Origin: Gammaproteobacteria bacterium
Lineage (GTDB): Bacteria > Gemmatimonadota > Gemmatimonadetes > Longimicrobiales > Gaopeijiaceae
NCBI GenBank assembly: GCA_028819075.1
Contig: JAPPMM010000040.1
Coordinates: 62,001-126,000, forward strand
DNA length: 64,000 nucleotides
Direction: 5' to 3'
How positions within the stretch are numbered: position 1 is the stretch's first letter; every line of letters starts with the position of its first letter. The translations under genes and the position numbers were made by a program. Under the pieces are notes generated by a model. That model was given only the letters and a program-made list of their open reading frames with translations. It did not search any database and was not told the origin of the DNA. Shown here one piece after another: positions 1 through 64,000 of this stretch.

Positions 1-3000
1 CGCGCTGCGCCTGCTGGTCCTGGGTGAGCGGGGCGACCACGCCTTCCACCGCCCCGGTAAGGCGGGCGAACCGGCTGGCCAGCTCCCCGAATTCGCGGCC
101 CAGGTCGCGCAGCTTGGCGGCGCGCGGGCCGATGTCGTCCGCAGCGATCCCTTCCAGCGCCTCCTCGATGCGCGATCCTTCGGAGGCGACCCGGGCTCTC
201 GCCTCGGCCAGCTCCAGCAAAGTGGCTGTCCACGCTGCCCTTACGTCGGCGGGCGCATCGATTCGCGGATCCTCACGCACCAGGAAACGTTGCGCGGACT
301 CCACCCCCGTAGCCTGCAGGTGCGCGGTGTAGGTGCCGGGGATGACCAGCGGGCCCCGTCCGGCTTCCACCTGATGGCGCATGTCCCACACCACCCGGTT
401 CATTCCCTGCCCCGTGGTCCCGTCCACCGTCGCGACGAGGGCGCCGCCTTCGTCCTCGATGGCAATGCTAACCGTCCCGTCCGCGGTCGCGTCGCCGAGC
501 CAGTAGTCGAGGATGGCGCCGTTGGGCGGATTCTCGCCCTGGTAGTGGATGTCGCCGGCGTGAGCGGCTCCGCCCGCGCGCCGGATCTGGGTGGCGGGCT
601 CGATGGTGAACAGGTGGGCGGCGCCGGCCATGACCTCCGGCGTCAGCTCCTGCAGCGCGTTGATCTGGTCGAGGATCCAGATTCCGCGCCCGTGGGTCCC
701 GAGCACGAGGTCGTTGTCGCGCGCATGGATCACGAGGTCGTTGAACGGGAGCGTAGGCATCCCGCCCCGCAGTTCGGTCCAGTGTTCCCCGCCGTCCATC
801 GTGTAGAAGAGCCCGATCTCGGCCCCCAGGAAGAGCACCGAGGGATTGCGCGGGTCCTCGCGCACCGTGCGCAGCACGCGCTCGGCCGGCAGGTCGCCGG
901 TGATCGAGACCCAGGTGTCGCCGTAGTCGTCGGAGCGGTACAGGTAGTTGGCGTAGTCGTCGTTGCGGTAGTTGTTCCAGACCGCGTAGACGCGCGCCTC
1001 GTCGTGCCGGGAGGGCTCGATGCCGTTCACCCACGCCCCCGGAGGAAGGCCGGGAAAGTCGGGGAATACGGAGGGCTCGTCCGAATCGGACACGTCGCGG
1101 GCGGCCACATCGGTCCAGCGCTCGCCCCCGTCGCGCGAGACGTGGAGGCGGCCATCGGCGGTGCCGGCGTATATGAGGTCCTGCCTGAGCGGGCTCTCGG
1201 CGACGGCCGAGATGGTGGGATAGTAGGGGACGCCGTCGTCCAGGGATGGCGTGAGGTCGTCCGGCATCTGCCCCATGACCGGCAGGGTGCGCCGGTCCAC
1301 GCCGGTGGTGAGGTCGCCCAGCGCCTGCCACGAGTCGCCCTGGTCGGTGGTCTTCCACATGGTCCGGGTCCCGGCGTACAGGGTGGACCCGTCGTGCGGA
1401 GAGATGATGAAGGGGCCGTCCCAGTTGGCGGGCTCCATGGCGTTGCCGAGGCGCTGCTCCTCGAAGGTGCCCACCTCCCTCCAGGTCTCCCAGTTGCGGC
1501 GGCCCGCGATATTCCCCTCGGGATTGCCGGGCCGGATGCTGGTTCGCTGCCCGCTCCGAATATCGAGTCTGGATAGTCCCAGATATTGTGATTCCGTATA
1601 TATGATATAGTTGTTGGTTGTATCCGGTATATTCACAAAGCCATCGCCGCCGCCGAGGCGGGTCCAGTCGCTGTTGACGATCCCCTCCGTGCGGTACGTC
1701 TCGCTGGGCCCCATCCAGGAACCATTGTCCTGGAGGCCTCCATAGACGTTGTAGGGCTCCGCCATATCGACCTGGACGCGGTAGTATTGGCTCACCGGCA
1801 GGTCGGAGATGTAGAGCCAGTTCAGGCCGCGGTCGTAGGAGATGCCGAGCCCGCCGTCGTCGGCCTTCATCACGTGGCGCGAGTCGTCGGGGTTGACCCA
1901 GACCAGGCGGTCGTCGCCGTGCAGGCTCTGGGGCGGGACGGTGAAGGTGCGTCCCCCGTCGTCGGAAAAGGAATAGCTGTTCATCATGTATATGCGCTGG
2001 TCGTCGCTCGGATCGACCAGGATCTGGCTCGCGTACATGGGCCGGGGATTCCAGTCGCTCATGAACTCCCAGGTCTGGCCGCGGTCCTCGGACCGGTAGA
2101 TGCCGGCGCGGCGCTCGGTGTAGGCGGTGGACGCGTTGTAGCGGTAGCCCTGCTCGACGCTCGCGTAGACGATGCGCGGGTCGCTCCGGTATATGGAGAT
2201 GCCGATGCGTCCCAGGATCCCATCCGGGAGCCCGCGGGCAATCCCCGGACCCGACAGCCGATCCCAGGTGTCGCCGCCGTCGGCACTGCGGTAGAGCGCG
2301 CTCCCGGGGCCGCCGCCGTGGAATCCCCAGGGACGCCGACGCCGCTGATAGGTGGCGGCGTAGACGATGCCCGGGTCCTCCGGGTCCAGCGCCACGTCCA
2401 CCACGCCGGTGTTTTCGTCGACCTGCAGGATGGGTTCCCAGGTCGCGCCCCCGTCGGCGCTCCGGTACAGGCCGCGCTCGTCGTTGGGACCCCACAGGTG
2501 GCCCATCGCCGCGACGTAGACGAGATCGGGGTCGTCGGGGTGGAGGGCGATGCGCCCGATGTGCTTGCTGTCGCGAAGCCCCACGTTCGTCCACGTCTCG
2601 CCGCCGTCGGTGCTCTTGTACACGCCGTCGCCCCACGAGGAGCTCTGCCGGTTCGCCCGCTCGCCGGTGCCGACCCATACGACCGAGGTGTCCCGCTGGT
2701 GCAATGCGATCGCCCCCACCGAGTGGGTGCCCTCGTCCTCGAACACCGGCACCAGGGTGATGCCGTTGTCGCCGGTCTTGTAGACGCCCCCGGTCGAGGA
2801 GGCGACATAGAACTTGATGGGGTCGGACTCCGCGACCGCCAGGTCCACGATCCGCCCGCTCATGACGGCGGGGCCGATGTTGCGGGGGCGGAGGGCGTCC
2901 AGCTGGCCGGTCGTGACCTGGCCAGACAAGGGAGCCACGGCCACGATGCCGATGCAGAGACAGGTGAAGCCGAGCATGGAGGCGAGGAGGCGGCGAGGAT

Positions 3001-3040
3001 GGGCGCGGGGGCAGGCGGTCGCTGGGCTTGGATGGATCAT
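1..3040 (-). CDS. VPS10/sortilin-like BNR-repeat exported protein (3' end outside window)
   Basis: At least 1013 residues are encoded; the reading frame is still open at window base 1, so the C-terminus is missing. The start at 3040 gives a basic n-region followed by a hydrophobic stretch ending near Ser-Gly-Gln (about residue 40), which fits a secretory signal; an in-frame ATG at 2977 is an alternative. The body is made of repeated Asp-box/BNR motifs (for example YRSADGGATW, YKSTDGGETW, YRSEDRGQTW), the hallmark of VPS10/sortilin and sialidase-like propellers, followed by a C-terminal part with HGRGIWILDQ. Proteins of this type are very common in Gemmatimonadota, are often annotated as glycosyl hydrolase, and are presumably exported or periplasmic. 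No sialidase or glycosidase catalytic residues can be assigned from sequence alone, so enzymatic activity is not claimed. The gene is divergent from the operon starting at 3258. Confidence 0.88.
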   Translation of the reverse strand, partial: MIHPSPATACPRAHPRRLLASMLGFTCLCIGIVAVAPLSGQVTTGQLDALRPRNIGPAVMSGRIVDLAVAESDPIKFYVASSTGGVYKTGDNGITLVPVFEDEGTHSVGAIALHQRDTSVVWVGTGERANRQSSSWGDGVYKSTDGGETWTNVGLRDSKHIGRIALHPDDPDLVYVAAMGHLWGPNDERGLYRSADGGATWEPILQVDENTGVVDVALDPEDPGIVYAATYQRRRRPWGFHGGGPGSALYRSADGGDTWDRLSGPGIARGLPDGILGRIGISIYRSDPRIVYASVEQGYRYNASTAYTERRAGIYRSEDRGQTWEFMSDWNPRPMYASQILVDPSDDQRIYMMNSYSFSDDGGRTFTVPPQSLHGDDRLVWVNPDDSRHVMKADDGGLGISYDRGLNWLYISDLPVSQYYRVQVDMAEPYNVYGGLQDNGSWMGPSETYRTEGIVNSDWTRLGGGDGFVNIPDTTNNYIIYTESQYLGLSRLDIRSGQRTSIRPGNPEGNIAGRRNWETWREVGTFEEQRLGNAMEPANWDGPFIISPHDGSTLYAGTRTMWKTTDQGDSWQALGDLTTGVDRRTLPVMGQMPDDLTPSLDDGVPYYPTISAVAESPLRQDLIYAGTADGRLHVSRDGGERWTDVAARDVSDSDEPSVFPDFPGLPPGAWVNGIEPSRHDEARVYAVWNNYRNDDYANYLYRSDDYGDTWVSITGDLPAERVLRTVREDPRNPSVLFLGAEIGLFYTMDGGEHWTELRGGMPTLPFNDLVIHARDNDLVLGTHGRGIWILDQINALQELTPEVMAGAAHLFTIEPATQIRRAGGAAHAGDIHYQGENPPNGAILDYWLGDATADGTVSIAIEDEGGALVATVDGTTGQGMNRVVWDMRHQVEAGRGPLVIPGTYTAHLQATGVESAQRFLVREDPRIDAPADVRAAWTATLLELAEARARVASEGSRIEEALEGIAADDIGPRAAKLRDLGREFGELASRFARLTGAVEGVVAPLTQDQQAQR

Positions 3041-3257
3041 CGAGCGGTCCGTGGCCAGGGGGATGCAACTCCGGGACGACTTCCAACTTCGGCTGCGGCA
3101 CGGAGGCGATCAACCTCCCCTCCATCAAGCCACGCGGGTGCACGAACGCCGAGTGCTGGTGTACCACGTGCCGGCGCCAGAGAGTGCAAGTCAGACGCTT
3201 CCGCTGGCATATGCACTCGTCTCGCAGGAGCCACCGACGAACCTGATCGGAGCCCAA

Positions 3258-3947
3258 ATGAAACAATTCACGTTGGTTCTTTTCGCCGTGCTTTCCTTGC
3301 TTGCGCCCGCGCAGCCCGCGCGCGCCCTCCAGGAGAACATCGCTCTCGGCGCGCATTTGGGGACACTTGGCATGGGTGCCGATGTCGGGGTTGCCTTCAA
3401 CGAGACCTTCGCGCTCCGAGGTGGAGCCGGTCTTTACGGATTCGGCCTGGACCTGACCGGCAGGTTCGGGCTCGCCGACAACCGTACGGCCGAATTGTCC
3501 CTGCCGAGCGCAATGATCACGATCGGCGCGGAGGTCTCGTCTGGGGCTCTGCGCGCCGGAGCGGGTCTATTGATCCGCGCAGGCGACCCCGTCTACGAAA
3601 TCACCTACGGAAACGGCGCCTCGATTGACATAGGCGGGGGCTACTACACACAGCCTGAGGTTCGCACGCTGGCGACGACGCTGGTCGCCGGGTCGATCAC
3701 TCCCTACGCGCTCCTCGGCTATGGATCGCGCCGGTCGCGGAGGCTTGGCTTCGTGGTGGACGCTGGCGGCGCCTTTCCACTGGACGCGGGATTCGAGATG
3801 TCCGCGACGGGGGATCCGGCGGTGCTCGGCTCGGCCCGATTCCGGACCGACCTCGAGACCGAGAGACGGGACGCCGAGGACGACGCCGGTGGGTGGCTCA
3901 GCTTCTGGCCCATCATCAGCATCGGCCTGCGCTATGGGCTGAGGTGA
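3258..3947 (+). CDS. putative outer-membrane beta-barrel protein
   Basis: A 229-residue protein with a clear signal peptide (MKQF, hydrophobic core, cleavage after PARA near residue 23). The mature part has alternating polar/hydrophobic strands rich in Gly and aromatics, such as GLYGFGLDLTGRFG and SIGLRYGLR, consistent with a small 8-stranded-type barrel, although the final residue is Arg rather than Phe. The start is supported by GGAG five bases upstream of the ATG. The stop lies only five bases before the next ATG (3953) and provides that gene's GAGGTGA ribosome site, so it is the first gene of a four-gene operon. I do not recognise a named family; function is unknown beyond probable outer-membrane location. 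Confidence 0.75.
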   Translation: MKQFTLVLFAVLSLLAPAQPARALQENIALGAHLGTLGMGADVGVAFNETFALRGGAGLYGFGLDLTGRFGLADNRTAELSLPSAMITIGAEVSSGALRAGAGLLIRAGDPVYEITYGNGASIDIGGGYYTQPEVRTLATTLVAGSITPYALLGYGSRRSRRLGFVVDAGGAFPLDAGFEMSATGDPAVLGSARFRTDLETERRDAEDDAGGWLSFWPIISIGLRYGLR

Positions 3948-3952
3948 ACGGA

Positions 3953-5179
3953 ATGACGCACAAGGGCAGGACACCGCTGGCTCCCCACGAAGTGCTGCGC
4001 GTGATGGATGCCGCGCAGGTCATCCACAGGCGGCGGCAGGCGCTCGAGGAGCACGAGGCCTTCGACCGCGATGCCGCGATCCGCGACATACAGCGCATGT
4101 ACGAGGAGTTGGGCGACCTCGTGGACAGCGAGACGATCGAGAAGGCGCTCGACGACTACCTTTCCCAGCGCTACGCCTTCACCCCGGCGCCGCCCGGTGT
4201 CGGGAGGAGCCTGGCGCTTCTCTACATCCGCCGGGGCTGGATCAGCCGGCGCGTTCTGCTGCCGGCCGCCGCGGTTGCGGCTCTCGTCTGGGGGAGCATT
4301 GCGGGCGCCGGGATGATATCCGAGCGCGCTTTCGCGCGAGACGTTGAGCGCCTCAGGGGGGAACTGGCCGACATCCGCGCGGCCCGGGCCACGGAACTCG
4401 CAGAACTCGAGGCCCTGCTGTCACAGGGCACGCCGCCCGACCTGCCCGCCGCAGAAGCCGATGAGTTCGCGGCCAGCCTGGCGGCCGCCGGGATCCGGTT
4501 GTCCGTGGTCGAGGAAGCACTCGACCCCATCGCCCGGGAGGCCGCCCGGGAAGATCTTGCGCGCCCTGATCTCGACCGGCTTCGAGAGGGGACCACGGCC
4601 GTGGAGGGCGACCTGGTGCTGGCTCGGGCCGGGATCGGCCGGGCGGACGCAGCGCTCGAGCGTCACGCCCGCCTGGGCGCCCTCGAGGCCGATATCGTCG
4701 GTCTCCACGCCGCCGTGCTCGCGGAAGCCGCTGAGGACCTCGTCCGGGAGCGTGCCGGAGAGCTCGCCCGCGAGGCCGAGTCCCGCATCGCCGCCCGGGA
4801 CGTCGTGGGGCTCGACGCCGCCGCGGGGCGCTATCGGGACCTGCTCGACGCGGTCTCCACGGAGTACCGCATCGTCGTCACGGGGGGTGTGTGGCGCTAT
4901 CCAGACGGCGCGCGCGATATCCGCAACCACTACCTGCTGGTACAGGCGCTGGGGACCGACGGCGAGCCGGTGCCGGTGACGATTCGCAGCGAGGAGGACG
5001 GCGAGACGAGACGCGTGCGGCAATGGGGAGAGCGGGTTCCGCAGGAGGTGTACGATCGCGTCGCCGCCGACAGGGCGGACAACGGCATCATCGACGACGA
5101 GGAGTTCGGCTTCAAGGCCAGAGGTTTCGTCACGGCAGAGCGCCGCTACGCCGACATCGGCCAGATCACGGAGTGGTAG
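3953..5179 (+). CDS. membrane-anchored coiled-coil protein (tentatively DUF6384-like)
   Basis: A 408-residue protein. Residues 1-100 are soluble and charged, ending in RRGWISRR. Residues 101-122 form a single hydrophobic helix; the positive-inside rule puts the N-terminus in the cytoplasm and residues 123-408 outside the inner membrane. Residues about 125-320 are Glu/Arg/Ala-rich with heptad character (coiled coil), and the last about 90 residues form a compact domain with RVPQEVYDRV, DNGIIDDEEFG and KARGFVTAERR. That tail resembles my memory of DUF6384, but the family assignment is tentative. The ATG at 3953 overlaps a GAGGTGA site, and the gene is two bases from the next start at 5182. No enzymatic motif is visible. 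A structural role, bridging the barrel encoded upstream to the coiled-coil partners downstream, is only an inference from the operon. Confidence 0.72.
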   Translation: MTHKGRTPLAPHEVLRVMDAAQVIHRRRQALEEHEAFDRDAAIRDIQRMYEELGDLVDSETIEKALDDYLSQRYAFTPAPPGVGRSLALLYIRRGWISRRVLLPAAAVAALVWGSIAGAGMISERAFARDVERLRGELADIRAARATELAELEALLSQGTPPDLPAAEADEFAASLAAAGIRLSVVEEALDPIAREAAREDLARPDLDRLREGTTAVEGDLVLARAGIGRADAALERHARLGALEADIVGLHAAVLAEAAEDLVRERAGELAREAESRIAARDVVGLDAAAGRYRDLLDAVSTEYRIVVTGGVWRYPDGARDIRNHYLLVQALGTDGEPVPVTIRSEEDGETRRVRQWGERVPQEVYDRVAADRADNGIIDDEEFGFKARGFVTAERRYADIGQITEW

Positions 5180-5181
5180 CC

Positions 5182-5685
5182 ATGCAGACCGGCAGAGACA
5201 TCCACCGCGGCATCGTCAGGCGCATCCGGCGGGTTCGGCGTGGGCTGGACGAGCGGGAGCAAAGCATCGACGGGCTGCAACTCGCACTGAGCGAGGCGGG
5301 CGGACGCAGGTGCGCCGCCATTCGTGCGCTGGCCGAGTTCCATCTTCCGGCCATGCGGGAGGACGCCGTGGCAGCCACCCTCGCCGGGATGGAGTCCAGC
5401 GTGCGCGCCATCTTCGACGAGAAAAAGGACCGCCTGCGCGAGGTCGAGAGGCGTATTCCCGAGCAGCGCGACGAGGTCGCGGCGGCCGAGGCGGCGCTGG
5501 CATCGGTGACCGAGGCGCTGAACGAGACCGGCGAAGAGCGGGCGCGGCTGGCGCGCGTGGTGTTCGGGGAACTTCAGGCCATGCCCCGGTGGCAGCGCCT
5601 GTTCGAGCGCGCCCGCCTGCTCGAGGCCCGGGTCACCGCCTCGGAGCAGCGCCACGAAGCGGCCGAGCGCGAACAGGCGGAATAA
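5182..5685 (+). CDS. small coiled-coil protein of unknown function
   Basis: A 167-residue, highly charged Glu/Arg/Ala protein with no signal peptide or membrane segment. Residues about 70-165 are an almost continuous heptad coiled coil (for example DKKDRLREVERR-type spacing and EQRDEVAAAEAAL). The ATG at 5182 has GGAG about eight bases upstream overlapping the end of the preceding gene, and its TAA is one base before the GTG of the next gene at 5687, so translation is probably coupled. It is not recognised as a named family. PspA-like proteins are also long coiled coils, but no diagnostic PspA motif is seen, so that label is not applied. Confidence 0.7.
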   Translation: MQTGRDIHRGIVRRIRRVRRGLDEREQSIDGLQLALSEAGGRRCAAIRALAEFHLPAMREDAVAATLAGMESSVRAIFDEKKDRLREVERRIPEQRDEVAAAEAALASVTEALNETGEERARLARVVFGELQAMPRWQRLFERARLLEARVTASEQRHEAAEREQAE

Positions 5686-5686
5686 G

Positions 5687-6574
5687 GTGCCCGCATACGA
5701 GGGCGACGCCCTGTTTTCCTACCTCGCGCGCCGGCGGTACGGCACGGCCAGGGCTGCCGGCAACGTGCTCACGCGCCGCCTGGACGGGTGGGTGGCGGAG
5801 GTGACGCGATACGAGGACGTTCGCGCCAGCTACGACTTTCTCAACGCGCTGCCCGGTCACGCCGCCGTCGTCCTCGAGGAGGATCGCGCGGCCCTCGCCA
5901 CGGCGCTCCCGCCGCTGGCCGGCCTGGAAGAGGAGGTCATGGACAGGAACGGGCTTACCCCGGTGCTCGCACGTGGGGAACAGCTCTACGCGGAGCGGGA
6001 GGCGGCGCGTCAACAGGTGCGCGAGGCCGAAGCCGCGCTGCGCGAACTCACCGACGAGCTGGCCGCTCTCCACGACGAGCGTGGATCCTACTACGAGTCG
6101 GCGATCGACGGCCTGGAGGCGTTTCTGGAGGGCCGCACGCTGGAGGAACTGGTCGCCATGGCGCGCGCCACCCGCGATCCGCGCGACGACGTCCTGGTCG
6201 CGCAACTGCTCGAGATCGACGAGCGGCTCACGCAGCTGCGGGCGGAGCTCGCCAGGCGCCGGAAGGAGCGTACGCGTCTCGCCGAGCGCCTGGCGGGCCT
6301 GGAGGAAATCCGCGACCGCTTCGAGGCCGACGACTGGAACGGGCGCCGGTCGCGCTTCGACGACGGGCTCGACATCAACGCCTTGCTCCTGGGCTTCGTC
6401 GCCGGGCGCCACTCTTCCCTGCACGTGCATCGGATGCTGGGGCGCAACCAGCACTTTCTGCCGGTCCACAGCTCAAGCGGGGGTGTCTTTGGCGCGGGTG
6501 GCTTCGGAGGCGGTGGTTTCTCGACCGGGGGTGGTTTCGGGGGCGGCGGCTTCTCGACCGGCGGTGGCTTCTGA
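5687..6574 (+). CDS. coiled-coil protein with glycine-rich repeat tail
   Basis: A 295-residue protein starting at GTG 5687, one base after the upstream stop; no ATG is available before residue 86. Residues 1-60 form a compact domain (ALFSYLARRRYG), residues about 85-225 are charged coiled coil with LAERLAGLEEIRDRF, then comes a conserved-looking FDDGLDINALLLGF segment. The last about 34 residues are a low-complexity Gly/Phe/Ser tail in which GGGFSTGGGF occurs twice. Such tails are flexible and often drive assembly or surface adhesion, but no specific function can be read off. It is the last gene of the 3258-6574 operon and converges on mobA with a 36-base gap containing a short CGCCGA/TCGGCG inverted repeat. 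Confidence 0.7.
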   Translation: MPAYEGDALFSYLARRRYGTARAAGNVLTRRLDGWVAEVTRYEDVRASYDFLNALPGHAAVVLEEDRAALATALPPLAGLEEEVMDRNGLTPVLARGEQLYAEREAARQQVREAEAALRELTDELAALHDERGSYYESAIDGLEAFLEGRTLEELVAMARATRDPRDDVLVAQLLEIDERLTQLRAELARRRKERTRLAERLAGLEEIRDRFEADDWNGRRSRFDDGLDINALLLGFVAGRHSSLHVHRMLGRNQHFLPVHSSSGGVFGAGGFGGGGFSTGGGFGGGGFSTGGGF

Positions 6575-6610
6575 GCGGAGGGCCCGGCGCCGACGATGGC
6601 ATCGGCGAGG

Positions 6611-7225
6611 TCAGTCCGGTCCGGCTTGCAGGCTCAGAAGGTCGGCCGCGCGGTCGCGGTCGACGGGGGTGTTCACGTTGAGGAAGGCGTTTTCCGCGCC
6701 CGCGACGGATGCGAGTTCGTCGCGGGCCACCACGACCGGGTCGTGCGCGTGCACGAACTCCCCCATGCCGAACCGGCCTGCCGCCAGCCATTCCTCCGCG
6801 GCCGCCACCAGGCTGGCGGGATAGCAGGCGCACAGCGGCTCGATGCCGAGCGGGCCGGGGCTGGCCGGCACGGTCGGGCGCGCGGCGTCGAAGGCGCTGG
6901 CAAGGCGCGCCACCAGGGTGGGCGGCACCAGGGGCAGGTCGCACCCGAGCAGGAAGACTCCCGCGTCTCCCCGCTCCCGCGCCCACGCAAGGGCCGCGTG
7001 CAGCCCGCCGAGCGGGCCGGCGCCGGGTGTGAGGTCGGGGCGGACGGGCGCTGCCGCGGAGAGAGCGGCGGCCGGCAGATCATCCACCCGGTTGGCGATC
7101 ACTCCCGTTTCCAGACCGGCGGCGTGCAGGATGGCCAGGGCTCGCTCCAGCAACGTCAGCCCGGCCAGCCGCACCCGCGCCTTGGGGCTGCCGTAGCGGC
7201 GGCTTTGCCCCCCCGCCAGCACCAC
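6611..7225 (-). CDS. mobA: molybdenum cofactor guanylyltransferase MobA
   Basis: A 204-residue nucleotidyltransferase. The N-terminal VLAGGQSRRYGSPKARV is the family's GTP-binding loop (LAGG-x-S/R-R-x-G-x-x-K), and GDAGVFLLGCDLPLVPP carries the conserved Asp that binds the metal ion. Length is typical for MobA (about 200). It attaches GMP to molybdopterin to make the bis-MGD cofactor in the cytoplasm. The start is taken as GTG 7225 because the family begins right before LAGG; a GTG also follows at 7222, and no ATG is in frame upstream. It lies 35 bases downstream of fdhD on the same strand, a logical pairing because both serve molybdenum oxidoreductases. Confidence 0.9.
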   Translation of the reverse strand: MVLAGGQSRRYGSPKARVRLAGLTLLERALAILHAAGLETGVIANRVDDLPAAALSAAAPVRPDLTPGAGPLGGLHAALAWARERGDAGVFLLGCDLPLVPPTLVARLASAFDAARPTVPASPGPLGIEPLCACYPASLVAAAEEWLAAGRFGMGEFVHAHDPVVVARDELASVAGAENAFLNVNTPVDRDRAADLLSLQAGPD

Positions 7226-7260
7226 CCCGAAGAGCCGGGGGCGGGGCCGGTCCAGCCCGC

Positions 7261-8109
7261 TCAGGTGCGCACCCGGGCGCGCCCCGCGTACACGTTGAAG
7301 CCGGTCGCGCGCGTGAAGCCCACCAGGGTGACGTTGAAGCGCCGTGCCAGCTCCACCGCGAGCGAGGAGGGCGCGCCCACCGCCGCCACCACCGGCACTC
7401 CGGCCATGGTGGCCTTCTGCATGAGTTCGAACGAGGTCCGGCCGCTGACCAGCACGATGCGGTCGGCCAGGGGGAGCCGGCCGGCCAGGAATTCCCGCCC
7501 GATCAGCTTGTCCAGCGCGTTGTGCCGACCCACGTCCTCGCGCAACGCGAGCAGTGCGCCGTCGCGGTCAAACAGCCCGGACGCGTGGATGCCTCCCGTC
7601 TTCTCGAACACAGGCTGCGCCGCGCGCAGGGAATCCGGCAGGCCCTTGAGCACATCCGCCCGCACCGACAGCGTGCCGTCCGCGACCGGCGCGCACCCCT
7701 GCACTTCGATGGCCTCGAGCGACGCCTTGCCGCACACCCCGCAACTGGAGGTCATGTAGAAGTTGCGGTTCAGGAGGCCGGCGTCGAACGACGCGTCGGG
7801 CGCCAGGCGCACTTCGAGCAGGTTGTACTCCTGCTGCTCGTCACCCGTGCAGTAGGAAATCTCATGAACGTCGCGCCGGTCAGACACCAGCCCTTCGGCG
7901 AAGAGGAATCCGGCCGCGAGCTCGAAGTCGTCGCCGGGCGTGCGCATGGTGACCGACACGCTGCGCGTCTGCCACTCATCCCCCTCGGCGAACCGCACCC
8001 GGATCTCGAGGGGTTCCTCGACTGCCACGACATCCTGGCGCATAGTGCGGTCCCGGTCGCGCAGGCGGGTGACCCTGAGTCGCGTGATACGGCGGCGTGG
8101 AACGATCAT
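7261..8109 (-). CDS. fdhD: sulfur carrier protein FdhD
   Basis: A 282-residue protein with the family signature SSCGVCGKASLEAI (the CxxC pair that carries sulfur), DVGRHNALDKLIG, and GRTSFELMQKA. FdhD takes sulfur from the IscS desulfurase and sulfurates the Mo-bisMGD cofactor of formate dehydrogenases and related enzymes. Length matches the family (about 270-280). The ATG at 8109 gives a short basic N-terminal extension (RRRITRLRVTRLR) before the conserved domain. The gene is first in a two-gene unit with mobA. No molybdenum enzyme is encoded in this window, so the client is elsewhere in the genome. Confidence 0.93.
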   Translation of the reverse strand: MIVPRRRITRLRVTRLRDRDRTMRQDVVAVEEPLEIRVRFAEGDEWQTRSVSVTMRTPGDDFELAAGFLFAEGLVSDRRDVHEISYCTGDEQQEYNLLEVRLAPDASFDAGLLNRNFYMTSSCGVCGKASLEAIEVQGCAPVADGTLSVRADVLKGLPDSLRAAQPVFEKTGGIHASGLFDRDGALLALREDVGRHNALDKLIGREFLAGRLPLADRIVLVSGRTSFELMQKATMAGVPVVAAVGAPSSLAVELARRFNVTLVGFTRATGFNVYAGRARVRT

Positions 8110-8232
8110 GGCGTAAAGTCAGCCGGTCCGATGGGGATGGTCAAGAAGTCCCGTACTTGCGGGACCTCGGAAACTCCGGGCAAGTTGACAGGCATAATCC
8201 GGACCCGCAGTCCCCGAGAGAGGAGCCTCATC

Positions 8233-9309
8233 ATGAAGAATCTGAACCTGTCCTGGCGCGCGATCGCGCTTCCGGTCCTGATCCTGGCCGCGACCTCGGC
8301 GCTGGGCGGCGTCGTGCTCGCCGGGGTATCCAGCACCACCGACGAAGTCGCGACCGCGGCTACCAGCTTCGTCGCCACCCTGGACGCCGAGGGCCGCGAC
8401 CGGGCCATGTACCCCCTCGGCGACGCGGAACAGTTCAACTGGCACTTCGTCCCGAGAGAGCGTAACGGGCTCCCGCTGAAGGCGATGACGCTCGCGCAGC
8501 GGACCGCCGCGCATCAGTTGCTCCAGTCGGCGCTGAGCACCCAGGGCTATCTCAAGGCCAACAGCATCATCGAGCTCGAACGCGTTCTCGGCGTCATCGA
8601 GGAACGCGAGGAGTTCCGCGATCCTGAGGACTACTACTTCACCATCTACGGGTCCCCCTCGGCCGACGAGCCCTGGGCCTGGCGCTTCGAGGGACATCAT
8701 CTCTCGATGAGCTTCTCCTCCCTGGGGGATGAAATGCTGGTCATGGGCCCTGCCTTCATGGGAAGCAACCCGCACACCGTATCGTCCGGCCCCAAGGCGG
8801 GGCTGCGCGTGCTCGGCAACGAGGAGGATCTCGCGCGCGGGCTCGTCATGATGCTCTCCTCGAGCCAGCGCGGGTCGGCGGTCATCGCCAGCGAAGCCTA
8901 CGACGACATCATCACGGGGGCCGAGCGCACCGTGGATCTGGCGTACGACGGGATCCGGGCCTCAGCGCTCAACGCCGCCCAGCGCGCGCAACTCGACCGG
9001 ATCATCGGCGAGTACGTGCACAACATGGACGACGAGTCCGCGAGCCGCTGGATGGAGCGCATCGCCGCCGGCTCCGACGACGAGCTCTACTTTGCCTGGG
9101 CGGGCGCCACCGAGGCGGGCGAGGGCCACTACTACCGCGTCCATTCGCCCGAATTCCTCATCGAGTACGACAACACCCAGGGCAACGCCAACCACGTGCA
9201 CTCGGTATGGCGCGATCTGCGGGACGACTTCGGCGGGGACGTGCTGCGGGCGCACTACGAGCAGGCACCGCACCACAACGAGGCGCCGCACGATCACCCG
9301 CACCGTTAA
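8233..9309 (+). CDS. exported DUF3500 family protein
   Basis: A 358-residue protein whose start ATG is preceded by GAGAGGAG seven bases upstream. Residues 1-32 form a secretory signal (hydrophobic run ending ALGGVVLAG). The remainder matches the DUF3500 pattern well: FNWHFVPRERNGLPLKAMT, YYFTIYGSPSADEPWAWR, FEGHHLSMSFS, and the His-rich end HYEQAPHHNEAPHDHPHR, which could bind metal. Function of DUF3500 proteins is not established. It stands alone: fdhD is divergent upstream and the amidohydrolase gene converges from downstream with a strong hairpin between them (9399-9441). Confidence 0.85.
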   Translation: MKNLNLSWRAIALPVLILAATSALGGVVLAGVSSTTDEVATAATSFVATLDAEGRDRAMYPLGDAEQFNWHFVPRERNGLPLKAMTLAQRTAAHQLLQSALSTQGYLKANSIIELERVLGVIEEREEFRDPEDYYFTIYGSPSADEPWAWRFEGHHLSMSFSSLGDEMLVMGPAFMGSNPHTVSSGPKAGLRVLGNEEDLARGLVMMLSSSQRGSAVIASEAYDDIITGAERTVDLAYDGIRASALNAAQRAQLDRIIGEYVHNMDDESASRWMERIAAGSDDELYFAWAGATEAGEGHYYRVHSPEFLIEYDNTQGNANHVHSVWRDLRDDFGGDVLRAHYEQAPHHNEAPHDHPHR

Positions 9310-9398
9310 ACCGGAACGGGACCTCGGCTGCGCACGAGGAAACTACCGCGCGGCGGGCACAGGCTTCGCCGCCAGCCGAGACCCGGCAGCCAACAACA

Positions 9399-9441
9399 GA
9401 CCCACTACCGGCAGGGGGTAGCCTACTACCGGTAGTGGGTC
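9399..9441. terminator. perfect inverted repeat, probable bidirectional terminator
   Basis: Two 13-base arms (GACCCACTACCGG at 9399-9411 and its exact complement at 9429-9441) flank a 17-base loop that itself contains GTAGCCTAC. It sits between the convergent genes ending at 9309 and 9475. There is no U-tract on either side, so it may terminate in a Rho-assisted way or simply protect both transcripts. Confidence 0.6.
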
Positions 9442-9474
9442 CGTGTCTGTTCGCCCGGTCCGGTCGACCTCCCC

Positions 9475-10959
9475 TCACTCCCCTCCCGGCGGCGGCACGT
9501 CGACGGCGGCGAAGTCCGGCAGGTCCTCCGGCCCCTGGGGACCGATCCTGCCCTTCGAGGACTCGAGCAGCTCGGCCGGGTCGTACGCCACCCCGTCCTT
9601 GAACACCATGCGCACGTCGCGGGTGTTGCGGATGTCGTCCAGCGGATTCGCTCCGAGGATGACCAGGTCGGCGATCTTGCCGGCTTCGATGGTGCCCAGG
9701 TCACCGTCCACCCGAAGAGCCTCGGCCGCGTTCCTGGTGGCGAACCGGAGCACGGCGGCCTCGGGGATGCCCGACTTCACGAACAGCGCCAGCTCCCGGT
9801 GCACCGAGAAGGGCGAGAAGAACTCGCCCGTGGACGGGTGGTCGGTTCCCATCGTGATCAGGTGCCCGCCCCCCATGTCGTAGAAGCGCTGGACGAGCTG
9901 CTGCTTGACGTTGTAGATGCGCTCGAACTGCTCGCTCACCTGGCGGGGCTCCGCGGCGAGGCGCTCCTCGACGAGTTCGCGGGCGTATGGGGTCAGGTAG
10001 CTCATCTCGTCCGCGAAGTTCTCGAAGATGTCGGGGTCGCGGCCTCCCGAGTATCCGTACGCGCTCATGGTCGCGTTGTAGTTGACGCCCTCGTCGAGGT
10101 AGAGCTGGACGATGCGCTCGAACTCGGGCATGTCCGGAGTCATCTCCTCGAACGAGGCGTAGGCGGAACGCACCGCCGGCATCGCATCCCCGCCCATGAA
10201 GTGCTCGATGCGGTCGATCCCCATGCGGATGGCGTCGCGCGGGTTGACCGAGCCCCCGAAGCCCGAGCCCAGGTGGCCGGTCACGCTGAGGCCGTGGTAG
10301 TGGGCCCGCTCGATCAACGCCTCCAGCTGCGGGGCCCGAATGGTCTTGGCCTTGAAGCCCGTCACCCCCTCCTCGACCAGCGCGTCCACCTGGCGGTGGA
10401 CCTCCTCGGCCGTGAAAAAGGGATCCCACCCCACCCGCGACGAGCCGAAGTAGGGCCCGGACCGGAGCAGCCGCGCGCCCACCTGCTCGCCCGACTGCAG
10501 GCGCTCCTGCAGGGCCCGCATCTTGTCCGGGCTGGCTTCCCCGTTCGGGAAGGTGCTGGTCACCCCGTTGGCCAGGAAGAGCGCGGGATAGACGGTGGTC
10601 TCGTCGACGCGGCCCTCCCCCAGCAGGTCGAGGTGGAAGTGGGCGTGCAGGTCGAGCATGCCGGGAAGGATCACCTCCCCTTCCCCGACCTCCACCACCG
10701 TCGCCCCGGCCGCGACCGCCTCCGATGCAGCCACGGCGTCCACCGCATGGAAGCGCCCCTCCGCCATCACGATCCCCGGGTTGGGAACCACGGCGTCCCC
10801 GGTCCCGTCGAACAGGCCGCCGCCCCAGACGACCGTCACGTCCGATGCGGCGGGCTCCCCCTCCTCCGCCGGCGAACATGCCGCGGCGACGAGCGCGAGG
10901 AAGGCGCAACCCAGCGCCGCATGTCCCGCGGCGATTCCGTATGCCCTGAACCCGATCAT
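9475..10959 (-). CDS. exported metal-dependent amidohydrolase (imidazolonepropionase-like)
   Basis: A 494-residue protein. AGGAG lies nine bases before the ATG at 10959. A hydrophobic N-terminus ends in AAAC28, a plausible lipobox. The amidohydrolase fold is shown by ILPGMLDLHAHFHLD (metal HxH), GFKAKTI (bridging Lys candidate), SVTGHLGSG, RIEHFMG (metal His) and the conserved Asp in ITMGTDHPSTGE; the C-terminal sheet GTIEAGKIADLVIL is typical. The substrate is unknown: related exported enzymes act on peptides or cyclic imides. It is the last gene of the SusC-SusD-amidohydrolase operon, 29 bases after the SusD stop, which suggests that it processes what the SusCD pair imports or binds. Confidence 0.88.
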   Translation of the reverse strand: MIGFRAYGIAAGHAALGCAFLALVAAACSPAEEGEPAASDVTVVWGGGLFDGTGDAVVPNPGIVMAEGRFHAVDAVAASEAVAAGATVVEVGEGEVILPGMLDLHAHFHLDLLGEGRVDETTVYPALFLANGVTSTFPNGEASPDKMRALQERLQSGEQVGARLLRSGPYFGSSRVGWDPFFTAEEVHRQVDALVEEGVTGFKAKTIRAPQLEALIERAHYHGLSVTGHLGSGFGGSVNPRDAIRMGIDRIEHFMGGDAMPAVRSAYASFEEMTPDMPEFERIVQLYLDEGVNYNATMSAYGYSGGRDPDIFENFADEMSYLTPYARELVEERLAAEPRQVSEQFERIYNVKQQLVQRFYDMGGGHLITMGTDHPSTGEFFSPFSVHRELALFVKSGIPEAAVLRFATRNAAEALRVDGDLGTIEAGKIADLVILGANPLDDIRNTRDVRMVFKDGVAYDPAELLESSKGRIGPQGPEDLPDFAAVDVPPPGGE

Positions 10960-10988
10960 GGTGCGTACTCCTGAAGACTGTTTCGGGT

Positions 10989-12272
10989 CTAGCCCGAAAG
11001 GTTGACGTTGTTGTTCACCTCGATGTCGGGCAGCGGCATGCAACTGTAGGGCTGGAAGCTGTTGCCCTTGTGGTTCACTCCCTGCGGGAACTGGATGTTG
11101 TGGCGGATCATGTCGCTGTGCCAGTGGCCCTCCAGGAAGAAGGTGCGCTTCCGCTCCTCCAGGATGGTCGCCAGCATGTCGTCGACCTCACTCATCTGGA
11201 TGTGGGGAATCCCGTACACGTCGCGCACCCGGTTCAGCGCGTCGAGGGCGGCCTGTCCCATGCGTGCCTCGGCGATGATGAATTGGGCCTCGCGCCATGA
11301 CGCGATGGGAATTGGATCGTCGCGCGACGTGTACTTGAGCTGGTCCCACTGGTCGGTCTCGCCGTCCTGGCCCTTGCGCCCGGTGTTCACCACCGGCACG
11401 CGCGGATCCGGCATGCCGGCGACCTCCAGGTCACGCCAGGCGAAGCCCACCGACAGGTAGTCGGTCTCGGTGCGGTTGTAGGTCGAGTTCTCGCGCCGGA
11501 TCTGGGCGGTCGAGTATTCGGCGTTGCGCACAAACCCCTCGGGCACCTGCTCCGCGTCCGCTGCGGCTTCCGACAGATTCCCCAGGTCGAGGTTCGCGCG
11601 CGCCCGTCCCACCCGCGCCATGTTGACGATGGATGGATCCGAGGCCTGGCTCATCGCGGTGGTGAAGCGCTCCGCGGCGAGCGCCAGGACCTCGCGAGGC
11701 TGCATGAGCGGCCCGTTGTCGAGCGCCATCTCGCAGTAGTTCTCGCCCAGGTGCACCAGGCTGTAGCCCGCGTACGCGTTCAGGGTGCCCAGCACGTTGG
11801 ACTTGTCGGGAACGTCCGCGTCGCTGAACTCGGTGATGCGGCGCACGGCGTCCTCGGCCAGGAAGCGGGCCCGCTGGAAGGGCGTGTAGTAGCCGTAGTT
11901 GGTAGCCGCCCGGGAGGTCGAGCAGGCGCCCGAGGTGGCCCGGATTTCGGTCTCCCCGCGCCAGCCCCAGACGTTGGAACTCAGGAAGAAGTTGGAGGCG
12001 ATGAACTCGCCCGTGAGAAACGCGTTGGTGGGAACCAGGGTGTTGAGGGCGCACTCGAACTCGCCCAGCGCGCTGATCACCATGGTGCCGGCCAGCGCCG
12101 GATCGTCGAGCGCTGCGTCCTCGACCTGCCCGGGGATCTCCACCTCCAGAAGGGATTCACAGGCCACCGTTCCCGCGAGCAGAATGCCGCTCAGGATCGC
12201 CATCGCCCGGGAACCCCTTCCCTGCCGGCGAGCCCGGCGCCGGCGTCCGATGTATTCGCTGTACCGTCTCAT
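10989..12272 (-). CDS. RagB/SusD family outer-membrane lipoprotein
   Basis: A 427-residue protein from ATG 12272 (GAGGTGA upstream). An in-frame ATG at 12326 also has a perfect GGAGGTG site just after the susC stop and would add 18 residues; the shorter form is preferred because it gives a more normal signal peptide (RR-rich, hydrophobic, TVAC38 lipobox). The mature part starts ESLLEVEIPG and shows the family-typical pattern of tetratricopeptide-like helices, MPDPRVPVVNTG, TSRDDPIPIASWREAQFIIAEA, and a C-terminal LEGHWHSDMIRH. SusD-type proteins sit on the cell surface and form a lid over the partner SusC barrel. It follows the SusC stop by 67 bases (13 from the alternative start). Confidence 0.92.
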   Translation of the reverse strand: MRRYSEYIGRRRRARRQGRGSRAMAILSGILLAGTVACESLLEVEIPGQVEDAALDDPALAGTMVISALGEFECALNTLVPTNAFLTGEFIASNFFLSSNVWGWRGETEIRATSGACSTSRAATNYGYYTPFQRARFLAEDAVRRITEFSDADVPDKSNVLGTLNAYAGYSLVHLGENYCEMALDNGPLMQPREVLALAAERFTTAMSQASDPSIVNMARVGRARANLDLGNLSEAAADAEQVPEGFVRNAEYSTAQIRRENSTYNRTETDYLSVGFAWRDLEVAGMPDPRVPVVNTGRKGQDGETDQWDQLKYTSRDDPIPIASWREAQFIIAEARMGQAALDALNRVRDVYGIPHIQMSEVDDMLATILEERKRTFFLEGHWHSDMIRHNIQFPQGVNHKGNSFQPYSCMPLPDIEVNNNVNLSG

Positions 12273-12339
12273 TGTCGTCACCTCGTGCCCGTGCGGACTG
12301 GATTCGCTGCTTCGAAGGTCGATCATCGTGCCACCTCCC

Positions 12340-15300
12340 TCAGAAGCTCAGGCGCACGTTCGCCGTGAAGCTGGCGAACGGCGGCATGACGGTCTGCTGA
12401 TCCGCGCGGATGTTGCCGGTGCTGCGCAGCTCCGCGTCCCAGGACCATCTCCCTCCGAATCCGCCCGGAGGCATCACCCGGCCGTCGCGCCAGGTGCCCC
12501 ATCCGTGGGCCTTGGTCCAGAGCATGGCCATGTTGCGCGCGGACACGCTGATGACCCCGCGGGAAGCTCCTATGTGGGTGAGCAGGTCCCCGGGAATGCT
12601 GTGGCTCGCCCCGACCTCGCGAAGGCGCAGGAATCCGCCCTCGTGGAAGCCCATGGTGTTGTTCTCGTACTGGCGCCGGGCCTGCACCTCGGGAATGCAG
12701 CGGCAGATGACGGCTTCGGTCACGCCGATGTTGTGGGCGGCGCGCAACTCGGAATTGAAGTTCCAGTGGCCTCCGTTGCCTTCGATGCGCGCGTAGAGGC
12801 GCAGGTTGTTGATGCTGAAGCTGTTGGTGATGCCGACCTGCCAGGTGGGCGTGGACGGGGCCCAGTGCACGTCGGGCGCACCGCCGCAGGCGACCGGAGA
12901 GCCGCCCGAGTCTATGCCGCCGACACCGGTTCCGCCGTCGCACATCGCCGAGGTCACGAAGCCGCCGGCGTCGATCTGCGCCGACACCACCCGCTTGGCG
13001 AAGAAGGCGCCGATGGAGTAGCCCTCGTAGTGGGACTGCTGGCCGCCCGCGGGCACGAAGGACAGCCCGCCGAGGTCCTGGATCTCGTTGTTCATGGTGG
13101 CGAACTGGCCGCTGATGTCCCAGTTGAACACCGGGCCCTCGATGGCTCGGAAGTCGACGCCGACCTCGTTCCCCCAGGCCTTGACCTCGGCCAGGTTCAC
13201 GATCTGGCGCCCGGAGAAGCCCGTGGAGGTGGGGACCGGGCGCTGGACGATGGCATCCTTGATGGTGCGGTCGTAGCGGCTGACGATGAGTTCCAGGCGT
13301 CCGCCCAGCAGGCTCAGATCGAAGCCGTACTCCAGCTCCTCGCCGCGCTCCGGCTTGAGCTGCGGGTTGCCGAAGGAGCCGGGGAGCAGGCCGGGCTGGT
13401 CGCCGAAGCCCACGCCCGGGACGTAGAGGCGCGCCGCGTCGAAGGTGCCGGGCTGCTGTCCGGCGGCGCCCCAGGCCGAACGCAGCCGCAGCTGTTCGAT
13501 CCAGCCCACGTCGAAGAAGTCCTCTTCGGTGACGACCCAGGTGGCGCTGAACTTGGGGTAGACGGCCGCGTCGAAGTCGGCCCCGAAGGCGCTGTTGTCG
13601 TCTCCCCGCACGGCCGCGGTCAGGAAGACGCGGTTGTTCCAGTCCAGCTGCTGCTGGACGTAGGCGCCCAGGGTGATGTTCTCGGTGAAGTTCTCGCCGC
13701 TGTCGCGATCGGCGCCGCCGCTCACGGTCGTGATAGGCACCGCCGGGAACTCCGATCCCTCGGCTTCGATGATGGAAGTCTGGCGCTGGTAGTACTGCAC
13801 GCCCACCGAGCTGGTGAGCCGGAGGCCGGGACGCACATCCAGGAAGGCCGATCCGCTGTAGTCGAGCGTGGTGAAGCGGTTGGCGATGCGCGCAACATCC
13901 TTCAAGCCGAGACCGCGCCTTCCCCAGAAGTGCGAGCGGCCCTCGGGCTGCCGCGGGATGAGCACCCAGTCGACAGCCTCGCCCCGGTCCAGACCGAAGG
14001 AGAGCCGGTGCGTGGTCCAGTCCGCGGGATTGTATCCGAACTCGAGGCTCGTTGTGATGCGGTCGTTGTCGGCCCGTGTGACGTGCTTGGACCACTCCTC
14101 GGGCGGCGCCACCATGAAGCCGCGCTGCGGCGTCTCGATGGTGCTCGGGAATCCCCAGATGATGCCGCTGAAGGGCTCGGCGCCGAACCCGCCCCGGTTC
14201 TGGGCGAGCCGGACCCGGTTCTGCATGTATCCCGTGCTGGTCCGCAGCGAGACATCCTCGGAGAGCACCAGGTCCAGGTTGACCCGGCCGTTGAGGCGGG
14301 TGGCGAAGTCGTAGCCGACGATGCCTTCGTCGTCGTCCCAGGAGAGCGACGTGTAGTAGCGCACGTCCTCGGTGCCTCCCCTCAGCCCCAGGTTGTAGCC
14401 CTGCTGGAGGCCGGTGCGGAAGATGGGCGGGCGTCCCGCGTCGATCTCCTGTTGGACGAGGTTGAAACCCTCGAGCTGCCCGGTGTTGGCGTTTCTGCGC
14501 CACTGGAGGCCGTTGGCGCACGCGAGCGCGTCCAGCGATGCAGGGTTATTGTAGCAGGAGTTCGGATCCCCGCCCGCGCGGCCCGCCGAGTTCTGGAGCC
14601 AGTTCGCGCCGCTGCGCACGCTGATGTCGAACCGGGGGGCGCCCACCGCTCCGCGCTTGGTGATGATCTGGATCACCCCGTTGGAGGCCTCGGTGCCGTA
14701 GAGGGTGGCCGCCGAGGGCCCCTTGATGACCTCGATGCTCTCGATGTCTTCGGGGCTCAGGTCGTTCAGGCGGCTGACCCGGGCCCCGCCGCGCACGCCC
14801 GGTCCGCCGCGCGGGTTGGAGTCCATGCGGATGCCGTCGATGTAGACGATGGGGTCGTTGCCGAGCGACATGCTGGTGGTGCCGCGGATGCGGATCGGCG
14901 AGCCGGTGCCGACCTGGCCGGCCGACGGCAGCATGATCATGCCGGGGGTGCGCTGGGCCAGGAGCGTCTGGACGCTGGTGACCGGCGCGACCTCGAGCAC
15001 GGCGGCCGCGTCCACCGTCTCCACCACGTTGCCGATGGCGCGGCGCTGGGTTCCTCCGGCGGTGCCGGTGACCACGATCTCGTCGAGCGCGAGCGCCTCC
15101 TCGCGCAGCGACACGTTGATCTCGGTGGCCAGGTCGGCGGTGACCGTGGCGGTCACGGTCTGCGTGCCGAAGCCCAGGCTTTCGAAGGCGACCTCGTGGC
15201 TTCCGGCGGGGACGCTCAGGATGTAGCGCCCGTTCTGGTTGGTGGCGGTGCCCAGGTCAAGTCCCTGGATGTAGACCTGGACTCCGGCGAGGGGTTGGAG

Positions 15301-15432
15301 GGTTTCGGCGTTGACTACCTGGCCGACGAGATTGCCCGTTTGGGCAGCGGCGGGCGTGCCGGAGGCAAGGACCACAGCCAAGGCTCCGGCCAGGCAGGCA
15401 AGCGCCCGTGCGAACGGACGAAACTTACCCAT
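12340..15432 (-). CDS. SusC/RagA family TonB-linked outer-membrane receptor
   Basis: A 1030-residue receptor from ATG 15432 (AGGAG six bases upstream). Signal peptide to AAAQ (about residue 31), then a carboxypeptidase-regulatory-like domain (GNLVGQVVNAETLQPLAGV, about 33-115), a short link EEALALDEIVVTGTAGGTQRR (TonB-box region), the plug domain (GTGSPIRIRGTTSMS, IVYIDGIRMD, IEVIKGPSAATLYGTEASNG, to about residue 265) and a long beta-barrel ending NVRLSF with C-terminal Phe. It imports a TonB-dependent substrate together with SusD at 10989. A 7-bp inverted repeat in the leader (15481-15487 with 15495-15501) lies about 50 bases before the start; its role is unknown. Confidence 0.94.
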   Translation of the reverse strand: MGKFRPFARALACLAGALAVVLASGTPAAAQTGNLVGQVVNAETLQPLAGVQVYIQGLDLGTATNQNGRYILSVPAGSHEVAFESLGFGTQTVTATVTADLATEINVSLREEALALDEIVVTGTAGGTQRRAIGNVVETVDAAAVLEVAPVTSVQTLLAQRTPGMIMLPSAGQVGTGSPIRIRGTTSMSLGNDPIVYIDGIRMDSNPRGGPGVRGGARVSRLNDLSPEDIESIEVIKGPSAATLYGTEASNGVIQIITKRGAVGAPRFDISVRSGANWLQNSAGRAGGDPNSCYNNPASLDALACANGLQWRRNANTGQLEGFNLVQQEIDAGRPPIFRTGLQQGYNLGLRGGTEDVRYYTSLSWDDDEGIVGYDFATRLNGRVNLDLVLSEDVSLRTSTGYMQNRVRLAQNRGGFGAEPFSGIIWGFPSTIETPQRGFMVAPPEEWSKHVTRADNDRITTSLEFGYNPADWTTHRLSFGLDRGEAVDWVLIPRQPEGRSHFWGRRGLGLKDVARIANRFTTLDYSGSAFLDVRPGLRLTSSVGVQYYQRQTSIIEAEGSEFPAVPITTVSGGADRDSGENFTENITLGAYVQQQLDWNNRVFLTAAVRGDDNSAFGADFDAAVYPKFSATWVVTEEDFFDVGWIEQLRLRSAWGAAGQQPGTFDAARLYVPGVGFGDQPGLLPGSFGNPQLKPERGEELEYGFDLSLLGGRLELIVSRYDRTIKDAIVQRPVPTSTGFSGRQIVNLAEVKAWGNEVGVDFRAIEGPVFNWDISGQFATMNNEIQDLGGLSFVPAGGQQSHYEGYSIGAFFAKRVVSAQIDAGGFVTSAMCDGGTGVGGIDSGGSPVACGGAPDVHWAPSTPTWQVGITNSFSINNLRLYARIEGNGGHWNFNSELRAAHNIGVTEAVICRCIPEVQARRQYENNTMGFHEGGFLRLREVGASHSIPGDLLTHIGASRGVISVSARNMAMLWTKAHGWGTWRDGRVMPPGGFGGRWSWDAELRSTGNIRADQQTVMPPFASFTANVRLSF

Positions 15433-15720
15433 GCGTACTCCTCTGGAGGCGCGTACTGCCGAGTGAGCCGCCAGGAGGTAGACCCGTCGGAGAAACGGGT
15501 CGCGTGGAAGAGCTGCCTGGCGGGGGTCCAAACTGTCCGAGAACGCCTCCACGGTGATTCTACGACTCGTGTCAAGCGGCGGCCAGTCGGCGGGTGGCCG
15601 GCGCGGGGCACCGGGGGGGCCGCTCTACGGATTGGACACGCCCTCCCGGCGGCGTCAGGTTCAGACAGGCGGGGTGGTGGAGGGCCGGCCCGCCGTCCAT
15701 GCCGATCCGTGAGGTGGCCG

Positions 15721-16428
15721 GTGGCTCCAGCAGTTGGAAGCGAGAGCGGTCGGCGGTGGTGGGCGGTGGCGCTGGCGGCGCTCGTCGGGGCAGGTTGCGC
15801 GCCCGGGGACGAGCGCTCCGCCCTCTCCTCCCGCGAGATCCTGCTCGATCCCACCCTCCCGGCGTGGAGCGAGGCCGCTCCCGACACCTTCCTGGCTCGC
15901 TTCGAGACCAGCGCGGGTGACTTCGCCATCGAGGTGGTGCGAGCCTGGGCGCCCGTGGGGGCCGACCGATTCTACAACCTGGTGCGCCACGGCTACTACG
16001 ACGACGCGCGCTTCCACCGCACCGTACCGGACTTCATCGTGCAGTGGGGACTGGCGGGCGATCCCGAGGTCACGGCCGCCTGGATCGGCGAGACCATCCG
16101 GGACGACGACGCGGTGTTGGCCAGCAACGTGCGCGGCACCATAGCGTTCGCCTTCACGGAGCCGCACACCCGCGCCACACAGGTGTACATCAACCTGGTG
16201 GACAACAGCCGCCTGGACGCGCAGGGCTTCCCGCCCTTCGGCCGGGTGGTGGAGGGGATGGAGGTTGTGGACCGCATCTACCCGGGGTACGGCGAGAGCT
16301 CGGGGGGCGGGCTGCGGCGCGGCGACCAGAGCGCGATCGTGGCGGGTGGCAACGACTATCTCGACCGCGAGTTCCCGATGCTCACCCGCCTCCTGAGGGC
16401 CACGGTGGAGCGCGGCTCGAAGGAGTGA
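15721..16428 (+). CDS. peptidyl-prolyl cis-trans isomerase, cyclophilin type, lipoprotein
   Basis: A 235-residue protein. The start is GTG 15721, preceded by GAGGTGGCC; it yields an RR-containing n-region and a hydrophobic stretch ending GAGC26, a likely lipobox. The cyclophilin domain (about 55-230) has GDFAIEVVRAWAPVGADRFYNLV, DDARFHRTVPDFIVQWG and FGRVVEGMEVVDRI; the catalytic Arg region (FHR) and Gln (VQWG) are present, although the usual VxMAxxxP-type segment is replaced by GTIAFAFTE. It would catalyse prolyl isomerisation of exported proteins in the periplasm. It is divergent from the susC gene at 15432 and two bases from the next start. Confidence 0.88.
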   Translation: MAPAVGSESGRRWWAVALAALVGAGCAPGDERSALSSREILLDPTLPAWSEAAPDTFLARFETSAGDFAIEVVRAWAPVGADRFYNLVRHGYYDDARFHRTVPDFIVQWGLAGDPEVTAAWIGETIRDDDAVLASNVRGTIAFAFTEPHTRATQVYINLVDNSRLDAQGFPPFGRVVEGMEVVDRIYPGYGESSGGGLRRGDQSAIVAGGNDYLDREFPMLTRLLRATVERGSKE

Positions 16429-16430
16429 CC

Positions 16431-16862
16431 ATGGAATCCATACGGGTGAAGGACCGCCCGACCGGCGCATGGCGGTGGCTGCAAATGGTGCTGCCGCTCG
16501 CGCTGGCAGTCGTCTCAGCCTGCGTCGTGGGTGCCCCCGGACCCGCGCGCAGCACGTCACAGGGAGACATCACGCGTCCCGAACTGGAACAGATTCTGAG
16601 CGAGAGCGCGTACCAGGCGGTCGAGCAGCTGCGGCCATCGTGGCTCTTCTACCGGCGCACTCCCACCATCTCGAACCCCAACCCGGAGCCGGCCGTGTAC
16701 GTCGACCAGGCGAAGCTGCTCGCGCTGGACGATCTGCGCAGCATTCCCGTGCAGGACGTCGAGCAGATCCGCTTCCTCTCCTCCCGGGACGCGACCACGA
16801 TCTACGGGACCGGCCACATGTGGGGCGCGATCGTGGTGACCACCCGACGGCCCGGGGGATAG
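16431..16862 (+). CDS. plug-only (TonB-receptor plug-like) lipoprotein, copy C
   Basis: A 143-residue lipoprotein; AAGGAGTGACC precedes the ATG and overlaps the upstream stop. The signal ends VVSAC31. The mature part begins with a GDITRPELEQ motif, followed by a helix (YQAVEQLRPSWL), then PAVYVDQ, VEQIRFLSSRDATTIYGTGHMWGAIVVTTRR. The last segment aligns with the distal plug of the SusC receptors in this window (VYVDG, IERIEVIKGPSAATLYGTEASNG, IITKR) but no barrel follows. Two homologs are at 19006 and 19447. This copy has lost the VDG glycine (VDQ). Function is unknown; possibilities are a receptor-plug partner, a decoy, or an unrelated use of the secretin/plug fold. Confidence 0.8.
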   Translation: MESIRVKDRPTGAWRWLQMVLPLALAVVSACVVGAPGPARSTSQGDITRPELEQILSESAYQAVEQLRPSWLFYRRTPTISNPNPEPAVYVDQAKLLALDDLRSIPVQDVEQIRFLSSRDATTIYGTGHMWGAIVVTTRRPGG

Positions 16863-17014
16863 ACCTGACACAAGCGTCGGCTGACGAGCGGACCTGGCGG
16901 CCGACCCGATCGGCGAGCATCGAAAAGCCTGACGCGGGACCGATGCCGGTCGATCGAATTCGACGTGCCGGACACTTGACCTTACCCCTCTGCCTGTGGA
17001 TCTTCAGAGCAAGT

Positions 17015-17034
17015 TGAGAATGAGTCTCATTTTA
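17015..17034. promoter_or_regulatory. Fur-box-like operator
   Basis: AATGAG-T-CTCATT is an exact 6-1-6 palindrome centred at 17025, embedded in TGAGAATGAGTCTCATTTTA, very close to the Fur/iron-box consensus. It is 67 bases upstream of the ATG at 17102. A weak upstream promoter can be proposed (TTGACC at 16976-16981, 17-base spacer, GATCTT at 16999-17004), which would place the operator just downstream of the -10 element. Confidence 0.65.
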
Positions 17035-17101
17035 TTCAGCTCGCGCTCGGCGCACTTGTGACGCCACACGCAACGAGACTCACTACAGGAAACGGAGGAA
17101 C

Positions 17102-17812
17102 ATGTCCCGCAGTAACACCGCAATGCTCGTCCTTGCCGTGATTCCGCTCCTGTCGGCCGGCTGTGCCGGGGATAGCGATGCGGCGGAGTCCGAGCCCGCC
17201 GCCGCCGTGGACGTCGAGGCCATGGGCGGTATGAACGCCGCCGATGCAATGGCCGCCCTCTCCAACCCCAACCTCGCCACTGAAGACGAGCTCACCGCGG
17301 TCCCGGGGATCACGGCGGAGGCCGCCGCGGCGGTTGCCGGCGGACGGCCCTACCTGCGGGCGGCGGATCTGCACGCGGTGCTGGCGGGGGCGATCGGAGA
17401 GGAGGCGGCGGTAGGGGCCTACCGCGCGCTCTGGCTGCCGATCAACCTCAACGACGTGACCAACGACGAGATCCTGCTGATTCCGGGTGTTGGGGATCGG
17501 ATGGCCCACGAGTTCGAAGAGTACCGTCCATACGTGGACATGGGCGAGTTCCGCATGGAGATCGGGAAGTACGTGGACGAGAACGAAGTTGAGCGGCTCG
17601 CCCGGTATGTGTACGTCCCTATCGACCTGAACACGGCCCCCCGCGAAGAGATCATGGCGGTTCCCGGGATGAGCGAGCGCATGGCCCACGAGTTCGAGGA
17701 GTACCGCCCGTACACCGACCTGGACCAGTTCCGGCGCGAGATCGGAAAGTACGTGGACGAAAACGAAGTCGCGCGGTTCGAGCGCTACGTGACGCTGAAC
17801 CAGGGCGGATAA
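17102..17812 (+). CDS. helix-hairpin-helix repeat lipoprotein
   Basis: A 236-residue lipoprotein with a strong GGAGGAAC-type site before ATG 17102. The signal ends LLSAGC21. After an acidic linker come three helix-hairpin-helix units: a degenerate one (LATEDELTAVPGITAEAA, about 58-75) and two near-identical ones (INLNDVTNDEILLIPGVGDRMAHEF and IDLNTAPREEIMAVPGMSERMAHEF, starting about 117 and 177), each followed by EYRPY, EIGKYVDENEV. The repeat period is 60 residues, also clear in DNA (180 bp). ComEA-type HhH domains bind DNA, but the strongly acidic character here argues for another ligand or protein contact. It lies behind a Fur-like box and is followed by a PepSY membrane protein, so an envelope iron-acquisition role is inferred. 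Confidence 0.82.
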   Translation: MSRSNTAMLVLAVIPLLSAGCAGDSDAAESEPAAAVDVEAMGGMNAADAMAALSNPNLATEDELTAVPGITAEAAAAVAGGRPYLRAADLHAVLAGAIGEEAAVGAYRALWLPINLNDVTNDEILLIPGVGDRMAHEFEEYRPYVDMGEFRMEIGKYVDENEVERLARYVYVPIDLNTAPREEIMAVPGMSERMAHEFEEYRPYTDLDQFRREIGKYVDENEVARFERYVTLNQGG

Positions 17813-17860
17813 GGGGCGCAGCCGGGCGGGGCGCCGGCTTCGTCGACCCGGCGGCGTCAA

Positions 17861-19009
17861 GTGCGGATGATCCGCGCAGTCATCTTCTGGCTGCATCTTT
17901 CTGTAGCCGCGGCCGCCGGGGTGGTTATCCTGATGTTGGCAGCGACGGGGGTGGTGCTGTCGCTGCAGGAGACGGCGACGGGGCTTGCGGAGCGGCGGTA
18001 CTTCGTGGCCGCGCCCGAGACTGTGGAACGGCTGCCTCCTGAGGAACTCGCAGGGGCGGCCGGGTTCACGACGACTTCGCTGAGTTACCGTTCGGATCCG
18101 CGCGCGCCGGTGCGCGTCTACGAGGGGCGGGACCGGTACGCCCGCGTCAATCCCTACACGGGGCAGGTGTTGGCAACGGGACCGGGCGGACTCGAGCGGT
18201 TCTTCGAAGGCGTTCACAACTGGCACCGCTGGTTCAACGTCTCCGGAGGCTCGGTGCGTCGTGCCCGGGCGGTGACGGGAGCGGTCAACGTGGCCTTCCT
18301 CTTTCTGCTGCTTACCGGACCGATCCTGTGGATCCCGCGGCCCGTCACGCGGCGGTCGCTCGCCAACGCGATCCTCCTCCGTCCCGGGGCGAGAGGCGCC
18401 GGGCGCGACCTCAACTGGCACCAGGTGGTCGGGATCTGGTCCGTCCTGCCGCTGGCCGCGATCGCCGCAACCGGGGTCGCCACATCGTATCCGGCTGCGG
18501 GAGATCGGGTCTACCCGATGGTGGGAAACGCTATGTCCGCCGGGTCATGGGCGGTCGCATCAGCGTCCGGAGGGATGGGGTTCGACGAGGCGGCGATTCC
18601 GGAGGACTCGGCTCGCGTGGCGGAGCCGGACCTGAGGGCCGTGCTCGCAACGGCCGAGGGATGGGCGCCGGAGTGGCGGACCATGATTCTGAACATGCCG
18701 CGCCCGGCGGACAGCGAGGTCCGCGTCGAGGTGCAGGCGGGCCGCGCGGGCCAGCCTCACAGGACCGGCTTTCTCACCGTGGACGCCGCCTCCGGCACGG
18801 CGCGCGCATGGGAGTCCTTCGCCGACGATTCGCCCGCACGGCGCGCGCAGCAGTTCCTTCGATACGCGCATACGGGGGAGTACTGGGGGCTGGGGGGCCA
18901 GCTGTTGGCAGGACTCTACTCGTTGGCGGCCGCGGTGATGGTGTGGACCGGCCTTTCGCTGGCGGTACGCCGGCTGCGACGCTTCGTCAGCTCCCGGCGG
19001 ACGAACTAG
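17861..19009 (+). CDS. PepSY-associated transmembrane protein (PiuB/siderophore-reductase type)
   Basis: A 382-residue inner-membrane protein; start GTG 17861, with an in-frame ATG two codons later at 17867 equally possible. Transmembrane segments are visible at about 5-30 (LHLSVAAAAGVVILMLAATGVVLSL), 138-158, 187-207 and 350-370. The PepSY-TM pattern includes RYARVNPYTGQVLA, the His-bearing FEGVHNWHRWFNVSG, LNWHQVVGIWSVLPLAAIAATG, and FLRYAHTGEYWG. The conserved His residues probably bind haem. Family members are Fur-regulated in many bacteria and act in ferric-siderophore reduction or iron release. It follows the HhH lipoprotein by 48 bases and overlaps the stop of the convergent gene at 19006 by four bases. 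Confidence 0.85.
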   Translation: MRMIRAVIFWLHLSVAAAAGVVILMLAATGVVLSLQETATGLAERRYFVAAPETVERLPPEELAGAAGFTTTSLSYRSDPRAPVRVYEGRDRYARVNPYTGQVLATGPGGLERFFEGVHNWHRWFNVSGGSVRRARAVTGAVNVAFLFLLLTGPILWIPRPVTRRSLANAILLRPGARGAGRDLNWHQVVGIWSVLPLAAIAATGVATSYPAAGDRVYPMVGNAMSAGSWAVASASGGMGFDEAAIPEDSARVAEPDLRAVLATAEGWAPEWRTMILNMPRPADSEVRVEVQAGRAGQPHRTGFLTVDAASGTARAWESFADDSPARRAQQFLRYAHTGEYWGLGGQLLAGLYSLAAAVMVWTGLSLAVRRLRRFVSSRRTN

Positions 19010-19443
19010 TCTGGAGGTGCGCGCCGCGTAGTGATCATGATGGCCCCCGCCGTGTGATTGGTGCCGAAGCGCGTCGTGGCGTCGGTGGGGGAGAGCAGCG
19101 AAATCCGCTCGATGTGATCGTCGCTGATGCTGCGCAACTCCCGGAATTCCATACGGACCCCGTTCAGGTAGACCGCGGGCCGATTGTCCAGGTTGTATGC
19201 GGTCTGGGCGCCCCGGCGCCGCAGCCAGGTGCGCCTGAGCCGCTCGATGGCGGTGTAGGCGTTGCCGAAGGCGTCCCTGTCCAGCTCCTCTCTCGTGATG
19301 TCGCCGAAGCCGCCCCCTGTGGACGGCGTGGCTCCTTCGGGACCTCCCGCTAAACAGCCCGCCAGGCAAAGCGTTGCCGCGAGCGTCAGCGTCCCGATCC
19401 AGCGAGCCGCGACTGGCGCAGGGCTTCGTCGATCGACGGGCAT
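19006..19443 (-). CDS. plug-only (TonB-receptor plug-like) lipoprotein, copy A
   Basis: A 145-residue lipoprotein with signal ending CLAGC30. Mature motifs: GDITREELD, AYTAIERLRRTWLRRRG, PAVYLNGVRM, HIERISLLSPTDATTRFGTNHTAGAIMITTRR. The second half aligns with the distal plug of SusC receptors, but there is no barrel. GGAGTAG upstream of ATG 19443 contains the stop codon of copy B, so the two are translationally coupled with a three-base gap. It is the last gene of the operon SusC (21290), SusD (19932), copy B, copy A. Compared with copy B it has Asn for Asp in the VDG-type turn (LNG). Confidence 0.82.
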   Translation of the reverse strand: MPVDRRSPAPVAARWIGTLTLAATLCLAGCLAGGPEGATPSTGGGFGDITREELDRDAFGNAYTAIERLRRTWLRRRGAQTAYNLDNRPAVYLNGVRMEFRELRSISDDHIERISLLSPTDATTRFGTNHTAGAIMITTRRAPPD

Positions 19444-19446
19444 TGA

Positions 19447-19857
19447 CTACTCCGGAGGACCTCTGCGGGTGACGATCACGATCGCCCCCGAGGCGTGACC
19501 GGTGCCGAACCGGGTGGTGGCATCGGTGGGGGAGAGCAGCGAGATCCGCTCGATGTATTCGGCGCTGATGCCGAAGAGTTCCTCGATGCGCCCGACGCGC
19601 ACCCCGTCCATGTAGACCAAAGGCCGGTTGTCCGGGTTGTTCGGGGTGCGGGCGCCCCGGCGCCGCAGCCAGCTGCGGCGGAGCCGCTCGATGGCGTGGT
19701 GGGCGCTGGTGTACACCTCCAGGTTCAGCTCCTCCCTGGTGATGTCGCCGGTTCCGCGGACGGGTGGGGGGCCGTCTCCCCCGGCACCCGAACCGCCGGC
19801 GCAAGCGCCGAGGCAGAGGAGGCCTGAAAGCGCCAGGGTCCACGCCCACAGGGACAT
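19447..19857 (-). CDS. plug-only (TonB-receptor plug-like) lipoprotein, copy B
   Basis: A 136-residue lipoprotein with a short signal ending LGAC19. It has GDITREELN, AIERLRRSWLRRRG, PLVYMDGVRV, YIERISLLSPTDATTRFGTGHASGAIVIVTRR. It is clearly a paralog of copies A and C; the shared DITREEL and LRR-x-WLRRRG helix distinguish the group from ordinary plugs. The ATG at 19857 is preceded by GGGAGAGGT, which itself lies directly behind an 11-bp hairpin (19870-19909) separating it from susD. Being inside a susCD operon, it is likely delivered to the same outer-membrane complex; this is an inference. Confidence 0.82.
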   Translation of the reverse strand: MSLWAWTLALSGLLCLGACAGGSGAGGDGPPPVRGTGDITREELNLEVYTSAHHAIERLRRSWLRRRGARTPNNPDNRPLVYMDGVRVGRIEELFGISAEYIERISLLSPTDATTRFGTGHASGAIVIVTRRGPPE

Positions 19858-19869
19858 ACCTCTCCCGCC

Positions 19870-19909
19870 CCCGTCCGGGGAGAGCCCTTGCGGGATCCCC
19901 CCGGACGGG
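19870..19909. terminator. intercistronic hairpin between susD and plug-only gene B
   Basis: CCCGTCCGGGG at 19870-19880 pairs perfectly with 19899-19909 around an 18-base loop. In the minus-strand transcript it begins 22 bases after the SusD stop and ends a few bases before the ribosome site of the 19857 start. No U-tract follows, so it may act as an attenuator or mRNA-stability element rather than a full terminator. Confidence 0.5.
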
Positions 19910-19931
19910 TGCCGGGCCCTGCGAGCCGGTG

Positions 19932-21269
19932 TCAGCCGCTCGTGTTGGGGTTCAACTCGAGTTCGGTTTCGTCGATGGGAAGGCACGTCGTCGGCCCGTA
20001 GGCCACTCCCTTGTGGTTGAAGTTCTGGCCGCGCGGGAACCACAGCCCGTAGCGCAGCTTGTCGGCGTGGTGCCGTCCTTCGAGGAACATCTCGCGGCGC
20101 CGCTCCTCGACGATGACGCCCATGTCCACGGATGAAGCGTGGGGCAGGCCGTGCCGGTCGCGCAACGCATTGATACGGCTCAGCGCGGAGGCCGCGTCAC
20201 CGGACATGACCTCGACCTCGGCCAGGATCAGCTGCGCCTCGGCCCAATCGCCGAGCGGAATATCGTACCCCTGGTCACGGTACTTGGTCTGGACCCAGTG
20301 CGGGGTGACGCCGTCCTGACCCACCTGACCGGTGTTTACCACCGGGACGCGGGGATCGGGCATGCCGTCGTCCACCGTCTGGCTCCCGTCCGCGGCGATG
20401 GTCAGGTTGCGGAAGCCGGGCGCCACCTCGACTCCGTCCACCATCACGGGAGGAGTGATGGTGCCGTACTTGTTCTCGTTGAGCATGTGGTAGACCTGGT
20501 TCCACCGCTTGCGCACCGAGTTGTCGCGGGTGACCCAGGCGATGAAGTTCGGGTCCGTGACCTGGGCCGCATCCGCCGCCGCTCCGGACATGTTGCCCTG
20601 CGAAAGGCGGTTGCGGGCCCGGGCAAGGTGCGCCAGCTGGCGCGCGCTCGAGGTCACTGCGGTGATGTCGAAGTCGCCGCCCATGTGGCCGATGGCGGTG
20701 CCGAGCCACTCCTCGCCGCCGGCCAGCAGCTGGGACGGGGTCATGAGCGGTCCTACGTCCACGGTGTTCTCGCACCAGTGCTCGCCGAACACGGTGTAGA
20801 CGAGCCCGGCGTAGAGTGCCGCGGTCGCGAGCAGGTTGTCCTGGTCCGGAACGGCCTCCTCGAACCCGCTGATGGTGTTGTACGCCTGCTCCGCCTGGAA
20901 GCGGGCCTTCTGGAAGGAGGTTGCGAACGCTGCGTTGGTATTGCTCTGGCCGCAGTTGCCGCTGGTGGAGGTGATGCGGTACTCGGACCAGGCTCGCGTG
21001 AACCAGCCGGTCGACTCCCAGTAGGCGTCCTCGAGGCCTCCGATGGAGACCGAGAAGTCCGAGTACGAGCACTCGAAGTCGGCGATCGCGGACACGACCA
21101 TGGTATTGGCCATGTCGGGAATGAGGAGCCCGTCCTCGGTCAGGTTGCCCGGCAGCTCCACCTCGAGCAGGCTGTCGCATGCTCCGGCCGCCGTCGCCGC
21201 CAGAACGAGCGCGGCGATCTTCGTGAATCGTCCGCGGGCGGGTCGCTTTCCATTTCTGATTGTCTTCAT
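19932..21269 (-). CDS. RagB/SusD family outer-membrane lipoprotein
   Basis: A 445-residue lipoprotein. ATG 21269 is chosen because GGGAGA precedes it; an ATG at 21290 overlapping the susC stop (TGATG) is possible and would add seven residues. Signal ends AGAC32 followed by DSLLEVELPG, like the SusD at 10989. Further family landmarks are FQKARFQAEQAYNTI, MPDPRVPVVNTG, GDWAEAQLILAEVEV, and RREMFLEGRHHADKLRYGLWFP. It is the surface lid partner of the SusC at 21290 and, given the duplication, may also serve the orphan SusC at 24729. A fragment of a second copy of this gene remains at 24631-24704. Confidence 0.92.
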   Translation of the reverse strand: MKTIRNGKRPARGRFTKIAALVLAATAAGACDSLLEVELPGNLTEDGLLIPDMANTMVVSAIADFECSYSDFSVSIGGLEDAYWESTGWFTRAWSEYRITSTSGNCGQSNTNAAFATSFQKARFQAEQAYNTISGFEEAVPDQDNLLATAALYAGLVYTVFGEHWCENTVDVGPLMTPSQLLAGGEEWLGTAIGHMGGDFDITAVTSSARQLAHLARARNRLSQGNMSGAAADAAQVTDPNFIAWVTRDNSVRKRWNQVYHMLNENKYGTITPPVMVDGVEVAPGFRNLTIAADGSQTVDDGMPDPRVPVVNTGQVGQDGVTPHWVQTKYRDQGYDIPLGDWAEAQLILAEVEVMSGDAASALSRINALRDRHGLPHASSVDMGVIVEERRREMFLEGRHHADKLRYGLWFPRGQNFNHKGVAYGPTTCLPIDETELELNPNTSG

Positions 21270-21289
21270 GGCTCTTTCTCCCTTGCACA

Positions 21290-24268
21290 TCAGAACGTGA
21301 CCCGCATGGTCAGGTTGAACGACGCGGTGGGCGGGACATTCGAGTTGGAGCCCGTGTTGGTGTCCGAGGTGCGCCGAGCCTCCGGATCGTGGATCGGTTC
21401 ACCCCAGATGTCCGGCTGGGATACCCAGAGCATCGCGAGGTTGCGCGCGCCGAGGCTCACGGACGCCCGCGAGGCTCCCGAGCGCTCCACCAGCGACTGG
21501 GGCAGCCGGTAGTTGGCGCTGATCTCGCGGAGGCGGGCGAAGCCTCCGTTGTAGACCATGCCGCTCCCGAAGTTCTCGTCCGCGCGCGCCAGGAAGAGCG
21601 GGTTGGTGCGCTCGTTGGCCGCGAGCGAGGTCTGGAAGTGGATGTGCTTGCCGGCAACGTCCGACGAGGTGGCGTAGCCGCCGATGCGGTGCTCGACCAG
21701 GGCATGGAGCCTGAGGTTGTTGAAGAAGGTGAAGGTCAGGTTGTAGCCCATCTCCCACGGCATCTGGAGCGGTCCGTAGAAGACTTCCATCCGGCTGTTG
21801 CACGGAGCCGGCGACCCGCCCTGCTCCCAGCCGTTGATTCCGGTGCCGCTGTCGCACATGATCGACGACTTGATGAGCCGCCCGGTTGAGGGATCGATCT
21901 CGGCGCTCACCGCCAGTTCGTCGAAGATGGCCGGGAAGGGGAAGCCTTCGCGCAGCGTGTTGGTCGGAGGCAGGTCGCCGACGTCCTCCACGCGGTTCCG
22001 GTTGTGCGACAGGCTCGCGCCCAGGTCCACGGCGAGGGCGCCGCCGTCGAAGACCCGTCCGTTGAGGTTGACCTCCCAGCCCCAGTTCTTCAGGTGCCCC
22101 AGATTCACGGACTGGGAGCCGGGGAAGCCGCGGCTGGGAGCCACGGGCAGGGAGACCAGCGCGTCCCGGATGTCCTGCTGGTAGTAGGTCACCTGGGCCA
22201 GGAGGCGGTCGTCGAACAGACCGGCGTCGAACCCGGTCTCGATCTCGGTGCTGACCTCGGGGCCCAACTCCGGGTTGCCCACTTCGTCGGGGGTGACCGC
22301 GGCCTGCGAGGCCGGGCCCACCGCCGGCTCATAGAGCCGCACGGCAGCGAACACGTCGGGCTGCTGCCCGGCCTTGCCCCACGCCGTCCTCAGCCTCAGC
22401 GAGTTCACCCAGCCGACATCGAAGAAGTCCTCTTCACTGAGGACCCAGGTGCCGGAGAGCTTCGGATAGATGGCCGCGTCGAAGTCGGCGCCGAAGGCGG
22501 AGTTGTCGTCGCCGCGGATGGCGCCGGTGACGAAGATGCGGTCCTGATAGCCGATCTCCTGCTGCACGTAGGCGCCCATCGTCTTGTTCTGCACGAAGTC
22601 CTCGGTGGACGTCGTGCTGGCCGCGCCTGCGAGCGAGGTGATGGCGGGAGCCGGGAAGGTCTTCCCGGTGCTGATCACGGTCTCGAGCTGCTTGGAGTAG
22701 TACTGGGCGCCAACGGAACTCCGCAGGGTCAAGTCGCTCAGGTTGACCGTTCCCGTGGCGGCGTAGTCGAAGGTGATGTAGCGGGTGTACGGGCGCTCGA
22801 CGACGACATCCCCCAGCGAGAGGCCGCCGAAGTCGTGCTGTGCTCCGGTCGGATGGCGCGGGAAGAGCCTGCGGTTCTCCTCATGGGCCTGGTCCAGCCC
22901 GATCACGGCCCTGTGGGTCAGCCAGTCGAACGGCGTGTGGTTGAGCGTGAGGCTGCCGATGAAGCGCGAGTTGTCGCGGGTCGCCTCGACTTCCTCAATG
23001 GACTCGGGGCGCGCGCGCAGGAATCCGCGCAGCCGGGTGTCGACGCCCTCGGGAGTCGACCACTGCGCCTGTTCCCAGACGCCCCACGAGGTCCGCTGCT
23101 GCATGAAGCTGGTGGTGCCGTTCACGTAGCCGGTGCTCATGTCGATCTGGAGCGACTCGTGCGGCACCACGGAGACGTTCGCGCGCGTATTGAACACCTT
23201 GTTCCAGTTGTAGTGGACGATGCCGGTCTGGTCGTCCCAGTCGGTGGCCAGGTAATAGCGCACCCGCTCGGTGCCGCCCCTCATGCTGAGCGCATAGCCC
23301 TGGGAGTGGCCCGTGGTGAAGAACTGGCGTCCGGCATCCCTTTCCTGGTCCCAGATGTTGAAGGAGATGATGTTGCCGGCGCTGTCCTTGCCGTAGGCGA
23401 AGTTGACCTGGTCGCGTGCGTTGGGGAGCCAGGTGGCGCCCTGCTTGATGGTCAGGTCGAACTGGGGCGCGCCCTCGACGCCGCGCTTGGTGATGATGTT
23501 GATGACGCCGTTGGAGGCCTCGGTGCCGTAAAGGGTCGCGGCCGAAGGGCCCTTGATGACCTCGATGCGCTCGATGTCCTCGGGGTTGATGTCGTCGAGC
23601 TTGCTCACCTGGCGGCCGTCGCGGAGGCTCGGCCCCGCCTGGGTCTCGTTGTCGACCCGGATGCCGTCTACGTAGATGAGCGGGTTGTTGCCGACGTTCA
23701 GGCTGGTGTAGCCGCGGATGCGGATGGGCGACCCGGTGCCGACGTTCCCCGACACTCGCTTGAAGCCCACGCCGGCCTCACGTCCCTGCAGGAGGTCCTG
23801 CATGGTGTTGATGGGGGCGACTTCCGCCACGTCGGCGGCCTCCACGCGGGCCATCGCGTTGCCGAGCGCGCGCTGCCGGGTGCCGCCCGCCGTGCCTGTC
23901 ACCACCACCTCATCGAGCGCGAGCGCTTCCGCCGTGAGGTTGATCTCGATCTGGCTGGTCTGGCCGCCGGTCACGTCGATCTGCACGGTGGCGGTGCGGA
24001 ACCCGATCCGCGTCGCCCGCAACTGATGCGTGCCGGCCGGAACGTTGAGGAGCAGGAACTGACCGTTGGCCTGGGTCAGCCCCCCGATCTCCAGGGTCGG
24101 GATGTCCACCTGGACGACGGACATCGGTTGCAGGGTGCGGCCGTCGACCACCGTTCCGGTGACGGTGCCGGTTCCCTGCGCACCTGCCCCGACCGCTGTG
24201 GCCAGCAGGAGCGCAAGGAGCGCGACGGCTGCGCTTGCGGGTTGGAATACGACGATACGAGAGCCCAT
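21290..24268 (-). CDS. SusC/RagA family TonB-linked receptor, duplicate copy 1
   Basis: A 992-residue receptor from ATG 24268 (GGAGG seven bases upstream). Order: signal to AGAQ (about 32), carboxypeptidase-like domain (TGTVVDGRTLQPMSVVQVDI), TonB-box region EALALDEVVVTGTAGGTRQRA, plug (GTGSPIRIRGYTSLN, LIYVDGIRVD, IERIEVIKGPSAATLYGTEASNG), barrel ending FNLTMRVTF. It is the same length as the copy at 24729 and very similar throughout; 21381-22191 is base-for-base identical to 24820-25630 as far as I can read. It heads the operon with SusD and plug-only genes B and A. The leader contains an 8-bp inverted repeat (24299-24306 with 24326-24333). Confidence 0.94.
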   Translation of the reverse strand: MGSRIVVFQPASAAVALLALLLATAVGAGAQGTGTVTGTVVDGRTLQPMSVVQVDIPTLEIGGLTQANGQFLLLNVPAGTHQLRATRIGFRTATVQIDVTGGQTSQIEINLTAEALALDEVVVTGTAGGTRQRALGNAMARVEAADVAEVAPINTMQDLLQGREAGVGFKRVSGNVGTGSPIRIRGYTSLNVGNNPLIYVDGIRVDNETQAGPSLRDGRQVSKLDDINPEDIERIEVIKGPSAATLYGTEASNGVINIITKRGVEGAPQFDLTIKQGATWLPNARDQVNFAYGKDSAGNIISFNIWDQERDAGRQFFTTGHSQGYALSMRGGTERVRYYLATDWDDQTGIVHYNWNKVFNTRANVSVVPHESLQIDMSTGYVNGTTSFMQQRTSWGVWEQAQWSTPEGVDTRLRGFLRARPESIEEVEATRDNSRFIGSLTLNHTPFDWLTHRAVIGLDQAHEENRRLFPRHPTGAQHDFGGLSLGDVVVERPYTRYITFDYAATGTVNLSDLTLRSSVGAQYYSKQLETVISTGKTFPAPAITSLAGAASTTSTEDFVQNKTMGAYVQQEIGYQDRIFVTGAIRGDDNSAFGADFDAAIYPKLSGTWVLSEEDFFDVGWVNSLRLRTAWGKAGQQPDVFAAVRLYEPAVGPASQAAVTPDEVGNPELGPEVSTEIETGFDAGLFDDRLLAQVTYYQQDIRDALVSLPVAPSRGFPGSQSVNLGHLKNWGWEVNLNGRVFDGGALAVDLGASLSHNRNRVEDVGDLPPTNTLREGFPFPAIFDELAVSAEIDPSTGRLIKSSIMCDSGTGINGWEQGGSPAPCNSRMEVFYGPLQMPWEMGYNLTFTFFNNLRLHALVEHRIGGYATSSDVAGKHIHFQTSLAANERTNPLFLARADENFGSGMVYNGGFARLREISANYRLPQSLVERSGASRASVSLGARNLAMLWVSQPDIWGEPIHDPEARRTSDTNTGSNSNVPPTASFNLTMRVTF
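21381..22191. repeat. identical tract shared with 24820-25630
   Basis: 811 bases inside susC copy 1 (barrel C-terminal part) match copy 2 with no mismatch that I could find, at a constant offset of 3439. Flanking sequence differs noticeably: for example mismatches at 21377, 21380 and 22192, and many between 22192 and 22420. The abrupt edges suggest gene conversion or selection on this part. Confidence 0.75.
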
Positions 24269-24480
24269 GAGCGGTCCTCCGGACAGAGGTGGAACAGGCA
24301 CCTCCGGCGGCGGCTCGAACACCCTCGGAGGTGATCGATTGGGCCATTAGTTGACACCCGGGACCGCGGTTTTGCTGGCGGTCGAGGTCATGCCAGGCCG
24401 GTCCGCGAACGACGGATGAGCCCGTATCGAGAGGGTCGACCCTCGCCCGGCCACGTCAGTTGGCGACCGGCGCGAACGAG

Positions 24481-24620
24481 TCGCTACCAGCGCGCCCGCG
24501 TGCGGATGTCTTCGGCGACCTGCCCGGCGAACGCCTTCCGGCCCATGACCACCACGTTGTGGCGCTGGTTGTCAGTGCCCACGTAGTCGAGGCCGATACG
24601 CTGCGGCATCAGCAAGTCTG
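24481..24620 (-). pseudogene. truncated thrS remnant (3' fragment with internal deletion)
   Basis: 24484-24553 aligns with the end of thrS (28016-28085) at offset 3532, including its stop codon and the RTRARW C-terminus. 24545-24617 then aligns with thrS 28404-28476 at offset 3859. The 327-base difference is an exact in-frame-length deletion between two copies of the 9-mer ATGACCACC (28077-28085 and 28404-28412 in intact thrS). The fragment has no start and is non-functional. It marks the left edge of the duplication junction. The flanking 24269-24480 is weakly similar to the susC2-thrS spacer and holds no gene. Confidence 0.85.
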
Positions 24621-24728
24621 CTGGGGCCGGGTGACGCCGTCCTGTCCCACCTGACCCGTGTTCTCAACGGGGACGCGGGGATCGGGCATGCCATCGTCCA
24701 CCGTGAGCGGCTGTTTCTCCCTTGCACA
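24621..24728 (-). pseudogene. susD remnant upstream of susC copy 2
   Basis: 24631-24704 aligns without gaps with 20305-20378 of intact susD (the DGMPDPRVPVVNT/GQDGVTPHW region). 24710-24728 matches the susC-susD junction around 21271-21289 (CTTTCTCCCTTGCACA-type). About 890 bases of susD between these points are missing. The susC copy at 24729 therefore has no intact SusD of its own. The piece is directly fused to the thrS fragment at about 24618-24630, which is the tandem duplication breakpoint. Confidence 0.83.
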
Positions 24729-27707
24729 TCAGAACGTGACCCGCATGGTCAGGTTGAACGACGCCGTGGGCGGCACATTCGAGTTGGAGCCGGTGCTGGT
24801 GTCCGCCGTGCGCCGCGCTTCCGGATCGTGGATCGGTTCACCCCAGATGTCCGGCTGGGATACCCAGAGCATCGCGAGGTTGCGCGCGCCGAGGCTCACG
24901 GACGCCCGCGAGGCTCCCGAGCGCTCCACCAGCGACTGGGGCAGCCGGTAGTTGGCGCTGATCTCGCGGAGGCGGGCGAAGCCTCCGTTGTAGACCATGC
25001 CGCTCCCGAAGTTCTCGTCCGCGCGCGCCAGGAAGAGCGGGTTGGTGCGCTCGTTGGCCGCGAGCGAGGTCTGGAAGTGGATGTGCTTGCCGGCAACGTC
25101 CGACGAGGTGGCGTAGCCGCCGATGCGGTGCTCGACCAGGGCATGGAGCCTGAGGTTGTTGAAGAAGGTGAAGGTCAGGTTGTAGCCCATCTCCCACGGC
25201 ATCTGGAGCGGTCCGTAGAAGACTTCCATCCGGCTGTTGCACGGAGCCGGCGACCCGCCCTGCTCCCAGCCGTTGATTCCGGTGCCGCTGTCGCACATGA
25301 TCGACGACTTGATGAGCCGCCCGGTTGAGGGATCGATCTCGGCGCTCACCGCCAGTTCGTCGAAGATGGCCGGGAAGGGGAAGCCTTCGCGCAGCGTGTT
25401 GGTCGGAGGCAGGTCGCCGACGTCCTCCACGCGGTTCCGGTTGTGCGACAGGCTCGCGCCCAGGTCCACGGCGAGGGCGCCGCCGTCGAAGACCCGTCCG
25501 TTGAGGTTGACCTCCCAGCCCCAGTTCTTCAGGTGCCCCAGATTCACGGACTGGGAGCCGGGGAAGCCGCGGCTGGGAGCCACGGGCAGGGAGACCAGCG
25601 CGTCCCGGATGTCCTGCTGGTAGTAGGTCATCTGGGCCAGCAGCCAGTCGTCGAAGAGCGCGGCGTCGAACCCGGTCTCGATCTCCGTGCTGACCTCGGG
25701 GCCCAGCTCCGGGTTGCCTACTTCTTCGGGGGTGACCGCGGCCTGGGAGGCAGGGCCCACCGCGGGTTCGTAGAGCCGCACCGCAGCAAACACATCGGGC
25801 TGCTGGCCGGCCTTGCCCCAGGCGGTGCGCAGCCTCAGCGAACTCACCCAGCCGACATCGAAGAAGTCCTCTTCACTTAGAACCCAGGTGCCGGAGAGCT
25901 TCGGATAGACGGCGGCGTCGAAGTCGGCTCCGAAGGCGGAGTTGTCATCGCCGCGGATGGCGCCGGTGATGAAGATGCGGTCCCGGTAGCCGATCTCCTG
26001 CTGCACGTAGGCGCCCAACGTCTTGTTCTGCACGAAGTCCTCAGTGGAGGTCGTGCTGGCCGCTCCTGCGAGCGAGGTGATGGCGGGAGCCGGGAAGGTC
26101 TTCCCGGTGCTGATCACAGTCTCGAACTGCTTGGAGTAGTACTGGGCGCCAACGGAGCTCCGCAGGGTCAAGTCGGTCAGGTTGACCGTTCCCGTGGCGG
26201 CGTAGTCGAAGGTGATGTAGCGGGTGTACGGGCGCTCGACGACGACGTCTCCGAGCGAGAGGCCGCCGAAGTCGTGCTGTGCTCCGGTCGGATGGCGGGG
26301 GAAAAGCGTACGGTTCTCCTCGTGGGCCTGGTCGAGCCCTACTACGGCTCGGTGGGTCAGCCAGTCGAACGGCGTGTGGTTGAGTGTGAGGCTGCCGATG
26401 AAGCGGGAGTTGTCGCGGATCGCCTCGACTTCCTCGATCGACTCCGGACGCGCGCGCAGGAATCCGCGCAGCCGGGTGTCGGCGCCTTCGGGGGTGGACC
26501 ACTGCGCCTGCTCCCAGACGCCCCACGAAGTTTTTTGCTGCATGAAGCTGGTGGTGCCGTTCACGTAGCCGGTGCTCATGTCGATCTGGAGCGACTCGTG
26601 CGGCACCACGGAGACGTTCGCGCGCGTATTGAACACCTTGTTCCAGTTGTAGCGGACGATGCCGGTCTGGTCGTCCCAGTCGGTGGCCAGGTAGTAGCGC
26701 ACCCGTTCGGTGCCGCCCCTCATGCTGAGCGCGTAGCCCTGAGAGTGGCCCGTGGTGAAGAACTGCCGCCCGGCATCTCGCTCCTGGTCCCAGATGTTGA
26801 AGGAGATGATGTTGCCCGCGGTGTCCTTTCCGTAGGCGACGCCCACCTGGTCGCGGGCATTGGGAAGCCAAGTGGCGCCCTGCTTGATGGTCAGGTCGAA
26901 CTGGGGCGCGCCTTCGACGCCGCGCTTGGTAATGATGTTGATAACGCCGTTGGAGGCCTCGGTGCCGTAGAGAGTCGCGGCTGACGGACCCTTGATGACC
27001 TCGATGCGCTCGATGTCCTCGGGGTTGATGTCGTCGAGCTTGCTCACCTGGCGGCCGTCGCGGAGGTTGGGGCCCGCCTGCGTCTCGTTGTCGACCCGGA
27101 TGCCGTCCACGTAGATGAGCGGGTTGTTTCCGACGTTCAGGCTGGAGTAGCCGCGGATGCGGATGGGCGATCCGGTGCCGACGTTCCCCGACACTCGCTT
27201 GAAGCCCACGCCCGCTTCACGTCCCTGCAGGAGGTCCTGCATGGTATTGATGGGCGCGACTTCTGCCACGTCGGCGGCCGCTACGCGGGCCATCGCGTTG
27301 CCGAGTGCGCGCTGCCGGGTGCCGCCGGCCGTGCCGGTGACGACCACCTCGTCCAGCGCGAGCGCTTCCGCCGTGAGGTTGATTTCGATCCGGGTGGTCT
27401 GGCCGGCGGTCACGTCGATCTGAACGGTGGCGGTGCGGAACCCGATTCGCGTCGCCCGCAACTGATGCGTGCCTGCCGGAACGTTGAGGAGCAGGAACTG
27501 ACCGTTGGCCTGGGTCAGCCCCCCGATCTCCTGGGTTGGGATGTCCACCTGGACGACCGACATCGGTTGCAGGGTGCGGCCGTCCACCACCGTTCCGGTG
27601 ACCGTGCCGGTTCCCTGCGCGCCGACCCTTGCCGTCGCGGCCGCGATAGTCGCGACAAGCGCAATGGTCGCGCGCCCGGGTCTGATTCCAACGAAGCGAG
27701 CGCGCAT
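24729..27707 (-). CDS. SusC/RagA family TonB-linked receptor, duplicate copy 2
   Basis: A 992-residue receptor from ATG 27707 (AGGAGG seven bases upstream). Domain order is as in copy 1: signal ending VGAQ, TGTVVDGRTLQPMSVVQVDI domain, EALALDEVVVTGTAGGTRQRA, plug with LIYVDGIRVD and IEVIKGPSAATLYG, barrel ending FNLTMRVTF. Differences from copy 1 are scattered through the signal, plug edge and middle barrel (for example AAADVAEVAP versus EAADVAEVAP, and the DWLLAQMTYY region). Only a fragment of susD lies downstream, so this receptor either shares the SusD from copy 1, works without one, or is on the way to loss. The frame is fully open, so it is called functional. Confidence 0.93.
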   Translation of the reverse strand: MRARFVGIRPGRATIALVATIAAATARVGAQGTGTVTGTVVDGRTLQPMSVVQVDIPTQEIGGLTQANGQFLLLNVPAGTHQLRATRIGFRTATVQIDVTAGQTTRIEINLTAEALALDEVVVTGTAGGTRQRALGNAMARVAAADVAEVAPINTMQDLLQGREAGVGFKRVSGNVGTGSPIRIRGYSSLNVGNNPLIYVDGIRVDNETQAGPNLRDGRQVSKLDDINPEDIERIEVIKGPSAATLYGTEASNGVINIITKRGVEGAPQFDLTIKQGATWLPNARDQVGVAYGKDTAGNIISFNIWDQERDAGRQFFTTGHSQGYALSMRGGTERVRYYLATDWDDQTGIVRYNWNKVFNTRANVSVVPHESLQIDMSTGYVNGTTSFMQQKTSWGVWEQAQWSTPEGADTRLRGFLRARPESIEEVEAIRDNSRFIGSLTLNHTPFDWLTHRAVVGLDQAHEENRTLFPRHPTGAQHDFGGLSLGDVVVERPYTRYITFDYAATGTVNLTDLTLRSSVGAQYYSKQFETVISTGKTFPAPAITSLAGAASTTSTEDFVQNKTLGAYVQQEIGYRDRIFITGAIRGDDNSAFGADFDAAVYPKLSGTWVLSEEDFFDVGWVSSLRLRTAWGKAGQQPDVFAAVRLYEPAVGPASQAAVTPEEVGNPELGPEVSTEIETGFDAALFDDWLLAQMTYYQQDIRDALVSLPVAPSRGFPGSQSVNLGHLKNWGWEVNLNGRVFDGGALAVDLGASLSHNRNRVEDVGDLPPTNTLREGFPFPAIFDELAVSAEIDPSTGRLIKSSIMCDSGTGINGWEQGGSPAPCNSRMEVFYGPLQMPWEMGYNLTFTFFNNLRLHALVEHRIGGYATSSDVAGKHIHFQTSLAANERTNPLFLARADENFGSGMVYNGGFARLREISANYRLPQSLVERSGASRASVSLGARNLAMLWVSQPDIWGEPIHDPEARRTADTSTGSNSNVPPTASFNLTMRVTF
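24820..25630. repeat. identical tract shared with 21381-22191
   Basis: Second member of the 811-base identical pair inside the two susC copies; mismatches resume at 24816/24819 on one side and 25631 on the other. See the tract at 21381. Confidence 0.75.
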
Positions 27708-28015
27708 GGGCAGGCCTCCTGCCAAGGGGTGAGACGGACAGGGGCGAGTGCCGGGTGGGTGGCGTTCGGTCGGGTAGCCGGGTGCACGGTTCCTCCGCCG
27801 AAGGAGATGCAACTCGCCGACGATACGTATCCCCGAGTGCGATCGACGCGAGGTCGAGGCGGCATCCGTCCATTGTCCGGAGCGGAGATTGCAACTGTCA
27901 AGTAGGGTCCGGCGCGCCACCCACTTGTTGCGCACGTCGGGCGAAACGAAGGTGAGCCCGTGTTTGAGATCGGCCTCTCGCCGGCGGCGAGCTGAAGGGC
28001 CGGCGGGACCGGCCG
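27708..28015. other. 308-base spacer between thrS and susC copy 2
   Basis: No coding sequence is supported. Immediately after the thrS stop (27998-28014) GGCCGG-CGGGA-CCGGCC forms a 6-bp hairpin that may end the thrS transcript. The rest should contain the susC copy 2 promoter, but no convincing -35/-10 pair was identified. Confidence 0.5.
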
Positions 28016-29938
28016 CTACCAGCGCGCCCGCGTGCGGATGTCTTCTGCGACCTGCCCGGCGAACGCCTCCCGGTCCATGACCACCTGCTTCCTGCCCGCG
28101 CCGCGCCGGCGTACCGCCACCGTCCCCGCCTCGGCTTCGCGCTTCCCCACCACCCCCATGTAGGGCACCTTCTTGACCTCCGCCTCGCGGATGCGGTACC
28201 CGAGGGTGTCCTGGTCGTCCAGGTGGGCGCGCACCCCCTTCGCGCGCAGAAGCTCCACCAGCTCGCGGGCGCTCTCGCTCCACACCTCCGAGACCGGGAG
28301 GACGCGCACCTGCTCCGGGGCCAGCCACACCGGGAAGGCGCCCGCGTAGTGCTCCACCAGCCCGCCGATGAAGCGCTCCATCGACCCCAGCATGGTGCGG
28401 TGGATGACCACCACGTTGTGGCGCTGGTTGTCGCTGCCGACGTAGTCGAGGCCGAAGCGCTCGGGCATCAGGTAGTCCAACTGGAACGTCGGCCCCTGCC
28501 ACTTCCGCCCCAGCGCGTCCACCAGCCCGACATCCACCTTGGGGCCGTAGAAGGCACCCCCTCCCTCGTCCACCTCGTAGTCCAGTCCGCGATCGGCCAG
28601 CACCCCGGCCAGGGTCTCCACCGCGGCGTCGTAGACCGCCGGGTTACCGATCGCCTTCTCGGGCCGCGTGGACAGCGACACCTCGAAGTCGTAGCCGAAA
28701 ACGTCCAGCAGGTACTCCAGCAGGTCCAGCATGCGATGGTACTCGTCGCTGATCTGGTCCTCCCGCACGAAGAGGTGGGCGTCGTCCTGGGTGAATCCCC
28801 GCACGCGGAGCATTCCATGCAGGGCGCCCGCGCGCTCGTAGCGGTAGCAGGTGCCGAGTTCCGCATACCGCAGCGGCAAATCCCGGTACGACCGGCTGCG
28901 CGACCGGTAGATCATGAAGTGATGCGGGCAGTTCATCGGCTTCATGCGGAAGCGGTTCCCCTCGTCGTCCATCGCGGGAAACATGTCTTCGCTGAAGACC
29001 TCCAGGTGTCCGGAGGTCTCGTACAGTTGCTCGCGCGCGACGTGCGGGCTGTAGACCAGGTCGTAGCCGTGTTCGAGCAGGGTCGTCTTGAGGAACTCCT
29101 CGACCGTGTGGCGCACCAGGCCCCCGTTCGGGTGCCAGAGGATGAATCCGGCCCCCACATCCTCCTGGACGCTGAACAGGTCCAGCTCCTTGCCGAGGAC
29201 GCGGTGGTCGCGCTGGCGCGCTTCCTCGAGCCGCTCCAGGTGTTCGTCCAGCGCCTTCCTGCTGAAGAAGGCGGTGCCGTAGATGCGCTGCAGCATCTGC
29301 CGCTTCTCGTCTCCCCTCCAGTATGCCCCCGCGGTGGAGAGCAGCTTGAAGTGCTTCACGCCGCCGGTGGAGGGCACGTGCGGCCCGCGGCACAGGTCCA
29401 GGAAGGGACCGTCCCGGTAGACCGTGATCACCTCGTCGTCCTCAAGTTCCTCCAGGCGCTCGAGCTTCAGGGGATCGTCGGCGAAGAGCTCCCTGCCCTC
29501 CTCCTTGCTGACGCGGCGCCGCTCGAAGGGAAGGTCGGCGGCAACGATGTCGCGCATGCGGGCCTCGAACACCTCCAGGTCTTCGGGCGTGAAGGGTTCG
29601 TCGACCTCGAAGTCGTAGTAGAAGCCGTCCTCGATCGGGGGACCGAAGCCGATGCCCGCGGTGGGATGCAGTTCGCGCACCGCGGTGGCGAGGACGTGCG
29701 CGGCGGAGTGGCGCAGCACGGGGAGGGCGTCGTCGTCCCGGCTGGTGAGGATGCGCACCTCCGAGTCCTCCGGCACGGGGCGTCCCAGGTCGACCGTTTC
29801 GCCGTTCACGACGGCGGCCAGGGCGGCCCGGGCGAGTCCGGGGCCGATGCCGGCCGCAATGTCGGCGGCGCTGCTGCCGCGAGGCGCCTCGACGGGGCTG
29901 CCGTCGGGAAGCCGCACCTGGATGGATTCGTCAGGCAT
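28016..29938 (-). CDS. thrS: threonine--tRNA ligase
   Basis: A 640-residue class II synthetase, normal length. Domains in order: TGS (about 1-62, IQVRLPDGSPVEAP), the editing/second additional domain with HSAAHVLATAVRELHP and CRGPHVPSTG, the catalytic core with motif 1 region (FLKTTLLEHGYD), MKPMNCPHHFMIY (zinc Cys), motif 2 RYERAGALHGMLRVRGFTQDDAH, motif 3 HRTMLGSMERFIGGLVEHY, and the anticodon-binding domain (VRVLPVSEVWSESARELVELLRAKGVRA). It charges tRNA-Thr in the cytoplasm. ATG 29938 is the only plausible start. Its 3' end was caught in the tandem duplication that left a remnant at 24481. Confidence 0.97.
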   Translation of the reverse strand: MPDESIQVRLPDGSPVEAPRGSSAADIAAGIGPGLARAALAAVVNGETVDLGRPVPEDSEVRILTSRDDDALPVLRHSAAHVLATAVRELHPTAGIGFGPPIEDGFYYDFEVDEPFTPEDLEVFEARMRDIVAADLPFERRRVSKEEGRELFADDPLKLERLEELEDDEVITVYRDGPFLDLCRGPHVPSTGGVKHFKLLSTAGAYWRGDEKRQMLQRIYGTAFFSRKALDEHLERLEEARQRDHRVLGKELDLFSVQEDVGAGFILWHPNGGLVRHTVEEFLKTTLLEHGYDLVYSPHVAREQLYETSGHLEVFSEDMFPAMDDEGNRFRMKPMNCPHHFMIYRSRSRSYRDLPLRYAELGTCYRYERAGALHGMLRVRGFTQDDAHLFVREDQISDEYHRMLDLLEYLLDVFGYDFEVSLSTRPEKAIGNPAVYDAAVETLAGVLADRGLDYEVDEGGGAFYGPKVDVGLVDALGRKWQGPTFQLDYLMPERFGLDYVGSDNQRHNVVVIHRTMLGSMERFIGGLVEHYAGAFPVWLAPEQVRVLPVSEVWSESARELVELLRAKGVRAHLDDQDTLGYRIREAEVKKVPYMGVVGKREAEAGTVAVRRRGAGRKQVVMDREAFAGQVAEDIRTRARW

Positions 29939-30038
29939 CTGTCATCTGGAGATTTGCGGGGATTCGGATGCTTCGGAACAACGGTCGCCGAACATACACG
30001 GCGGAACGCGAATTGTGCGCGCCGCCGACGGAACGGCA

Positions 30039-30072
30039 GGGAGCCCGGACGACCATCGCCGCCCGGGCTCCC
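30039..30072. terminator. hairpin downstream of groL
   Basis: GGGAGCCCGG at 30039-30048 pairs perfectly with CCGGGCTCCC at 30063-30072, loop of 14 bases, 43 bases after the groL stop. No U-run follows on the minus strand, so it may need Rho, but it is well placed to end the groESL transcript. Confidence 0.6.
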
Positions 30073-30114
30073 GTGTGTCGGGCCGGACCAGGGGCCGGCC
30101 GCGCGGGTCGAAGG

Positions 30115-31758
<1,644 letters not shown>

Positions 31759-31846
31759 GCTTTGTTTCTCCTCTGTTTAGAGCCGCGGGCGGCGCCCGGC
31801 CGCCACCGGCCCGTCGTGTTGCCGTTCGGTTTCTCGGGGGAAGCGG

Positions 31847-32158
31847 TCAGTCGGTGATGATGGCGAGGATGTCCGACTCGCGGAGGATGAGCAACTCCTC
31901 GTCGTCCACCGTGACCTCGGTGCCGCTGTACTTGCCGTACAGGACGGTGTCGCCGACGGAGACGTCGGCCGCGATGCGCGTGCCGTCGTCGGAGAGCTTG
32001 CCGGGGCCGACCGCGAGCACGGTGCCCTGCTGGGGCTTCTCCTTCTGGGCGGTGTCCGGGATGTAGAGGCCGCCGCGGGTCTGCTCCGTCTCCTCGGCCG
32101 CCTGGACGACGACCCGGTCGGCGAGCGGCTTGATTCTGTTCGCTGCACTCGTTGCCAT
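31847..32158 (-). CDS. groS: 10 kDa co-chaperonin GroES
   Basis: A 103-residue co-chaperonin from ATG 32158 (CAGGAG upstream). Family features: [11 protein letters not shown], the mobile loop around [41 protein letters not shown], and the end [10 protein letters not shown]. It has a few extra N-terminal residues (MATSAANR) compared with typical 95-residue members; the much longer upstream open frame is not favoured, because it would run back towards the CIRCE element. It caps the GroEL ring. Transcribed first in the groESL operon. Confidence 0.97.
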
Positions 32159-32228
32159 GCGTGGGTTCTCCTGTGGATGGTGGTCCGAATACAGGTCTTT
32201 CCGGCCGGATCTCCGGCGCGAGCGTTTG

Positions 32229-32255
32229 TTAGCACTCGACGCCAAGGAGTGCTAA
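32229..32255. promoter_or_regulatory. CIRCE element (HrcA operator)
   Basis: TTAGCACTC, nine-base spacer, GAGTGCTAA: a perfect match to the 9-9-9 CIRCE consensus, 71 bases upstream of the groES start and directly downstream of a sigma-70-like promoter. HrcA repression of groESL relieved by heat shock follows from established knowledge of this operator; hrcA itself is not in the window. Confidence 0.95.
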
Positions 32256-32263
32256 CGGCCAGA

Positions 32264-32291
32264 AAGGTACCCTGGGGATAACGGATGTCAA
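32264..32291 (-). promoter_or_regulatory. sigma-70-type promoter of groESL
   Basis: On the minus strand TTGACA (32291-32286), 16-base spacer, TACCTT (32269-32264), with the CIRCE palindrome starting nine bases after the -10 element, the usual arrangement for HrcA-controlled operons. Confidence 0.7.
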
Positions 32292-32353
32292 CCCTTCCGG
32301 AGAGCGCCGGGACACCGGGCTGGACAGGTTCCGCCCCGAGAGGCGACGCGGCG

Positions 32354-35300
32354 TTATTCGGGAGGCCGGAGCAGCTCCTCCAGCGTATGCACGACTCCGC
32401 CCAGGATGACCGTGTGCACGGAGCGGGTCGCGGCGATGTCCTGCAGGGGATCCTCGTCGAGGACGATCAGGTCGGCGAAGGCACCGGGGGTGACCACGCC
32501 GAGGCGTCCCTCGTACCCGAGGGCGTCGCCCGACTCCGACGTGGTGGCACGCAGGATGTCGACGGGACGCATGCGGCCGTATCGGACCAGGATCTCCATC
32601 TCGGCGTGCAGGCTGAGGCCGCGCGGGATGATGGGCGAGTCGGTGCCCATGATCACCCGGCCCCCGCCCTCGTGCACCCTGCGCGGGAGAGAGGACATGC
32701 GTTCGACCATGCGGCGCGCCAGGGCCAGATCGGGAGGGATGCGCGCGCTGGCGGACGCGTCCGGGAAGAAGGTCTCGACGCGCGGGTCGTCGAAGAGGTC
32801 GGGCGCCTCGGCGGCGAGCAGGCCATACCCCCCGTAGATGCCGACCGTGGGCGTGAGGGTCATGCCCGAGGCGGCCAGGAGATCGACCGCGTCCGCATAG
32901 ATCCCGTTGGTCTCGGAGACCTTGGTCGAGTAGCCGCGCCGGCTGGTGCCGCGCACGTGCTCGACCCCGTCGCCTCCGTACGCGACCGCCGGATAAAGTT
33001 CGTGCGAGCTGACCGGGATCCCGAGGGCATGCGCCTCGGCGATGGCCCGGCGCTGCACCGGGTCCGAGAGGCGTACGTAGGTCTTGATCATGTCGTGGCC
33101 GAGGGTGGCGGCGCGCCCCATCTGCAGCTCGACCTGCGCGCTCGCGCCCAGGGCGGGCGCGTTGGGATAGTAGATGCGGCTGCCGTCGATGGTGCCGCCG
33201 GTCCCGAAGATGCGCGGCGCGATGCGCCGGCCGGACTCGCCGGCCTCCTTGGCTTCGGTGAGTTCGTAGCCGTCACAGGCGGGGCAGCGGGTGGCGGTCA
33301 CCCCCCACGAGAGCCAGAGCCGCCCCTTGGCCTCCCCGTCGGCGAGGCCGCCGTGGGTGTGCATCTCGATCAGGCCGGGCATGACCACCTGCCCGGCGGC
33401 GTCCACGACCCGGTCGGCGGTGCGCGCGGGGTCGCGGTCGGCCACCTCGGTGATGACGCCGTCCTCGATGACGATGTCCACGTCGCGGCGGAGCGTCTCG
33501 GAACGGCCGTCGAAGAGGGCGCCGGCGCGAACCAGCACCGAGGCCGGAGGCGCCGGGCGCGTCCAGGCGAGGGTGGGCGTGATGTCCTCGGCGGCGCCGG
33601 TGAGCACGTCGATGCGGCGCAGGCGGTCGTCGCTCAGGTAGACGAGAGAGCGCGAGTCGCCGGTCCAGGAGGGATCGTCGGCGGCCTCGTTGGTGAGGCG
33701 GCGGGGGAGGTCGGCGGTCTCGCCCTCGGGGGTCATGGCGACCGTCCAGAGCACGCCGTCGGAGATGTAGGCGACATGGCGGCCGTCGGGCGACCACGCC
33801 GGGCCGTCGTTGGCGCGGCTGCCGACCGACCCGTGCAGGGGCAGGTCGAGGTAGCGGTCGGCGGCCTGGAAGGGGTTGGCGGGCGAGGCGGCCGGCTCCG
33901 GGTCGCCGCCCACCCAGGCGGGCAGATCGTGGGTGTGGCCGTGGCCGCGGGGGACGGGGAGGGCGGGCACCGTGGTGGTGGCCGTGCGCAACCCGCGCTC
34001 GGCGACCCGGTCAGGTTCACCCGCGGTGGACGCACGCGCCCCTCCGCTCGGAACCGGAAGAGCGTCGGCTCCGGGCATCCCGGCCGCGTCCGCGGTGCGG
34101 AGCGGGCGGGCGGGCACCACCAGCGCTCGGTTCACGCCCTCCCGGAAGCGCCCCGAGTAGGGCGAGAGCGCGGAGACCAGCACGGAGGCGCCGTCGGGCG
34201 ACCAGGAGGGCCGCCCCGCCCCGTTCAACCCGGCACGCAGCGTCTCCACCGTCCCGGTCGCCAGATCGACCACCTGCACCGCCGTCCCGGCCGCCGATCC
34301 CACGAAGGCGATACGGCTCCCGTCCGGCGACCAGGCCGGCATGGTGGCGGCGGCGCCCTCGGTCACCCGGCGGTCGCTCCCCGCCCCGAGGTCGCGCACG
34401 TACAGGTCGAGCGACCCGTCCCGGTCGGAGGCGAACGCCAGGCGGCCGCCATCGGGCGACCACGCGGGATCGGCCTCGATCCAGGGATCGTCGGTGAGGC
34501 GCGCCGCTTCCCCGCCGATGGTGTGCAGCCAGAGGTCGCCCAGCGCGGAAAACGCCACCTGCGTCCCGTCGGGCGAGACCGCCGGCGATACGATGCCGCG
34601 CACCTGGAACGGGCCGGACGCCCGCAGATCGCGCGGCCGCCTCGGGTAGCCGGTCCGGTCCAGAGCCACCGTTGCCGAGAACGCCACGTCCCGCCGGCCG
34701 CTGCCGTCGCCCCGGCGCCACCGCACCAGCCCGTCCCCGGTATGGTACAGATCCCCGTCCGCCGTCCATGATGCCCGGAACGGAAAGACATCCTCTTCCT
34801 CGCCGGTAAGGGTACGCGGTTCGCCTCCGCTCACCGCCACCGCGTACAGGCGCGACCGCCCTTCCCCTATCGAGTTGAACGAGAGCGTCCCGCCGTCCGT
34901 GCTCCACGAAGGCGCATTCAACTCACCCCCATCCCCTTCCGCGACCCTTCGCGGCCCGCCGTCTCCGGCCACGACCCCGGGTCCCCCGCTTTCGGTCACC
35001 CAGATCCCGGACCGATCCCCATCCGCCGCGAAGGCGACCTCCCCGCCATCCGGAGAAAACGCGGGCCCGTATTCGTTGCCGGGCCAGTCCGTCAGGCGCT
35101 CGAGTCCCCCGCCGTCCAGTCCCGTCACCCACACGTCGTAGCTCCCGCCCCGGTCCGACGAAAACGCGAGGCGGCCGCCGTCCGGCGACCAGTGCGGCTC
35201 GCGGTGGTCGAACCGGCCGCGCGTGTGCTGGCGCAACTCCGTCCCGTCCGTGCCCACGCTCCAGATGTGGTAGTTGCCGTCCCAATACGCCTGGAAGGCG

Positions 35301-35590
35301 ATGCGGCTTCCGTCCGGCGACCATGCCGGCTGGCGCGCATCCCCCACGGGATCGGTGAGGGCCGTTGCGGCTCCCCCGATGGCGGGCATCACCCAGATGC
35401 GGCCCAACAAATCGAGCGCGAGCGTGCTCTCGTCCGGCGAGAGGGCGACGGCCACGTTGGTGCCCTCCGAAATCGTGACCTCGATCGTTCTCGCGGGGTC
35501 GCCCGCGGACGGGGTCTGCGCACCGGCCGGGACGTGAGCGGCCCCGGCGGCGCAACCGATCGCAACCACGACGGCAAGGTATCTCGACAC
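32354..35590 (-). CDS. exported TolB-like propeller / amidohydrolase fusion
   Basis: A 1078-residue protein from GTG 35590 (CAGGAG upstream). After a signal (to AGAQ, about 25), residues about 35-690 contain PD40/WD40-like blades with recurring PAWSPDGSRIAF, PHWSPDGGRLAFSSDR and DPSWTGDSRSLVY motifs. Residues about 700-1078 form an amidohydrolase: VVMPGLIEMHTHGG (HxH), TLGHDMIKTY (Lys), PVSSHELYP, RVIMGTDSPI (Asp), GALADLIVL-like end GAFADLIVLDEDPLQDI. The His-rich HGHTH insert lies around residue 560. Such fusions are periplasmic and probably hydrolyse peptide-like amides held by the propeller; the substrate is unknown. It is encoded by a single gene just upstream of the groESL promoter region and follows the glycosyltransferase gene start-to-stop by 40 bases. 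Confidence 0.9.
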   Translation of the reverse strand: MSRYLAVVVAIGCAAGAAHVPAGAQTPSAGDPARTIEVTISEGTNVAVALSPDESTLALDLLGRIWVMPAIGGAATALTDPVGDARQPAWSPDGSRIAFQAYWDGNYHIWSVGTDGTELRQHTRGRFDHREPHWSPDGGRLAFSSDRGGSYDVWVTGLDGGGLERLTDWPGNEYGPAFSPDGGEVAFAADGDRSGIWVTESGGPGVVAGDGGPRRVAEGDGGELNAPSWSTDGGTLSFNSIGEGRSRLYAVAVSGGEPRTLTGEEEDVFPFRASWTADGDLYHTGDGLVRWRRGDGSGRRDVAFSATVALDRTGYPRRPRDLRASGPFQVRGIVSPAVSPDGTQVAFSALGDLWLHTIGGEAARLTDDPWIEADPAWSPDGGRLAFASDRDGSLDLYVRDLGAGSDRRVTEGAAATMPAWSPDGSRIAFVGSAAGTAVQVVDLATGTVETLRAGLNGAGRPSWSPDGASVLVSALSPYSGRFREGVNRALVVPARPLRTADAAGMPGADALPVPSGGARASTAGEPDRVAERGLRTATTTVPALPVPRGHGHTHDLPAWVGGDPEPAASPANPFQAADRYLDLPLHGSVGSRANDGPAWSPDGRHVAYISDGVLWTVAMTPEGETADLPRRLTNEAADDPSWTGDSRSLVYLSDDRLRRIDVLTGAAEDITPTLAWTRPAPPASVLVRAGALFDGRSETLRRDVDIVIEDGVITEVADRDPARTADRVVDAAGQVVMPGLIEMHTHGGLADGEAKGRLWLSWGVTATRCPACDGYELTEAKEAGESGRRIAPRIFGTGGTIDGSRIYYPNAPALGASAQVELQMGRAATLGHDMIKTYVRLSDPVQRRAIAEAHALGIPVSSHELYPAVAYGGDGVEHVRGTSRRGYSTKVSETNGIYADAVDLLAASGMTLTPTVGIYGGYGLLAAEAPDLFDDPRVETFFPDASASARIPPDLALARRMVERMSSLPRRVHEGGGRVIMGTDSPIIPRGLSLHAEMEILVRYGRMRPVDILRATTSESGDALGYEGRLGVVTPGAFADLIVLDEDPLQDIAATRSVHTVILGGVVHTLEELLRPPE

Positions 35591-35630
35591 TATATTCTCC
35601 TGGCTGAATCATCGCCGGCTTCAATGATAC

Positions 35631-36812
35631 TCACGCATTTCCACGTTCGTCCATCGCCCGCACGCGGGCCGCGCGCAGCTCGGACAATGGAACCGCAGGA
35701 CCTCCCCAGGCCAGGCGTCCCCGGAGTGTGACGATCATGGAGCGCCACCAACTCCAGGCGATGACCGCACTGGCCACCGGAAGCGCCAGTCCGCTCCACC
35801 AGCGGAAGCGGGAAACTCTGGCGATGCATATGGCGAACCCCCAGGCAATCATCGCGGAAGCGGCGAACAGCGCAGCGACGAAAGCGTCCACGGGGACGAG
35901 CGCGATACCCAGCACGACGGGCGCAATCCCGGTCCACAGCAGTCCGGCCGTCTGCACGAGGACGGCCGCGATCCGGTAGTCCCTGAACGCGAAGAGGTTC
36001 TTCTCCGTCCCCCGGATCAGACTCCGGACGTCCGGATACCACTCGCACCGCACGCTGGATTCGGCCCGGACGAGGTCCGAACGGTGGCCGGTCAGCTTCA
36101 CCAGTCGGCCCAGTTGATAGTCCTCGTCGGGACGCAGGGCCACCTGCCTGTGTCCTCCGATGGCGCGGTAGGAGTCCGTCCGGAACAGGTTGTAGGCACC
36201 CACGCCGAAAGAGGCCGTGCTCCGTGGGTCGCGAACCTGCCACAGCCTCGCCGTGACGTGCGCGCCCCAGTGGAACACGATCATGCAGGCCTGCAGCATG
36301 GGACTTCGCATCTCCAGCGCGGGCAGGACGGCGACATGGTCCAGCCTGCTTCTCAGGAGATGGCGCACCCCGCGCCTCACCGCCTCGCGGCCGAACACCA
36401 CGTCCCCGTCGGTAAAGAGAAGCAGGTCCCCCCTGGCCGCCAGCGCCCCGCGCCAGGACGCGTGGTTCTTCCCGAACCATCCCGCGGGCAATTCCTCGAC
36501 GTGGAGCACCCTGAGGCGGTCGTCTTGCGCGCTCAGCCGATCCGCGATCTCGCCGGTGCGGTCCTGCGAACGGTCGTCGACGAAGATGACCTCGTAGTCC
36601 GGATAGTCGAGGGCGAGCAGCGACGTGAGCGCCTGTTCCACGCGCGCTTCCTCGTTCCGGGCGGCCACCACCACCGACAGCCGGGGGAGAGGCGGATCGC
36701 CGTCGCGGGCGTCTCCGATCCGTTCGAGGCGGGCGACGTGCCGGTAGCTGTACAGGGTTACGAGCGTCATGGCCACCCAGACAGCCAGGGTGGCGGCGGC
36801 GACGATGAGCAT
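35631..36812 (-). CDS. membrane glycosyltransferase, GT2 family
   Basis: A 393-residue protein from ATG 36812; TTG 36821 three codons earlier is an alternative. An N-terminal membrane helix (LIVAAATLAVWVAMTLVTLY) precedes a GT-A domain: LSVVVAARNEEARVEQAL, VIFVDDRSQDRTGEIADRL (nucleotide-binding DD), GWFGKNHASWRGA, LLLFTDGDVVF (DxD-type), FGVGAYNLFRTDSYRAIGGH and RPDEDYQLGRLV (catalytic-base region). Two or three C-terminal helices (about 285-355) anchor it in the membrane. The arrangement resembles glycosyltransferases acting on polyprenyl, carotenoid or hopanoid lipids; the acceptor cannot be told. It lies 27 bases downstream of the AlbA_2 gene. Confidence 0.88.
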   Translation of the reverse strand: MLIVAAATLAVWVAMTLVTLYSYRHVARLERIGDARDGDPPLPRLSVVVAARNEEARVEQALTSLLALDYPDYEVIFVDDRSQDRTGEIADRLSAQDDRLRVLHVEELPAGWFGKNHASWRGALAARGDLLLFTDGDVVFGREAVRRGVRHLLRSRLDHVAVLPALEMRSPMLQACMIVFHWGAHVTARLWQVRDPRSTASFGVGAYNLFRTDSYRAIGGHRQVALRPDEDYQLGRLVKLTGHRSDLVRAESSVRCEWYPDVRSLIRGTEKNLFAFRDYRIAAVLVQTAGLLWTGIAPVVLGIALVPVDAFVAALFAASAMIAWGFAICIARVSRFRWWSGLALPVASAVIAWSWWRSMIVTLRGRLAWGGPAVPLSELRAARVRAMDERGNA

Positions 36813-36839
36813 GGCGGTCAATGTCGCCCGGGCTTCTCG

Positions 36840-38390
36840 TCAATCAGGGCCAGGAGAGGCGGATCCGCCGGCGCCGCGGGCGCGCGCGTCTTCTTTCAGC
36901 GCCAGCCGCAACTCACGCCCCATGGGAGTGAGCCGATACCTCTGTCTGCCGCTCGTGGGCTTGTCCGGGATCGTCATCTCGATGAGCCCGGCGTCGAGCG
37001 CCGGCCGCAGGTAGTTGACCACCAGGTTGCTCCGGTTCCTGAGGCCGAGGCGCTGGAGAATCTGCACCCGGGATCGATCGCGATCCAGAACTCGTACCAG
37101 ATCCCTGACCTGGACCGTGGTCATGCGCTCCCAAACCGGCGTGGGATCCGTGTGTCGGTCAGGGCCTTTCGTCCCTGCATCCTGCGGGTTGAACAGGCTT
37201 GCCTGCATGGCGGCGAAGTCGTCGTCGTCGATGCCCGAGGGCTGGAGCCGGATGGCGGGCGGGCGCCGGAAGCTTGTGGTGACTTCGGTTCCGGAAGACT
37301 CGATCCGAGGCTCCAGGACCCCGTACTCCCGGCAGAGCGACTTCATGCGCTGGATGCCGGTGCCCATTCCTCCAACCAGGCCCATGCGGGCGAGCATGCT
37401 GTAGAGCAGCGGATTGCGGGGAACGCTCCTGGTTCCCAGATCGCCCTCGTTCATGCCCTCGGGCAGCCCTCCGGGGCTGGCGATCACCACGCGGTCCTTG
37501 AAGACACGTACCTGCACGTGGTTGCGGGAACGGTAGTCACGGTGGGCGATCGCGTTCGCGAGCGCCTCGCGCAAGGCCTCTTCGGGGAGCTCGGGACGGC
37601 GCCTGGCGTCTTCACGCCAGATCGTGAACTGGACGTCGATTCTGCGCAGAACCCACGCCAGCACTTCGTCCGCGATGTCGGGCAGCGAGCCGTGAAAGTC
37701 CTGCCGTTCGAGGCTTCCCGCCTCCTCGGTCCCCCGAAAGAGAGCACAGGATACGTGCGCGCGCTCGGTGAACTGGCGGATGTCCCGGGCGAGCAGCCAC
37801 GCGCCGGCGTACGTCATCCGGTCCTCGTTGTCGACGAGGCCGAGGTTGCGCAGCGCCAGCATCGCGTGCATGGCTTCCGGAATCTTCACCCGACCGATGA
37901 ACCGCTCCCAGACGTCGGCCTTGAGATGAGCCTCCATCGAAAAAGCCTCACAGGGCTCCTTGTCGAAGTGAGCGCGTCCGACGGCGTAGTAGAGATCCTT
38001 GATCTCCGCATTCGTCAGTCGCCTGCTGCTGCTCCCCTCGCGCACGAAGGCGCGCCATCCGATGGAATAGGGCTTGTTCTTCTGGGGCGGGACGGTCACG
38101 CGCATCACTTCGCCCACGCTCTCGACCTCCACCACGATCGGCGGGTCCCCCGACCGGGCAACGGTGAGCACCTTGACGCGCGTCCGGCGGTGGTTCCCTA
38201 CGCCCACCACCTCCCCGGACTTGGACACCCCGAGCAGGACGATCCCACCGTCTCCGTTCGCGAACGCGCACAGCTCCCTGCCGAAGTCTCGCCCGAGCGA
38301 ACGTTGGAACTCGACCTCGGGGCTCTCGCCGCCGGCGATCAGGTCGAGGAGCTCCTGCCGCGTCAACGGGAAGCCAGCTGTCCCGGGCAC
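36840..38390 (-). CDS. AlbA_2 / ATPase-domain transcriptional regulator-like protein
   Basis: A 516-residue protein; start GTG 38390 (no in-frame ATG upstream, weak ribosome site). Residues about 10-130 form a Schlafen-type AlbA_2 domain (GGESPEVEFQRSLG, CAFANGDGGIVLLGV, YFVREGSSSRRLTN-like RAFVREGSSSRRLTN). Residues about 280-365 form a GHKL-like ATPase (EALREALANAIAHRDYRSRN N-box, ASPGGLPEGMN, GGMGTGIQRM). The C-terminal 100 residues form a winged helix (QILQRLGLRNRSNLVVNYLRPALDAGLIE). Proteins of this architecture are annotated as ATP-dependent DNA helicase RecG-like or transcriptional regulators; their role is poorly known, with some linked to phage defence or mobile DNA. No partner gene supports either view here. 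Confidence 0.82.
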   Translation of the reverse strand: MPGTAGFPLTRQELLDLIAGGESPEVEFQRSLGRDFGRELCAFANGDGGIVLLGVSKSGEVVGVGNHRRTRVKVLTVARSGDPPIVVEVESVGEVMRVTVPPQKNKPYSIGWRAFVREGSSSRRLTNAEIKDLYYAVGRAHFDKEPCEAFSMEAHLKADVWERFIGRVKIPEAMHAMLALRNLGLVDNEDRMTYAGAWLLARDIRQFTERAHVSCALFRGTEEAGSLERQDFHGSLPDIADEVLAWVLRRIDVQFTIWREDARRRPELPEEALREALANAIAHRDYRSRNHVQVRVFKDRVVIASPGGLPEGMNEGDLGTRSVPRNPLLYSMLARMGLVGGMGTGIQRMKSLCREYGVLEPRIESSGTEVTTSFRRPPAIRLQPSGIDDDDFAAMQASLFNPQDAGTKGPDRHTDPTPVWERMTTVQVRDLVRVLDRDRSRVQILQRLGLRNRSNLVVNYLRPALDAGLIEMTIPDKPTSGRQRYRLTPMGRELRLALKEDARARGAGGSASPGPD

Positions 38391-38467
38391 GCCCGCCGGG
38401 ACATCACATCCTGTATGCTCACTTGTATCATGATGGCTCTAAGGGCTTGCGCGCGCGGACGGCGTTG

Positions 38468-39658
38468 TCAAGGGTCCGCGCCGCTTCCCCCAGCCGATGA
38501 CCCGAGCACCGTGATGGTCGCGGTGCCGACGTAGTTCGCGCCCCCGCGGGTCGCTTGGGCCTTGATGTTTCCGGTTCCCGGCCCCACGGCCGTCACCAGG
38601 CCGGTGTCGTCCACCGTCGCCGCCGTCGGGTTGGATGTCGACCAGAGATAGTCGGTGTCTTCGACCTCATGTCCGTTCGCGTCGAGCGCGACGGCGGTCA
38701 GGCGTAGCATGTCGCCGACCGCTAGGGTGTCGACCTCCGGGGTGACGCGCACCTCCGTCGCAAGCTGCGCGACGGTGACGCCCGCGGAATCGAGCAGCTC
38801 CGCGGCGGTCGCGAACACGTCCGTGCTGCCGGTGCGCACCGCGGTGATCAGCCCCATCGCATCGACCGTCACGACGGCGTCGTTTTGGGAAACCCAGCTT
38901 ACGGCCATGGCCGGGCCGGGGTGGCCGTTGGCGTCCACACCGCTCGTGACCAGGCGGATGGTATCGCCGAGCGAGAAGAGCGTCGTTGCGGCCGGCACCA
39001 CGTCCATCTCGACCATCACCTGCGAGACGGTGACCGCGGCGGCCCCACTCGCGGCGCCCGCTTGAGCGGTGATGCTCGCAGTGCCGTTTCCGGCCGCGGT
39101 GACCAGGCCGCTGGAATCGACCGTGGCGACGGCCTCGTCTCCCGAGGACCAAGCAACGGTTGCGTCTTCGACGGCATTGTCGTTCGCGTCGAACGGCGCG
39201 GCTGTGAGCTGCAGGGAATCGCCGAGGGACAAGAATTCCACGGAAGCCGGTGAGACGCCGACGCGTGCCGTCCGCTGGGCGACGGTGACGGAGGCGGTAC
39301 CGGCCGCGCTGCCGGAGGTGGCCGTGACGGTGGCGCTTCCGTTCGCAACCGCGGTGACCAGTCCACCGGCGCTCACGCTCGCTACCGAGTTGTCGCTGGT
39401 CGTCCAGCTGACGGGCGCCCCCGCCATCGTCTGGCTGTTCTGGTCGACGACGGCCGCAGTCAACTGGAGCGTCTCGCCGAATGAGGAGAAGTCGAGGGCG
39501 GCCGGCGAGATGCTGACGGTTGTGGCGACGGGAGGCTCCGGAGGCCCGGTCGGCGCCGCCTCGTCATCGCCGACGCAGGCGACGATCAGAGCCAGCGCCA
39601 GGGTGGGCCATGCAACGGTGCGAGCGGGCGCGGCCCGCCACGGCTCAGGTCTCCTCAT
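38468..39658 (-). CDS. lipoprotein with four bacterial Ig-like (Big_2) domains
   Basis: A 396-residue protein, ATG 39658 behind CGGGAGAG. Signal ends LIVAC28. The mature chain is four tandem Ig-like domains of about 85-90 residues, each with the Big_2 pattern: VSISPAALDFSSFGETLQLTA ... VSWTTSDNSVASVSAGGLVTAVANGSATVTA; VGVSPASVEFLSLGDSLQLTA; PAATTLFSLGDTIRLV; TPEVDTLAVGDMLRLTA, ending in a Ser/Gly tail. Such repeats make extended surface stalks that bind proteins, glycans or calcium. No catalytic domain is attached, so it is an adhesin-like or structural envelope protein by inference. It stands alone between coaX and the AlbA_2 gene. Confidence 0.87.
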   Translation of the reverse strand: MRRPEPWRAAPARTVAWPTLALALIVACVGDDEAAPTGPPEPPVATTVSISPAALDFSSFGETLQLTAAVVDQNSQTMAGAPVSWTTSDNSVASVSAGGLVTAVANGSATVTATSGSAAGTASVTVAQRTARVGVSPASVEFLSLGDSLQLTAAPFDANDNAVEDATVAWSSGDEAVATVDSSGLVTAAGNGTASITAQAGAASGAAAVTVSQVMVEMDVVPAATTLFSLGDTIRLVTSGVDANGHPGPAMAVSWVSQNDAVVTVDAMGLITAVRTGSTDVFATAAELLDSAGVTVAQLATEVRVTPEVDTLAVGDMLRLTAVALDANGHEVEDTDYLWSTSNPTAATVDDTGLVTAVGPGTGNIKAQATRGGANYVGTATITVLGSSAGGSGADP

Positions 39659-39785
39659 GGCCTTCTCTCCCGGTTACAGGACGGGCTCGGGGTCGTGGGT
39701 CGTGCCACCATGCATACCCCCGCAAGTCGGGCTTCGTGCGGCTCCGGTTCGCGCCGGGCTACATGGATGCTCCGTCAGATCAGCG

Positions 39786-40571
39786 CTACCCCGAGTGTTC
39801 CGCCACATACTCGCCCGCCAGCTCCAGCCCGATCAGCGTGAGCAGCGGGTCCACGTGGTCGAAGGCGGGCACGTGCTTCGCCACCAGCGGAGAGAAGCCG
39901 CCGGTGCCCACGACCATGGGATCGGCAGCGTCCCATTCCGCTCGAACTCGCTCGATCATCCCCGCGATCGCGTCCATGGTGGTGAAGAAGATGCCGGAGT
40001 GGATGCAGGATTCGGTGCGTTTGCCGATCACCCGCTTCGGGGGAATGAACTCCACGGGCGGAAGCTTGGCGGTCCGGGCCGCGAGCCACTCCTTGCCGGA
40101 CATGAGGCCCGGCGCGATGACACCCCCCTGGAAGCGGCCATCGGCGGTGATGCAGTCGTAAGTGGTGGCGGTGCCCAGGTCGACGACGATGCAGTCGCGC
40201 CCGAAGAGCCGGGAAGCGGCCATGGTGTTGGCGACGCGGTCGGCGCCCACGGTGCGCGGCTCCTCCACGTCGAGGACGATGGGCAGGGGTGTGGACGCGT
40301 CGATGACCACCAGCTCCGCGGAACCAAGCCGGGCCGCGGCTTCCCGCAGGACATCGGAGGCGGAGGGGACCACCGAGCCCAGCACCACGCGGGTCAGGGC
40401 GCCGGGATCGCAGCCGTCCGAGCGGAGGAGCGCGCCGAGCAGCAGCACGTATTCGTCGGGGGTGCGCGGCACGTGGGTGCTCACCCGCCAGCGGCCCGCG
40501 ACCCCTTCCTCGCCGGGGACGAAGAGCGCGAGCACGGTTTCGGTATTGCCCACATCCATTACCAGATGCAT
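39786..40571 (-). CDS. coaX: type III pantothenate kinase
   Basis: A 261-residue acetate kinase/Hsp70-fold kinase: LVMDVGNTETVLALF (phosphate 1), RTVGADRVANTMAA (GADR), CIVVDLGTATTYDCI (phosphate 2), GGVIAPGLMSGKEWLA, and MVVGTGGFSPLVA (adenosine loop). Converts pantothenate to phosphopantothenate, the first step of CoA synthesis, and needs a monovalent cation. ATG 40571 with GAGGA upstream is 23 bases after the birA stop. It is the last gene of the secD operon; birA-coaX adjacency is common. Confidence 0.95.
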   Translation of the reverse strand: MHLVMDVGNTETVLALFVPGEEGVAGRWRVSTHVPRTPDEYVLLLGALLRSDGCDPGALTRVVLGSVVPSASDVLREAAARLGSAELVVIDASTPLPIVLDVEEPRTVGADRVANTMAASRLFGRDCIVVDLGTATTYDCITADGRFQGGVIAPGLMSGKEWLAARTAKLPPVEFIPPKRVIGKRTESCIHSGIFFTTMDAIAGMIERVRAEWDAADPMVVGTGGFSPLVAKHVPAFDHVDPLLTLIGLELAGEYVAEHSG

Positions 40572-40594
40572 GTCGTGGTTCCTCGGGTGGATGC

Positions 40595-41419
40595 CTACGG
40601 ATCCGGCAACAGCCTCACGCTGCCGGAACGAATCTCGCGCCTCGCGCCTCCGGATTCCTCGAAAAGGAGCGCCCCCGCCGAGCTGATCCCGCGGGCCGTT
40701 CCGGTCTCGCCGCTCCCCAGAACGACGCCGCGGCCCCCGAAGGCATCGCGCCAGGTGAGCTCCCGGTGCAGCGCTCCCTCGAGCCGGGCCGCTTCCGGGG
40801 TCAACAGCTCCCGCATCCGCGCGAGCAGCGCACCCGCCAGGGCGGGCCTCGACAGGGAGGTTGCGCTCATCATGCACAGCGACCCGGCGCGGCCGCGGAG
40901 TTCCGGCGGGAAGTCCGCCGCGCGCTGCGAGGTATTGATGCCCGTTCCGATCGCCATGCCCCGGCCCCCGGCACCGTCGTCCCATGATTCGCACAGGATG
41001 CCGCCGACCTTGCGGCCCGCCACGACAAGATCGTTCGGCCACTCGATCTCCGCCCGCAAGTCCGGACAGACTTCCTCGATCGCGCGCGCGGCCGCGATTC
41101 CGACCAGGAGCGGGACGATGGGATGTCCGGATGGGCGCCTCGCGAGCACCACGGTCATCCACAGCCCGGAGCCGGGCGGCGACAGCCAACGCCGCCCTTC
41201 CCGCCCCCGCCCCCGGGTCTGTTCGTCAGCGATGACCACCGAAAACGTTGGCGCGCCCCCGCGCGCGATGCGGCGGGCGCGGTCGTTGGTCGAGCCGAGG
41301 CGGCGGTGCACTTCGAGGAGCGGCAAGCCCCACCGCTCCGCCCAGCGGGCGACCGGTTCGCCCTGCCAGATCCGGGAGCCGCGGTCGCCGGAACGCCGGA
41401 CCGGCCTGCCGCCACGCAT
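40595..41419 (-). CDS. birA: biotin--[acetyl-CoA-carboxylase] ligase (BirA, ligase-only type)
   Basis: A 274-residue ligase: LGSTNDRARRIARGG, the adenylate loop TRGRGREGRRWLSPPGSGLWMTVVL (GRGRxGR-type), IEWPNDLVVAGRKVGGILCE (catalytic Lys), IGTGINT, and a C-terminal beta-barrel (ARGISSAGALLFEE). It attaches biotin to carboxylase subunits. No N-terminal helix-turn-helix is present, so it is not the repressor form. ATG 41419 lies 11 bases after the uppP stop. Confidence 0.93.
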   Translation of the reverse strand: MRGGRPVRRSGDRGSRIWQGEPVARWAERWGLPLLEVHRRLGSTNDRARRIARGGAPTFSVVIADEQTRGRGREGRRWLSPPGSGLWMTVVLARRPSGHPIVPLLVGIAAARAIEEVCPDLRAEIEWPNDLVVAGRKVGGILCESWDDGAGGRGMAIGTGINTSQRAADFPPELRGRAGSLCMMSATSLSRPALAGALLARMRELLTPEAARLEGALHRELTWRDAFGGRGVVLGSGETGTARGISSAGALLFEESGGARREIRSGSVRLLPDP

Positions 41420-41430
41420 GGCTCCGCCGC

Positions 41431-42234
41431 CTACCCGATCCACAGGTACCCGAGGAAGAGCAGCCCCAGAACCCAGGGGTACGGGGCGAAGCGGTGGAAC
41501 GAACGGGCGCGCAGCGCGGCCAGGAAGATCCTGATGGCAACCAGACCGGTCGTGGCGGCCGCCACCGCCCCGAATGCGAGCGGCGCGGTGCCGAGGGCCG
41601 GCGCCGTGGCCCCGGCGTCCACGAGCTGAAGGAGGGCGGCTCCGAGTATGGCGGGCACAGACATCAGGAACGAGAACTCGGCCGCGTCGTCGGACTCGAC
41701 GCCCAGCCAGAGGGCCGCCACCACAGTGGAACCCGAGCGCGAGATGCCCGGAAGGAGCGCGAATGCCTGGGCGACCCCGATGAGCATCGCGACGCCCAGC
41801 CCGCGCGCGCCCGGGAACGGTGCAGGCTGCGGCGTCGCGCGCCGCATCGCCGCGCGTGCGCTCCACAGCACCCCGCCCGTGACCAGGAACGCCACGCCCG
41901 CCGCGGCCGGCGTCTCGAACGCCGCCTCCACGACATCCCCCAGGAGAAAATAGACCGCTGCCGCCGGCACGTTGGCGAGGGCGATGAGCCCGATGTAGCG
42001 CCACGTCCCGGGGTCCAGCCGGACCGACCCGAGGATGAGCGCACCCACGCGCCGCCGGTATGCGACCAGCACCGACACCAGCGTCGCGAAGTGCACGGCG
42101 ACCTCGAAGGCAACACCGGGAAGTTCGATTCCGAGCAGCGCCTGGCCGACGACCAGGTGCCCTGAACTGGAGACCGGGAGGAACTCGGTCAACCCCTGGA
42201 CCACACCCAGCAGGACGGCTTCCCAGACGCTCAC
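41431..42234 (-). CDS. uppP: undecaprenyl-diphosphatase UppP (BacA)
   Basis: A 267-residue polytopic inner-membrane protein with the two family signatures: LGVVQGLTEFLPVSSSGHL near the N-terminus and LLPGISRSGSTVVAALWLG in the centre, plus about eight hydrophobic segments. It removes a phosphate from undecaprenyl diphosphate, recycling the lipid carrier for peptidoglycan and other polymers. The start is GTG 42234, overlapping the miaA stop (GTGA), so translation is coupled. Confidence 0.95.
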   Translation of the reverse strand: MSVWEAVLLGVVQGLTEFLPVSSSGHLVVGQALLGIELPGVAFEVAVHFATLVSVLVAYRRRVGALILGSVRLDPGTWRYIGLIALANVPAAAVYFLLGDVVEAAFETPAAAGVAFLVTGGVLWSARAAMRRATPQPAPFPGARGLGVAMLIGVAQAFALLPGISRSGSTVVAALWLGVESDDAAEFSFLMSVPAILGAALLQLVDAGATAPALGTAPLAFGAVAAATTGLVAIRIFLAALRARSFHRFAPYPWVLGLLFLGYLWIG

Positions 42235-43193
42235 CGGTCCCGCGTCTCACGGCCGGCGCCGCCCCGCGCCCGCCAGGCCCCCAGCACCTCGGCGCATTGA
42301 GTTTCAAGCGGCTTCAGGCCATCGATTCTGACTGCGTCCGGGGGCAACTGGTTGCGGAACCAGGTGAGCTGCCGGCGGGCGTAGCCACGGGTTGCGCGCC
42401 GGGTCGCGTCCAGAGCCTCCTCGAGGCCAAGACGTCCCTCCAGGTGTCCGAGGATCTCGCGATAGCCTGTGCCGGACATCCCGGGATCGTCCGCCCCGTA
42501 GCCGCGAGCCGCGAGGACTCGGACTTCTTCGATCATTCCCCGCTCGGCCATCGTGCTCACGCGCTCGTTGATCCGGCCGTAGAGTTCGTCGCGCGGAAGT
42601 TCCAGCACCACGACCATGCCCTCGGCGGCCGGAGCGTTCGCCTGCGCGGTTCGGTGCCACCACGACAGCGGGCGGCCCGTGAGCAGGGTCACTTCGAGGG
42701 TGCGCTCGATGCGCTGGATCCCGCCCGCGACTGCTAGCCGGGCTCGTTCCGGATCCAGCACGCGCACCCAGCGCTCCAGCTCTTCCAGCCCGCGCTGCGC
42801 AAGGAAACGGCGCAGGCGCGCCACCCGACCCGGGTCCAGTTTCGGCTCCTCGAAGAGGGGTTCCACGAGAGCCTTCAGAAAGAAGCCGGTGCCTCCCGCC
42901 AGTACCGGCACCCGGCCGCGCGCGCGGATTCGGCTCATCCAGCGGACGGCGTCGCGGGCAAACTCGCCGGCGCTGTAGGATTCGTCCGGATCCCGGATGT
43001 CGACGCCGTGATGCGGGATGCGGGCGCGGATGCCGCCGGCCACCTTGTCGGTGCCGATATCCATGCCGCGGTAGATCTGTCGCGAGTCCATGGAGATCAC
43101 CTCGCCGTCCAGCGCCTCGGCGACCGCCAGCGAGAGCGCGGTCTTGCCCGTGGTGGTCGCGCCGATGATGGCGAGGAACTCAGGTGCGGCCAA
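42231..43193 (-). CDS. miaA: tRNA dimethylallyltransferase MiaA
   Basis: About 320 residues. Walker A IIGATTTGKTALSLAVA, DSRQIYRGMDIGTDK, PHHGVDIRDPDESYSAGEF and GGTGFFLKAL are diagnostic. Adds dimethylallyl to A37 of tRNAs reading UNN codons. The start is set at TTG 43193, which has GGAG seven bases upstream and fits the family's length; an ATG at 43244 would add 17 Cys/Arg-rich residues and overlap mutL by 65 bases. Either way it overlaps the mutL end, and its stop overlaps the uppP start. Confidence 0.92.
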   Translation of the reverse strand: MAAPEFLAIIGATTTGKTALSLAVAEALDGEVISMDSRQIYRGMDIGTDKVAGGIRARIPHHGVDIRDPDESYSAGEFARDAVRWMSRIRARGRVPVLAGGTGFFLKALVEPLFEEPKLDPGRVARLRRFLAQRGLEELERWVRVLDPERARLAVAGGIQRIERTLEVTLLTGRPLSWWHRTAQANAPAAEGMVVVLELPRDELYGRINERVSTMAERGMIEEVRVLAARGYGADDPGMSGTGYREILGHLEGRLGLEEALDATRRATRGYARRQLTWFRNQLPPDAVRIDGLKPLETQCAEVLGAWRARGGAGRETRDR

Positions 43194-45033
43194 AGCGGCG
43201 CTCCAGCTCCGACAGGGACAGGCGCACGGCGGTCGGACGCCCATGCACGTCGTGATGCGGGAGATCGGTGGCGAAGAGCCGATCGATCAACTCCCGCATC
43301 TCCTCCTGCGCCAGCTCCCGGCCGGCCTTGATGGCGCCCTTGCAGGCGAAGGTCATCGCGATGCGCTCGTGCTGGTTGCGGGCGGCGCGCACCAGTTCCG
43401 AGCCGTGGGTCAGCTCGCCGATCATCTCGCGCAGACACCGCTCGGCGTCGAAGTATGGATGCGGGTTCGGAACCGCGTGCACGATGATCGAGTTGCCCCC
43501 GAACCCGTCGACCTCGAAGCCCGCCCGGGCGAACATGCCAAACAGCGGCTCGACGTGCTGGTATTCGGCCGGCGGCAGGGTCAGGGTGATCGGGAACAGC
43601 AGGCGCTGGCCGGGCTGCCCGCCCTTGCCGAAGGCCTCCATCAGCTCCTGGAAGAGGATGCGTTCGTGGGCGGAGTGCTGGTCGATCATCATCATCCCAC
43701 CGCGCACTTCGACGAGGATGTAGGTCCCGTGAAGCTGCCAGAGGCGCGCGGGTTCCACGGGAACTTCCTCGGCCGGAGCGAGCGGCCTGGCTGCATCGGC
43801 GGCCGCGGGCGCCCCGCTGGCGAAGAGCGCGATCTGCGCTTTGGCGGATTCGGAGGATGGGTCGGACGACCGGTCCGCCGTCCCGGGAGCGTACTTCGCC
43901 GACTCGCGCACCCTGGCCGTGCCTGCGCCATCGCCAACCGGCGGAGCGGAGGACGGGCTCGATTCCGGCGCCGGGTTCTGCGCGCCCGAAGCCGTGTCGT
44001 GGGACTCGCCGGGAGCGTCGAGCGTGGCGGCGCTTTCCTCACCCGCGAGCGCGCGCCGGATTTCGTCCTCGATGAAGCCTTCCACAGCGGTCCGGTCGCG
44101 GAAGCGCACCTCCAGCTTGGCCGGGTGCACGTTCACGTCGACCTCACCGGCAGGGAGGTCGAGGTAGAGAAAGAACCAGGGGCGCACGGCCTCCCGAATG
44201 GTGGTGCGGTAGGCCCGGCGTACCGTGTCCCTCAGGCCCTTGTCCCGGAACGGTCGGCCGCCCACGAAAAGGTAGGTGCGGCGCGGGCCGGGACGTGCCT
44301 GGTCGGGGCGCTGGAGGAGGCCGCCAACCCGGCCGACCTTCCCCGTCCCCGCGAACCCGAACATGGAGGCGCGGGCGTCTCTGCCCCACAGCCGGCCGAC
44401 CCGGCGCGCGGGGCCGGGGTCTGCCGGCAGATCAATCAGCGTGCGCCCGTCGGAGGTGAGGGTGAACGCGACCTCGGGATGGGCCAGGGCGAGCGACGTG
44501 AGTTCGGCGGCCACCACCCGGGTTTCCGCGGATCCGCTCTTCAGAAAGCGTCTGCGCGCGGGCGCGTTGAAGAAGAGGTTGGCCGCCTCCAGGGTGGTGC
44601 CGCGGGCGCGCGCGTGATCGTCGACGCTGGTGATGGTCCCGCCGGTCGCCCGAATGCGGGTGCCCGCGCGCGACTCGTCGCAGGTCTCGAGCGTCAGCCG
44701 CGTTACCGCCGCGATCGAGGGCAGCGCCTCGCCGCGGAATCCGAAGCTCGCGACCCCGCGCAGCTCGCGGGCGTTCGTGATCTTGCTGGTGGCGTGGCGC
44801 TCGAGGCACATGATCGCATCCTGGCGCCCCATGCCGGCCCCGTCGTCGATCACGCGGATGCGCTGCCTCCCGCCCCGCTCCACCTCGACCCGGATGTGCG
44901 CGGCGCCGGCGTCCAGGGCATTCTCGACAAGCTCCTTCACGACCGACGCCGGACGCTCGACGACCTCGCCGGCGGCGATCTGGTTCGCCACCGAGTCCGG
45001 AAGCACCTGGATGGGGCGGGCGGGCGGCGTCAC
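43180..45033 (-). CDS. mutL: DNA mismatch repair protein MutL
   Basis: A 617-residue GHKL ATPase. N-terminal region: IAAGEVVERPASVVKELVENALDAGA (Bergerat N-box), RVIDDGAGMGRQD, ERHATSKI, GFRGEALPSIA, NLFFNAPARRRFLKS, VDVNVHPAKLEVRF. A Pro/Ser-rich linker spans about 340-415. The C-terminal dimerisation/endonuclease part has IDQHSAHERILFQE, a near match to the DQHA(x)2E(x)4E metal motif in which the Ala is Ser and the last Glu is Gln followed by Glu, plus ACKGAIKAG and HGRPTAVRL. It couples MutS mismatch recognition to strand removal. Start GTG 45033 overlaps the tatD stop (GTGA). Confidence 0.96.
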   Translation of the reverse strand: MTPPARPIQVLPDSVANQIAAGEVVERPASVVKELVENALDAGAAHIRVEVERGGRQRIRVIDDGAGMGRQDAIMCLERHATSKITNARELRGVASFGFRGEALPSIAAVTRLTLETCDESRAGTRIRATGGTITSVDDHARARGTTLEAANLFFNAPARRRFLKSGSAETRVVAAELTSLALAHPEVAFTLTSDGRTLIDLPADPGPARRVGRLWGRDARASMFGFAGTGKVGRVGGLLQRPDQARPGPRRTYLFVGGRPFRDKGLRDTVRRAYRTTIREAVRPWFFLYLDLPAGEVDVNVHPAKLEVRFRDRTAVEGFIEDEIRRALAGEESAATLDAPGESHDTASGAQNPAPESSPSSAPPVGDGAGTARVRESAKYAPGTADRSSDPSSESAKAQIALFASGAPAAADAARPLAPAEEVPVEPARLWQLHGTYILVEVRGGMMMIDQHSAHERILFQELMEAFGKGGQPGQRLLFPITLTLPPAEYQHVEPLFGMFARAGFEVDGFGGNSIIVHAVPNPHPYFDAERCLREMIGELTHGSELVRAARNQHERIAMTFACKGAIKAGRELAQEEMRELIDRLFATDLPHHDVHGRPTAVRLSLSELERRFGRT

Positions 45034-45839
45034 TGCGCGGCCGACGAGTGCTCGACGCGGCCCTCTGCTTGCGCGGGTTGCAGGCCGAAGAATCGGAGGG
45101 CGTTGCGGGCGGTGTAGCGCTCCACCTCTTCCGGGCTCTCACCCCGCACATCCGCCACGCCGTCCCGCACCCGCGCCACCCAGGCGGGCTCGTTGCGCCG
45201 GCCCCGATGCGGCACGGGCGCCAGGTAGGGCGAGTCGGTCTCGATCATGAGACGGTCCGAGGGCACCGCCCGCAGAGCTTCCTGGCCGTCGAAGTTCCTG
45301 AAGGTGACGAGCCCGGTGAACGAGATGTGCCAGCCGGCGTCGAGCGCTTCTTCGAGCAGCCGCATCCCGCCGGTGAAGCAGTGGAGCACCCCTCGTGCCG
45401 CGCCCCTGAACTCATCGATCACCGCGCGGGTGTCGTCATCCGCCGACCGCGAGTGCACCACCAGCGGCAGCCCGGTCTCGGCTGCCAGGCGGGCATGGGC
45501 GCGGAACAGGTCGCGCTGGCGGTCGCGCGGACAGAAGTCGTAGTGGTAGTCCAGGCCGGTCTCGCCGACCGCGACAAGGCGCGAGGAGGCATCCAGCAGT
45601 TCCGCCACCCGCCGCACGTCGTCCGGGCCGGCCCGTCCCGCCTCGTGGGGATGTACGCCCGCCGTCCCCCACACCAGCCGGTGCGCCCGCGTGAGCTCCG
45701 CCACCCGCTCCGCGTCCGTCACCGAGGATGCGATGGAGACGATCGCCCCCACCCCGGCGGCGCGCGCCCGCTCGATGGTCTCGACCCGGTCGGCGTCGAA
45801 GCGCCGGTCGGTCAGATGGCAGTGGGATTCGAACAGCAT
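45030..45839 (-). CDS. TatD family metal-dependent hydrolase (YcfH type)
   Basis: A 269-residue TIM-barrel hydrolase from ATG 45839: MLFESHCHLTD (metal HxH), GTAGVHPHEAG, VAVGETGLDYHYD (metal Glu), PLVVHSRSADDDT, GVLHCFTGGMRLLEEAL, LMIETDSPYLAPVPHRG (metal Asp) and RYTARNALRFFGL. TatD-family enzymes are 3'-5' exonucleases or D-aminoacyl-tRNA-type deacylases; the cellular substrate is uncertain. A frame extension to 45911 exists, but the family starts at LFxSHCH. It lies 96 bases after secF and overlaps mutL. Confidence 0.93.
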   Translation of the reverse strand: MLFESHCHLTDRRFDADRVETIERARAAGVGAIVSIASSVTDAERVAELTRAHRLVWGTAGVHPHEAGRAGPDDVRRVAELLDASSRLVAVGETGLDYHYDFCPRDRQRDLFRAHARLAAETGLPLVVHSRSADDDTRAVIDEFRGAARGVLHCFTGGMRLLEEALDAGWHISFTGLVTFRNFDGQEALRAVPSDRLMIETDSPYLAPVPHRGRRNEPAWVARVRDGVADVRGESPEEVERYTARNALRFFGLQPAQAEGRVEHSSAAQ

Positions 45840-45935
45840 CGTGGTCGTGGACCCGGCGGGCCTTGCGACTGCACACGCAGGGCCGGGAATCCGGGATATG
45901 GTGGCCGGCACATCCGCAGGCCCGGCCTCGCCGGC

Positions 45936-46976
45936 TCAGGCGCGAGCGCCAGCGACCTTCCGCCCTTTCCTGCCTCGCTTCTTTCTCTTCCCGGGCCGCC
46001 GAGACGGCGGGGTTCTGCCCACCGGCCCTCTCGGGCCTCCGCGCTGCGCTTCGACCAGATCCTTCGTGCCCCAGCGCCTCTGGATCTCCAGCAGCGCCGG
46101 CGAGGCGACGAAGATCGAGGAGTAGGTCCCGACCAGGACCCCGAGAATCAACACGGTGGTGAAGTCGCGGATCACCGCGCCCCCGAAGATGAGCAGAGCC
46201 ATCAGCACCCCGAGCGTCGTGCCGGAGGTGAGCACCGTCCTCGGAAGGGTCTCGTTGATCGACCGGTTGACGAGCGCCACCGGGTCCTCGCGGCGGCCGC
46301 CCTTCGCGTTCAGGTTCTCCCGCACCCGGTCGAATACTACGATCGTGTCGTTGAGCGAATACCCGATGATGGTCAGAATGGCCGCCACCGTCGGAAGTGC
46401 GATCTCGACCCGGAAGAGCGCCAGGAAGCCCAGCGTGATGAGGCTGTCGTGGACGGTCGCGATGACAGCCGCCACGCCGAAGCGGAATTCGAAGCGGATG
46501 GCCAGATAGATGAGGGTCAGTGCGAACGAGAACAGGATCGCGAGCGCCGCCTTCTGCTGGAGTTCCGCGCCGATCTTGGGGCCAACCAGTTCGGTGCGGA
46601 CCACCTCGATATCGCTATTCGGGAAGGCGCCCTGGATCTGCCCGCGTATCTCCAGCGCCACCGCCTCCACCTCCCGGTCCTCGGCCAGCGGGGCGCGGAT
46701 CACGAACTCGTTTCCTTCGTTGCCGATGCTGGTGATTGGAGGGGCCTGGGCGCCGCCCAGCGCGGACCGCAGCTCCGCGGCGTCCATCGTCTCGTCGAAG
46801 CGCACCTGCACCAGCGAGCCGCCCGTGAAGTCCACGCCGTAGTTCTGCCAGCTGCCGATGACCACAATGTTCGCCACCATCGACGCCAGCGCGATGACGA
46901 GTACCACGGCCGAGAAGACGTAGGCCTTCCTGCGCGCCTCGATGAAGCGGTATCGCGCGTTTCCGAAGAGTCTCAT
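45936..46976 (-). CDS. secF: protein translocase subunit SecF
   Basis: A 346-residue inner-membrane protein with six expected helices: first at about 20-40, then the periplasmic P1 domain (GVDFTGGSLVQVRF), and the RND-like core VGPKIGAELQQKAALAIL, TVHDSLITLGFLALF, SLNDTIVVFDRVREN (signature), SINETLPRTVLTSGTTL. A basic tail (RRPGKRKKRGRKGRK) ends the protein. With SecD it uses the proton gradient to help release translocated chains. It starts 20 bases after the secD stop. Confidence 0.96.
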   Translation of the reverse strand: MRLFGNARYRFIEARRKAYVFSAVVLVIALASMVANIVVIGSWQNYGVDFTGGSLVQVRFDETMDAAELRSALGGAQAPPITSIGNEGNEFVIRAPLAEDREVEAVALEIRGQIQGAFPNSDIEVVRTELVGPKIGAELQQKAALAILFSFALTLIYLAIRFEFRFGVAAVIATVHDSLITLGFLALFRVEIALPTVAAILTIIGYSLNDTIVVFDRVRENLNAKGGRREDPVALVNRSINETLPRTVLTSGTTLGVLMALLIFGGAVIRDFTTVLILGVLVGTYSSIFVASPALLEIQRRWGTKDLVEAQRGGPRGPVGRTPPSRRPGKRKKRGRKGRKVAGARA

Positions 46977-46996
46977 GATTCAGATGGTCTCGCGAT

Positions 46997-48673
46997 TCAG
47001 ATGCTGATGGGATCCGTGGCCCTCTTCCGGGACAGGTACATGAAGAAAAAGCTGCGCGTCACGTAGAGCGCGGTGAAGAAGGAAGCCAGAATCCCGATGG
47101 AGAGCGTGACGGCGAAGCCGCGCACGGGCCCGGTGCCGAACTGGAACAGGATCAGCGCCGTGATCAGGGTCGTGAGGTTGGCGTCCACGATCGCCGACAA
47201 GGCGTTGCCGAAGCCGTCCTCGACCGCGGTGCGCACGGCCCTTCCGGCATCAAGTTCCTCCCGGATGCGTTCGAAGATGAGCACGTTGGCATCCACCGCC
47301 ATGCCGACCGAGAGGATGAGCCCCGCGATGCCCGGCACGGTCAGCGTCGCCCCGAACATGGCCAGGCCGCCCAGCACCAGGACCACGTACACGCCCAGTG
47401 CGAACACCGAGAGGATGCCGGCAACGCGGTAGTAGGTGCACATGATCAGGACCACCAGAACGAGACCGATCATCCCGGCTATGCGCCCCTGGTCCACCGA
47501 GTCCTGACCGAGGGAGGGGCCGACCGTGCGCTCTTCCATGATGCGCAGCGGAGCGGGCAGGGCGCCGGCGCGCAGCACCAGGGCGAGGTCGCTCGCCTCC
47601 TGCAGGGTCGAGCCGCCGAGCTCGATCTGACCGCGCGCGCCGATGCGGTCGCGGATGACCGGGGCGCTCACCACCTCGCCGTCGAGCACGATGGCGAGGA
47701 ACTCGCCGACGTTCTGCCCGGTCACTTCGGCGAAGCGGCGGCCTCCCCGGCGGGACAGCTCGAACTGCACCTGCGGCGTATTGAACTGTTGATCGCGCGC
47801 GGAAACCGCGTTCTCGAGCATCTGGCCGGTAATGAAGGCGTCCTCGTTCAGGACATACAGCTGGCGATAGATCCTGCCGGTGAGGCCGACGGGATCCATG
47901 CCCCACTGGAGGGAAATGTCGCGCGGCATGGCGCGCTGGACCTCCGGGATGCTCAGGAACAGCTCCGCCGCCTCCACGTCCTCTTCTGCCACCAGGTAGA
48001 CGCCGTCCTCGCTGCCCTGGTTGAGGAGCGCGGTGAACGGGCTCAAGACGGCGGAATCGTCCTCCGCGGCCTCGGCAGCGTCATCCTGGGCGACCTGCTC
48101 GCCCTCCGCATCCACGGCGGCATCCTCCCCGGCCTCGGCTCCGCCTTCCTCGGCTGCCGCGGAATCTCCTTCTTCCGACGCGGCGCCGAAGAGCAGTTCC
48201 TCGATCGAGGATGTCGGGGCCTGCACGTCGCGGCCAAGGCTGCTCAGCGAATCGGCCCCCAGGGTTGCGACGATCACGCGGTCGATGCGCGGAAGATCGG
48301 GGGCGAAATCCACCCACGAGCGCACCAGCTTGAACTCGAGGAAGGCGGCGCGCCGGATGACGTCCTTGGCCTGATTCTCGTCGCTGATGCCCGCGAGTTC
48401 GACGATGATGCGGTCGCTGCCCACCTTCTGGATGAGCGGCTCCTCGACCCCGAGTTCGTCGATGCGCGTGCGCAGGACCGTCTCGGCGCGGTCGATGGCG
48501 TCGGCGCGCGCCTCGTCGGTGAGGGTGCCGTCCGGGTCGTCGATCTCGACCACCAGGTGCATGCCGCCCTGCAGATCGAGTCCCAGCTTCAGGCCGTTGG
48601 CGTAGATGTAGTAGCCGCAGATCCCGAGGATCACGGCGATGAAGATGATCCGGCCACGAAGAGACTTCAGCAT
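46997..48673 (-). CDS. secD: protein translocase subunit SecD
   Basis: A 558-residue inner-membrane protein: first helix (IIFIAVILGICGYYIYANG), LKLGLDLQGGMHLVVEID, periplasmic P1 domains with DRIIVELAGISDENQAKDVI, then the C-terminal RND-like helices GMIGLVLVVLIMCTYY, GLILSVGMAVDANVLIFERIREEL (signature), DANLTTLITALILFQFGTGPVRGFAVTLSIGI. An Ala/Glu/Asp-rich insert at about residues 160-215 is unusual and may be a flexible loop in the periplasmic domain. First gene of the secDF-tatD-mutL-miaA-uppP-birA-coaX operon. Confidence 0.96.
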   Translation of the reverse strand: MLKSLRGRIIFIAVILGICGYYIYANGLKLGLDLQGGMHLVVEIDDPDGTLTDEARADAIDRAETVLRTRIDELGVEEPLIQKVGSDRIIVELAGISDENQAKDVIRRAAFLEFKLVRSWVDFAPDLPRIDRVIVATLGADSLSSLGRDVQAPTSSIEELLFGAASEEGDSAAAEEGGAEAGEDAAVDAEGEQVAQDDAAEAAEDDSAVLSPFTALLNQGSEDGVYLVAEEDVEAAELFLSIPEVQRAMPRDISLQWGMDPVGLTGRIYRQLYVLNEDAFITGQMLENAVSARDQQFNTPQVQFELSRRGGRRFAEVTGQNVGEFLAIVLDGEVVSAPVIRDRIGARGQIELGGSTLQEASDLALVLRAGALPAPLRIMEERTVGPSLGQDSVDQGRIAGMIGLVLVVLIMCTYYRVAGILSVFALGVYVVLVLGGLAMFGATLTVPGIAGLILSVGMAVDANVLIFERIREELDAGRAVRTAVEDGFGNALSAIVDANLTTLITALILFQFGTGPVRGFAVTLSIGILASFFTALYVTRSFFFMYLSRKRATDPISI

Positions 48674-48987
48674 GGTGCCACCGCTGGCTCCGGGAGGGTT
48701 TCGCGGGTGTGATCCGGCTCGCGTACCGCCCGGGGGGACCTCCTCTGAACCCTCGAGGCTCCTTCCCGCGAGCGGGATGGGTAGCTATGTAAGCTCGCCA
48801 AGCGCCAAACCGGTGTCAATCTGACGCGAACCGGCGCGAGAGGGGGCGCAAGCCCCCTTCGGCCGCTGACGCACTGGCACCAGAACGGATGACGAGCCCG
48901 GGCAGGCCGGAAGCCCCGGGACGCGATGCCCGGGACTACCGGCGAACCTGTCCGGGATACGGAGCAGGCCGTGTCCGGGTTTCCTCC
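48674..48987. other. 314-base intergenic region with GNRA-capped hairpin
   Basis: No coding sequence is supported. AGGGGGC-GCAA-GCCCCCT (48841-48858) is a 7-bp stem with a GCAA tetraloop, a good candidate terminator for the susCD transcript arriving from the right. A TTGACA (minus strand, 48819-48814) could be part of the secD promoter, but no well spaced -10 is seen. Confidence 0.5.
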
Positions 48988-50232
48988 TCAGGTGATGTTA
49001 GGGTTCCCGTTCCGTTCCGTGTCGGGCAGCGGGAAGCACTCCATTCCGCCGTAGGCGTCGCCCACGTAGGGGTGCGATCCGCTGGTGAACTGCGTGATCC
49101 TGCCAAGTCGGCGCAGCACGGCCATGCGATGTCCCTCCACGAAGAGCTCGCGACGGCGCTGCTCCTGCACCTGCTCCTGGATCTCCTGCGCGTTCATGCT
49201 CGCGAAGTTGCCGGGCAGCCCCGCCTCCTCGAGCAGCTCGTTGATGATGGCGACGGCGGCCGCGCCCCCTTCCACCTCGGCGACGATCAGACGTGCTTCG
49301 GTGTAGCTGGCGAGCCGGATCTCCGCGTCCCGGCTGGTATACTTCTGCTGGAACCACATCGGCGTGAGCCCGTCCTGCCCGAGAATCCCCTGATCCGTTA
49401 CGTGAACCCTCGGATCGGGCATGCCTGCCCACTCGAGGTTCCAGAAGGCGGGGTCCACCGAGACCGCCTGCTCGATGTGATTGCGGTTGAAAACCTTGTT
49501 CTCGCGCACGCTCGCGGCGGTGGAACGGGTGATGAAGAACTCGAATCCCTCTGGAACCGCGCGGGCGTCGGCGAGCGCGCCCGCAGTTTGTCCCAGGCTC
49601 ATCTGGGCTCGAGCCCGGCCCATGTACGCCGCGTTGCGAATGTCGGCATCCGGCGACTCCAGGGCCATGCTGAAGCGCTCCTTGGCGAGTTCGAAGACTG
49701 CCGCGGGCTGCAGTTCGGGCCCGAGATCGAAGGCCGCGCTGCACCATCCCTCGGCGAACGTCGTATAGCTGTAGCCGGCGTAGAGCGCGTTGGTGGCCAG
49801 GAGCGACGAGCGGTTCGGCACGTCGCCGTCGGAGAACCCGCTGATGCGGTTGATGGCGTCATCCGCGATGAAACGGGCCTGCGCGAGCGGCGTGTGCAGC
49901 GAAGTCGAACTTCCGCATCCGGAGGTGGCGAACGACGCATCCAGGGGACGCACGTCCCTGCGCTGATAGGGGACCTGGCCCAGGAAGGTCTGTGAACCCA
50001 TGAACTCGCCCGAGACCAGCCCGGAGAGCAGCGCGTACTGTGTGTAGGCGCACTCGAAGGCCCCCTGCGCGCTTACGGTGAGCAATGGCGCGGCCGAGGG
50101 ATCGTCCAGGGCGTCGGCCGGCGTTTCCCCGGGGAGCGTCACCGACAGGTCGCACGCTCCCAGGAAGAGGGTGAGCAACAGGAAGAGAAGTCCTCCCTTC
50201 ATCTTCTTTCGATTATCAAATATGCCTGACAT
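48988..50232 (-). CDS. RagB/SusD family outer-membrane lipoprotein
   Basis: A 414-residue lipoprotein with an excellent GGGAGG site before ATG 50232. Signal MKGGLLFLLLTLFLGAC27. Family features: ARFIADDAINRISGF, MPDPRVHVTDQG, TSRDAEIRLASYTEARLIVAEV, RRRELFVEGHRMAVLRRLG. It is more distant from the other two SusD proteins here (it begins DLSVTLPG instead of SLLEVE). It follows the SusC stop by 54 bases; that SusC carries an internal amber codon, so this SusD may lack a working partner. Confidence 0.92.
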   Translation of the reverse strand: MSGIFDNRKKMKGGLLFLLLTLFLGACDLSVTLPGETPADALDDPSAAPLLTVSAQGAFECAYTQYALLSGLVSGEFMGSQTFLGQVPYQRRDVRPLDASFATSGCGSSTSLHTPLAQARFIADDAINRISGFSDGDVPNRSSLLATNALYAGYSYTTFAEGWCSAAFDLGPELQPAAVFELAKERFSMALESPDADIRNAAYMGRARAQMSLGQTAGALADARAVPEGFEFFITRSTAASVRENKVFNRNHIEQAVSVDPAFWNLEWAGMPDPRVHVTDQGILGQDGLTPMWFQQKYTSRDAEIRLASYTEARLIVAEVEGGAAAVAIINELLEEAGLPGNFASMNAQEIQEQVQEQRRRELFVEGHRMAVLRRLGRITQFTSGSHPYVGDAYGGMECFPLPDTERNGNPNIT

Positions 50233-50286
50233 CTATTCCTCCCTTGTTTCCATATTGAGCATTGAGCTTCGCGCGAGACGCGGCCA

Positions 50287-53200
50287 TCAGAACCTGACCC
50301 TGAAGGACAGGAGGAAGCTGTGCGGGAGCGGCGCCTGGGTCTGCTGCCAGCCCCAGGGATTGTCCCGCGTGCGGCGCGTCTCGGGGTCGAGCCCGGGCTG
50401 GCTGAAGCTCTCGTGGACCCACGGGGTCCAGATGTTTCGCCCGCTCAGGGTGATTGCGGCCCGGGAAACGCCGTACCCTTCGACGAAGTCACCGGGAAGC
50501 TCGTAGGTAAGGGAGAGTTCGCGCAGGCGGAGGTGATCGTCCCTCTCCATCCAGGGGTGCTCGATGTCGAAGGTCTGGATTTCCGCGGCCTGGATCGGGT
50601 CAAGGGTGCCCATGAGATAGAGCTGGGCGCGCTCGGTGTTGCGGGTGTTGCGGTCGCGCTGCCAGGTGGTCGTGCTGAAGCGCCGGCTCTCCCAGGTGTA
50701 GTTCCAGAGCGCGTTCAGCGTGAGTCCCAGGTTGGGAAGCGCGAGGGACTGGGTGAACGATCCCTGCCAGACGGGTCCGGGCGGCCCGAGATAGTGGAAC
50801 GGCGCCTGGGAGCAAGGAGTGGGCGCGCGGGAGGGGTCCGGCCCCTCGCACATGACGTCGATCAGCCGTGTCGGATTGTTCGGGTCCCAGCGGGCCGAAG
50901 CGATGTACTTGCTCCAGTACCCCCCGAGAGGATACCCGACGCGGTGCTGGAAGCGGCCCCGGGTGTCGGCCTGGATGCGCTCCCGGCCTTCGCCGAGCGA
51001 GACCAGCAGGTTGTCGTTGTAGGCGGCGGTCGCCCCGAGGTCGAAGCTCATGCCCGGAGTCCGGATGACCTGGGTGTTCAGGGTGAGCTCGATGCCCTTG
51101 TTGTTGACTTCTCCGACGTTGATGAAGCGGGAGCCCGGGAAACCCAGCGAGGGCGCGACCAGGTCGGCCAGAATCGCGTCGCGGGTGGTCTGGTTGTAGT
51201 ACGTGAACTCGATGCCCAGGCGGTCGGAGAAGAGACCCGCGTCGAAGCCCAGCTCGAGTTCGGTGCCGACCTCGGGCTTGAGGTCGGGGTTGCCCAGGTT
51301 GCCGGGCAGAAGGGCGGGCTCGTCGCCGGGGCCGGTGGTCGGCGAATAGGTGCGCACCGCCGCGAAGGCGTCCGGCTGCAGGCCGGACTTGCCCCACGCC
51401 GCGCGCAGGCGGAAGCTCTCGGCGAAGCCTACGTTCCAGAAGTCGGTGTCGCTCAGCACCCACGAGGCGCTCAACTTCGGATAGTAGACCGCGTTGAAGG
51501 TCTCCCCGAAGGCGCTGTGGGCGTCGCCGCGGAGCGCTGCGGTCACATACAGCTGGTCCCGCCAGCCGATCGTCTCCTGGATGAAGAGCCCGGCGCTCTT
51601 GGTCTCGACGAAGTCCTCGTCACCCCGTGTGCGCGCCGCCGCCCCCACAGTGGAAACCGCCGAGTTGGGAAGCTCGTCCCCGCGCGACAGAAGCGTGAGG
51701 CTTTCCTTGGTGAAGTACTGGGCTCCGAAGGACGTCGCCGAAGTGATGTCCGCGGTGAGATCGAAGCTGGCCGTGACGTTGTAGTCGAACGTGGACTGAA
51801 GTCCGCGGTCGTATATGACGTCCTTGCGTCCCTAGCTGAGCCCGGCGTAGGCGAGGAATCCCCCCGATGGTACGCGGGGCCAGAAGCGCGAGACCTTGGC
51901 GTCGGTGAAGTCCAGGCCGGCCACCAGCCTGTGGGTGAGCCAGTTGAACGGGCGGTGGGTCGCGGTGATGGACGCCGTGCCGCGGTTCAGCTCCTCGGCA
52001 AAGTCGATGTCGTTCTGGGCCTCGGGCGGGCCGACCATGAAGCCGCGCGAGCCGGTTTCGCGCGATGCCGGGGTGCCCCACAGGAACATGGCGAACATGC
52101 CGTAGATGCCGCCCTGGCCGTCCGGGGCGAACCTGCCGTCGCTGCTGATGACCCCCAGATCCGCGGCGAGGTCGAAGTCCTCGGAGACCGCGAGCCCGAG
52201 GTTGGTGCGGACCGAGGTCTTCTCGATCTGGTTGTTGAGCATGTAGCCCTGCTCGTTGTCGTGACCCACCGACAGGAAGTAGGTGAGGTCGTTGGTGCCG
52301 CCCGAGACGCTCAGGTCGTAGTTCTGGAGGTGTCCGGTGCGGAACATCTGCCGGCCGGCGGCGACCTCCTCGGCGTACAGGTCCTGGCTGATGATCCGCC
52401 CGCCGACCAGGCCGTAGTTGGTGGGGATGCGCCCGTCCGGATTATTGAACCAGTTGCCGCCCTGGCGGACGGTAAGGCTGACGACGGGCCGGCCGGTCTG
52501 GCCCTTGCGGGTGATGATCTGGATGACGCCGTTGGACGCCTCGGTCCCGTACAGCGTCGCCGCGGCCGGGCCCTTGATGACCTCGATGCGCTCGATCTCC
52601 TCGGGGTTGATGTCGTTCAGGCGCGAGGTGCCCGCACCGCTTGAAGGCCCGGCGCGGTTGTCGGCGTTGATGCGGACCCCGTCGACGTAGACCAGTGGCC
52701 CGGTGTTGGCCTGCCTCGTGCTCGATCCCTGCGTGAGGGTGCCGATGCCGCGGATGAGGACGTTGCCGCCGGTGCCGACGTTGCCCCCGCCGATCTGCAC
52801 CCCGACCCCTGCCACCTGCCCGGCCAGCAGTTGCTGGAAGCTGGCGGGCGCGATCTCCTCGATCTGCGCGGAGACCTCGAGGGTGCCGACGACGTTGGCG
52901 ACCGCCCGGCGCTGCTGACCTCCGGCGGTGCCGGTGACGATGATCTCGTCGAGGCCGAGGGCTTCGGAGGAGAGTGTGAAGTCCTGCACCACGGTCTCGC
53001 CCGCGGTCACGGTGACCTGGGTACTCACGGTGCTCATGCCGATGCGCTCGGCGCGCATCTCGTAGGTGCCCGCCGGCACGTTGACGAGCAGGTAGCGGCC
53101 GTCCTGGCGGGAGAGAGTGCCGAGACCGGCGCCGGCCAGGTAGACCTGGACCTCGCCGAGCGGGGTGCCGGCGGTCGCGTCGGTGACCTGACCGGTGATA

Positions 53201-53346
53201 TTGCCGGGTTCCTGGGCGGTTGCGGGGGCTGCCAGGGCGAGCGCCGCGGCCGCGAGAAGAAGGGTGAAGTGAACGGGACCGGCGGCGCGGTGTCGCCGCC
53301 CGCGCGACGGTTGGGTGTTCGAGTCAGTGGACCATCGTTTCGTCAT
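50287..53346 (-). pseudogene. SusC/RagA TonB-linked receptor interrupted by an in-frame TAG
   Basis: The gene would encode 1019 residues from ATG 53346: signal to TAQ (about 45), carboxypeptidase-like domain (GNITGQVTDATAGTPLGEVQVY), EALGLDEIIVTGTAGGQQRRA, plug (LVYVDGVRIN, IEVIKGPAAATLYGTEASNG), barrel ending SFLLSFRVRF. Codon 505 (51834-51832) is TAG, followed in the same frame by an uninterrupted barrel (GRKDVIYDRGLQSTFDYN). The paralogs read GLSLGD at this place, so a Leu codon (TTG to TAG by one base) is the simplest origin. Only one lesion is visible, so this is a very recent nonsense mutation or a sequence error. TAG is a normal stop elsewhere in the window, which argues against recoding. 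Confidence 0.88.
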
Positions 53347-53785
53347 GGATCCCCCCGGGTGGTGAGAAAACGGACAGAAGCAGTTGGGGTGGGGGACGCA
53401 GGCCGGGTGGGGCCGGACCTGATCGACGGATGGTGCGTCAGTGCCCTCCTTGGTCGGGGTGGTCAGGAAAGGGGCGTCGCCCGGGCGGGCGGGGCGACGG
53501 GATTCCGCCGCACGGGAGGGAAGCGAATCCGGGCCGCGAGGAGGATGGCGGATGCGGACGAACGAGTACTTGTCCGCTTCAGGCCCCGGGCGTGAGGCCG
53601 CAGGAAGCCCCTGAAATGCCAGCGTTGGGCCCCCTCACCGCCGCGAGCGACGGTGCGGACGGGGGTCGCCCGGTACAGCATACCCATCTCCCCGAATCCC
53701 GGTACAAACGTCCGTTCAAGCTACGGCGGGGCGGGTCCGGACGCCATCAGGGACGTGGCCCTAAGCGAGCCGCCGCGCGGCCCCC
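53347..53785. other. 439-base intergenic region
   Basis: GC-rich, with short Arg/Pro-rich open frames that show no signal, motif or ribosome site and are not called genes. It must contain the leader of the susC at 53346, which is interrupted by direct runs of G (53386-53400). No convincing promoter or RNA structure was identified. Confidence 0.4.
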
Positions 53786-55762
53786 TCAGTAGCTCACCCC
53801 TTCCAGCTCCTCCAGGTAGCCGACGCCGGGCAGCTCGGTGTCGTTCCCGAGCAGGTAGAAGTCGAAGAAAGCCTGCATGTCGGCGAGCATCTGCCTCGTG
53901 TTGTCGAAGCCCCGGACGTAGAAGTTCTCGCCGGGATAGGCCTTGTAGCGGGCTGGCTTGTAGAGGCGCTGCAGTTCGCGGAAGAACTCGGTCATCTGGG
54001 GTGAGCCGGGGTAGCGTCCCTCGCCGTGGAGCACGAAGACGGGTACCTGGGCATCGGCGATGTGGTAGTAGGGGGAGTTCGCCAGATAGCGGTCCCGGTG
54101 CTCGTCGAGCCGCCCCATCTCCTTGCGCAGCTGCTGCAGGTGGCGGAACTCGCCGTCCTCGAAGAAGGTGACGCGGTCGCAGTAGCCGGACGCCGCGATC
54201 ACGGCCTGGAAGATCTCGCCGCCGAAGCTCACCGCTGCGCACGACATGAAGCCGCCGTAGCTGGTGCCCGTCGTGCCGATGCGCTCCGGGTGGACGTAGG
54301 GCAGGGTTCGGAGATACTCGGCGGCCGCCACCGCATCCGAGAAATCGCACTTCCCCCAGCAGCCGTCGTTGGCCTCCTCGAAGTCGCGTCCGTAGCCGGA
54401 GCTGCCCCGCACGTTGGGGAGCAGGACGACGTATCCGCGCTGCGCAAAGTACTGGATCGAGCGCTCGAAGCTGTCCTCCCACTGGGACGTGGGTCCGCCG
54501 TGGGTCCACACGATCGCGGGATGGCGGCCCCCGTCATCGCCAGACCCCTCGGGTGGCCGGTAGAGATAGGAGGGGATGATGAGCCCGTCCCCGCTCTGGA
54601 ACTCGACCTTCGTGGGCATGACCAGCCGGCTCTCGATCCCCTCGACCGGCATCGAATCGGTCAGCCAGGATTCCTTCCCCGAATCGAGCGCGTGCACGAC
54701 CAGATCGCCGGGGCGGGTCGGCGTCTCGAGCGTGTAGGAGATGTGGTTGCCGTCCGGCGACCACTGGGGCGAGCCGATGACTCCGGATACGGGACGGGCG
54801 ACGACGCGGGACTCACCGCCATGCACGGCCACGGTCCGGAGCTGATAGGTGCCGCCGTGGTTCTCGACGTACGCGAACGAGCCGCCGTCCGGCGACCAAA
54901 CGCCGTCAGTCTGGTCACCTTCGGCCGCAGCGAACGGCCGGGCTTCGCCTCCCGAGCGGGGGACGCTCCAGTAGTTGATCCATCCGGAGCGGTAGGACGG
55001 GAACACCACCGTGGATCCATCCGGCGAGATCAGCGGATAGCCGAACGTCCCTCCTTCCCCGTAGTCGAAGAAGTCCTTGTCCTCGACGATCACCCTTTCC
55101 TCACCTCCGTCGGCAGGAACCTCGACGATGGTGTGGTCCATCCACTGGTCATCGAGTCTCACGAAGAGGACAAAGCGCGAATCGGGGCTCCAGGTCGGGT
55201 AGACCTCCAGTTCGGGGCCATCCGTCAGTCGCCGCGCCTCGCCGGAGGCGACTACCACCGTCCACACGTCATATTGTCCGTGGCGGTTTCCGGCAAATGC
55301 GATCCGACTTCCGTCCGGCGACCAGGAATAGCCCTTGATCAGCCGGCCGCCGTTGCCCGTGATGCGCATCTCTTCGCCGTCCCGCGGGGACCAGAGCCAG
55401 ATCTCCGGTGTGCCGCTCCTGTCCGACACGTAGGAGATCCATTGGCCGTCCGGCGACCAGCGTGGCTCCGCGGAGGCCAGAAAGTGACCGCTGCCCCCCG
55501 TTGAGACCGGAAGTTCGCTGATGGCGCCGCCTTCGGGACGAATCAGGCGCAAGTTCGAGCCACCCAGGAGGATCCAGTCGCCGGCGGGGGCCCAGCGCGG
55601 GGTCTCGCCGCCTACCGTGGACGAGAGGGACAGGAGGGTCTCCACCGGAAGCGGGCCGGTCGCGACCTGGGCCGGCAACGGCGCCAGCCGCGTCGAAGAT
55701 GTCAGGACGAGGCATAGCAGGAGCGGGACGATTCTCAGCATGTTCTCGGCGGGTCGTCGCAT
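53786..55762 (-). CDS. S9-family (prolyl oligopeptidase-like) protein with degenerate triad
   Basis: 658 residues from ATG 55762 (GGAG seven bases upstream; ATG 55783 is possible). A signal sequence covers about 1-32. Residues 55-380 are TolB-like propeller blades (PRWSPDGQWISYVSDR, YSWSPDGSRIAFAGNR, PQWSPDGNHISYT). Residues 390-640 are an alpha/beta hydrolase: IVWTHGGPTSQW, LLPNVRGSSGYG, and the nucleophile TGTSYGGFMS (Ser501). The usual Asp segment after LHGE reads GRYPGS (580s), and the catalytic His segment (normally GEGH or ENHW) reads GENFYVRG (611-618), so neither Asp nor His is at the expected place. It may be a non-peptidase or use other residues. The downstream neighbour of the DCC protein, 55 bases apart. 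Confidence 0.87.
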   Translation of the reverse strand: MRRPAENMLRIVPLLLCLVLTSSTRLAPLPAQVATGPLPVETLLSLSSTVGGETPRWAPAGDWILLGGSNLRLIRPEGGAISELPVSTGGSGHFLASAEPRWSPDGQWISYVSDRSGTPEIWLWSPRDGEEMRITGNGGRLIKGYSWSPDGSRIAFAGNRHGQYDVWTVVVASGEARRLTDGPELEVYPTWSPDSRFVLFVRLDDQWMDHTIVEVPADGGEERVIVEDKDFFDYGEGGTFGYPLISPDGSTVVFPSYRSGWINYWSVPRSGGEARPFAAAEGDQTDGVWSPDGGSFAYVENHGGTYQLRTVAVHGGESRVVARPVSGVIGSPQWSPDGNHISYTLETPTRPGDLVVHALDSGKESWLTDSMPVEGIESRLVMPTKVEFQSGDGLIIPSYLYRPPEGSGDDGGRHPAIVWTHGGPTSQWEDSFERSIQYFAQRGYVVLLPNVRGSSGYGRDFEEANDGCWGKCDFSDAVAAAEYLRTLPYVHPERIGTTGTSYGGFMSCAAVSFGGEIFQAVIAASGYCDRVTFFEDGEFRHLQQLRKEMGRLDEHRDRYLANSPYYHIADAQVPVFVLHGEGRYPGSPQMTEFFRELQRLYKPARYKAYPGENFYVRGFDNTRQMLADMQAFFDFYLLGNDTELPGVGYLEELEGVSY

Positions 55763-55817
55763 GGCGGTACTCCGGAACGGCAAGGTTGTAGTCGGGCGAG
55801 CGCGGGCGTTCGTGATC

Positions 55818-56222
55818 TCAGTCGCGGGCAGTCTCCAGCGAACAGTGCTTCCCGCAGCCGAAGCGGCGGCGGTTGCGGGCGAAGTTGCGGTAGCCCCAGG
55901 CGAAGAGGGGGCGTGCGAGGGGGAGGCGGAAAACCCAGCTCAGCCTTGGACCGCTTGGGAGTACCCGCAGCAGCTCCTCGATGGCCCGTGCGCCCTCCCA
56001 GGTGTCGCGGGGAGCCGAGCCCGGCGCCACTAGCTGCAACGCGTCCTCGAAGCGGGCCGGGTCGATCCACGGGAAGCGGGCCGGTACGCCGTCTTCCTGA
56101 TACGCGACGATCTCGATCGTTCCCGCCGGATCGCGGCGCCGCAGGTAGTCGATGAAGCGCAGGCAGACGGCACAGTCGCCATCGTAGATGACGGTGTAGC
56201 CGGCGGACGTGCGCGGGATCAT
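55818..56222 (-). CDS. DCC1-like thiol-disulfide oxidoreductase (DUF393)
   Basis: A 134-residue protein from ATG 56222. TVIYDGDCAVCLRFIDYLRRRD carries the family-defining DxxC..C motif (YDGDCxxC, redox Cys pair), followed by RVVAYQEDG-like IEIVAYQEDG and a C-terminal YRNFARNRRRFGC. Members have a thioredoxin-like fold and are predicted disulfide oxidoreductases, but their substrates are unknown. Two further Cys (GCGKHC) sit near the end. It is divergent from murB with a 134-base shared upstream region and lies upstream of the S9-type gene on the same strand. Confidence 0.88.
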   Translation of the reverse strand: MIPRTSAGYTVIYDGDCAVCLRFIDYLRRRDPAGTIEIVAYQEDGVPARFPWIDPARFEDALQLVAPGSAPRDTWEGARAIEELLRVLPSGPRLSWVFRLPLARPLFAWGYRNFARNRRRFGCGKHCSLETARD

Positions 56223-56356
56223 ATGCCTCGGGTTTGCGGGTAGGAGTTCTGCGGAGACTACCCGTAACGGGCGAAACAGTGACAGAAACGGCAACCGCCC
56301 GGCCCGATTCGCTATCTTTGCGCCGGAACGCGTCCCTCTCGTCCCCCTGGAGAAGC

Positions 56357-57295
56357 GTGGATACGGCGGAATTCTGTCGCGAACTCGAACGGCGCCTCGG
56401 GCCGGGCCGGATCGAGCGCGACGTGCCGCTCGGCCCCATGACGACGTTCAAGATCGGCGGACCGGCGGACCTGTTCGTGCGGGCGCGCACTGCCGACGAG
56501 TTGGCGGACGCCATCATGGCGGTACGGGAACTCGGCATCCCGCACTTCCTGCTGGGCCGGGGCGCGAACATTCTCGTCGGGGACGGCGGCTTCCGCGGCC
56601 TGGTGATCCGCTCGGACGTGGGCGGAATCGATTTTCTCGATGACGTGCGCGTGCGCGCCGGCGCCGGCGTGGACAGCTTCCCCGACCTCATTCACGCTAC
56701 GGTGCGGCGCGGACTCGGGGGACTCCACCACTTCGTCGGCATCCCGAGCACCATCGGCGGGGCCATGTGGCAGAACCTGCACTTCCTCGCCCCGGAGCGG
56801 GATCGGACGGTCTTTCTCGAGGAGGTGGTGGAATCCGCGGAGATTCTCACCGAGGAGGGAGAGCGCAGGTGCGTCGATCTGGACTACTTCCGGTTCGGCT
56901 ACGACTACAGCATCCTGCACGAGCGCGACGACGTTGTCCTCACCGCCACCTTCCGCCTCGAACCCACTCCCGCGCGCGAGTTGCGGCGGGTGATCCGCGA
57001 GAACCTGCGCTGGCGCGACGACCGCCATCCCGACCTGTGGCTGTATCCGTGCGCGGGGTCGATCTTCCAGAAGATCGAGGGCATCGGCGCGGGCCGGCTC
57101 ATCGACGAGTGCGGGCTCAAGGGTCACTCCCACGGCAACGCCCAGATCTTCCACCGGCACGCGAACATCATCGTGAACCTGGGTGGGGCGTCGTCCGCCG
57201 AAGTGCGTGCGCTCATCAACCTGTCGCAGGAGACGGTTGCGCGCGAGACCGGTTACGAACTCGTCCCGGAGATCGTGTTCGTGGGAGAGTTCTGA
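56357..57295 (+). CDS. murB: UDP-N-acetylenolpyruvoylglucosamine reductase MurB
   Basis: A 312-residue FAD enzyme. The start is GTG 56357 behind CTGGAG; the frame opens further upstream but that part is not conserved in character. Features: LGPMTTFKIGGPADLFVRA, LLGRGANILVGDGGFRGLVI (FAD), GLHHFVGIPSTIGGAMWQN (FAD/substrate), YDYSILHERDDVVLTATF, PCAGSIFQKIEG (catalytic Ser), HRHANIIVNLGGA, and VPEIVFVGEF (catalytic Glu). Reduces enolpyruvyl-UDP-GlcNAc to UDP-MurNAc in peptidoglycan synthesis. The lack of a mur-cluster neighbour is notable, since murB is often with murC/ftsQ. Convergent with the quinoprotein gene, 11 bases between stops. Confidence 0.95.
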   Translation: MDTAEFCRELERRLGPGRIERDVPLGPMTTFKIGGPADLFVRARTADELADAIMAVRELGIPHFLLGRGANILVGDGGFRGLVIRSDVGGIDFLDDVRVRAGAGVDSFPDLIHATVRRGLGGLHHFVGIPSTIGGAMWQNLHFLAPERDRTVFLEEVVESAEILTEEGERRCVDLDYFRFGYDYSILHERDDVVLTATFRLEPTPARELRRVIRENLRWRDDRHPDLWLYPCAGSIFQKIEGIGAGRLIDECGLKGHSHGNAQIFHRHANIIVNLGGASSAEVRALINLSQETVARETGYELVPEIVFVGEF

Positions 57296-57306
57296 GCGCT
57301 TCTTGC

Positions 57307-59349
57307 CTACGGCAGGGCCAGCGCTACGTACTCCGCGGGGCTCTCGCTGCCGCCGACGGCGACCACGATGTACTGCCTGCCCTCGTGCATGTAGGTCATG
57401 GGGCCGCCGGTGGTGCCCGACGGGAGGTCCATCTCCCACACGACCTTGCCCGTCGCCTTGTCGTAGGCCCGGAACTCGGTTCCCCAGTGAGTATCGGGGG
57501 TGCCGATGACGGCGTCGCTTCCCTCCCCGATGAAGAGCAGCGTGGCCGTGAGCAGCGGCGCCGGCCGGTTCGCGTTCCCGAGCGGCGGCAGATCCAGGCC
57601 CTCGAGCAGGGGATGATCGTTGGGGGCGTCGCCGTTGGGTGCCATCCAGAGGTGCTCGCCCCGGTTCATGTCGATGGCCGTGATCCGTCCCCACGGCGGC
57701 TTGACGATGGGCAGGCCGTCGATCTCGGCGCTCGGCCACCCTCCCTGCGTGCCGAACTCCATCTCGCCCGGTTCATCCGTCCTGGACAGGCGCCAGACGT
57801 TAGGCAGCGTGAGGGAGACGGCGTAGTAGGTGCCCGTCTCCGGATCGAACGCGCCGGTGTGCCAGTTGCCCGCGCCCCACGCTCCCGGGACGACGTAGGT
57901 GCCGATCTTCCCTTCGATCGAGCCTTCTTCCATCGGCGGTGTGAAGAGCGGGCCCAGCACCAGTGAATCCGCCAGCGCGAGAGCCCGCCTGTGGATCTCG
58001 GGGGTGAAGTCGATCAGGTCCTTCCCGGAGACGCCCTGCCGGTCGAACGGCGGCGGCTTGCTCGGGAAGGGCTGGGTCGGGGAGGTCGCCTCGCCGGGGA
58101 CCTTCGACTGTGGCACTTCCCTCTCTTCGATGGACCACACCGGTTCACCCGTGCGGCGGTCGAAGGTGAAGAGGAAGCCGGTCTTGCTCGCCTGCATCAC
58201 CGCATCGATCGCTCGCCCGTCCACGTTGATCCGTCCCAGGACGGGCGGGCCGAGGGTATCGTACTCCCAGATGTCGTGGTGCACCATCTGGAAGTGCCAG
58301 AGGCGCTCGCCCGTCGCGGCGTCGAGCGCCACGAGGCTGTTCGAGAAGAGATTGTCGCCGGGCCGGTGCCCCCCGTAGTAGGCGGAGGTCGGGGCGCCGA
58401 GAGGAACGTAGACGATGCCCAGTTCGTCGTCGGCGCTCAGGCAGCACCACGAGCCCACGTCTCCGGACAGCTCGCGCGAGCCGTCGCCCCAGGTGTCCGC
58501 GCCGAATTCTCCCTCCTGGGGGATGACGTGGAAGGTCCACGCAAGCTCGCCCGTGCGGGCATCGTATCCGCGGATGTCCTCGGGCTCGCTGTCGCGCCAC
58601 TCCGTGCCCGAGTCCCCGGCGCCGTCGACGGTGCCCGCGATGACGATGATGTCGCCGACGACGATGGGTCCCGAACTCCAGCTGAACCGGTCGCGGCCCT
58701 CGGGCACGAGGTTCACGCTGCCGCCGTCGCCGAACGACGCCACGGGCTTCCCGGTCCCGGCGTCGAGCGCGTGCAGCCAGGATCCGCGCACGGAGATGAT
58801 GCGCCCGCCGGCGTTGCCGTTGTCGGAGGCGAGGTCCTCGGCACCGTCTCCGCTCCAATAGGCGACGCCACGGAAGCTGCGTCCGCGCGCCTCCTCCAAC
58901 GAGGCGGCTTGCTGGACCCAGCGGGTCTTCCCCGTCCCGGGGTCGAAGGCCTCCACGAGACCCACCGCATTGGGCGCGTACAGCGTCCCGTCGACCAGAA
59001 TCGGGGTCCCGCGCAGGTAGTTGTTGAACGCGAGCTCGGGGAACTCTTCCTGCAGGCTCGCATCGACGCCGGGGCGTTGCCATGCGACTTCGAGCGACGC
59101 GACGTTCTCCGCGCTGATCTGAGTGAGCGGCGAGTAGCGGTTGAAGGAGTTCTGGCCGCCGTAGTAGGTCCACTCGGCGCTGGGTGGAGGATCGCGGTCG
59201 GGATTCTCTCCGGAACCGTCATTCCCTCCGAGATCGGCGTCCGTGCAAGAAGAAGCCAGGAAAGAGGCCGTCGTGACGAAGCAGGCTGCGAGCGCCATCC
59301 CGTTGCGGTGCAGGTCTGTTCCCGTGCTCTTCGTTCGACTCGTGCGCAT
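57307..59349 (-). CDS. PQQ-dependent dehydrogenase-type quinoprotein, lipoprotein
   Basis: 680 residues, ATG 59349 behind GGAGGCC. Signal ends LASSC35, so probably membrane-anchored in the periplasm. Propeller with PQQ/tryptophan-docking repeats: LEVAWQRPG, AFDPGTGKTRW, ALDAATGERLWHFQMVHHDIWEYD, FDRRTGEPVWSIEE, AIDMNRGEHLW, AYDKATGKVVWEMDLPSG. The vicinal cysteines SWCCLSADD near residue 300 correspond to the ring disulfide that packs on PQQ in alcohol and glucose dehydrogenases. There is no C-terminal haem CxxCH, so it must pass electrons to a separate cytochrome or quinone. The substrate is unknown (sugar or alcohol). No PQQ-synthesis gene is in the window. Confidence 0.9.
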   Translation of the reverse strand: MRTSRTKSTGTDLHRNGMALAACFVTTASFLASSCTDADLGGNDGSGENPDRDPPPSAEWTYYGGQNSFNRYSPLTQISAENVASLEVAWQRPGVDASLQEEFPELAFNNYLRGTPILVDGTLYAPNAVGLVEAFDPGTGKTRWVQQAASLEEARGRSFRGVAYWSGDGAEDLASDNGNAGGRIISVRGSWLHALDAGTGKPVASFGDGGSVNLVPEGRDRFSWSSGPIVVGDIIVIAGTVDGAGDSGTEWRDSEPEDIRGYDARTGELAWTFHVIPQEGEFGADTWGDGSRELSGDVGSWCCLSADDELGIVYVPLGAPTSAYYGGHRPGDNLFSNSLVALDAATGERLWHFQMVHHDIWEYDTLGPPVLGRINVDGRAIDAVMQASKTGFLFTFDRRTGEPVWSIEEREVPQSKVPGEATSPTQPFPSKPPPFDRQGVSGKDLIDFTPEIHRRALALADSLVLGPLFTPPMEEGSIEGKIGTYVVPGAWGAGNWHTGAFDPETGTYYAVSLTLPNVWRLSRTDEPGEMEFGTQGGWPSAEIDGLPIVKPPWGRITAIDMNRGEHLWMAPNGDAPNDHPLLEGLDLPPLGNANRPAPLLTATLLFIGEGSDAVIGTPDTHWGTEFRAYDKATGKVVWEMDLPSGTTGGPMTYMHEGRQYIVVAVGGSESPAEYVALALP

Positions 59350-59475
59350 GGAGGCCTCCGTATCCGGTGCGCTGACTTCCGGCTGCCGGGCTGAACGTAA
59401 TGCGCGGAGGGATGCGAGGCACCCGGTGGGGACCGGAGCTGCAGGACCAGCGGCGTCTCCCGTGAGGAGCCGGAA

Positions 59476-60171
59476 TCAGCCTTCGAGCACTTCAGCTTCG
59501 GCGACAGCCAGAAGCGGCTCGGGCGCGATCTCGTGCTCGCCCGGATGAACCAGCACGCGGAAGGACACACCCAGCTCCTTCAATATCGCTTCCTGAGCCT
59601 CCTCCTCCCGTCTGTCACGGAACTGGTCGCGCGCGCCCCGCACGAACGTGACCTGCACGGCCTCCAGCCCGGCCGCCAGGGCATCCCGGGTCAGGTCGGT
59701 GGCGAGGCCGGCGCCCCAGAGCACCAGCTCGTGCACGTTCCTGTGCCCCAGCACCACCCATCGGGACGCAGTGTGCGCCCCCTGCGAGAAGCCGAGCACG
59801 ACCCTGCGGCGGGCCGCCGAGGCGGCCGTGGCGCCCACCTCGCCCGCGAGCGCATCCAGGTACGCCACGTAGTCCGCGATCTCGTTGTCCCGGTCCTCGC
59901 GCGTCATCCAGCTCGCCCCCACGCGGTGCTCCGGCCCGTGCCTCCCCGGACTCGGATCCACGTAGAAGCGCGACAGCCCTTCGGGCACCACAACGATGCG
60001 CCCTGGAGCATCCAGCACCTCGAAGCGCCGCGCGAAGCGGCGGGCCGCCTGCCGGTAGCCGTGAAACGCGAACCACACCTCGTCGACCCGGTCGCCCCGG
60101 CCTCCTAGCGTGTAGTAGCGGGCCGTGCGCGTGACCCGGATGTGGTGCGGCAGGATGGAGGTGTCGGTCAT
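59476..60171 (-). CDS. alpha/beta hydrolase (phospholipase/carboxylesterase-like)
   Basis: A 231-residue cytosolic protein whose ATG 60171 overlaps the PIN-toxin stop (TGATG). Motifs: VWFAFHGYRQAARRFARRF (oxyanion region), IVVVPEGLSRFY, RRVVLGFSQGAHTASRW (nucleophile GFSQG), QVTFVRGARDQFRD (catalytic Asp candidate) and VLVHPGEHEI (catalytic His). These match the esterase/phospholipase (Est/YpfH-like) subgroup. The substrate is unknown. The tight overlap with a toxin-antitoxin pair suggests co-transcription, not necessarily shared function. Confidence 0.85.
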   Translation of the reverse strand: MTDTSILPHHIRVTRTARYYTLGGRGDRVDEVWFAFHGYRQAARRFARRFEVLDAPGRIVVVPEGLSRFYVDPSPGRHGPEHRVGASWMTREDRDNEIADYVAYLDALAGEVGATAASAARRRVVLGFSQGAHTASRWVVLGHRNVHELVLWGAGLATDLTRDALAAGLEAVQVTFVRGARDQFRDRREEEAQEAILKELGVSFRVLVHPGEHEIAPEPLLAVAEAEVLEG

Positions 60172-60596
60172 CAGGTCTCTGGAAACAGCACCCGAATGGT
60201 CCTTCGCCGAGCTTGGCGGTAGACGTGGAAGTCGGAATCCAGCGTCATGATGGAACCGTTTTCGGTCCGCTCGAGGATGCGCACGAGGCACGCGTCGGCA
60301 AGAGACATCGGCACGTTGGCGTACCGACGCATCAGCGCGGTCACGGCGTCGGCATCGTCCGCCGTTCCGAGAACGTCGACCACCCTCAATACGCCGCGAC
60401 GGAGAAGCGCAATGGGCAGGCCTGCATCAACGCCAATGCGCCGGAGCAGGAAGCACGCCTCGGACAACACCGACTCGGACGTGAGCAACGGAGGCGCGAG
60501 CGACTCGAACTGCTCGCGCGCCCACCGGTGATGTGTTTCGTCGGCGTCGAGCAGAGCCACGATGGGCCCGGTGTCAACGATTACGGCCGGCCGCAT
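60171..60596 (-). CDS. PIN-domain toxin (VapC-like)
   Basis: A 141-residue PIN protein from ATG 60596. VIVDTGPIVALLDADETHH has the first conserved Asp, ESVLSEACFLLRR the Glu, MSLADACLVRILE the Asp, and IMTLDSDFHVYR the last Asp pair, so all acidic residues for the RNase fold are present. Such toxins cleave RNA, often tRNA, and are neutralised by the antitoxin made just upstream. It overlaps the antitoxin gene by 23 bases and the hydrolase start by one. Confidence 0.92.
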   Translation of the reverse strand: MRPAVIVDTGPIVALLDADETHHRWAREQFESLAPPLLTSESVLSEACFLLRRIGVDAGLPIALLRRGVLRVVDVLGTADDADAVTALMRRYANVPMSLADACLVRILERTENGSIMTLDSDFHVYRQARRRTIRVLFPET

Positions 60597-60840
60597 CCGC
60601 GAGCGTCGCCTCCCGCAGCAACTCCTTGTTGGTCGCCAGGTCGTTACGGCCGCTTCGGAACGCCCCGACGAGATCGCCGGCGAGCTCGGCACAGCTGGGC
60701 GGCTGTCCCTCCGCATCCCGAGCCAGAGCGTCGGCGAGGATTTCGCGCACCAGCGCAGAGCGGGTCAGGTTGCGACGTCGCGCCTCACTGGAGAGCGACG
60801 CGTACAGGTCGTGGGGCAGCTTGACGGAGAGGGCGCTCAT
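60574..60840 (-). CDS. ribbon-helix-helix antitoxin (CopG/VapB-like)
   Basis: An 88-residue protein from ATG 60840; ATG 60861 would add seven residues, but it lies between the two operator-like repeats. MSALSVKLPHDLYASLSSEARRRNLTRSALVREILADAL is a typical RHH strand-helix-helix. The C-terminal tail (ELAGDLVGAFRSGRNDLATNKELLREA) would wrap the PIN toxin. The protein should also repress its own promoter, probably through the repeats at 60847-60879. Confidence 0.87.
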   Translation of the reverse strand: MSALSVKLPHDLYASLSSEARRRNLTRSALVREILADALARDAEGQPPSCAELAGDLVGAFRSGRNDLATNKELLREATLADAAGRNR

Positions 60841-60846
60841 GCCGAG

Positions 60847-60879
60847 ATCGTAATACGACATGCTGCAAATCGCAATACC
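60847..60879. promoter_or_regulatory. direct repeats, probable antitoxin operator
   Basis: ATCGTAATAC (60847-60856) and ATCGCAATAC (60870-60879) are 10-base direct repeats with one mismatch, 23 bases apart start-to-start, directly upstream of the RHH antitoxin ATG at 60840. RHH repressors bind paired direct or inverted repeats, so this is a plausible autoregulatory site. Confidence 0.5.
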
Positions 60880-60898
60880 TCGTCAGTGCCGCTCATCA

Positions 60899-61501
60899 TC
60901 ATTCCTCCGCCTCCGGCGCGCTGCGCGCGATCACCTGCTCGAAGATCTCGTCGAGTCGCCCCAGGCGGGCTTCCTCTTTGCGCATCTCCAGGAGATCCTG
61001 CCGCCACTCGGGGTCCACCTGCACGAACACGGCCAACCGAAACGACACTTCGTTGTTCGCATCGAAATCCGGAGACGCGGAGGACCGGCGCTGCCGGGCG
61101 GAGACGGCGGCGCGGAAGAGATCGATGGATGCCTGTCGCCGCGCCGTCAGCTTTCGCGGGCCGGGCTCGTCGTCGTACTCCGCGACGACGGCCTCGTAGT
61201 ACGGCTCGCCGGACTCGAGCCCATCGTGAATCGCGAACCGGCCCATGCCCTTCACCAGGATGACGGAGCGGCCGTCCTCGAGCCCGTGATGCCGTTCTAT
61301 TGCCGCCAGCGCGCCCACGCGCCCCTCCTCCATGAGAAAGGGGCCGAGGCGGTCGGAGTCGTGATAGATGAGCCCGAAGCGATGGTCGGTCTCGAGGCAG
61401 CGCGCCACCATGCGGCGGTAGCGGGGCTCGAAGATGTGGAGGGGGAGCAGCTCTCCGGGGAAGAGGACGACGTCGAGCGGGAAGAGGGGCAGGCGCCTCA
61501 C
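60899..61501 (-). CDS. LON-substrate-binding-domain protein
   Basis: A 200-residue protein from GTG 61501, overlapping the MATE stop (GTGA). RLPLFPLDVVLFPGELLPLHIFEPRYRRMV is the diagnostic LON N-domain start, followed by GLIYHDSDRLG, GRVGALAAIERHHGLEDGRSVILVKGMGRFAI. No AAA or protease domain follows, so it is a stand-alone LON domain, as in many bacteria, with an unassigned adaptor-like function. It is the last gene of the 63611-60899 unit. Confidence 0.9.
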   Translation of the reverse strand: MRRLPLFPLDVVLFPGELLPLHIFEPRYRRMVARCLETDHRFGLIYHDSDRLGPFLMEEGRVGALAAIERHHGLEDGRSVILVKGMGRFAIHDGLESGEPYYEAVVAEYDDEPGPRKLTARRQASIDLFRAAVSARQRRSSASPDFDANNEVSFRLAVFVQVDPEWRQDLLEMRKEEARLGRLDEIFEQVIARSAPEAEE

Positions 61502-62889
61502 GCCACCCGTCTCCGCCCGGCCGCGCGGGAGGCGGCCGGATCGTCGATGACCACGCGGCTGATGTCGTGCGCGAGCAGGCGGCGGACGCGCGCGAAGAGG
61601 AGAACCGCGACCGCCCCCAGCCCGACTGCCAGGCCCCACCACAGGCCCTCCCCCCCCATTCCGAGAGGAAAAGCCAGTACCACGCTGACCGGAATCCCGA
61701 GCCCCCAGAAGCCCAGCGCATTGAAAAGGAAAGGGGAGCGGGTGTCGCCCGCGCCACGCAGCACCCCCGCCGCCACCGCCTGCAGGCCGTCTGCAACCAG
61801 GAAGATTCCGGCGATAGGCAGCAGAACCACCGCGACCGCGAGGACCTCGCCATCCGATGTGTAGATGCCTGCCAGGAATCCGGGCGCCCACAGAAACACG
61901 CTCGCCGTCGCGACCATGAACGACCCGCCCAGAAGCGTCCCCGCCCCGGCGGCCCGGCGCGCCTCCACCATGTCCTGCCGGCCGACCGCCCGGCCCACCA
62001 GCACCGCCGAGGCGCCCGCGATCCCCAAGGCGACCATGAAGGCGAGCGCCGCAAGGTTGATCGCCACCTGGTGTCCCGCCATGGCGATGGTGCCGAACCA
62101 GCCCATCATCACCCCGATGATGGCGAAGGCCCCGAACTCGAGCTGCTGCTGGAAGGCGAGGGGAGTTCCCAGCCACGCCATGCGCCCGAGTGCAAGCACA
62201 TCGAAGGCCTCGCGCCGCACCCTGGACAGGAACGGCCTCACTGCGGACCACGAGAGGGCGAGCAGCAGCGCGGCCATGAACCAGCGGGCCACGCTCGAGC
62301 CCCAGGCCGAGCCCACGGCGCCCATCTGCGGAAAGCCCAGATTCCCGAAGATGAGCACCCAGTTGAGAAAGACGTTGAGGAGGTTGGCGGCCACGATGGT
62401 CAGCACGATCGGTGAGACGCGCCCCAGGGCTTGGAGGCTCTGGCGCAAGACCACGAACGCGTAGAAGGGGAACATCCCGGGGATGGACCCGAAAATGTAG
62501 CCCGCCGCAACCGGAACCACGTCCGCAGGCTGTCTCAGCAACACGAAAACGGCCCGGGAAGGAAGAAAGAGCACAGACGCCGCCAGGGCGAGGAACAGGG
62601 TGAGCACAAACCCGCGCTGCATGCCGCGCGCGATTCCCTCGGCGTCCTCCGCCCCGACCGCCTGGGCGACGATCGGATCGAGGGCCATCAGCATGCCGAT
62701 TCCGAAGACGGCGATCGTGTAGAAGTAGGCGTTGCCGAGGGCTACGGCGGCGAGATCGATGGCGGACAGCCGGCCGACCATCATCGTGTCCACCACGCCC
62801 ATGAACATCATCCCCACCTGCACCGTCACGATGGGCAGCGAGAGCCGCATCATGCTGGCCAGCTGGGCCCGGCGGGGCATCAGGTCCAT
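61498..62889 (-). CDS. MATE family multidrug/cation exporter
   Basis: A 463-residue inner-membrane protein with about twelve hydrophobic helices. Family landmarks are MMRLSLPIVTVQVGMMFMGVVDTMMVG, LDPIVAQAVGAEDAEGIARGMQRG and the pseudo-repeat second half AMAGHQVAINLAALAFMVALGIAGASAVLVGRAVGRQD. Exports cationic drugs or metabolites with Na+ or H+. Start ATG 62889 has a poor ribosome site. It lies 66 bases after the DUF2203 stop and overlaps the LON gene start. Confidence 0.94.
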   Translation of the reverse strand: MDLMPRRAQLASMMRLSLPIVTVQVGMMFMGVVDTMMVGRLSAIDLAAVALGNAYFYTIAVFGIGMLMALDPIVAQAVGAEDAEGIARGMQRGFVLTLFLALAASVLFLPSRAVFVLLRQPADVVPVAAGYIFGSIPGMFPFYAFVVLRQSLQALGRVSPIVLTIVAANLLNVFLNWVLIFGNLGFPQMGAVGSAWGSSVARWFMAALLLALSWSAVRPFLSRVRREAFDVLALGRMAWLGTPLAFQQQLEFGAFAIIGVMMGWFGTIAMAGHQVAINLAALAFMVALGIAGASAVLVGRAVGRQDMVEARRAAGAGTLLGGSFMVATASVFLWAPGFLAGIYTSDGEVLAVAVVLLPIAGIFLVADGLQAVAAGVLRGAGDTRSPFLFNALGFWGLGIPVSVVLAFPLGMGGEGLWWGLAVGLGAVAVLLFARVRRLLAHDISRVVIDDPAASRAAGRRRVA

Positions 62890-62955
62890 GAGGAGTCCCG
62901 GGATCCGCGCGGCGGCGGGTGTGGAATGCGGGGCGAGGCTACCGGGAGCGGCCCC

Positions 62956-63450
62956 TCAGAAATCCAGCATCGAGTCATCGACGTCGCCGGGATCGTCCTC
63001 GATACCCATGCGCGCGGCTTCCGCGGGGCGGATCGGGCGGCGTCCGGAGAATCCTGCGTCCACTTCGTGCCACTGCGAGATGCGCGGCTCTCCGCGGCGC
63101 CAGCACAGATAGACCCACCGCCCCTCGAACGTGGTCGGAAAGTCGAGCAGGCCGTGCTCCAGCCCTCCCGACGGAAACCGGATGCCTCTCCCCAGGATCT
63201 CCTCCTCAACGCAGCGCCGGATGCGCGCACCCGCCTGTCCCACGCCTTCGCGATGCTTGAGGAACTCGGCGTGATCCGGGTTGGTCGGCGCCATGACTAG
63301 ACGTCCCCAGAGAGCCTCGAGGATCTTGAGCTGCTCGACGTGGCGCTCCAGGTCCTGGCGCGCACGGGCGAGGTCGGCCAGGACGGTCTCGAGTGCGGGC
63401 AGGAGGGCGTTGGCCTCGGCCAGGGTGAAGGCCTTGCGCGGGAACTTCAC
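62956..63450 (-). CDS. DUF2203 family protein
   Basis: A 164-residue protein from GTG 63450 behind GGAGG, overlapping the upstream stop (GTGA). The DUF2203 pattern is visible: FTLAEANALLPALETVLADL, KILEALWG, IRFPSGGLEHGLLDFPTTFEGRWVYLCWRRGEPRISQWHEVDAGFSGRRPI. Function unknown; the protein is soluble with a helical N-terminus. It belongs to the small-protein, DUF2203, MATE, LON operon. Confidence 0.87.
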   Translation of the reverse strand: MKFPRKAFTLAEANALLPALETVLADLARARQDLERHVEQLKILEALWGRLVMAPTNPDHAEFLKHREGVGQAGARIRRCVEEEILGRGIRFPSGGLEHGLLDFPTTFEGRWVYLCWRRGEPRISQWHEVDAGFSGRRPIRPAEAARMGIEDDPGDVDDSMLDF

Positions 63451-63611
63451 CTGGCGCGCGCCTCCAGAGCCGCGAGTCGCCGCTCGATCTCCTCCAGCTT
63501 GTAGAGGATCATCACGTGCGTCTTCTTCGCATCGATCCCGACAGGGCTGGCGTCGCTGGCGATCTCGCGCGCGATGCGCCGGTAGTCCTTTGCGGATGGC
63601 TGGCTGCTCAT
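63447..63611 (-). CDS. 54-residue conserved-looking small protein
   Basis: A short gene from ATG 63611 (GGGAG eight bases upstream) ending in TGA that overlaps the DUF2203 GTG by four bases. Its sequence, DYRRIAREIASDASPVGIDAKKTHVMILYKLEEIERRLAALEAR, is a helix followed by a coiled-coil tail. It is not recognised; the good ribosome site and overlap support reality. Confidence 0.65.
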   Translation of the reverse strand: MSSQPSAKDYRRIAREIASDASPVGIDAKKTHVMILYKLEEIERRLAALEARAR

Positions 63612-63818
63612 GCGTCGGCTCCCGTGGGTGTTGCCGCGAATCCTCGGGGAGAAGCGCCGGATTGGCAAGCCGGACATCGTCCCGGCGCCGACAGCCTAAG
63701 CGGCGCACCGGCAGTCGGGTTGGCGGATCGGCGACCGCTGCGCGATCTTGCCGGAGCGACGGCGTTCGACTCCGATACTTCGACCACATTTGAGACCCCA
63801 GCGACGACAGGCGGCCCG

Positions 63819-64000
63819 ATGACCGACATCACGCGCAGGGAATTCGTATCCGGGAGCGCCGCTCTGGCGATGGGCGCGACGGTGGTGCCCCGCCACGTGC
63901 TGGGCGGCCCCGGATACCAGGCGCCCAGCGACACTCTGGCGATCGCCATCGTGGGCGCGGGCGGAATGGGCGCCGAGAACGCCCAGGAGCTCGGCAGCGA
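63819..64000 (+). CDS. Tat-exported Gfo/Idh/MocA-type oxidoreductase (3' end outside window)
   Basis: The first 60 codons from ATG 63819. A twin-arginine signal ITRREFVSGSAALAMGATVVPRHVLGG is followed by LAIAIVGAGGMGAENAQELGS, a Rossmann nucleotide-binding loop (GxGGMG). This arrangement is typical of periplasmic Gfo/Idh/MocA sugar-type oxidoreductases in Gemmatimonadota, Planctomycetes and Bacteroidetes. The catalytic domain is out of view. It is divergent from the 63611 gene with a 207-base upstream region. Confidence 0.85.
   Translation, partial: MTDITRREFVSGSAALAMGATVVPRHVLGGPGYQAPSDTLAIAIVGAGGMGAENAQELGS

Follow-up and report, generated by a model that had tools for sequence, protein, structure and literature searches.

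Results

Three small lipoprotein genes near a susCD operon

What would a TonB-dependent receptor plug do if it were produced as a lipoprotein of its own, outside the barrel of a transporter? The usual view of the plug is that of a component housed within the barrel. An earlier reading of the window (the whole stretch of 64,000 nucleotides that was analyzed, part of contig C40 from a genome of 4.4 Mb) had proposed three small lipoproteins at 16431, 19006, and 19447 with a plug-like end, and we found an open reading frame with a lipobox at each of these positions. In databases, the window is closest to MAGs from the BD2-11 clade and from other Gemmatimonadota; some of these MAGs bear the label Gammaproteobacteria. 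The relevant features, with genes from a custom caller and lipoboxes from a pattern match, are as follows.

12340-15432 (-): SusC of the other susCD pair (its SusD at 10989-12203), divergent from the PPIase-A cluster
15667-16428 (+): cyclophilin-type PPIase, probable lipoprotein (Pfam Pro_isomerase, 87.5 bits; provisional start codon)
16431-16862 (+): A, predicted plug-fold lipoprotein in the PPIase operon, 143 aa (lipobox SAC, followed by VVGAPG)
17102-17812 (+): helix-hairpin-helix lipoprotein with repeated motifs, neighbor of A
17861-19009 (+): PepSY_TM protein, neighbor of A
19006-19443 (-): B, predicted plug-fold lipoprotein, second behind susD, 145 aa (lipobox LAGC, followed by LAGGPE)
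19447-19857 (-): C, predicted plug-fold lipoprotein directly downstream of susD, 136 aa (lipobox LGAC, followed by AGGSGA)
19932-21269 (-): SusD upstream of C and B (Pfam SusD_RagB, 40.5 bits), with acidic residues after the lipid Cys
21290-24268 (-): SusC upstream of that SusD, with a complete plug of its own

The order susC, susD, C, B runs along one strand with gaps of 75 bp between susD and C and 3 bp between C and B, so the placement of two of the three proteins in a susCD operon holds; A lies outside that operon. The gene for A starts 2 bp past the end of the PPIase gene and is followed by those for the helix-hairpin-helix lipoprotein and the PepSY_TM protein, a gene order that is conserved, these two neighbors included, in the related loci L033 to L040. 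Orthologs of C sit behind susD in loci L032 to L035.

B and C are 58% identical (E 5e-37) and A and C are 42% identical (E 2e-29), values by which we reject chance similarity and regard the three proteins as homologous. B is an apparent tandem paralog of C. The common motifs described earlier thus reflect a true family resemblance, but not in every detail, as A deviates from them (LRPSWLFYRR, VYVDQ). Against close relatives, dN/dS is approximately 0.14 to 0.18 for C and 0.07 to 0.14 for A, reaching 0.36 against the most distant A. These comparisons indicate that A, B, and C are real proteins on which purifying selection is acting.

A complete but compact plug fold

Plug was the only Pfam domain match worth naming for the three proteins, and it lies at the margin of detection: relative to the cut-off of 23.9 bits, C scores just over (24.2) and B under (22.1), the covered part being profile positions 46 to 107, and A has no match, although it matches TIGR04056/TIGR04057 weakly. 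Across the family, 17 of 42 members match Plug at E 0.01. As had been proposed, the proteins lack a barrel, a carboxypeptidase-like domain, and a TonB box: at 136 to 145 aa they yield no Pfam match to a barrel domain (that of SusC/RagA having 22 beta-strands) or to a carboxypeptidase-like N-terminal domain, and nothing in the mature proteins corresponds to the DE(I/V)VVTG segment of SusC. SusE/SusF and DUF1735 domains were likewise without a Pfam match in A, B, and C.

More sensitive methods extend the similarity over the whole plug. HHalign of the family profile against SusC plugs gives a probability of 98.3, with columns 30 to 132 aligned on 33 to 160, and a 42-member family profile run against PDB sequences matches BtuB 24-134 and Cir 12-135, the entire plug in both. 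An AF2 model of C, built from 12 family sequences and zero SusC sequences, is itself a plug of moderate confidence (domain pLDDT mostly 60 to 86, mean 68, pTM 0.59). Its best PDB match is the plug of the SusC BT1763 over model residues 34 to 136 (97 residues, rmsd 3.1), with a VIA Z score of 8.2 that is near the level reachable by common arrangements; nearly all the PDB matches listed are plugs of TonB-dependent receptors.

The original prediction had confined the likeness to the distal plug. The plug likeness itself stands and the restriction does not: most of the plug signal is carried by the C-terminal half of the family profile, and the N-terminal half alone, while only weakly plug-like, is collinear with the plug and scores 17.8 versus 14.4 for the best of 20 column shuffles. 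A half-plug is therefore rejected on the whole-plug matches and on the behavior of the N-terminal half. Alignments and model together indicate that the mature part of A, B, and C is one complete but compact TonB-receptor plug fold without two of its loops.

Compared with SusC/RagA plugs (PF07715; e.g., BT1763), the family shares the fold of the whole domain and the segments with the IRG-type Arg, VYVDG, IExI, and YG...GxIxIxTR. Of the two conserved basic residues of the plug, the IRG Arg is retained in 86% of members, whereas the K/R of VIKGP, present in 99% of SusCs, is mostly S, D, or N. Missing relative to SusC plugs are 14 columns before IRG and the loop after VDGIR, two stretches that would correspond to substrate-facing apices of the FhuA plug. 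Unlike SusC/RagA, the family consists of stand-alone, lipid-anchored proteins, and it carries two strongly conserved signatures of its own, LRPxWLxxRG and DATxRFGTGH, both absent from SusC.

A large family across the Gemmatimonadota

A six-sequence profile detected members in 78 of 121 genomes, and the 42-sequence profile detected them in 158 of 200 Gemmatimonadota genomes, spanning 74 of 91 genera with 1 to 14 copies each, often in tandem, with the proviso that near-threshold matches may be receptor plugs. Pfam and NCBIfam hold no model dedicated to the family, only generic plug or SusC models that match with marginal scores, and searches of the open literature for barrel-less or stand-alone plugs returned nothing relevant. 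The expectation that the proteins form a distinct family is borne out: the family is large, real, and uncharacterized, and undescribed as far as the open literature searched goes. A tblastn search of plasmids returned a single SusC and nothing else.

Other plug proteins without a barrel occur in the same genomes, also in several copies per genome, namely, a full-plug lipoprotein (L018) and proteins joining a carboxypeptidase-like domain to a plug (L007, L014, L016, and L023). They differ from the family in having either a full-length plug with the usual loops or a carboxypeptidase-like domain with hydrophobic segments, and in having no LRPxWL signature. In L007, L014, and L016 (own genome), the combination of carboxypeptidase-like domain, plug, and hydrophobic C terminus, again with no barrel, recurs in several copies.

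A few family members are fused into larger proteins, most being single-domain. At L093:5930-9274 (+), a plug-fold lipoprotein is fused to a GH115 alpha-glucuronidase in a xylan-type locus with GH10 and GH43, and each of the proteins at L126:6002-7912 (-) and L124:5533-7545 (-) combines a carboxypeptidase-like domain and a middle region with two plug-fold copies in tandem.

A firm but partial association with SusCD

By a distance rule applied to 110 loci, 20 of 112 members share the strand of susD and follow it at a distance of one or two genes. A stricter count of members directly behind susD, which skips only other family members and leaves out members at locus ends, gives 17 of 111 for a first sample and, for a second one drawn from other genomes, 11 of 50. 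Among other genes of the same loci, 26 of 1,211 (2%) are directly behind susD (Fisher p 1e-13, p values here being nominal because the genomes and sequences are related), and the expected frequency is approximately 0.2% (414 SusDs in 227 Mb, taking 900 genes per Mb). The first sample was picked by its scores with a profile that had B and C among its seeds and so favors linked members; the profile behind the second sample likewise includes linked members.

On the family tree, the label of susD linkage needs 8 changes, at least 3 of which are forced by supported branches; co-encoding with susCD is thus found in independent lineages, in a minority of the family. Members that do not adjoin susCD make up about three quarters and are instead found in the PPIase operon, beside DUF3179, in tandem arrays, and at a recurrent spot close to genes for a ferredoxin and a peptidase-like protein. 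Association with susCD elsewhere, predicted from the window, is therefore upheld as an enrichment directly behind susD and fails as a general rule: the link is statistically firm but partial, an exclusive link is rejected, and the whole family need not have SusC as its partner, because most members do not adjoin it. Every partner SusC whose gene is complete in its locus retains a full plug of its own.

Predicted membrane side

In Bacteroidetes, the signal that exports lipoproteins to the cell surface consists of acidic residues that immediately follow the lipid Cys (PMC5080379), a rule that may not hold for Gemmatimonadota. None of 105 family members has D or E at positions +2 to +4 after this Cys, versus 45 of 46 SusDs of the same loci, and the contrast is seen in every susD-plug lipoprotein pair in which both lipoboxes were recognized. 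With the export signal absent from members and present in the SusDs, the family lipoproteins most likely stay on the periplasmic face of the outer membrane, if the Bacteroidetes rule holds here. The pairing of A with a PPIase fits this side.

Discussion

A phylum-wide, multicopy family of lipid-anchored, barrel-less plugs that is under selection and found repeatedly behind susCD indicates that the plug fold has a second use. The reading that we tentatively favor, at a little under an even chance, is that the protein is anchored at the periplasmic face of the outer membrane and, recruited to some SusCDs, uses its plug fold as an adaptor or for docking, not as a channel stopper, with SusC as the putative partner. 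In susCD operons, the lipoprotein would bind beneath SusC, near the exit of SusC's own plug and Ton box, and might help SusC, for instance by holding or sensing its plug once displaced or by serving as a link from SusC to TonB or to other factors in the periplasm. Elsewhere, the same module would tether other periplasmic proteins, the GH115 glucuronidase fusion being one case and the PPIase operon perhaps another. A further reading, in which the protein is a third, periplasm-facing subunit of certain SusCD transporters whose free plug fold engages the plug or the emptied barrel of SusC and controls gating or energization, we consider unlikely.

The detachable plug of the original prediction, here taken to be a lipoprotein that would move into the SusC barrel from the periplasmic side and close it once the resident plug has been displaced, would be served by a complete plug fold, a predicted periplasmic side, and the widely retained IRG Arg, and an empty barrel can exist, because the SusC of BT1762-63 was seen in closed states without its plug in vitro (PMC7782687). 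Substitution for a missing plug is nevertheless rejected: since all complete partner SusCs have their own, the family protein does not replace one, and the family has lost the second conserved basic residue (K/R of VIKGP) and two loops. With most members also lacking a SusCD neighbor, a stand-in plug is decidedly improbable. A subunit or regulator that acts on SusC is possible. Improbable, too, is a surface accessory lipoprotein in the position of SusE/F, binding substrate or enzymes outside the cell as in Bacteroidetes utilisomes, to which the gene position directly behind susD and the GH115 fusion in a xylan-type locus would be suited; its difficulties are the missing acidic export residues, a plug fold in place of the SusE/F beta-sandwich, and the deletion of the plug loops that presumably face the substrate.

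Somewhat more room must be given to a general tether or spacer, in which the plug fold is simply a stable membrane-proximal domain that acts with no particular partner and the linkage to susCD stems from the family's origin in a duplicated SusC plug or from hitchhiking within the operon. This explanation is possible, if rather unlikely: the many members away from susCD and the fusions to unrelated domains speak for it, as does the analogous DUF1735, interpreted as a membrane-bound spacer (PMC11216935), but most members are single-domain and have nothing to space, the arrangement behind susD recurs independently, and LRPxWL and DATxRFGTGH are strongly conserved. That the genes are decaying remnants of SusC genes has virtually no chance of being correct; plug homology and the tandem susC duplications of the region might suggest it, and it is refuted by the proteins' own signal peptides and lipoboxes, dN/dS values mostly of 0.07 to 0.18, a family signature absent from SusC, and presence across 74 genera.

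Returning to the adaptor reading, the closest positional parallels are the SusE/SusF and DUF1735 lipoproteins of Bacteroidota, whose genes also lie behind susD and of which DUF1735 is often fused to enzymes (PMC11216935). These are immunoglobulin-like beta-sandwiches, whereas the family has a modeled plug fold and no acidic export signal. For the PPIase beside A, a comparison is offered by BamM of the Flavobacterium BAM complex, a lipoprotein of PPI fold at the outer membrane (PMC12611786); a plug is absent from BamM, however, the type of the PPIase at 15667-16428 is cyclophilin, and we found no link to BAM here. If the lipoproteins do act under SusC, they would give a much-studied uptake system one more component. 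They would then also be relevant to the unsettled question of how SusC retains its plug, lets it go, and connects it to TonB (PMC7782687). Small proteins annotated as "plug domain" should not all be written off as receptor fragments.

Rearranged SusCD genes

Some SusCD genes have themselves been rearranged or interrupted. A second SusC copy at window positions 24268-27850 (-) is 94% identical in DNA to that at 21290-24268, with an identical 132-bp flank, and the susD between the two is reduced to a 79-bp remnant; judged from this DNA comparison, the copy is a tandem susCD duplication minus one susD. The SusC gene at 50200-53346 (-) has an in-frame stop within the barrel (FLAYAGLS-stop-GRKDVIYDRG), downstream of which the barrel is still open in an unchanged frame, and the gene is followed by an intact SusD. 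In L035, at approximately 4200 to 8000, two opposite-strand genes split SusD into pieces of 375 aa and 63 aa, and the plug lipoprotein behind it is intact.
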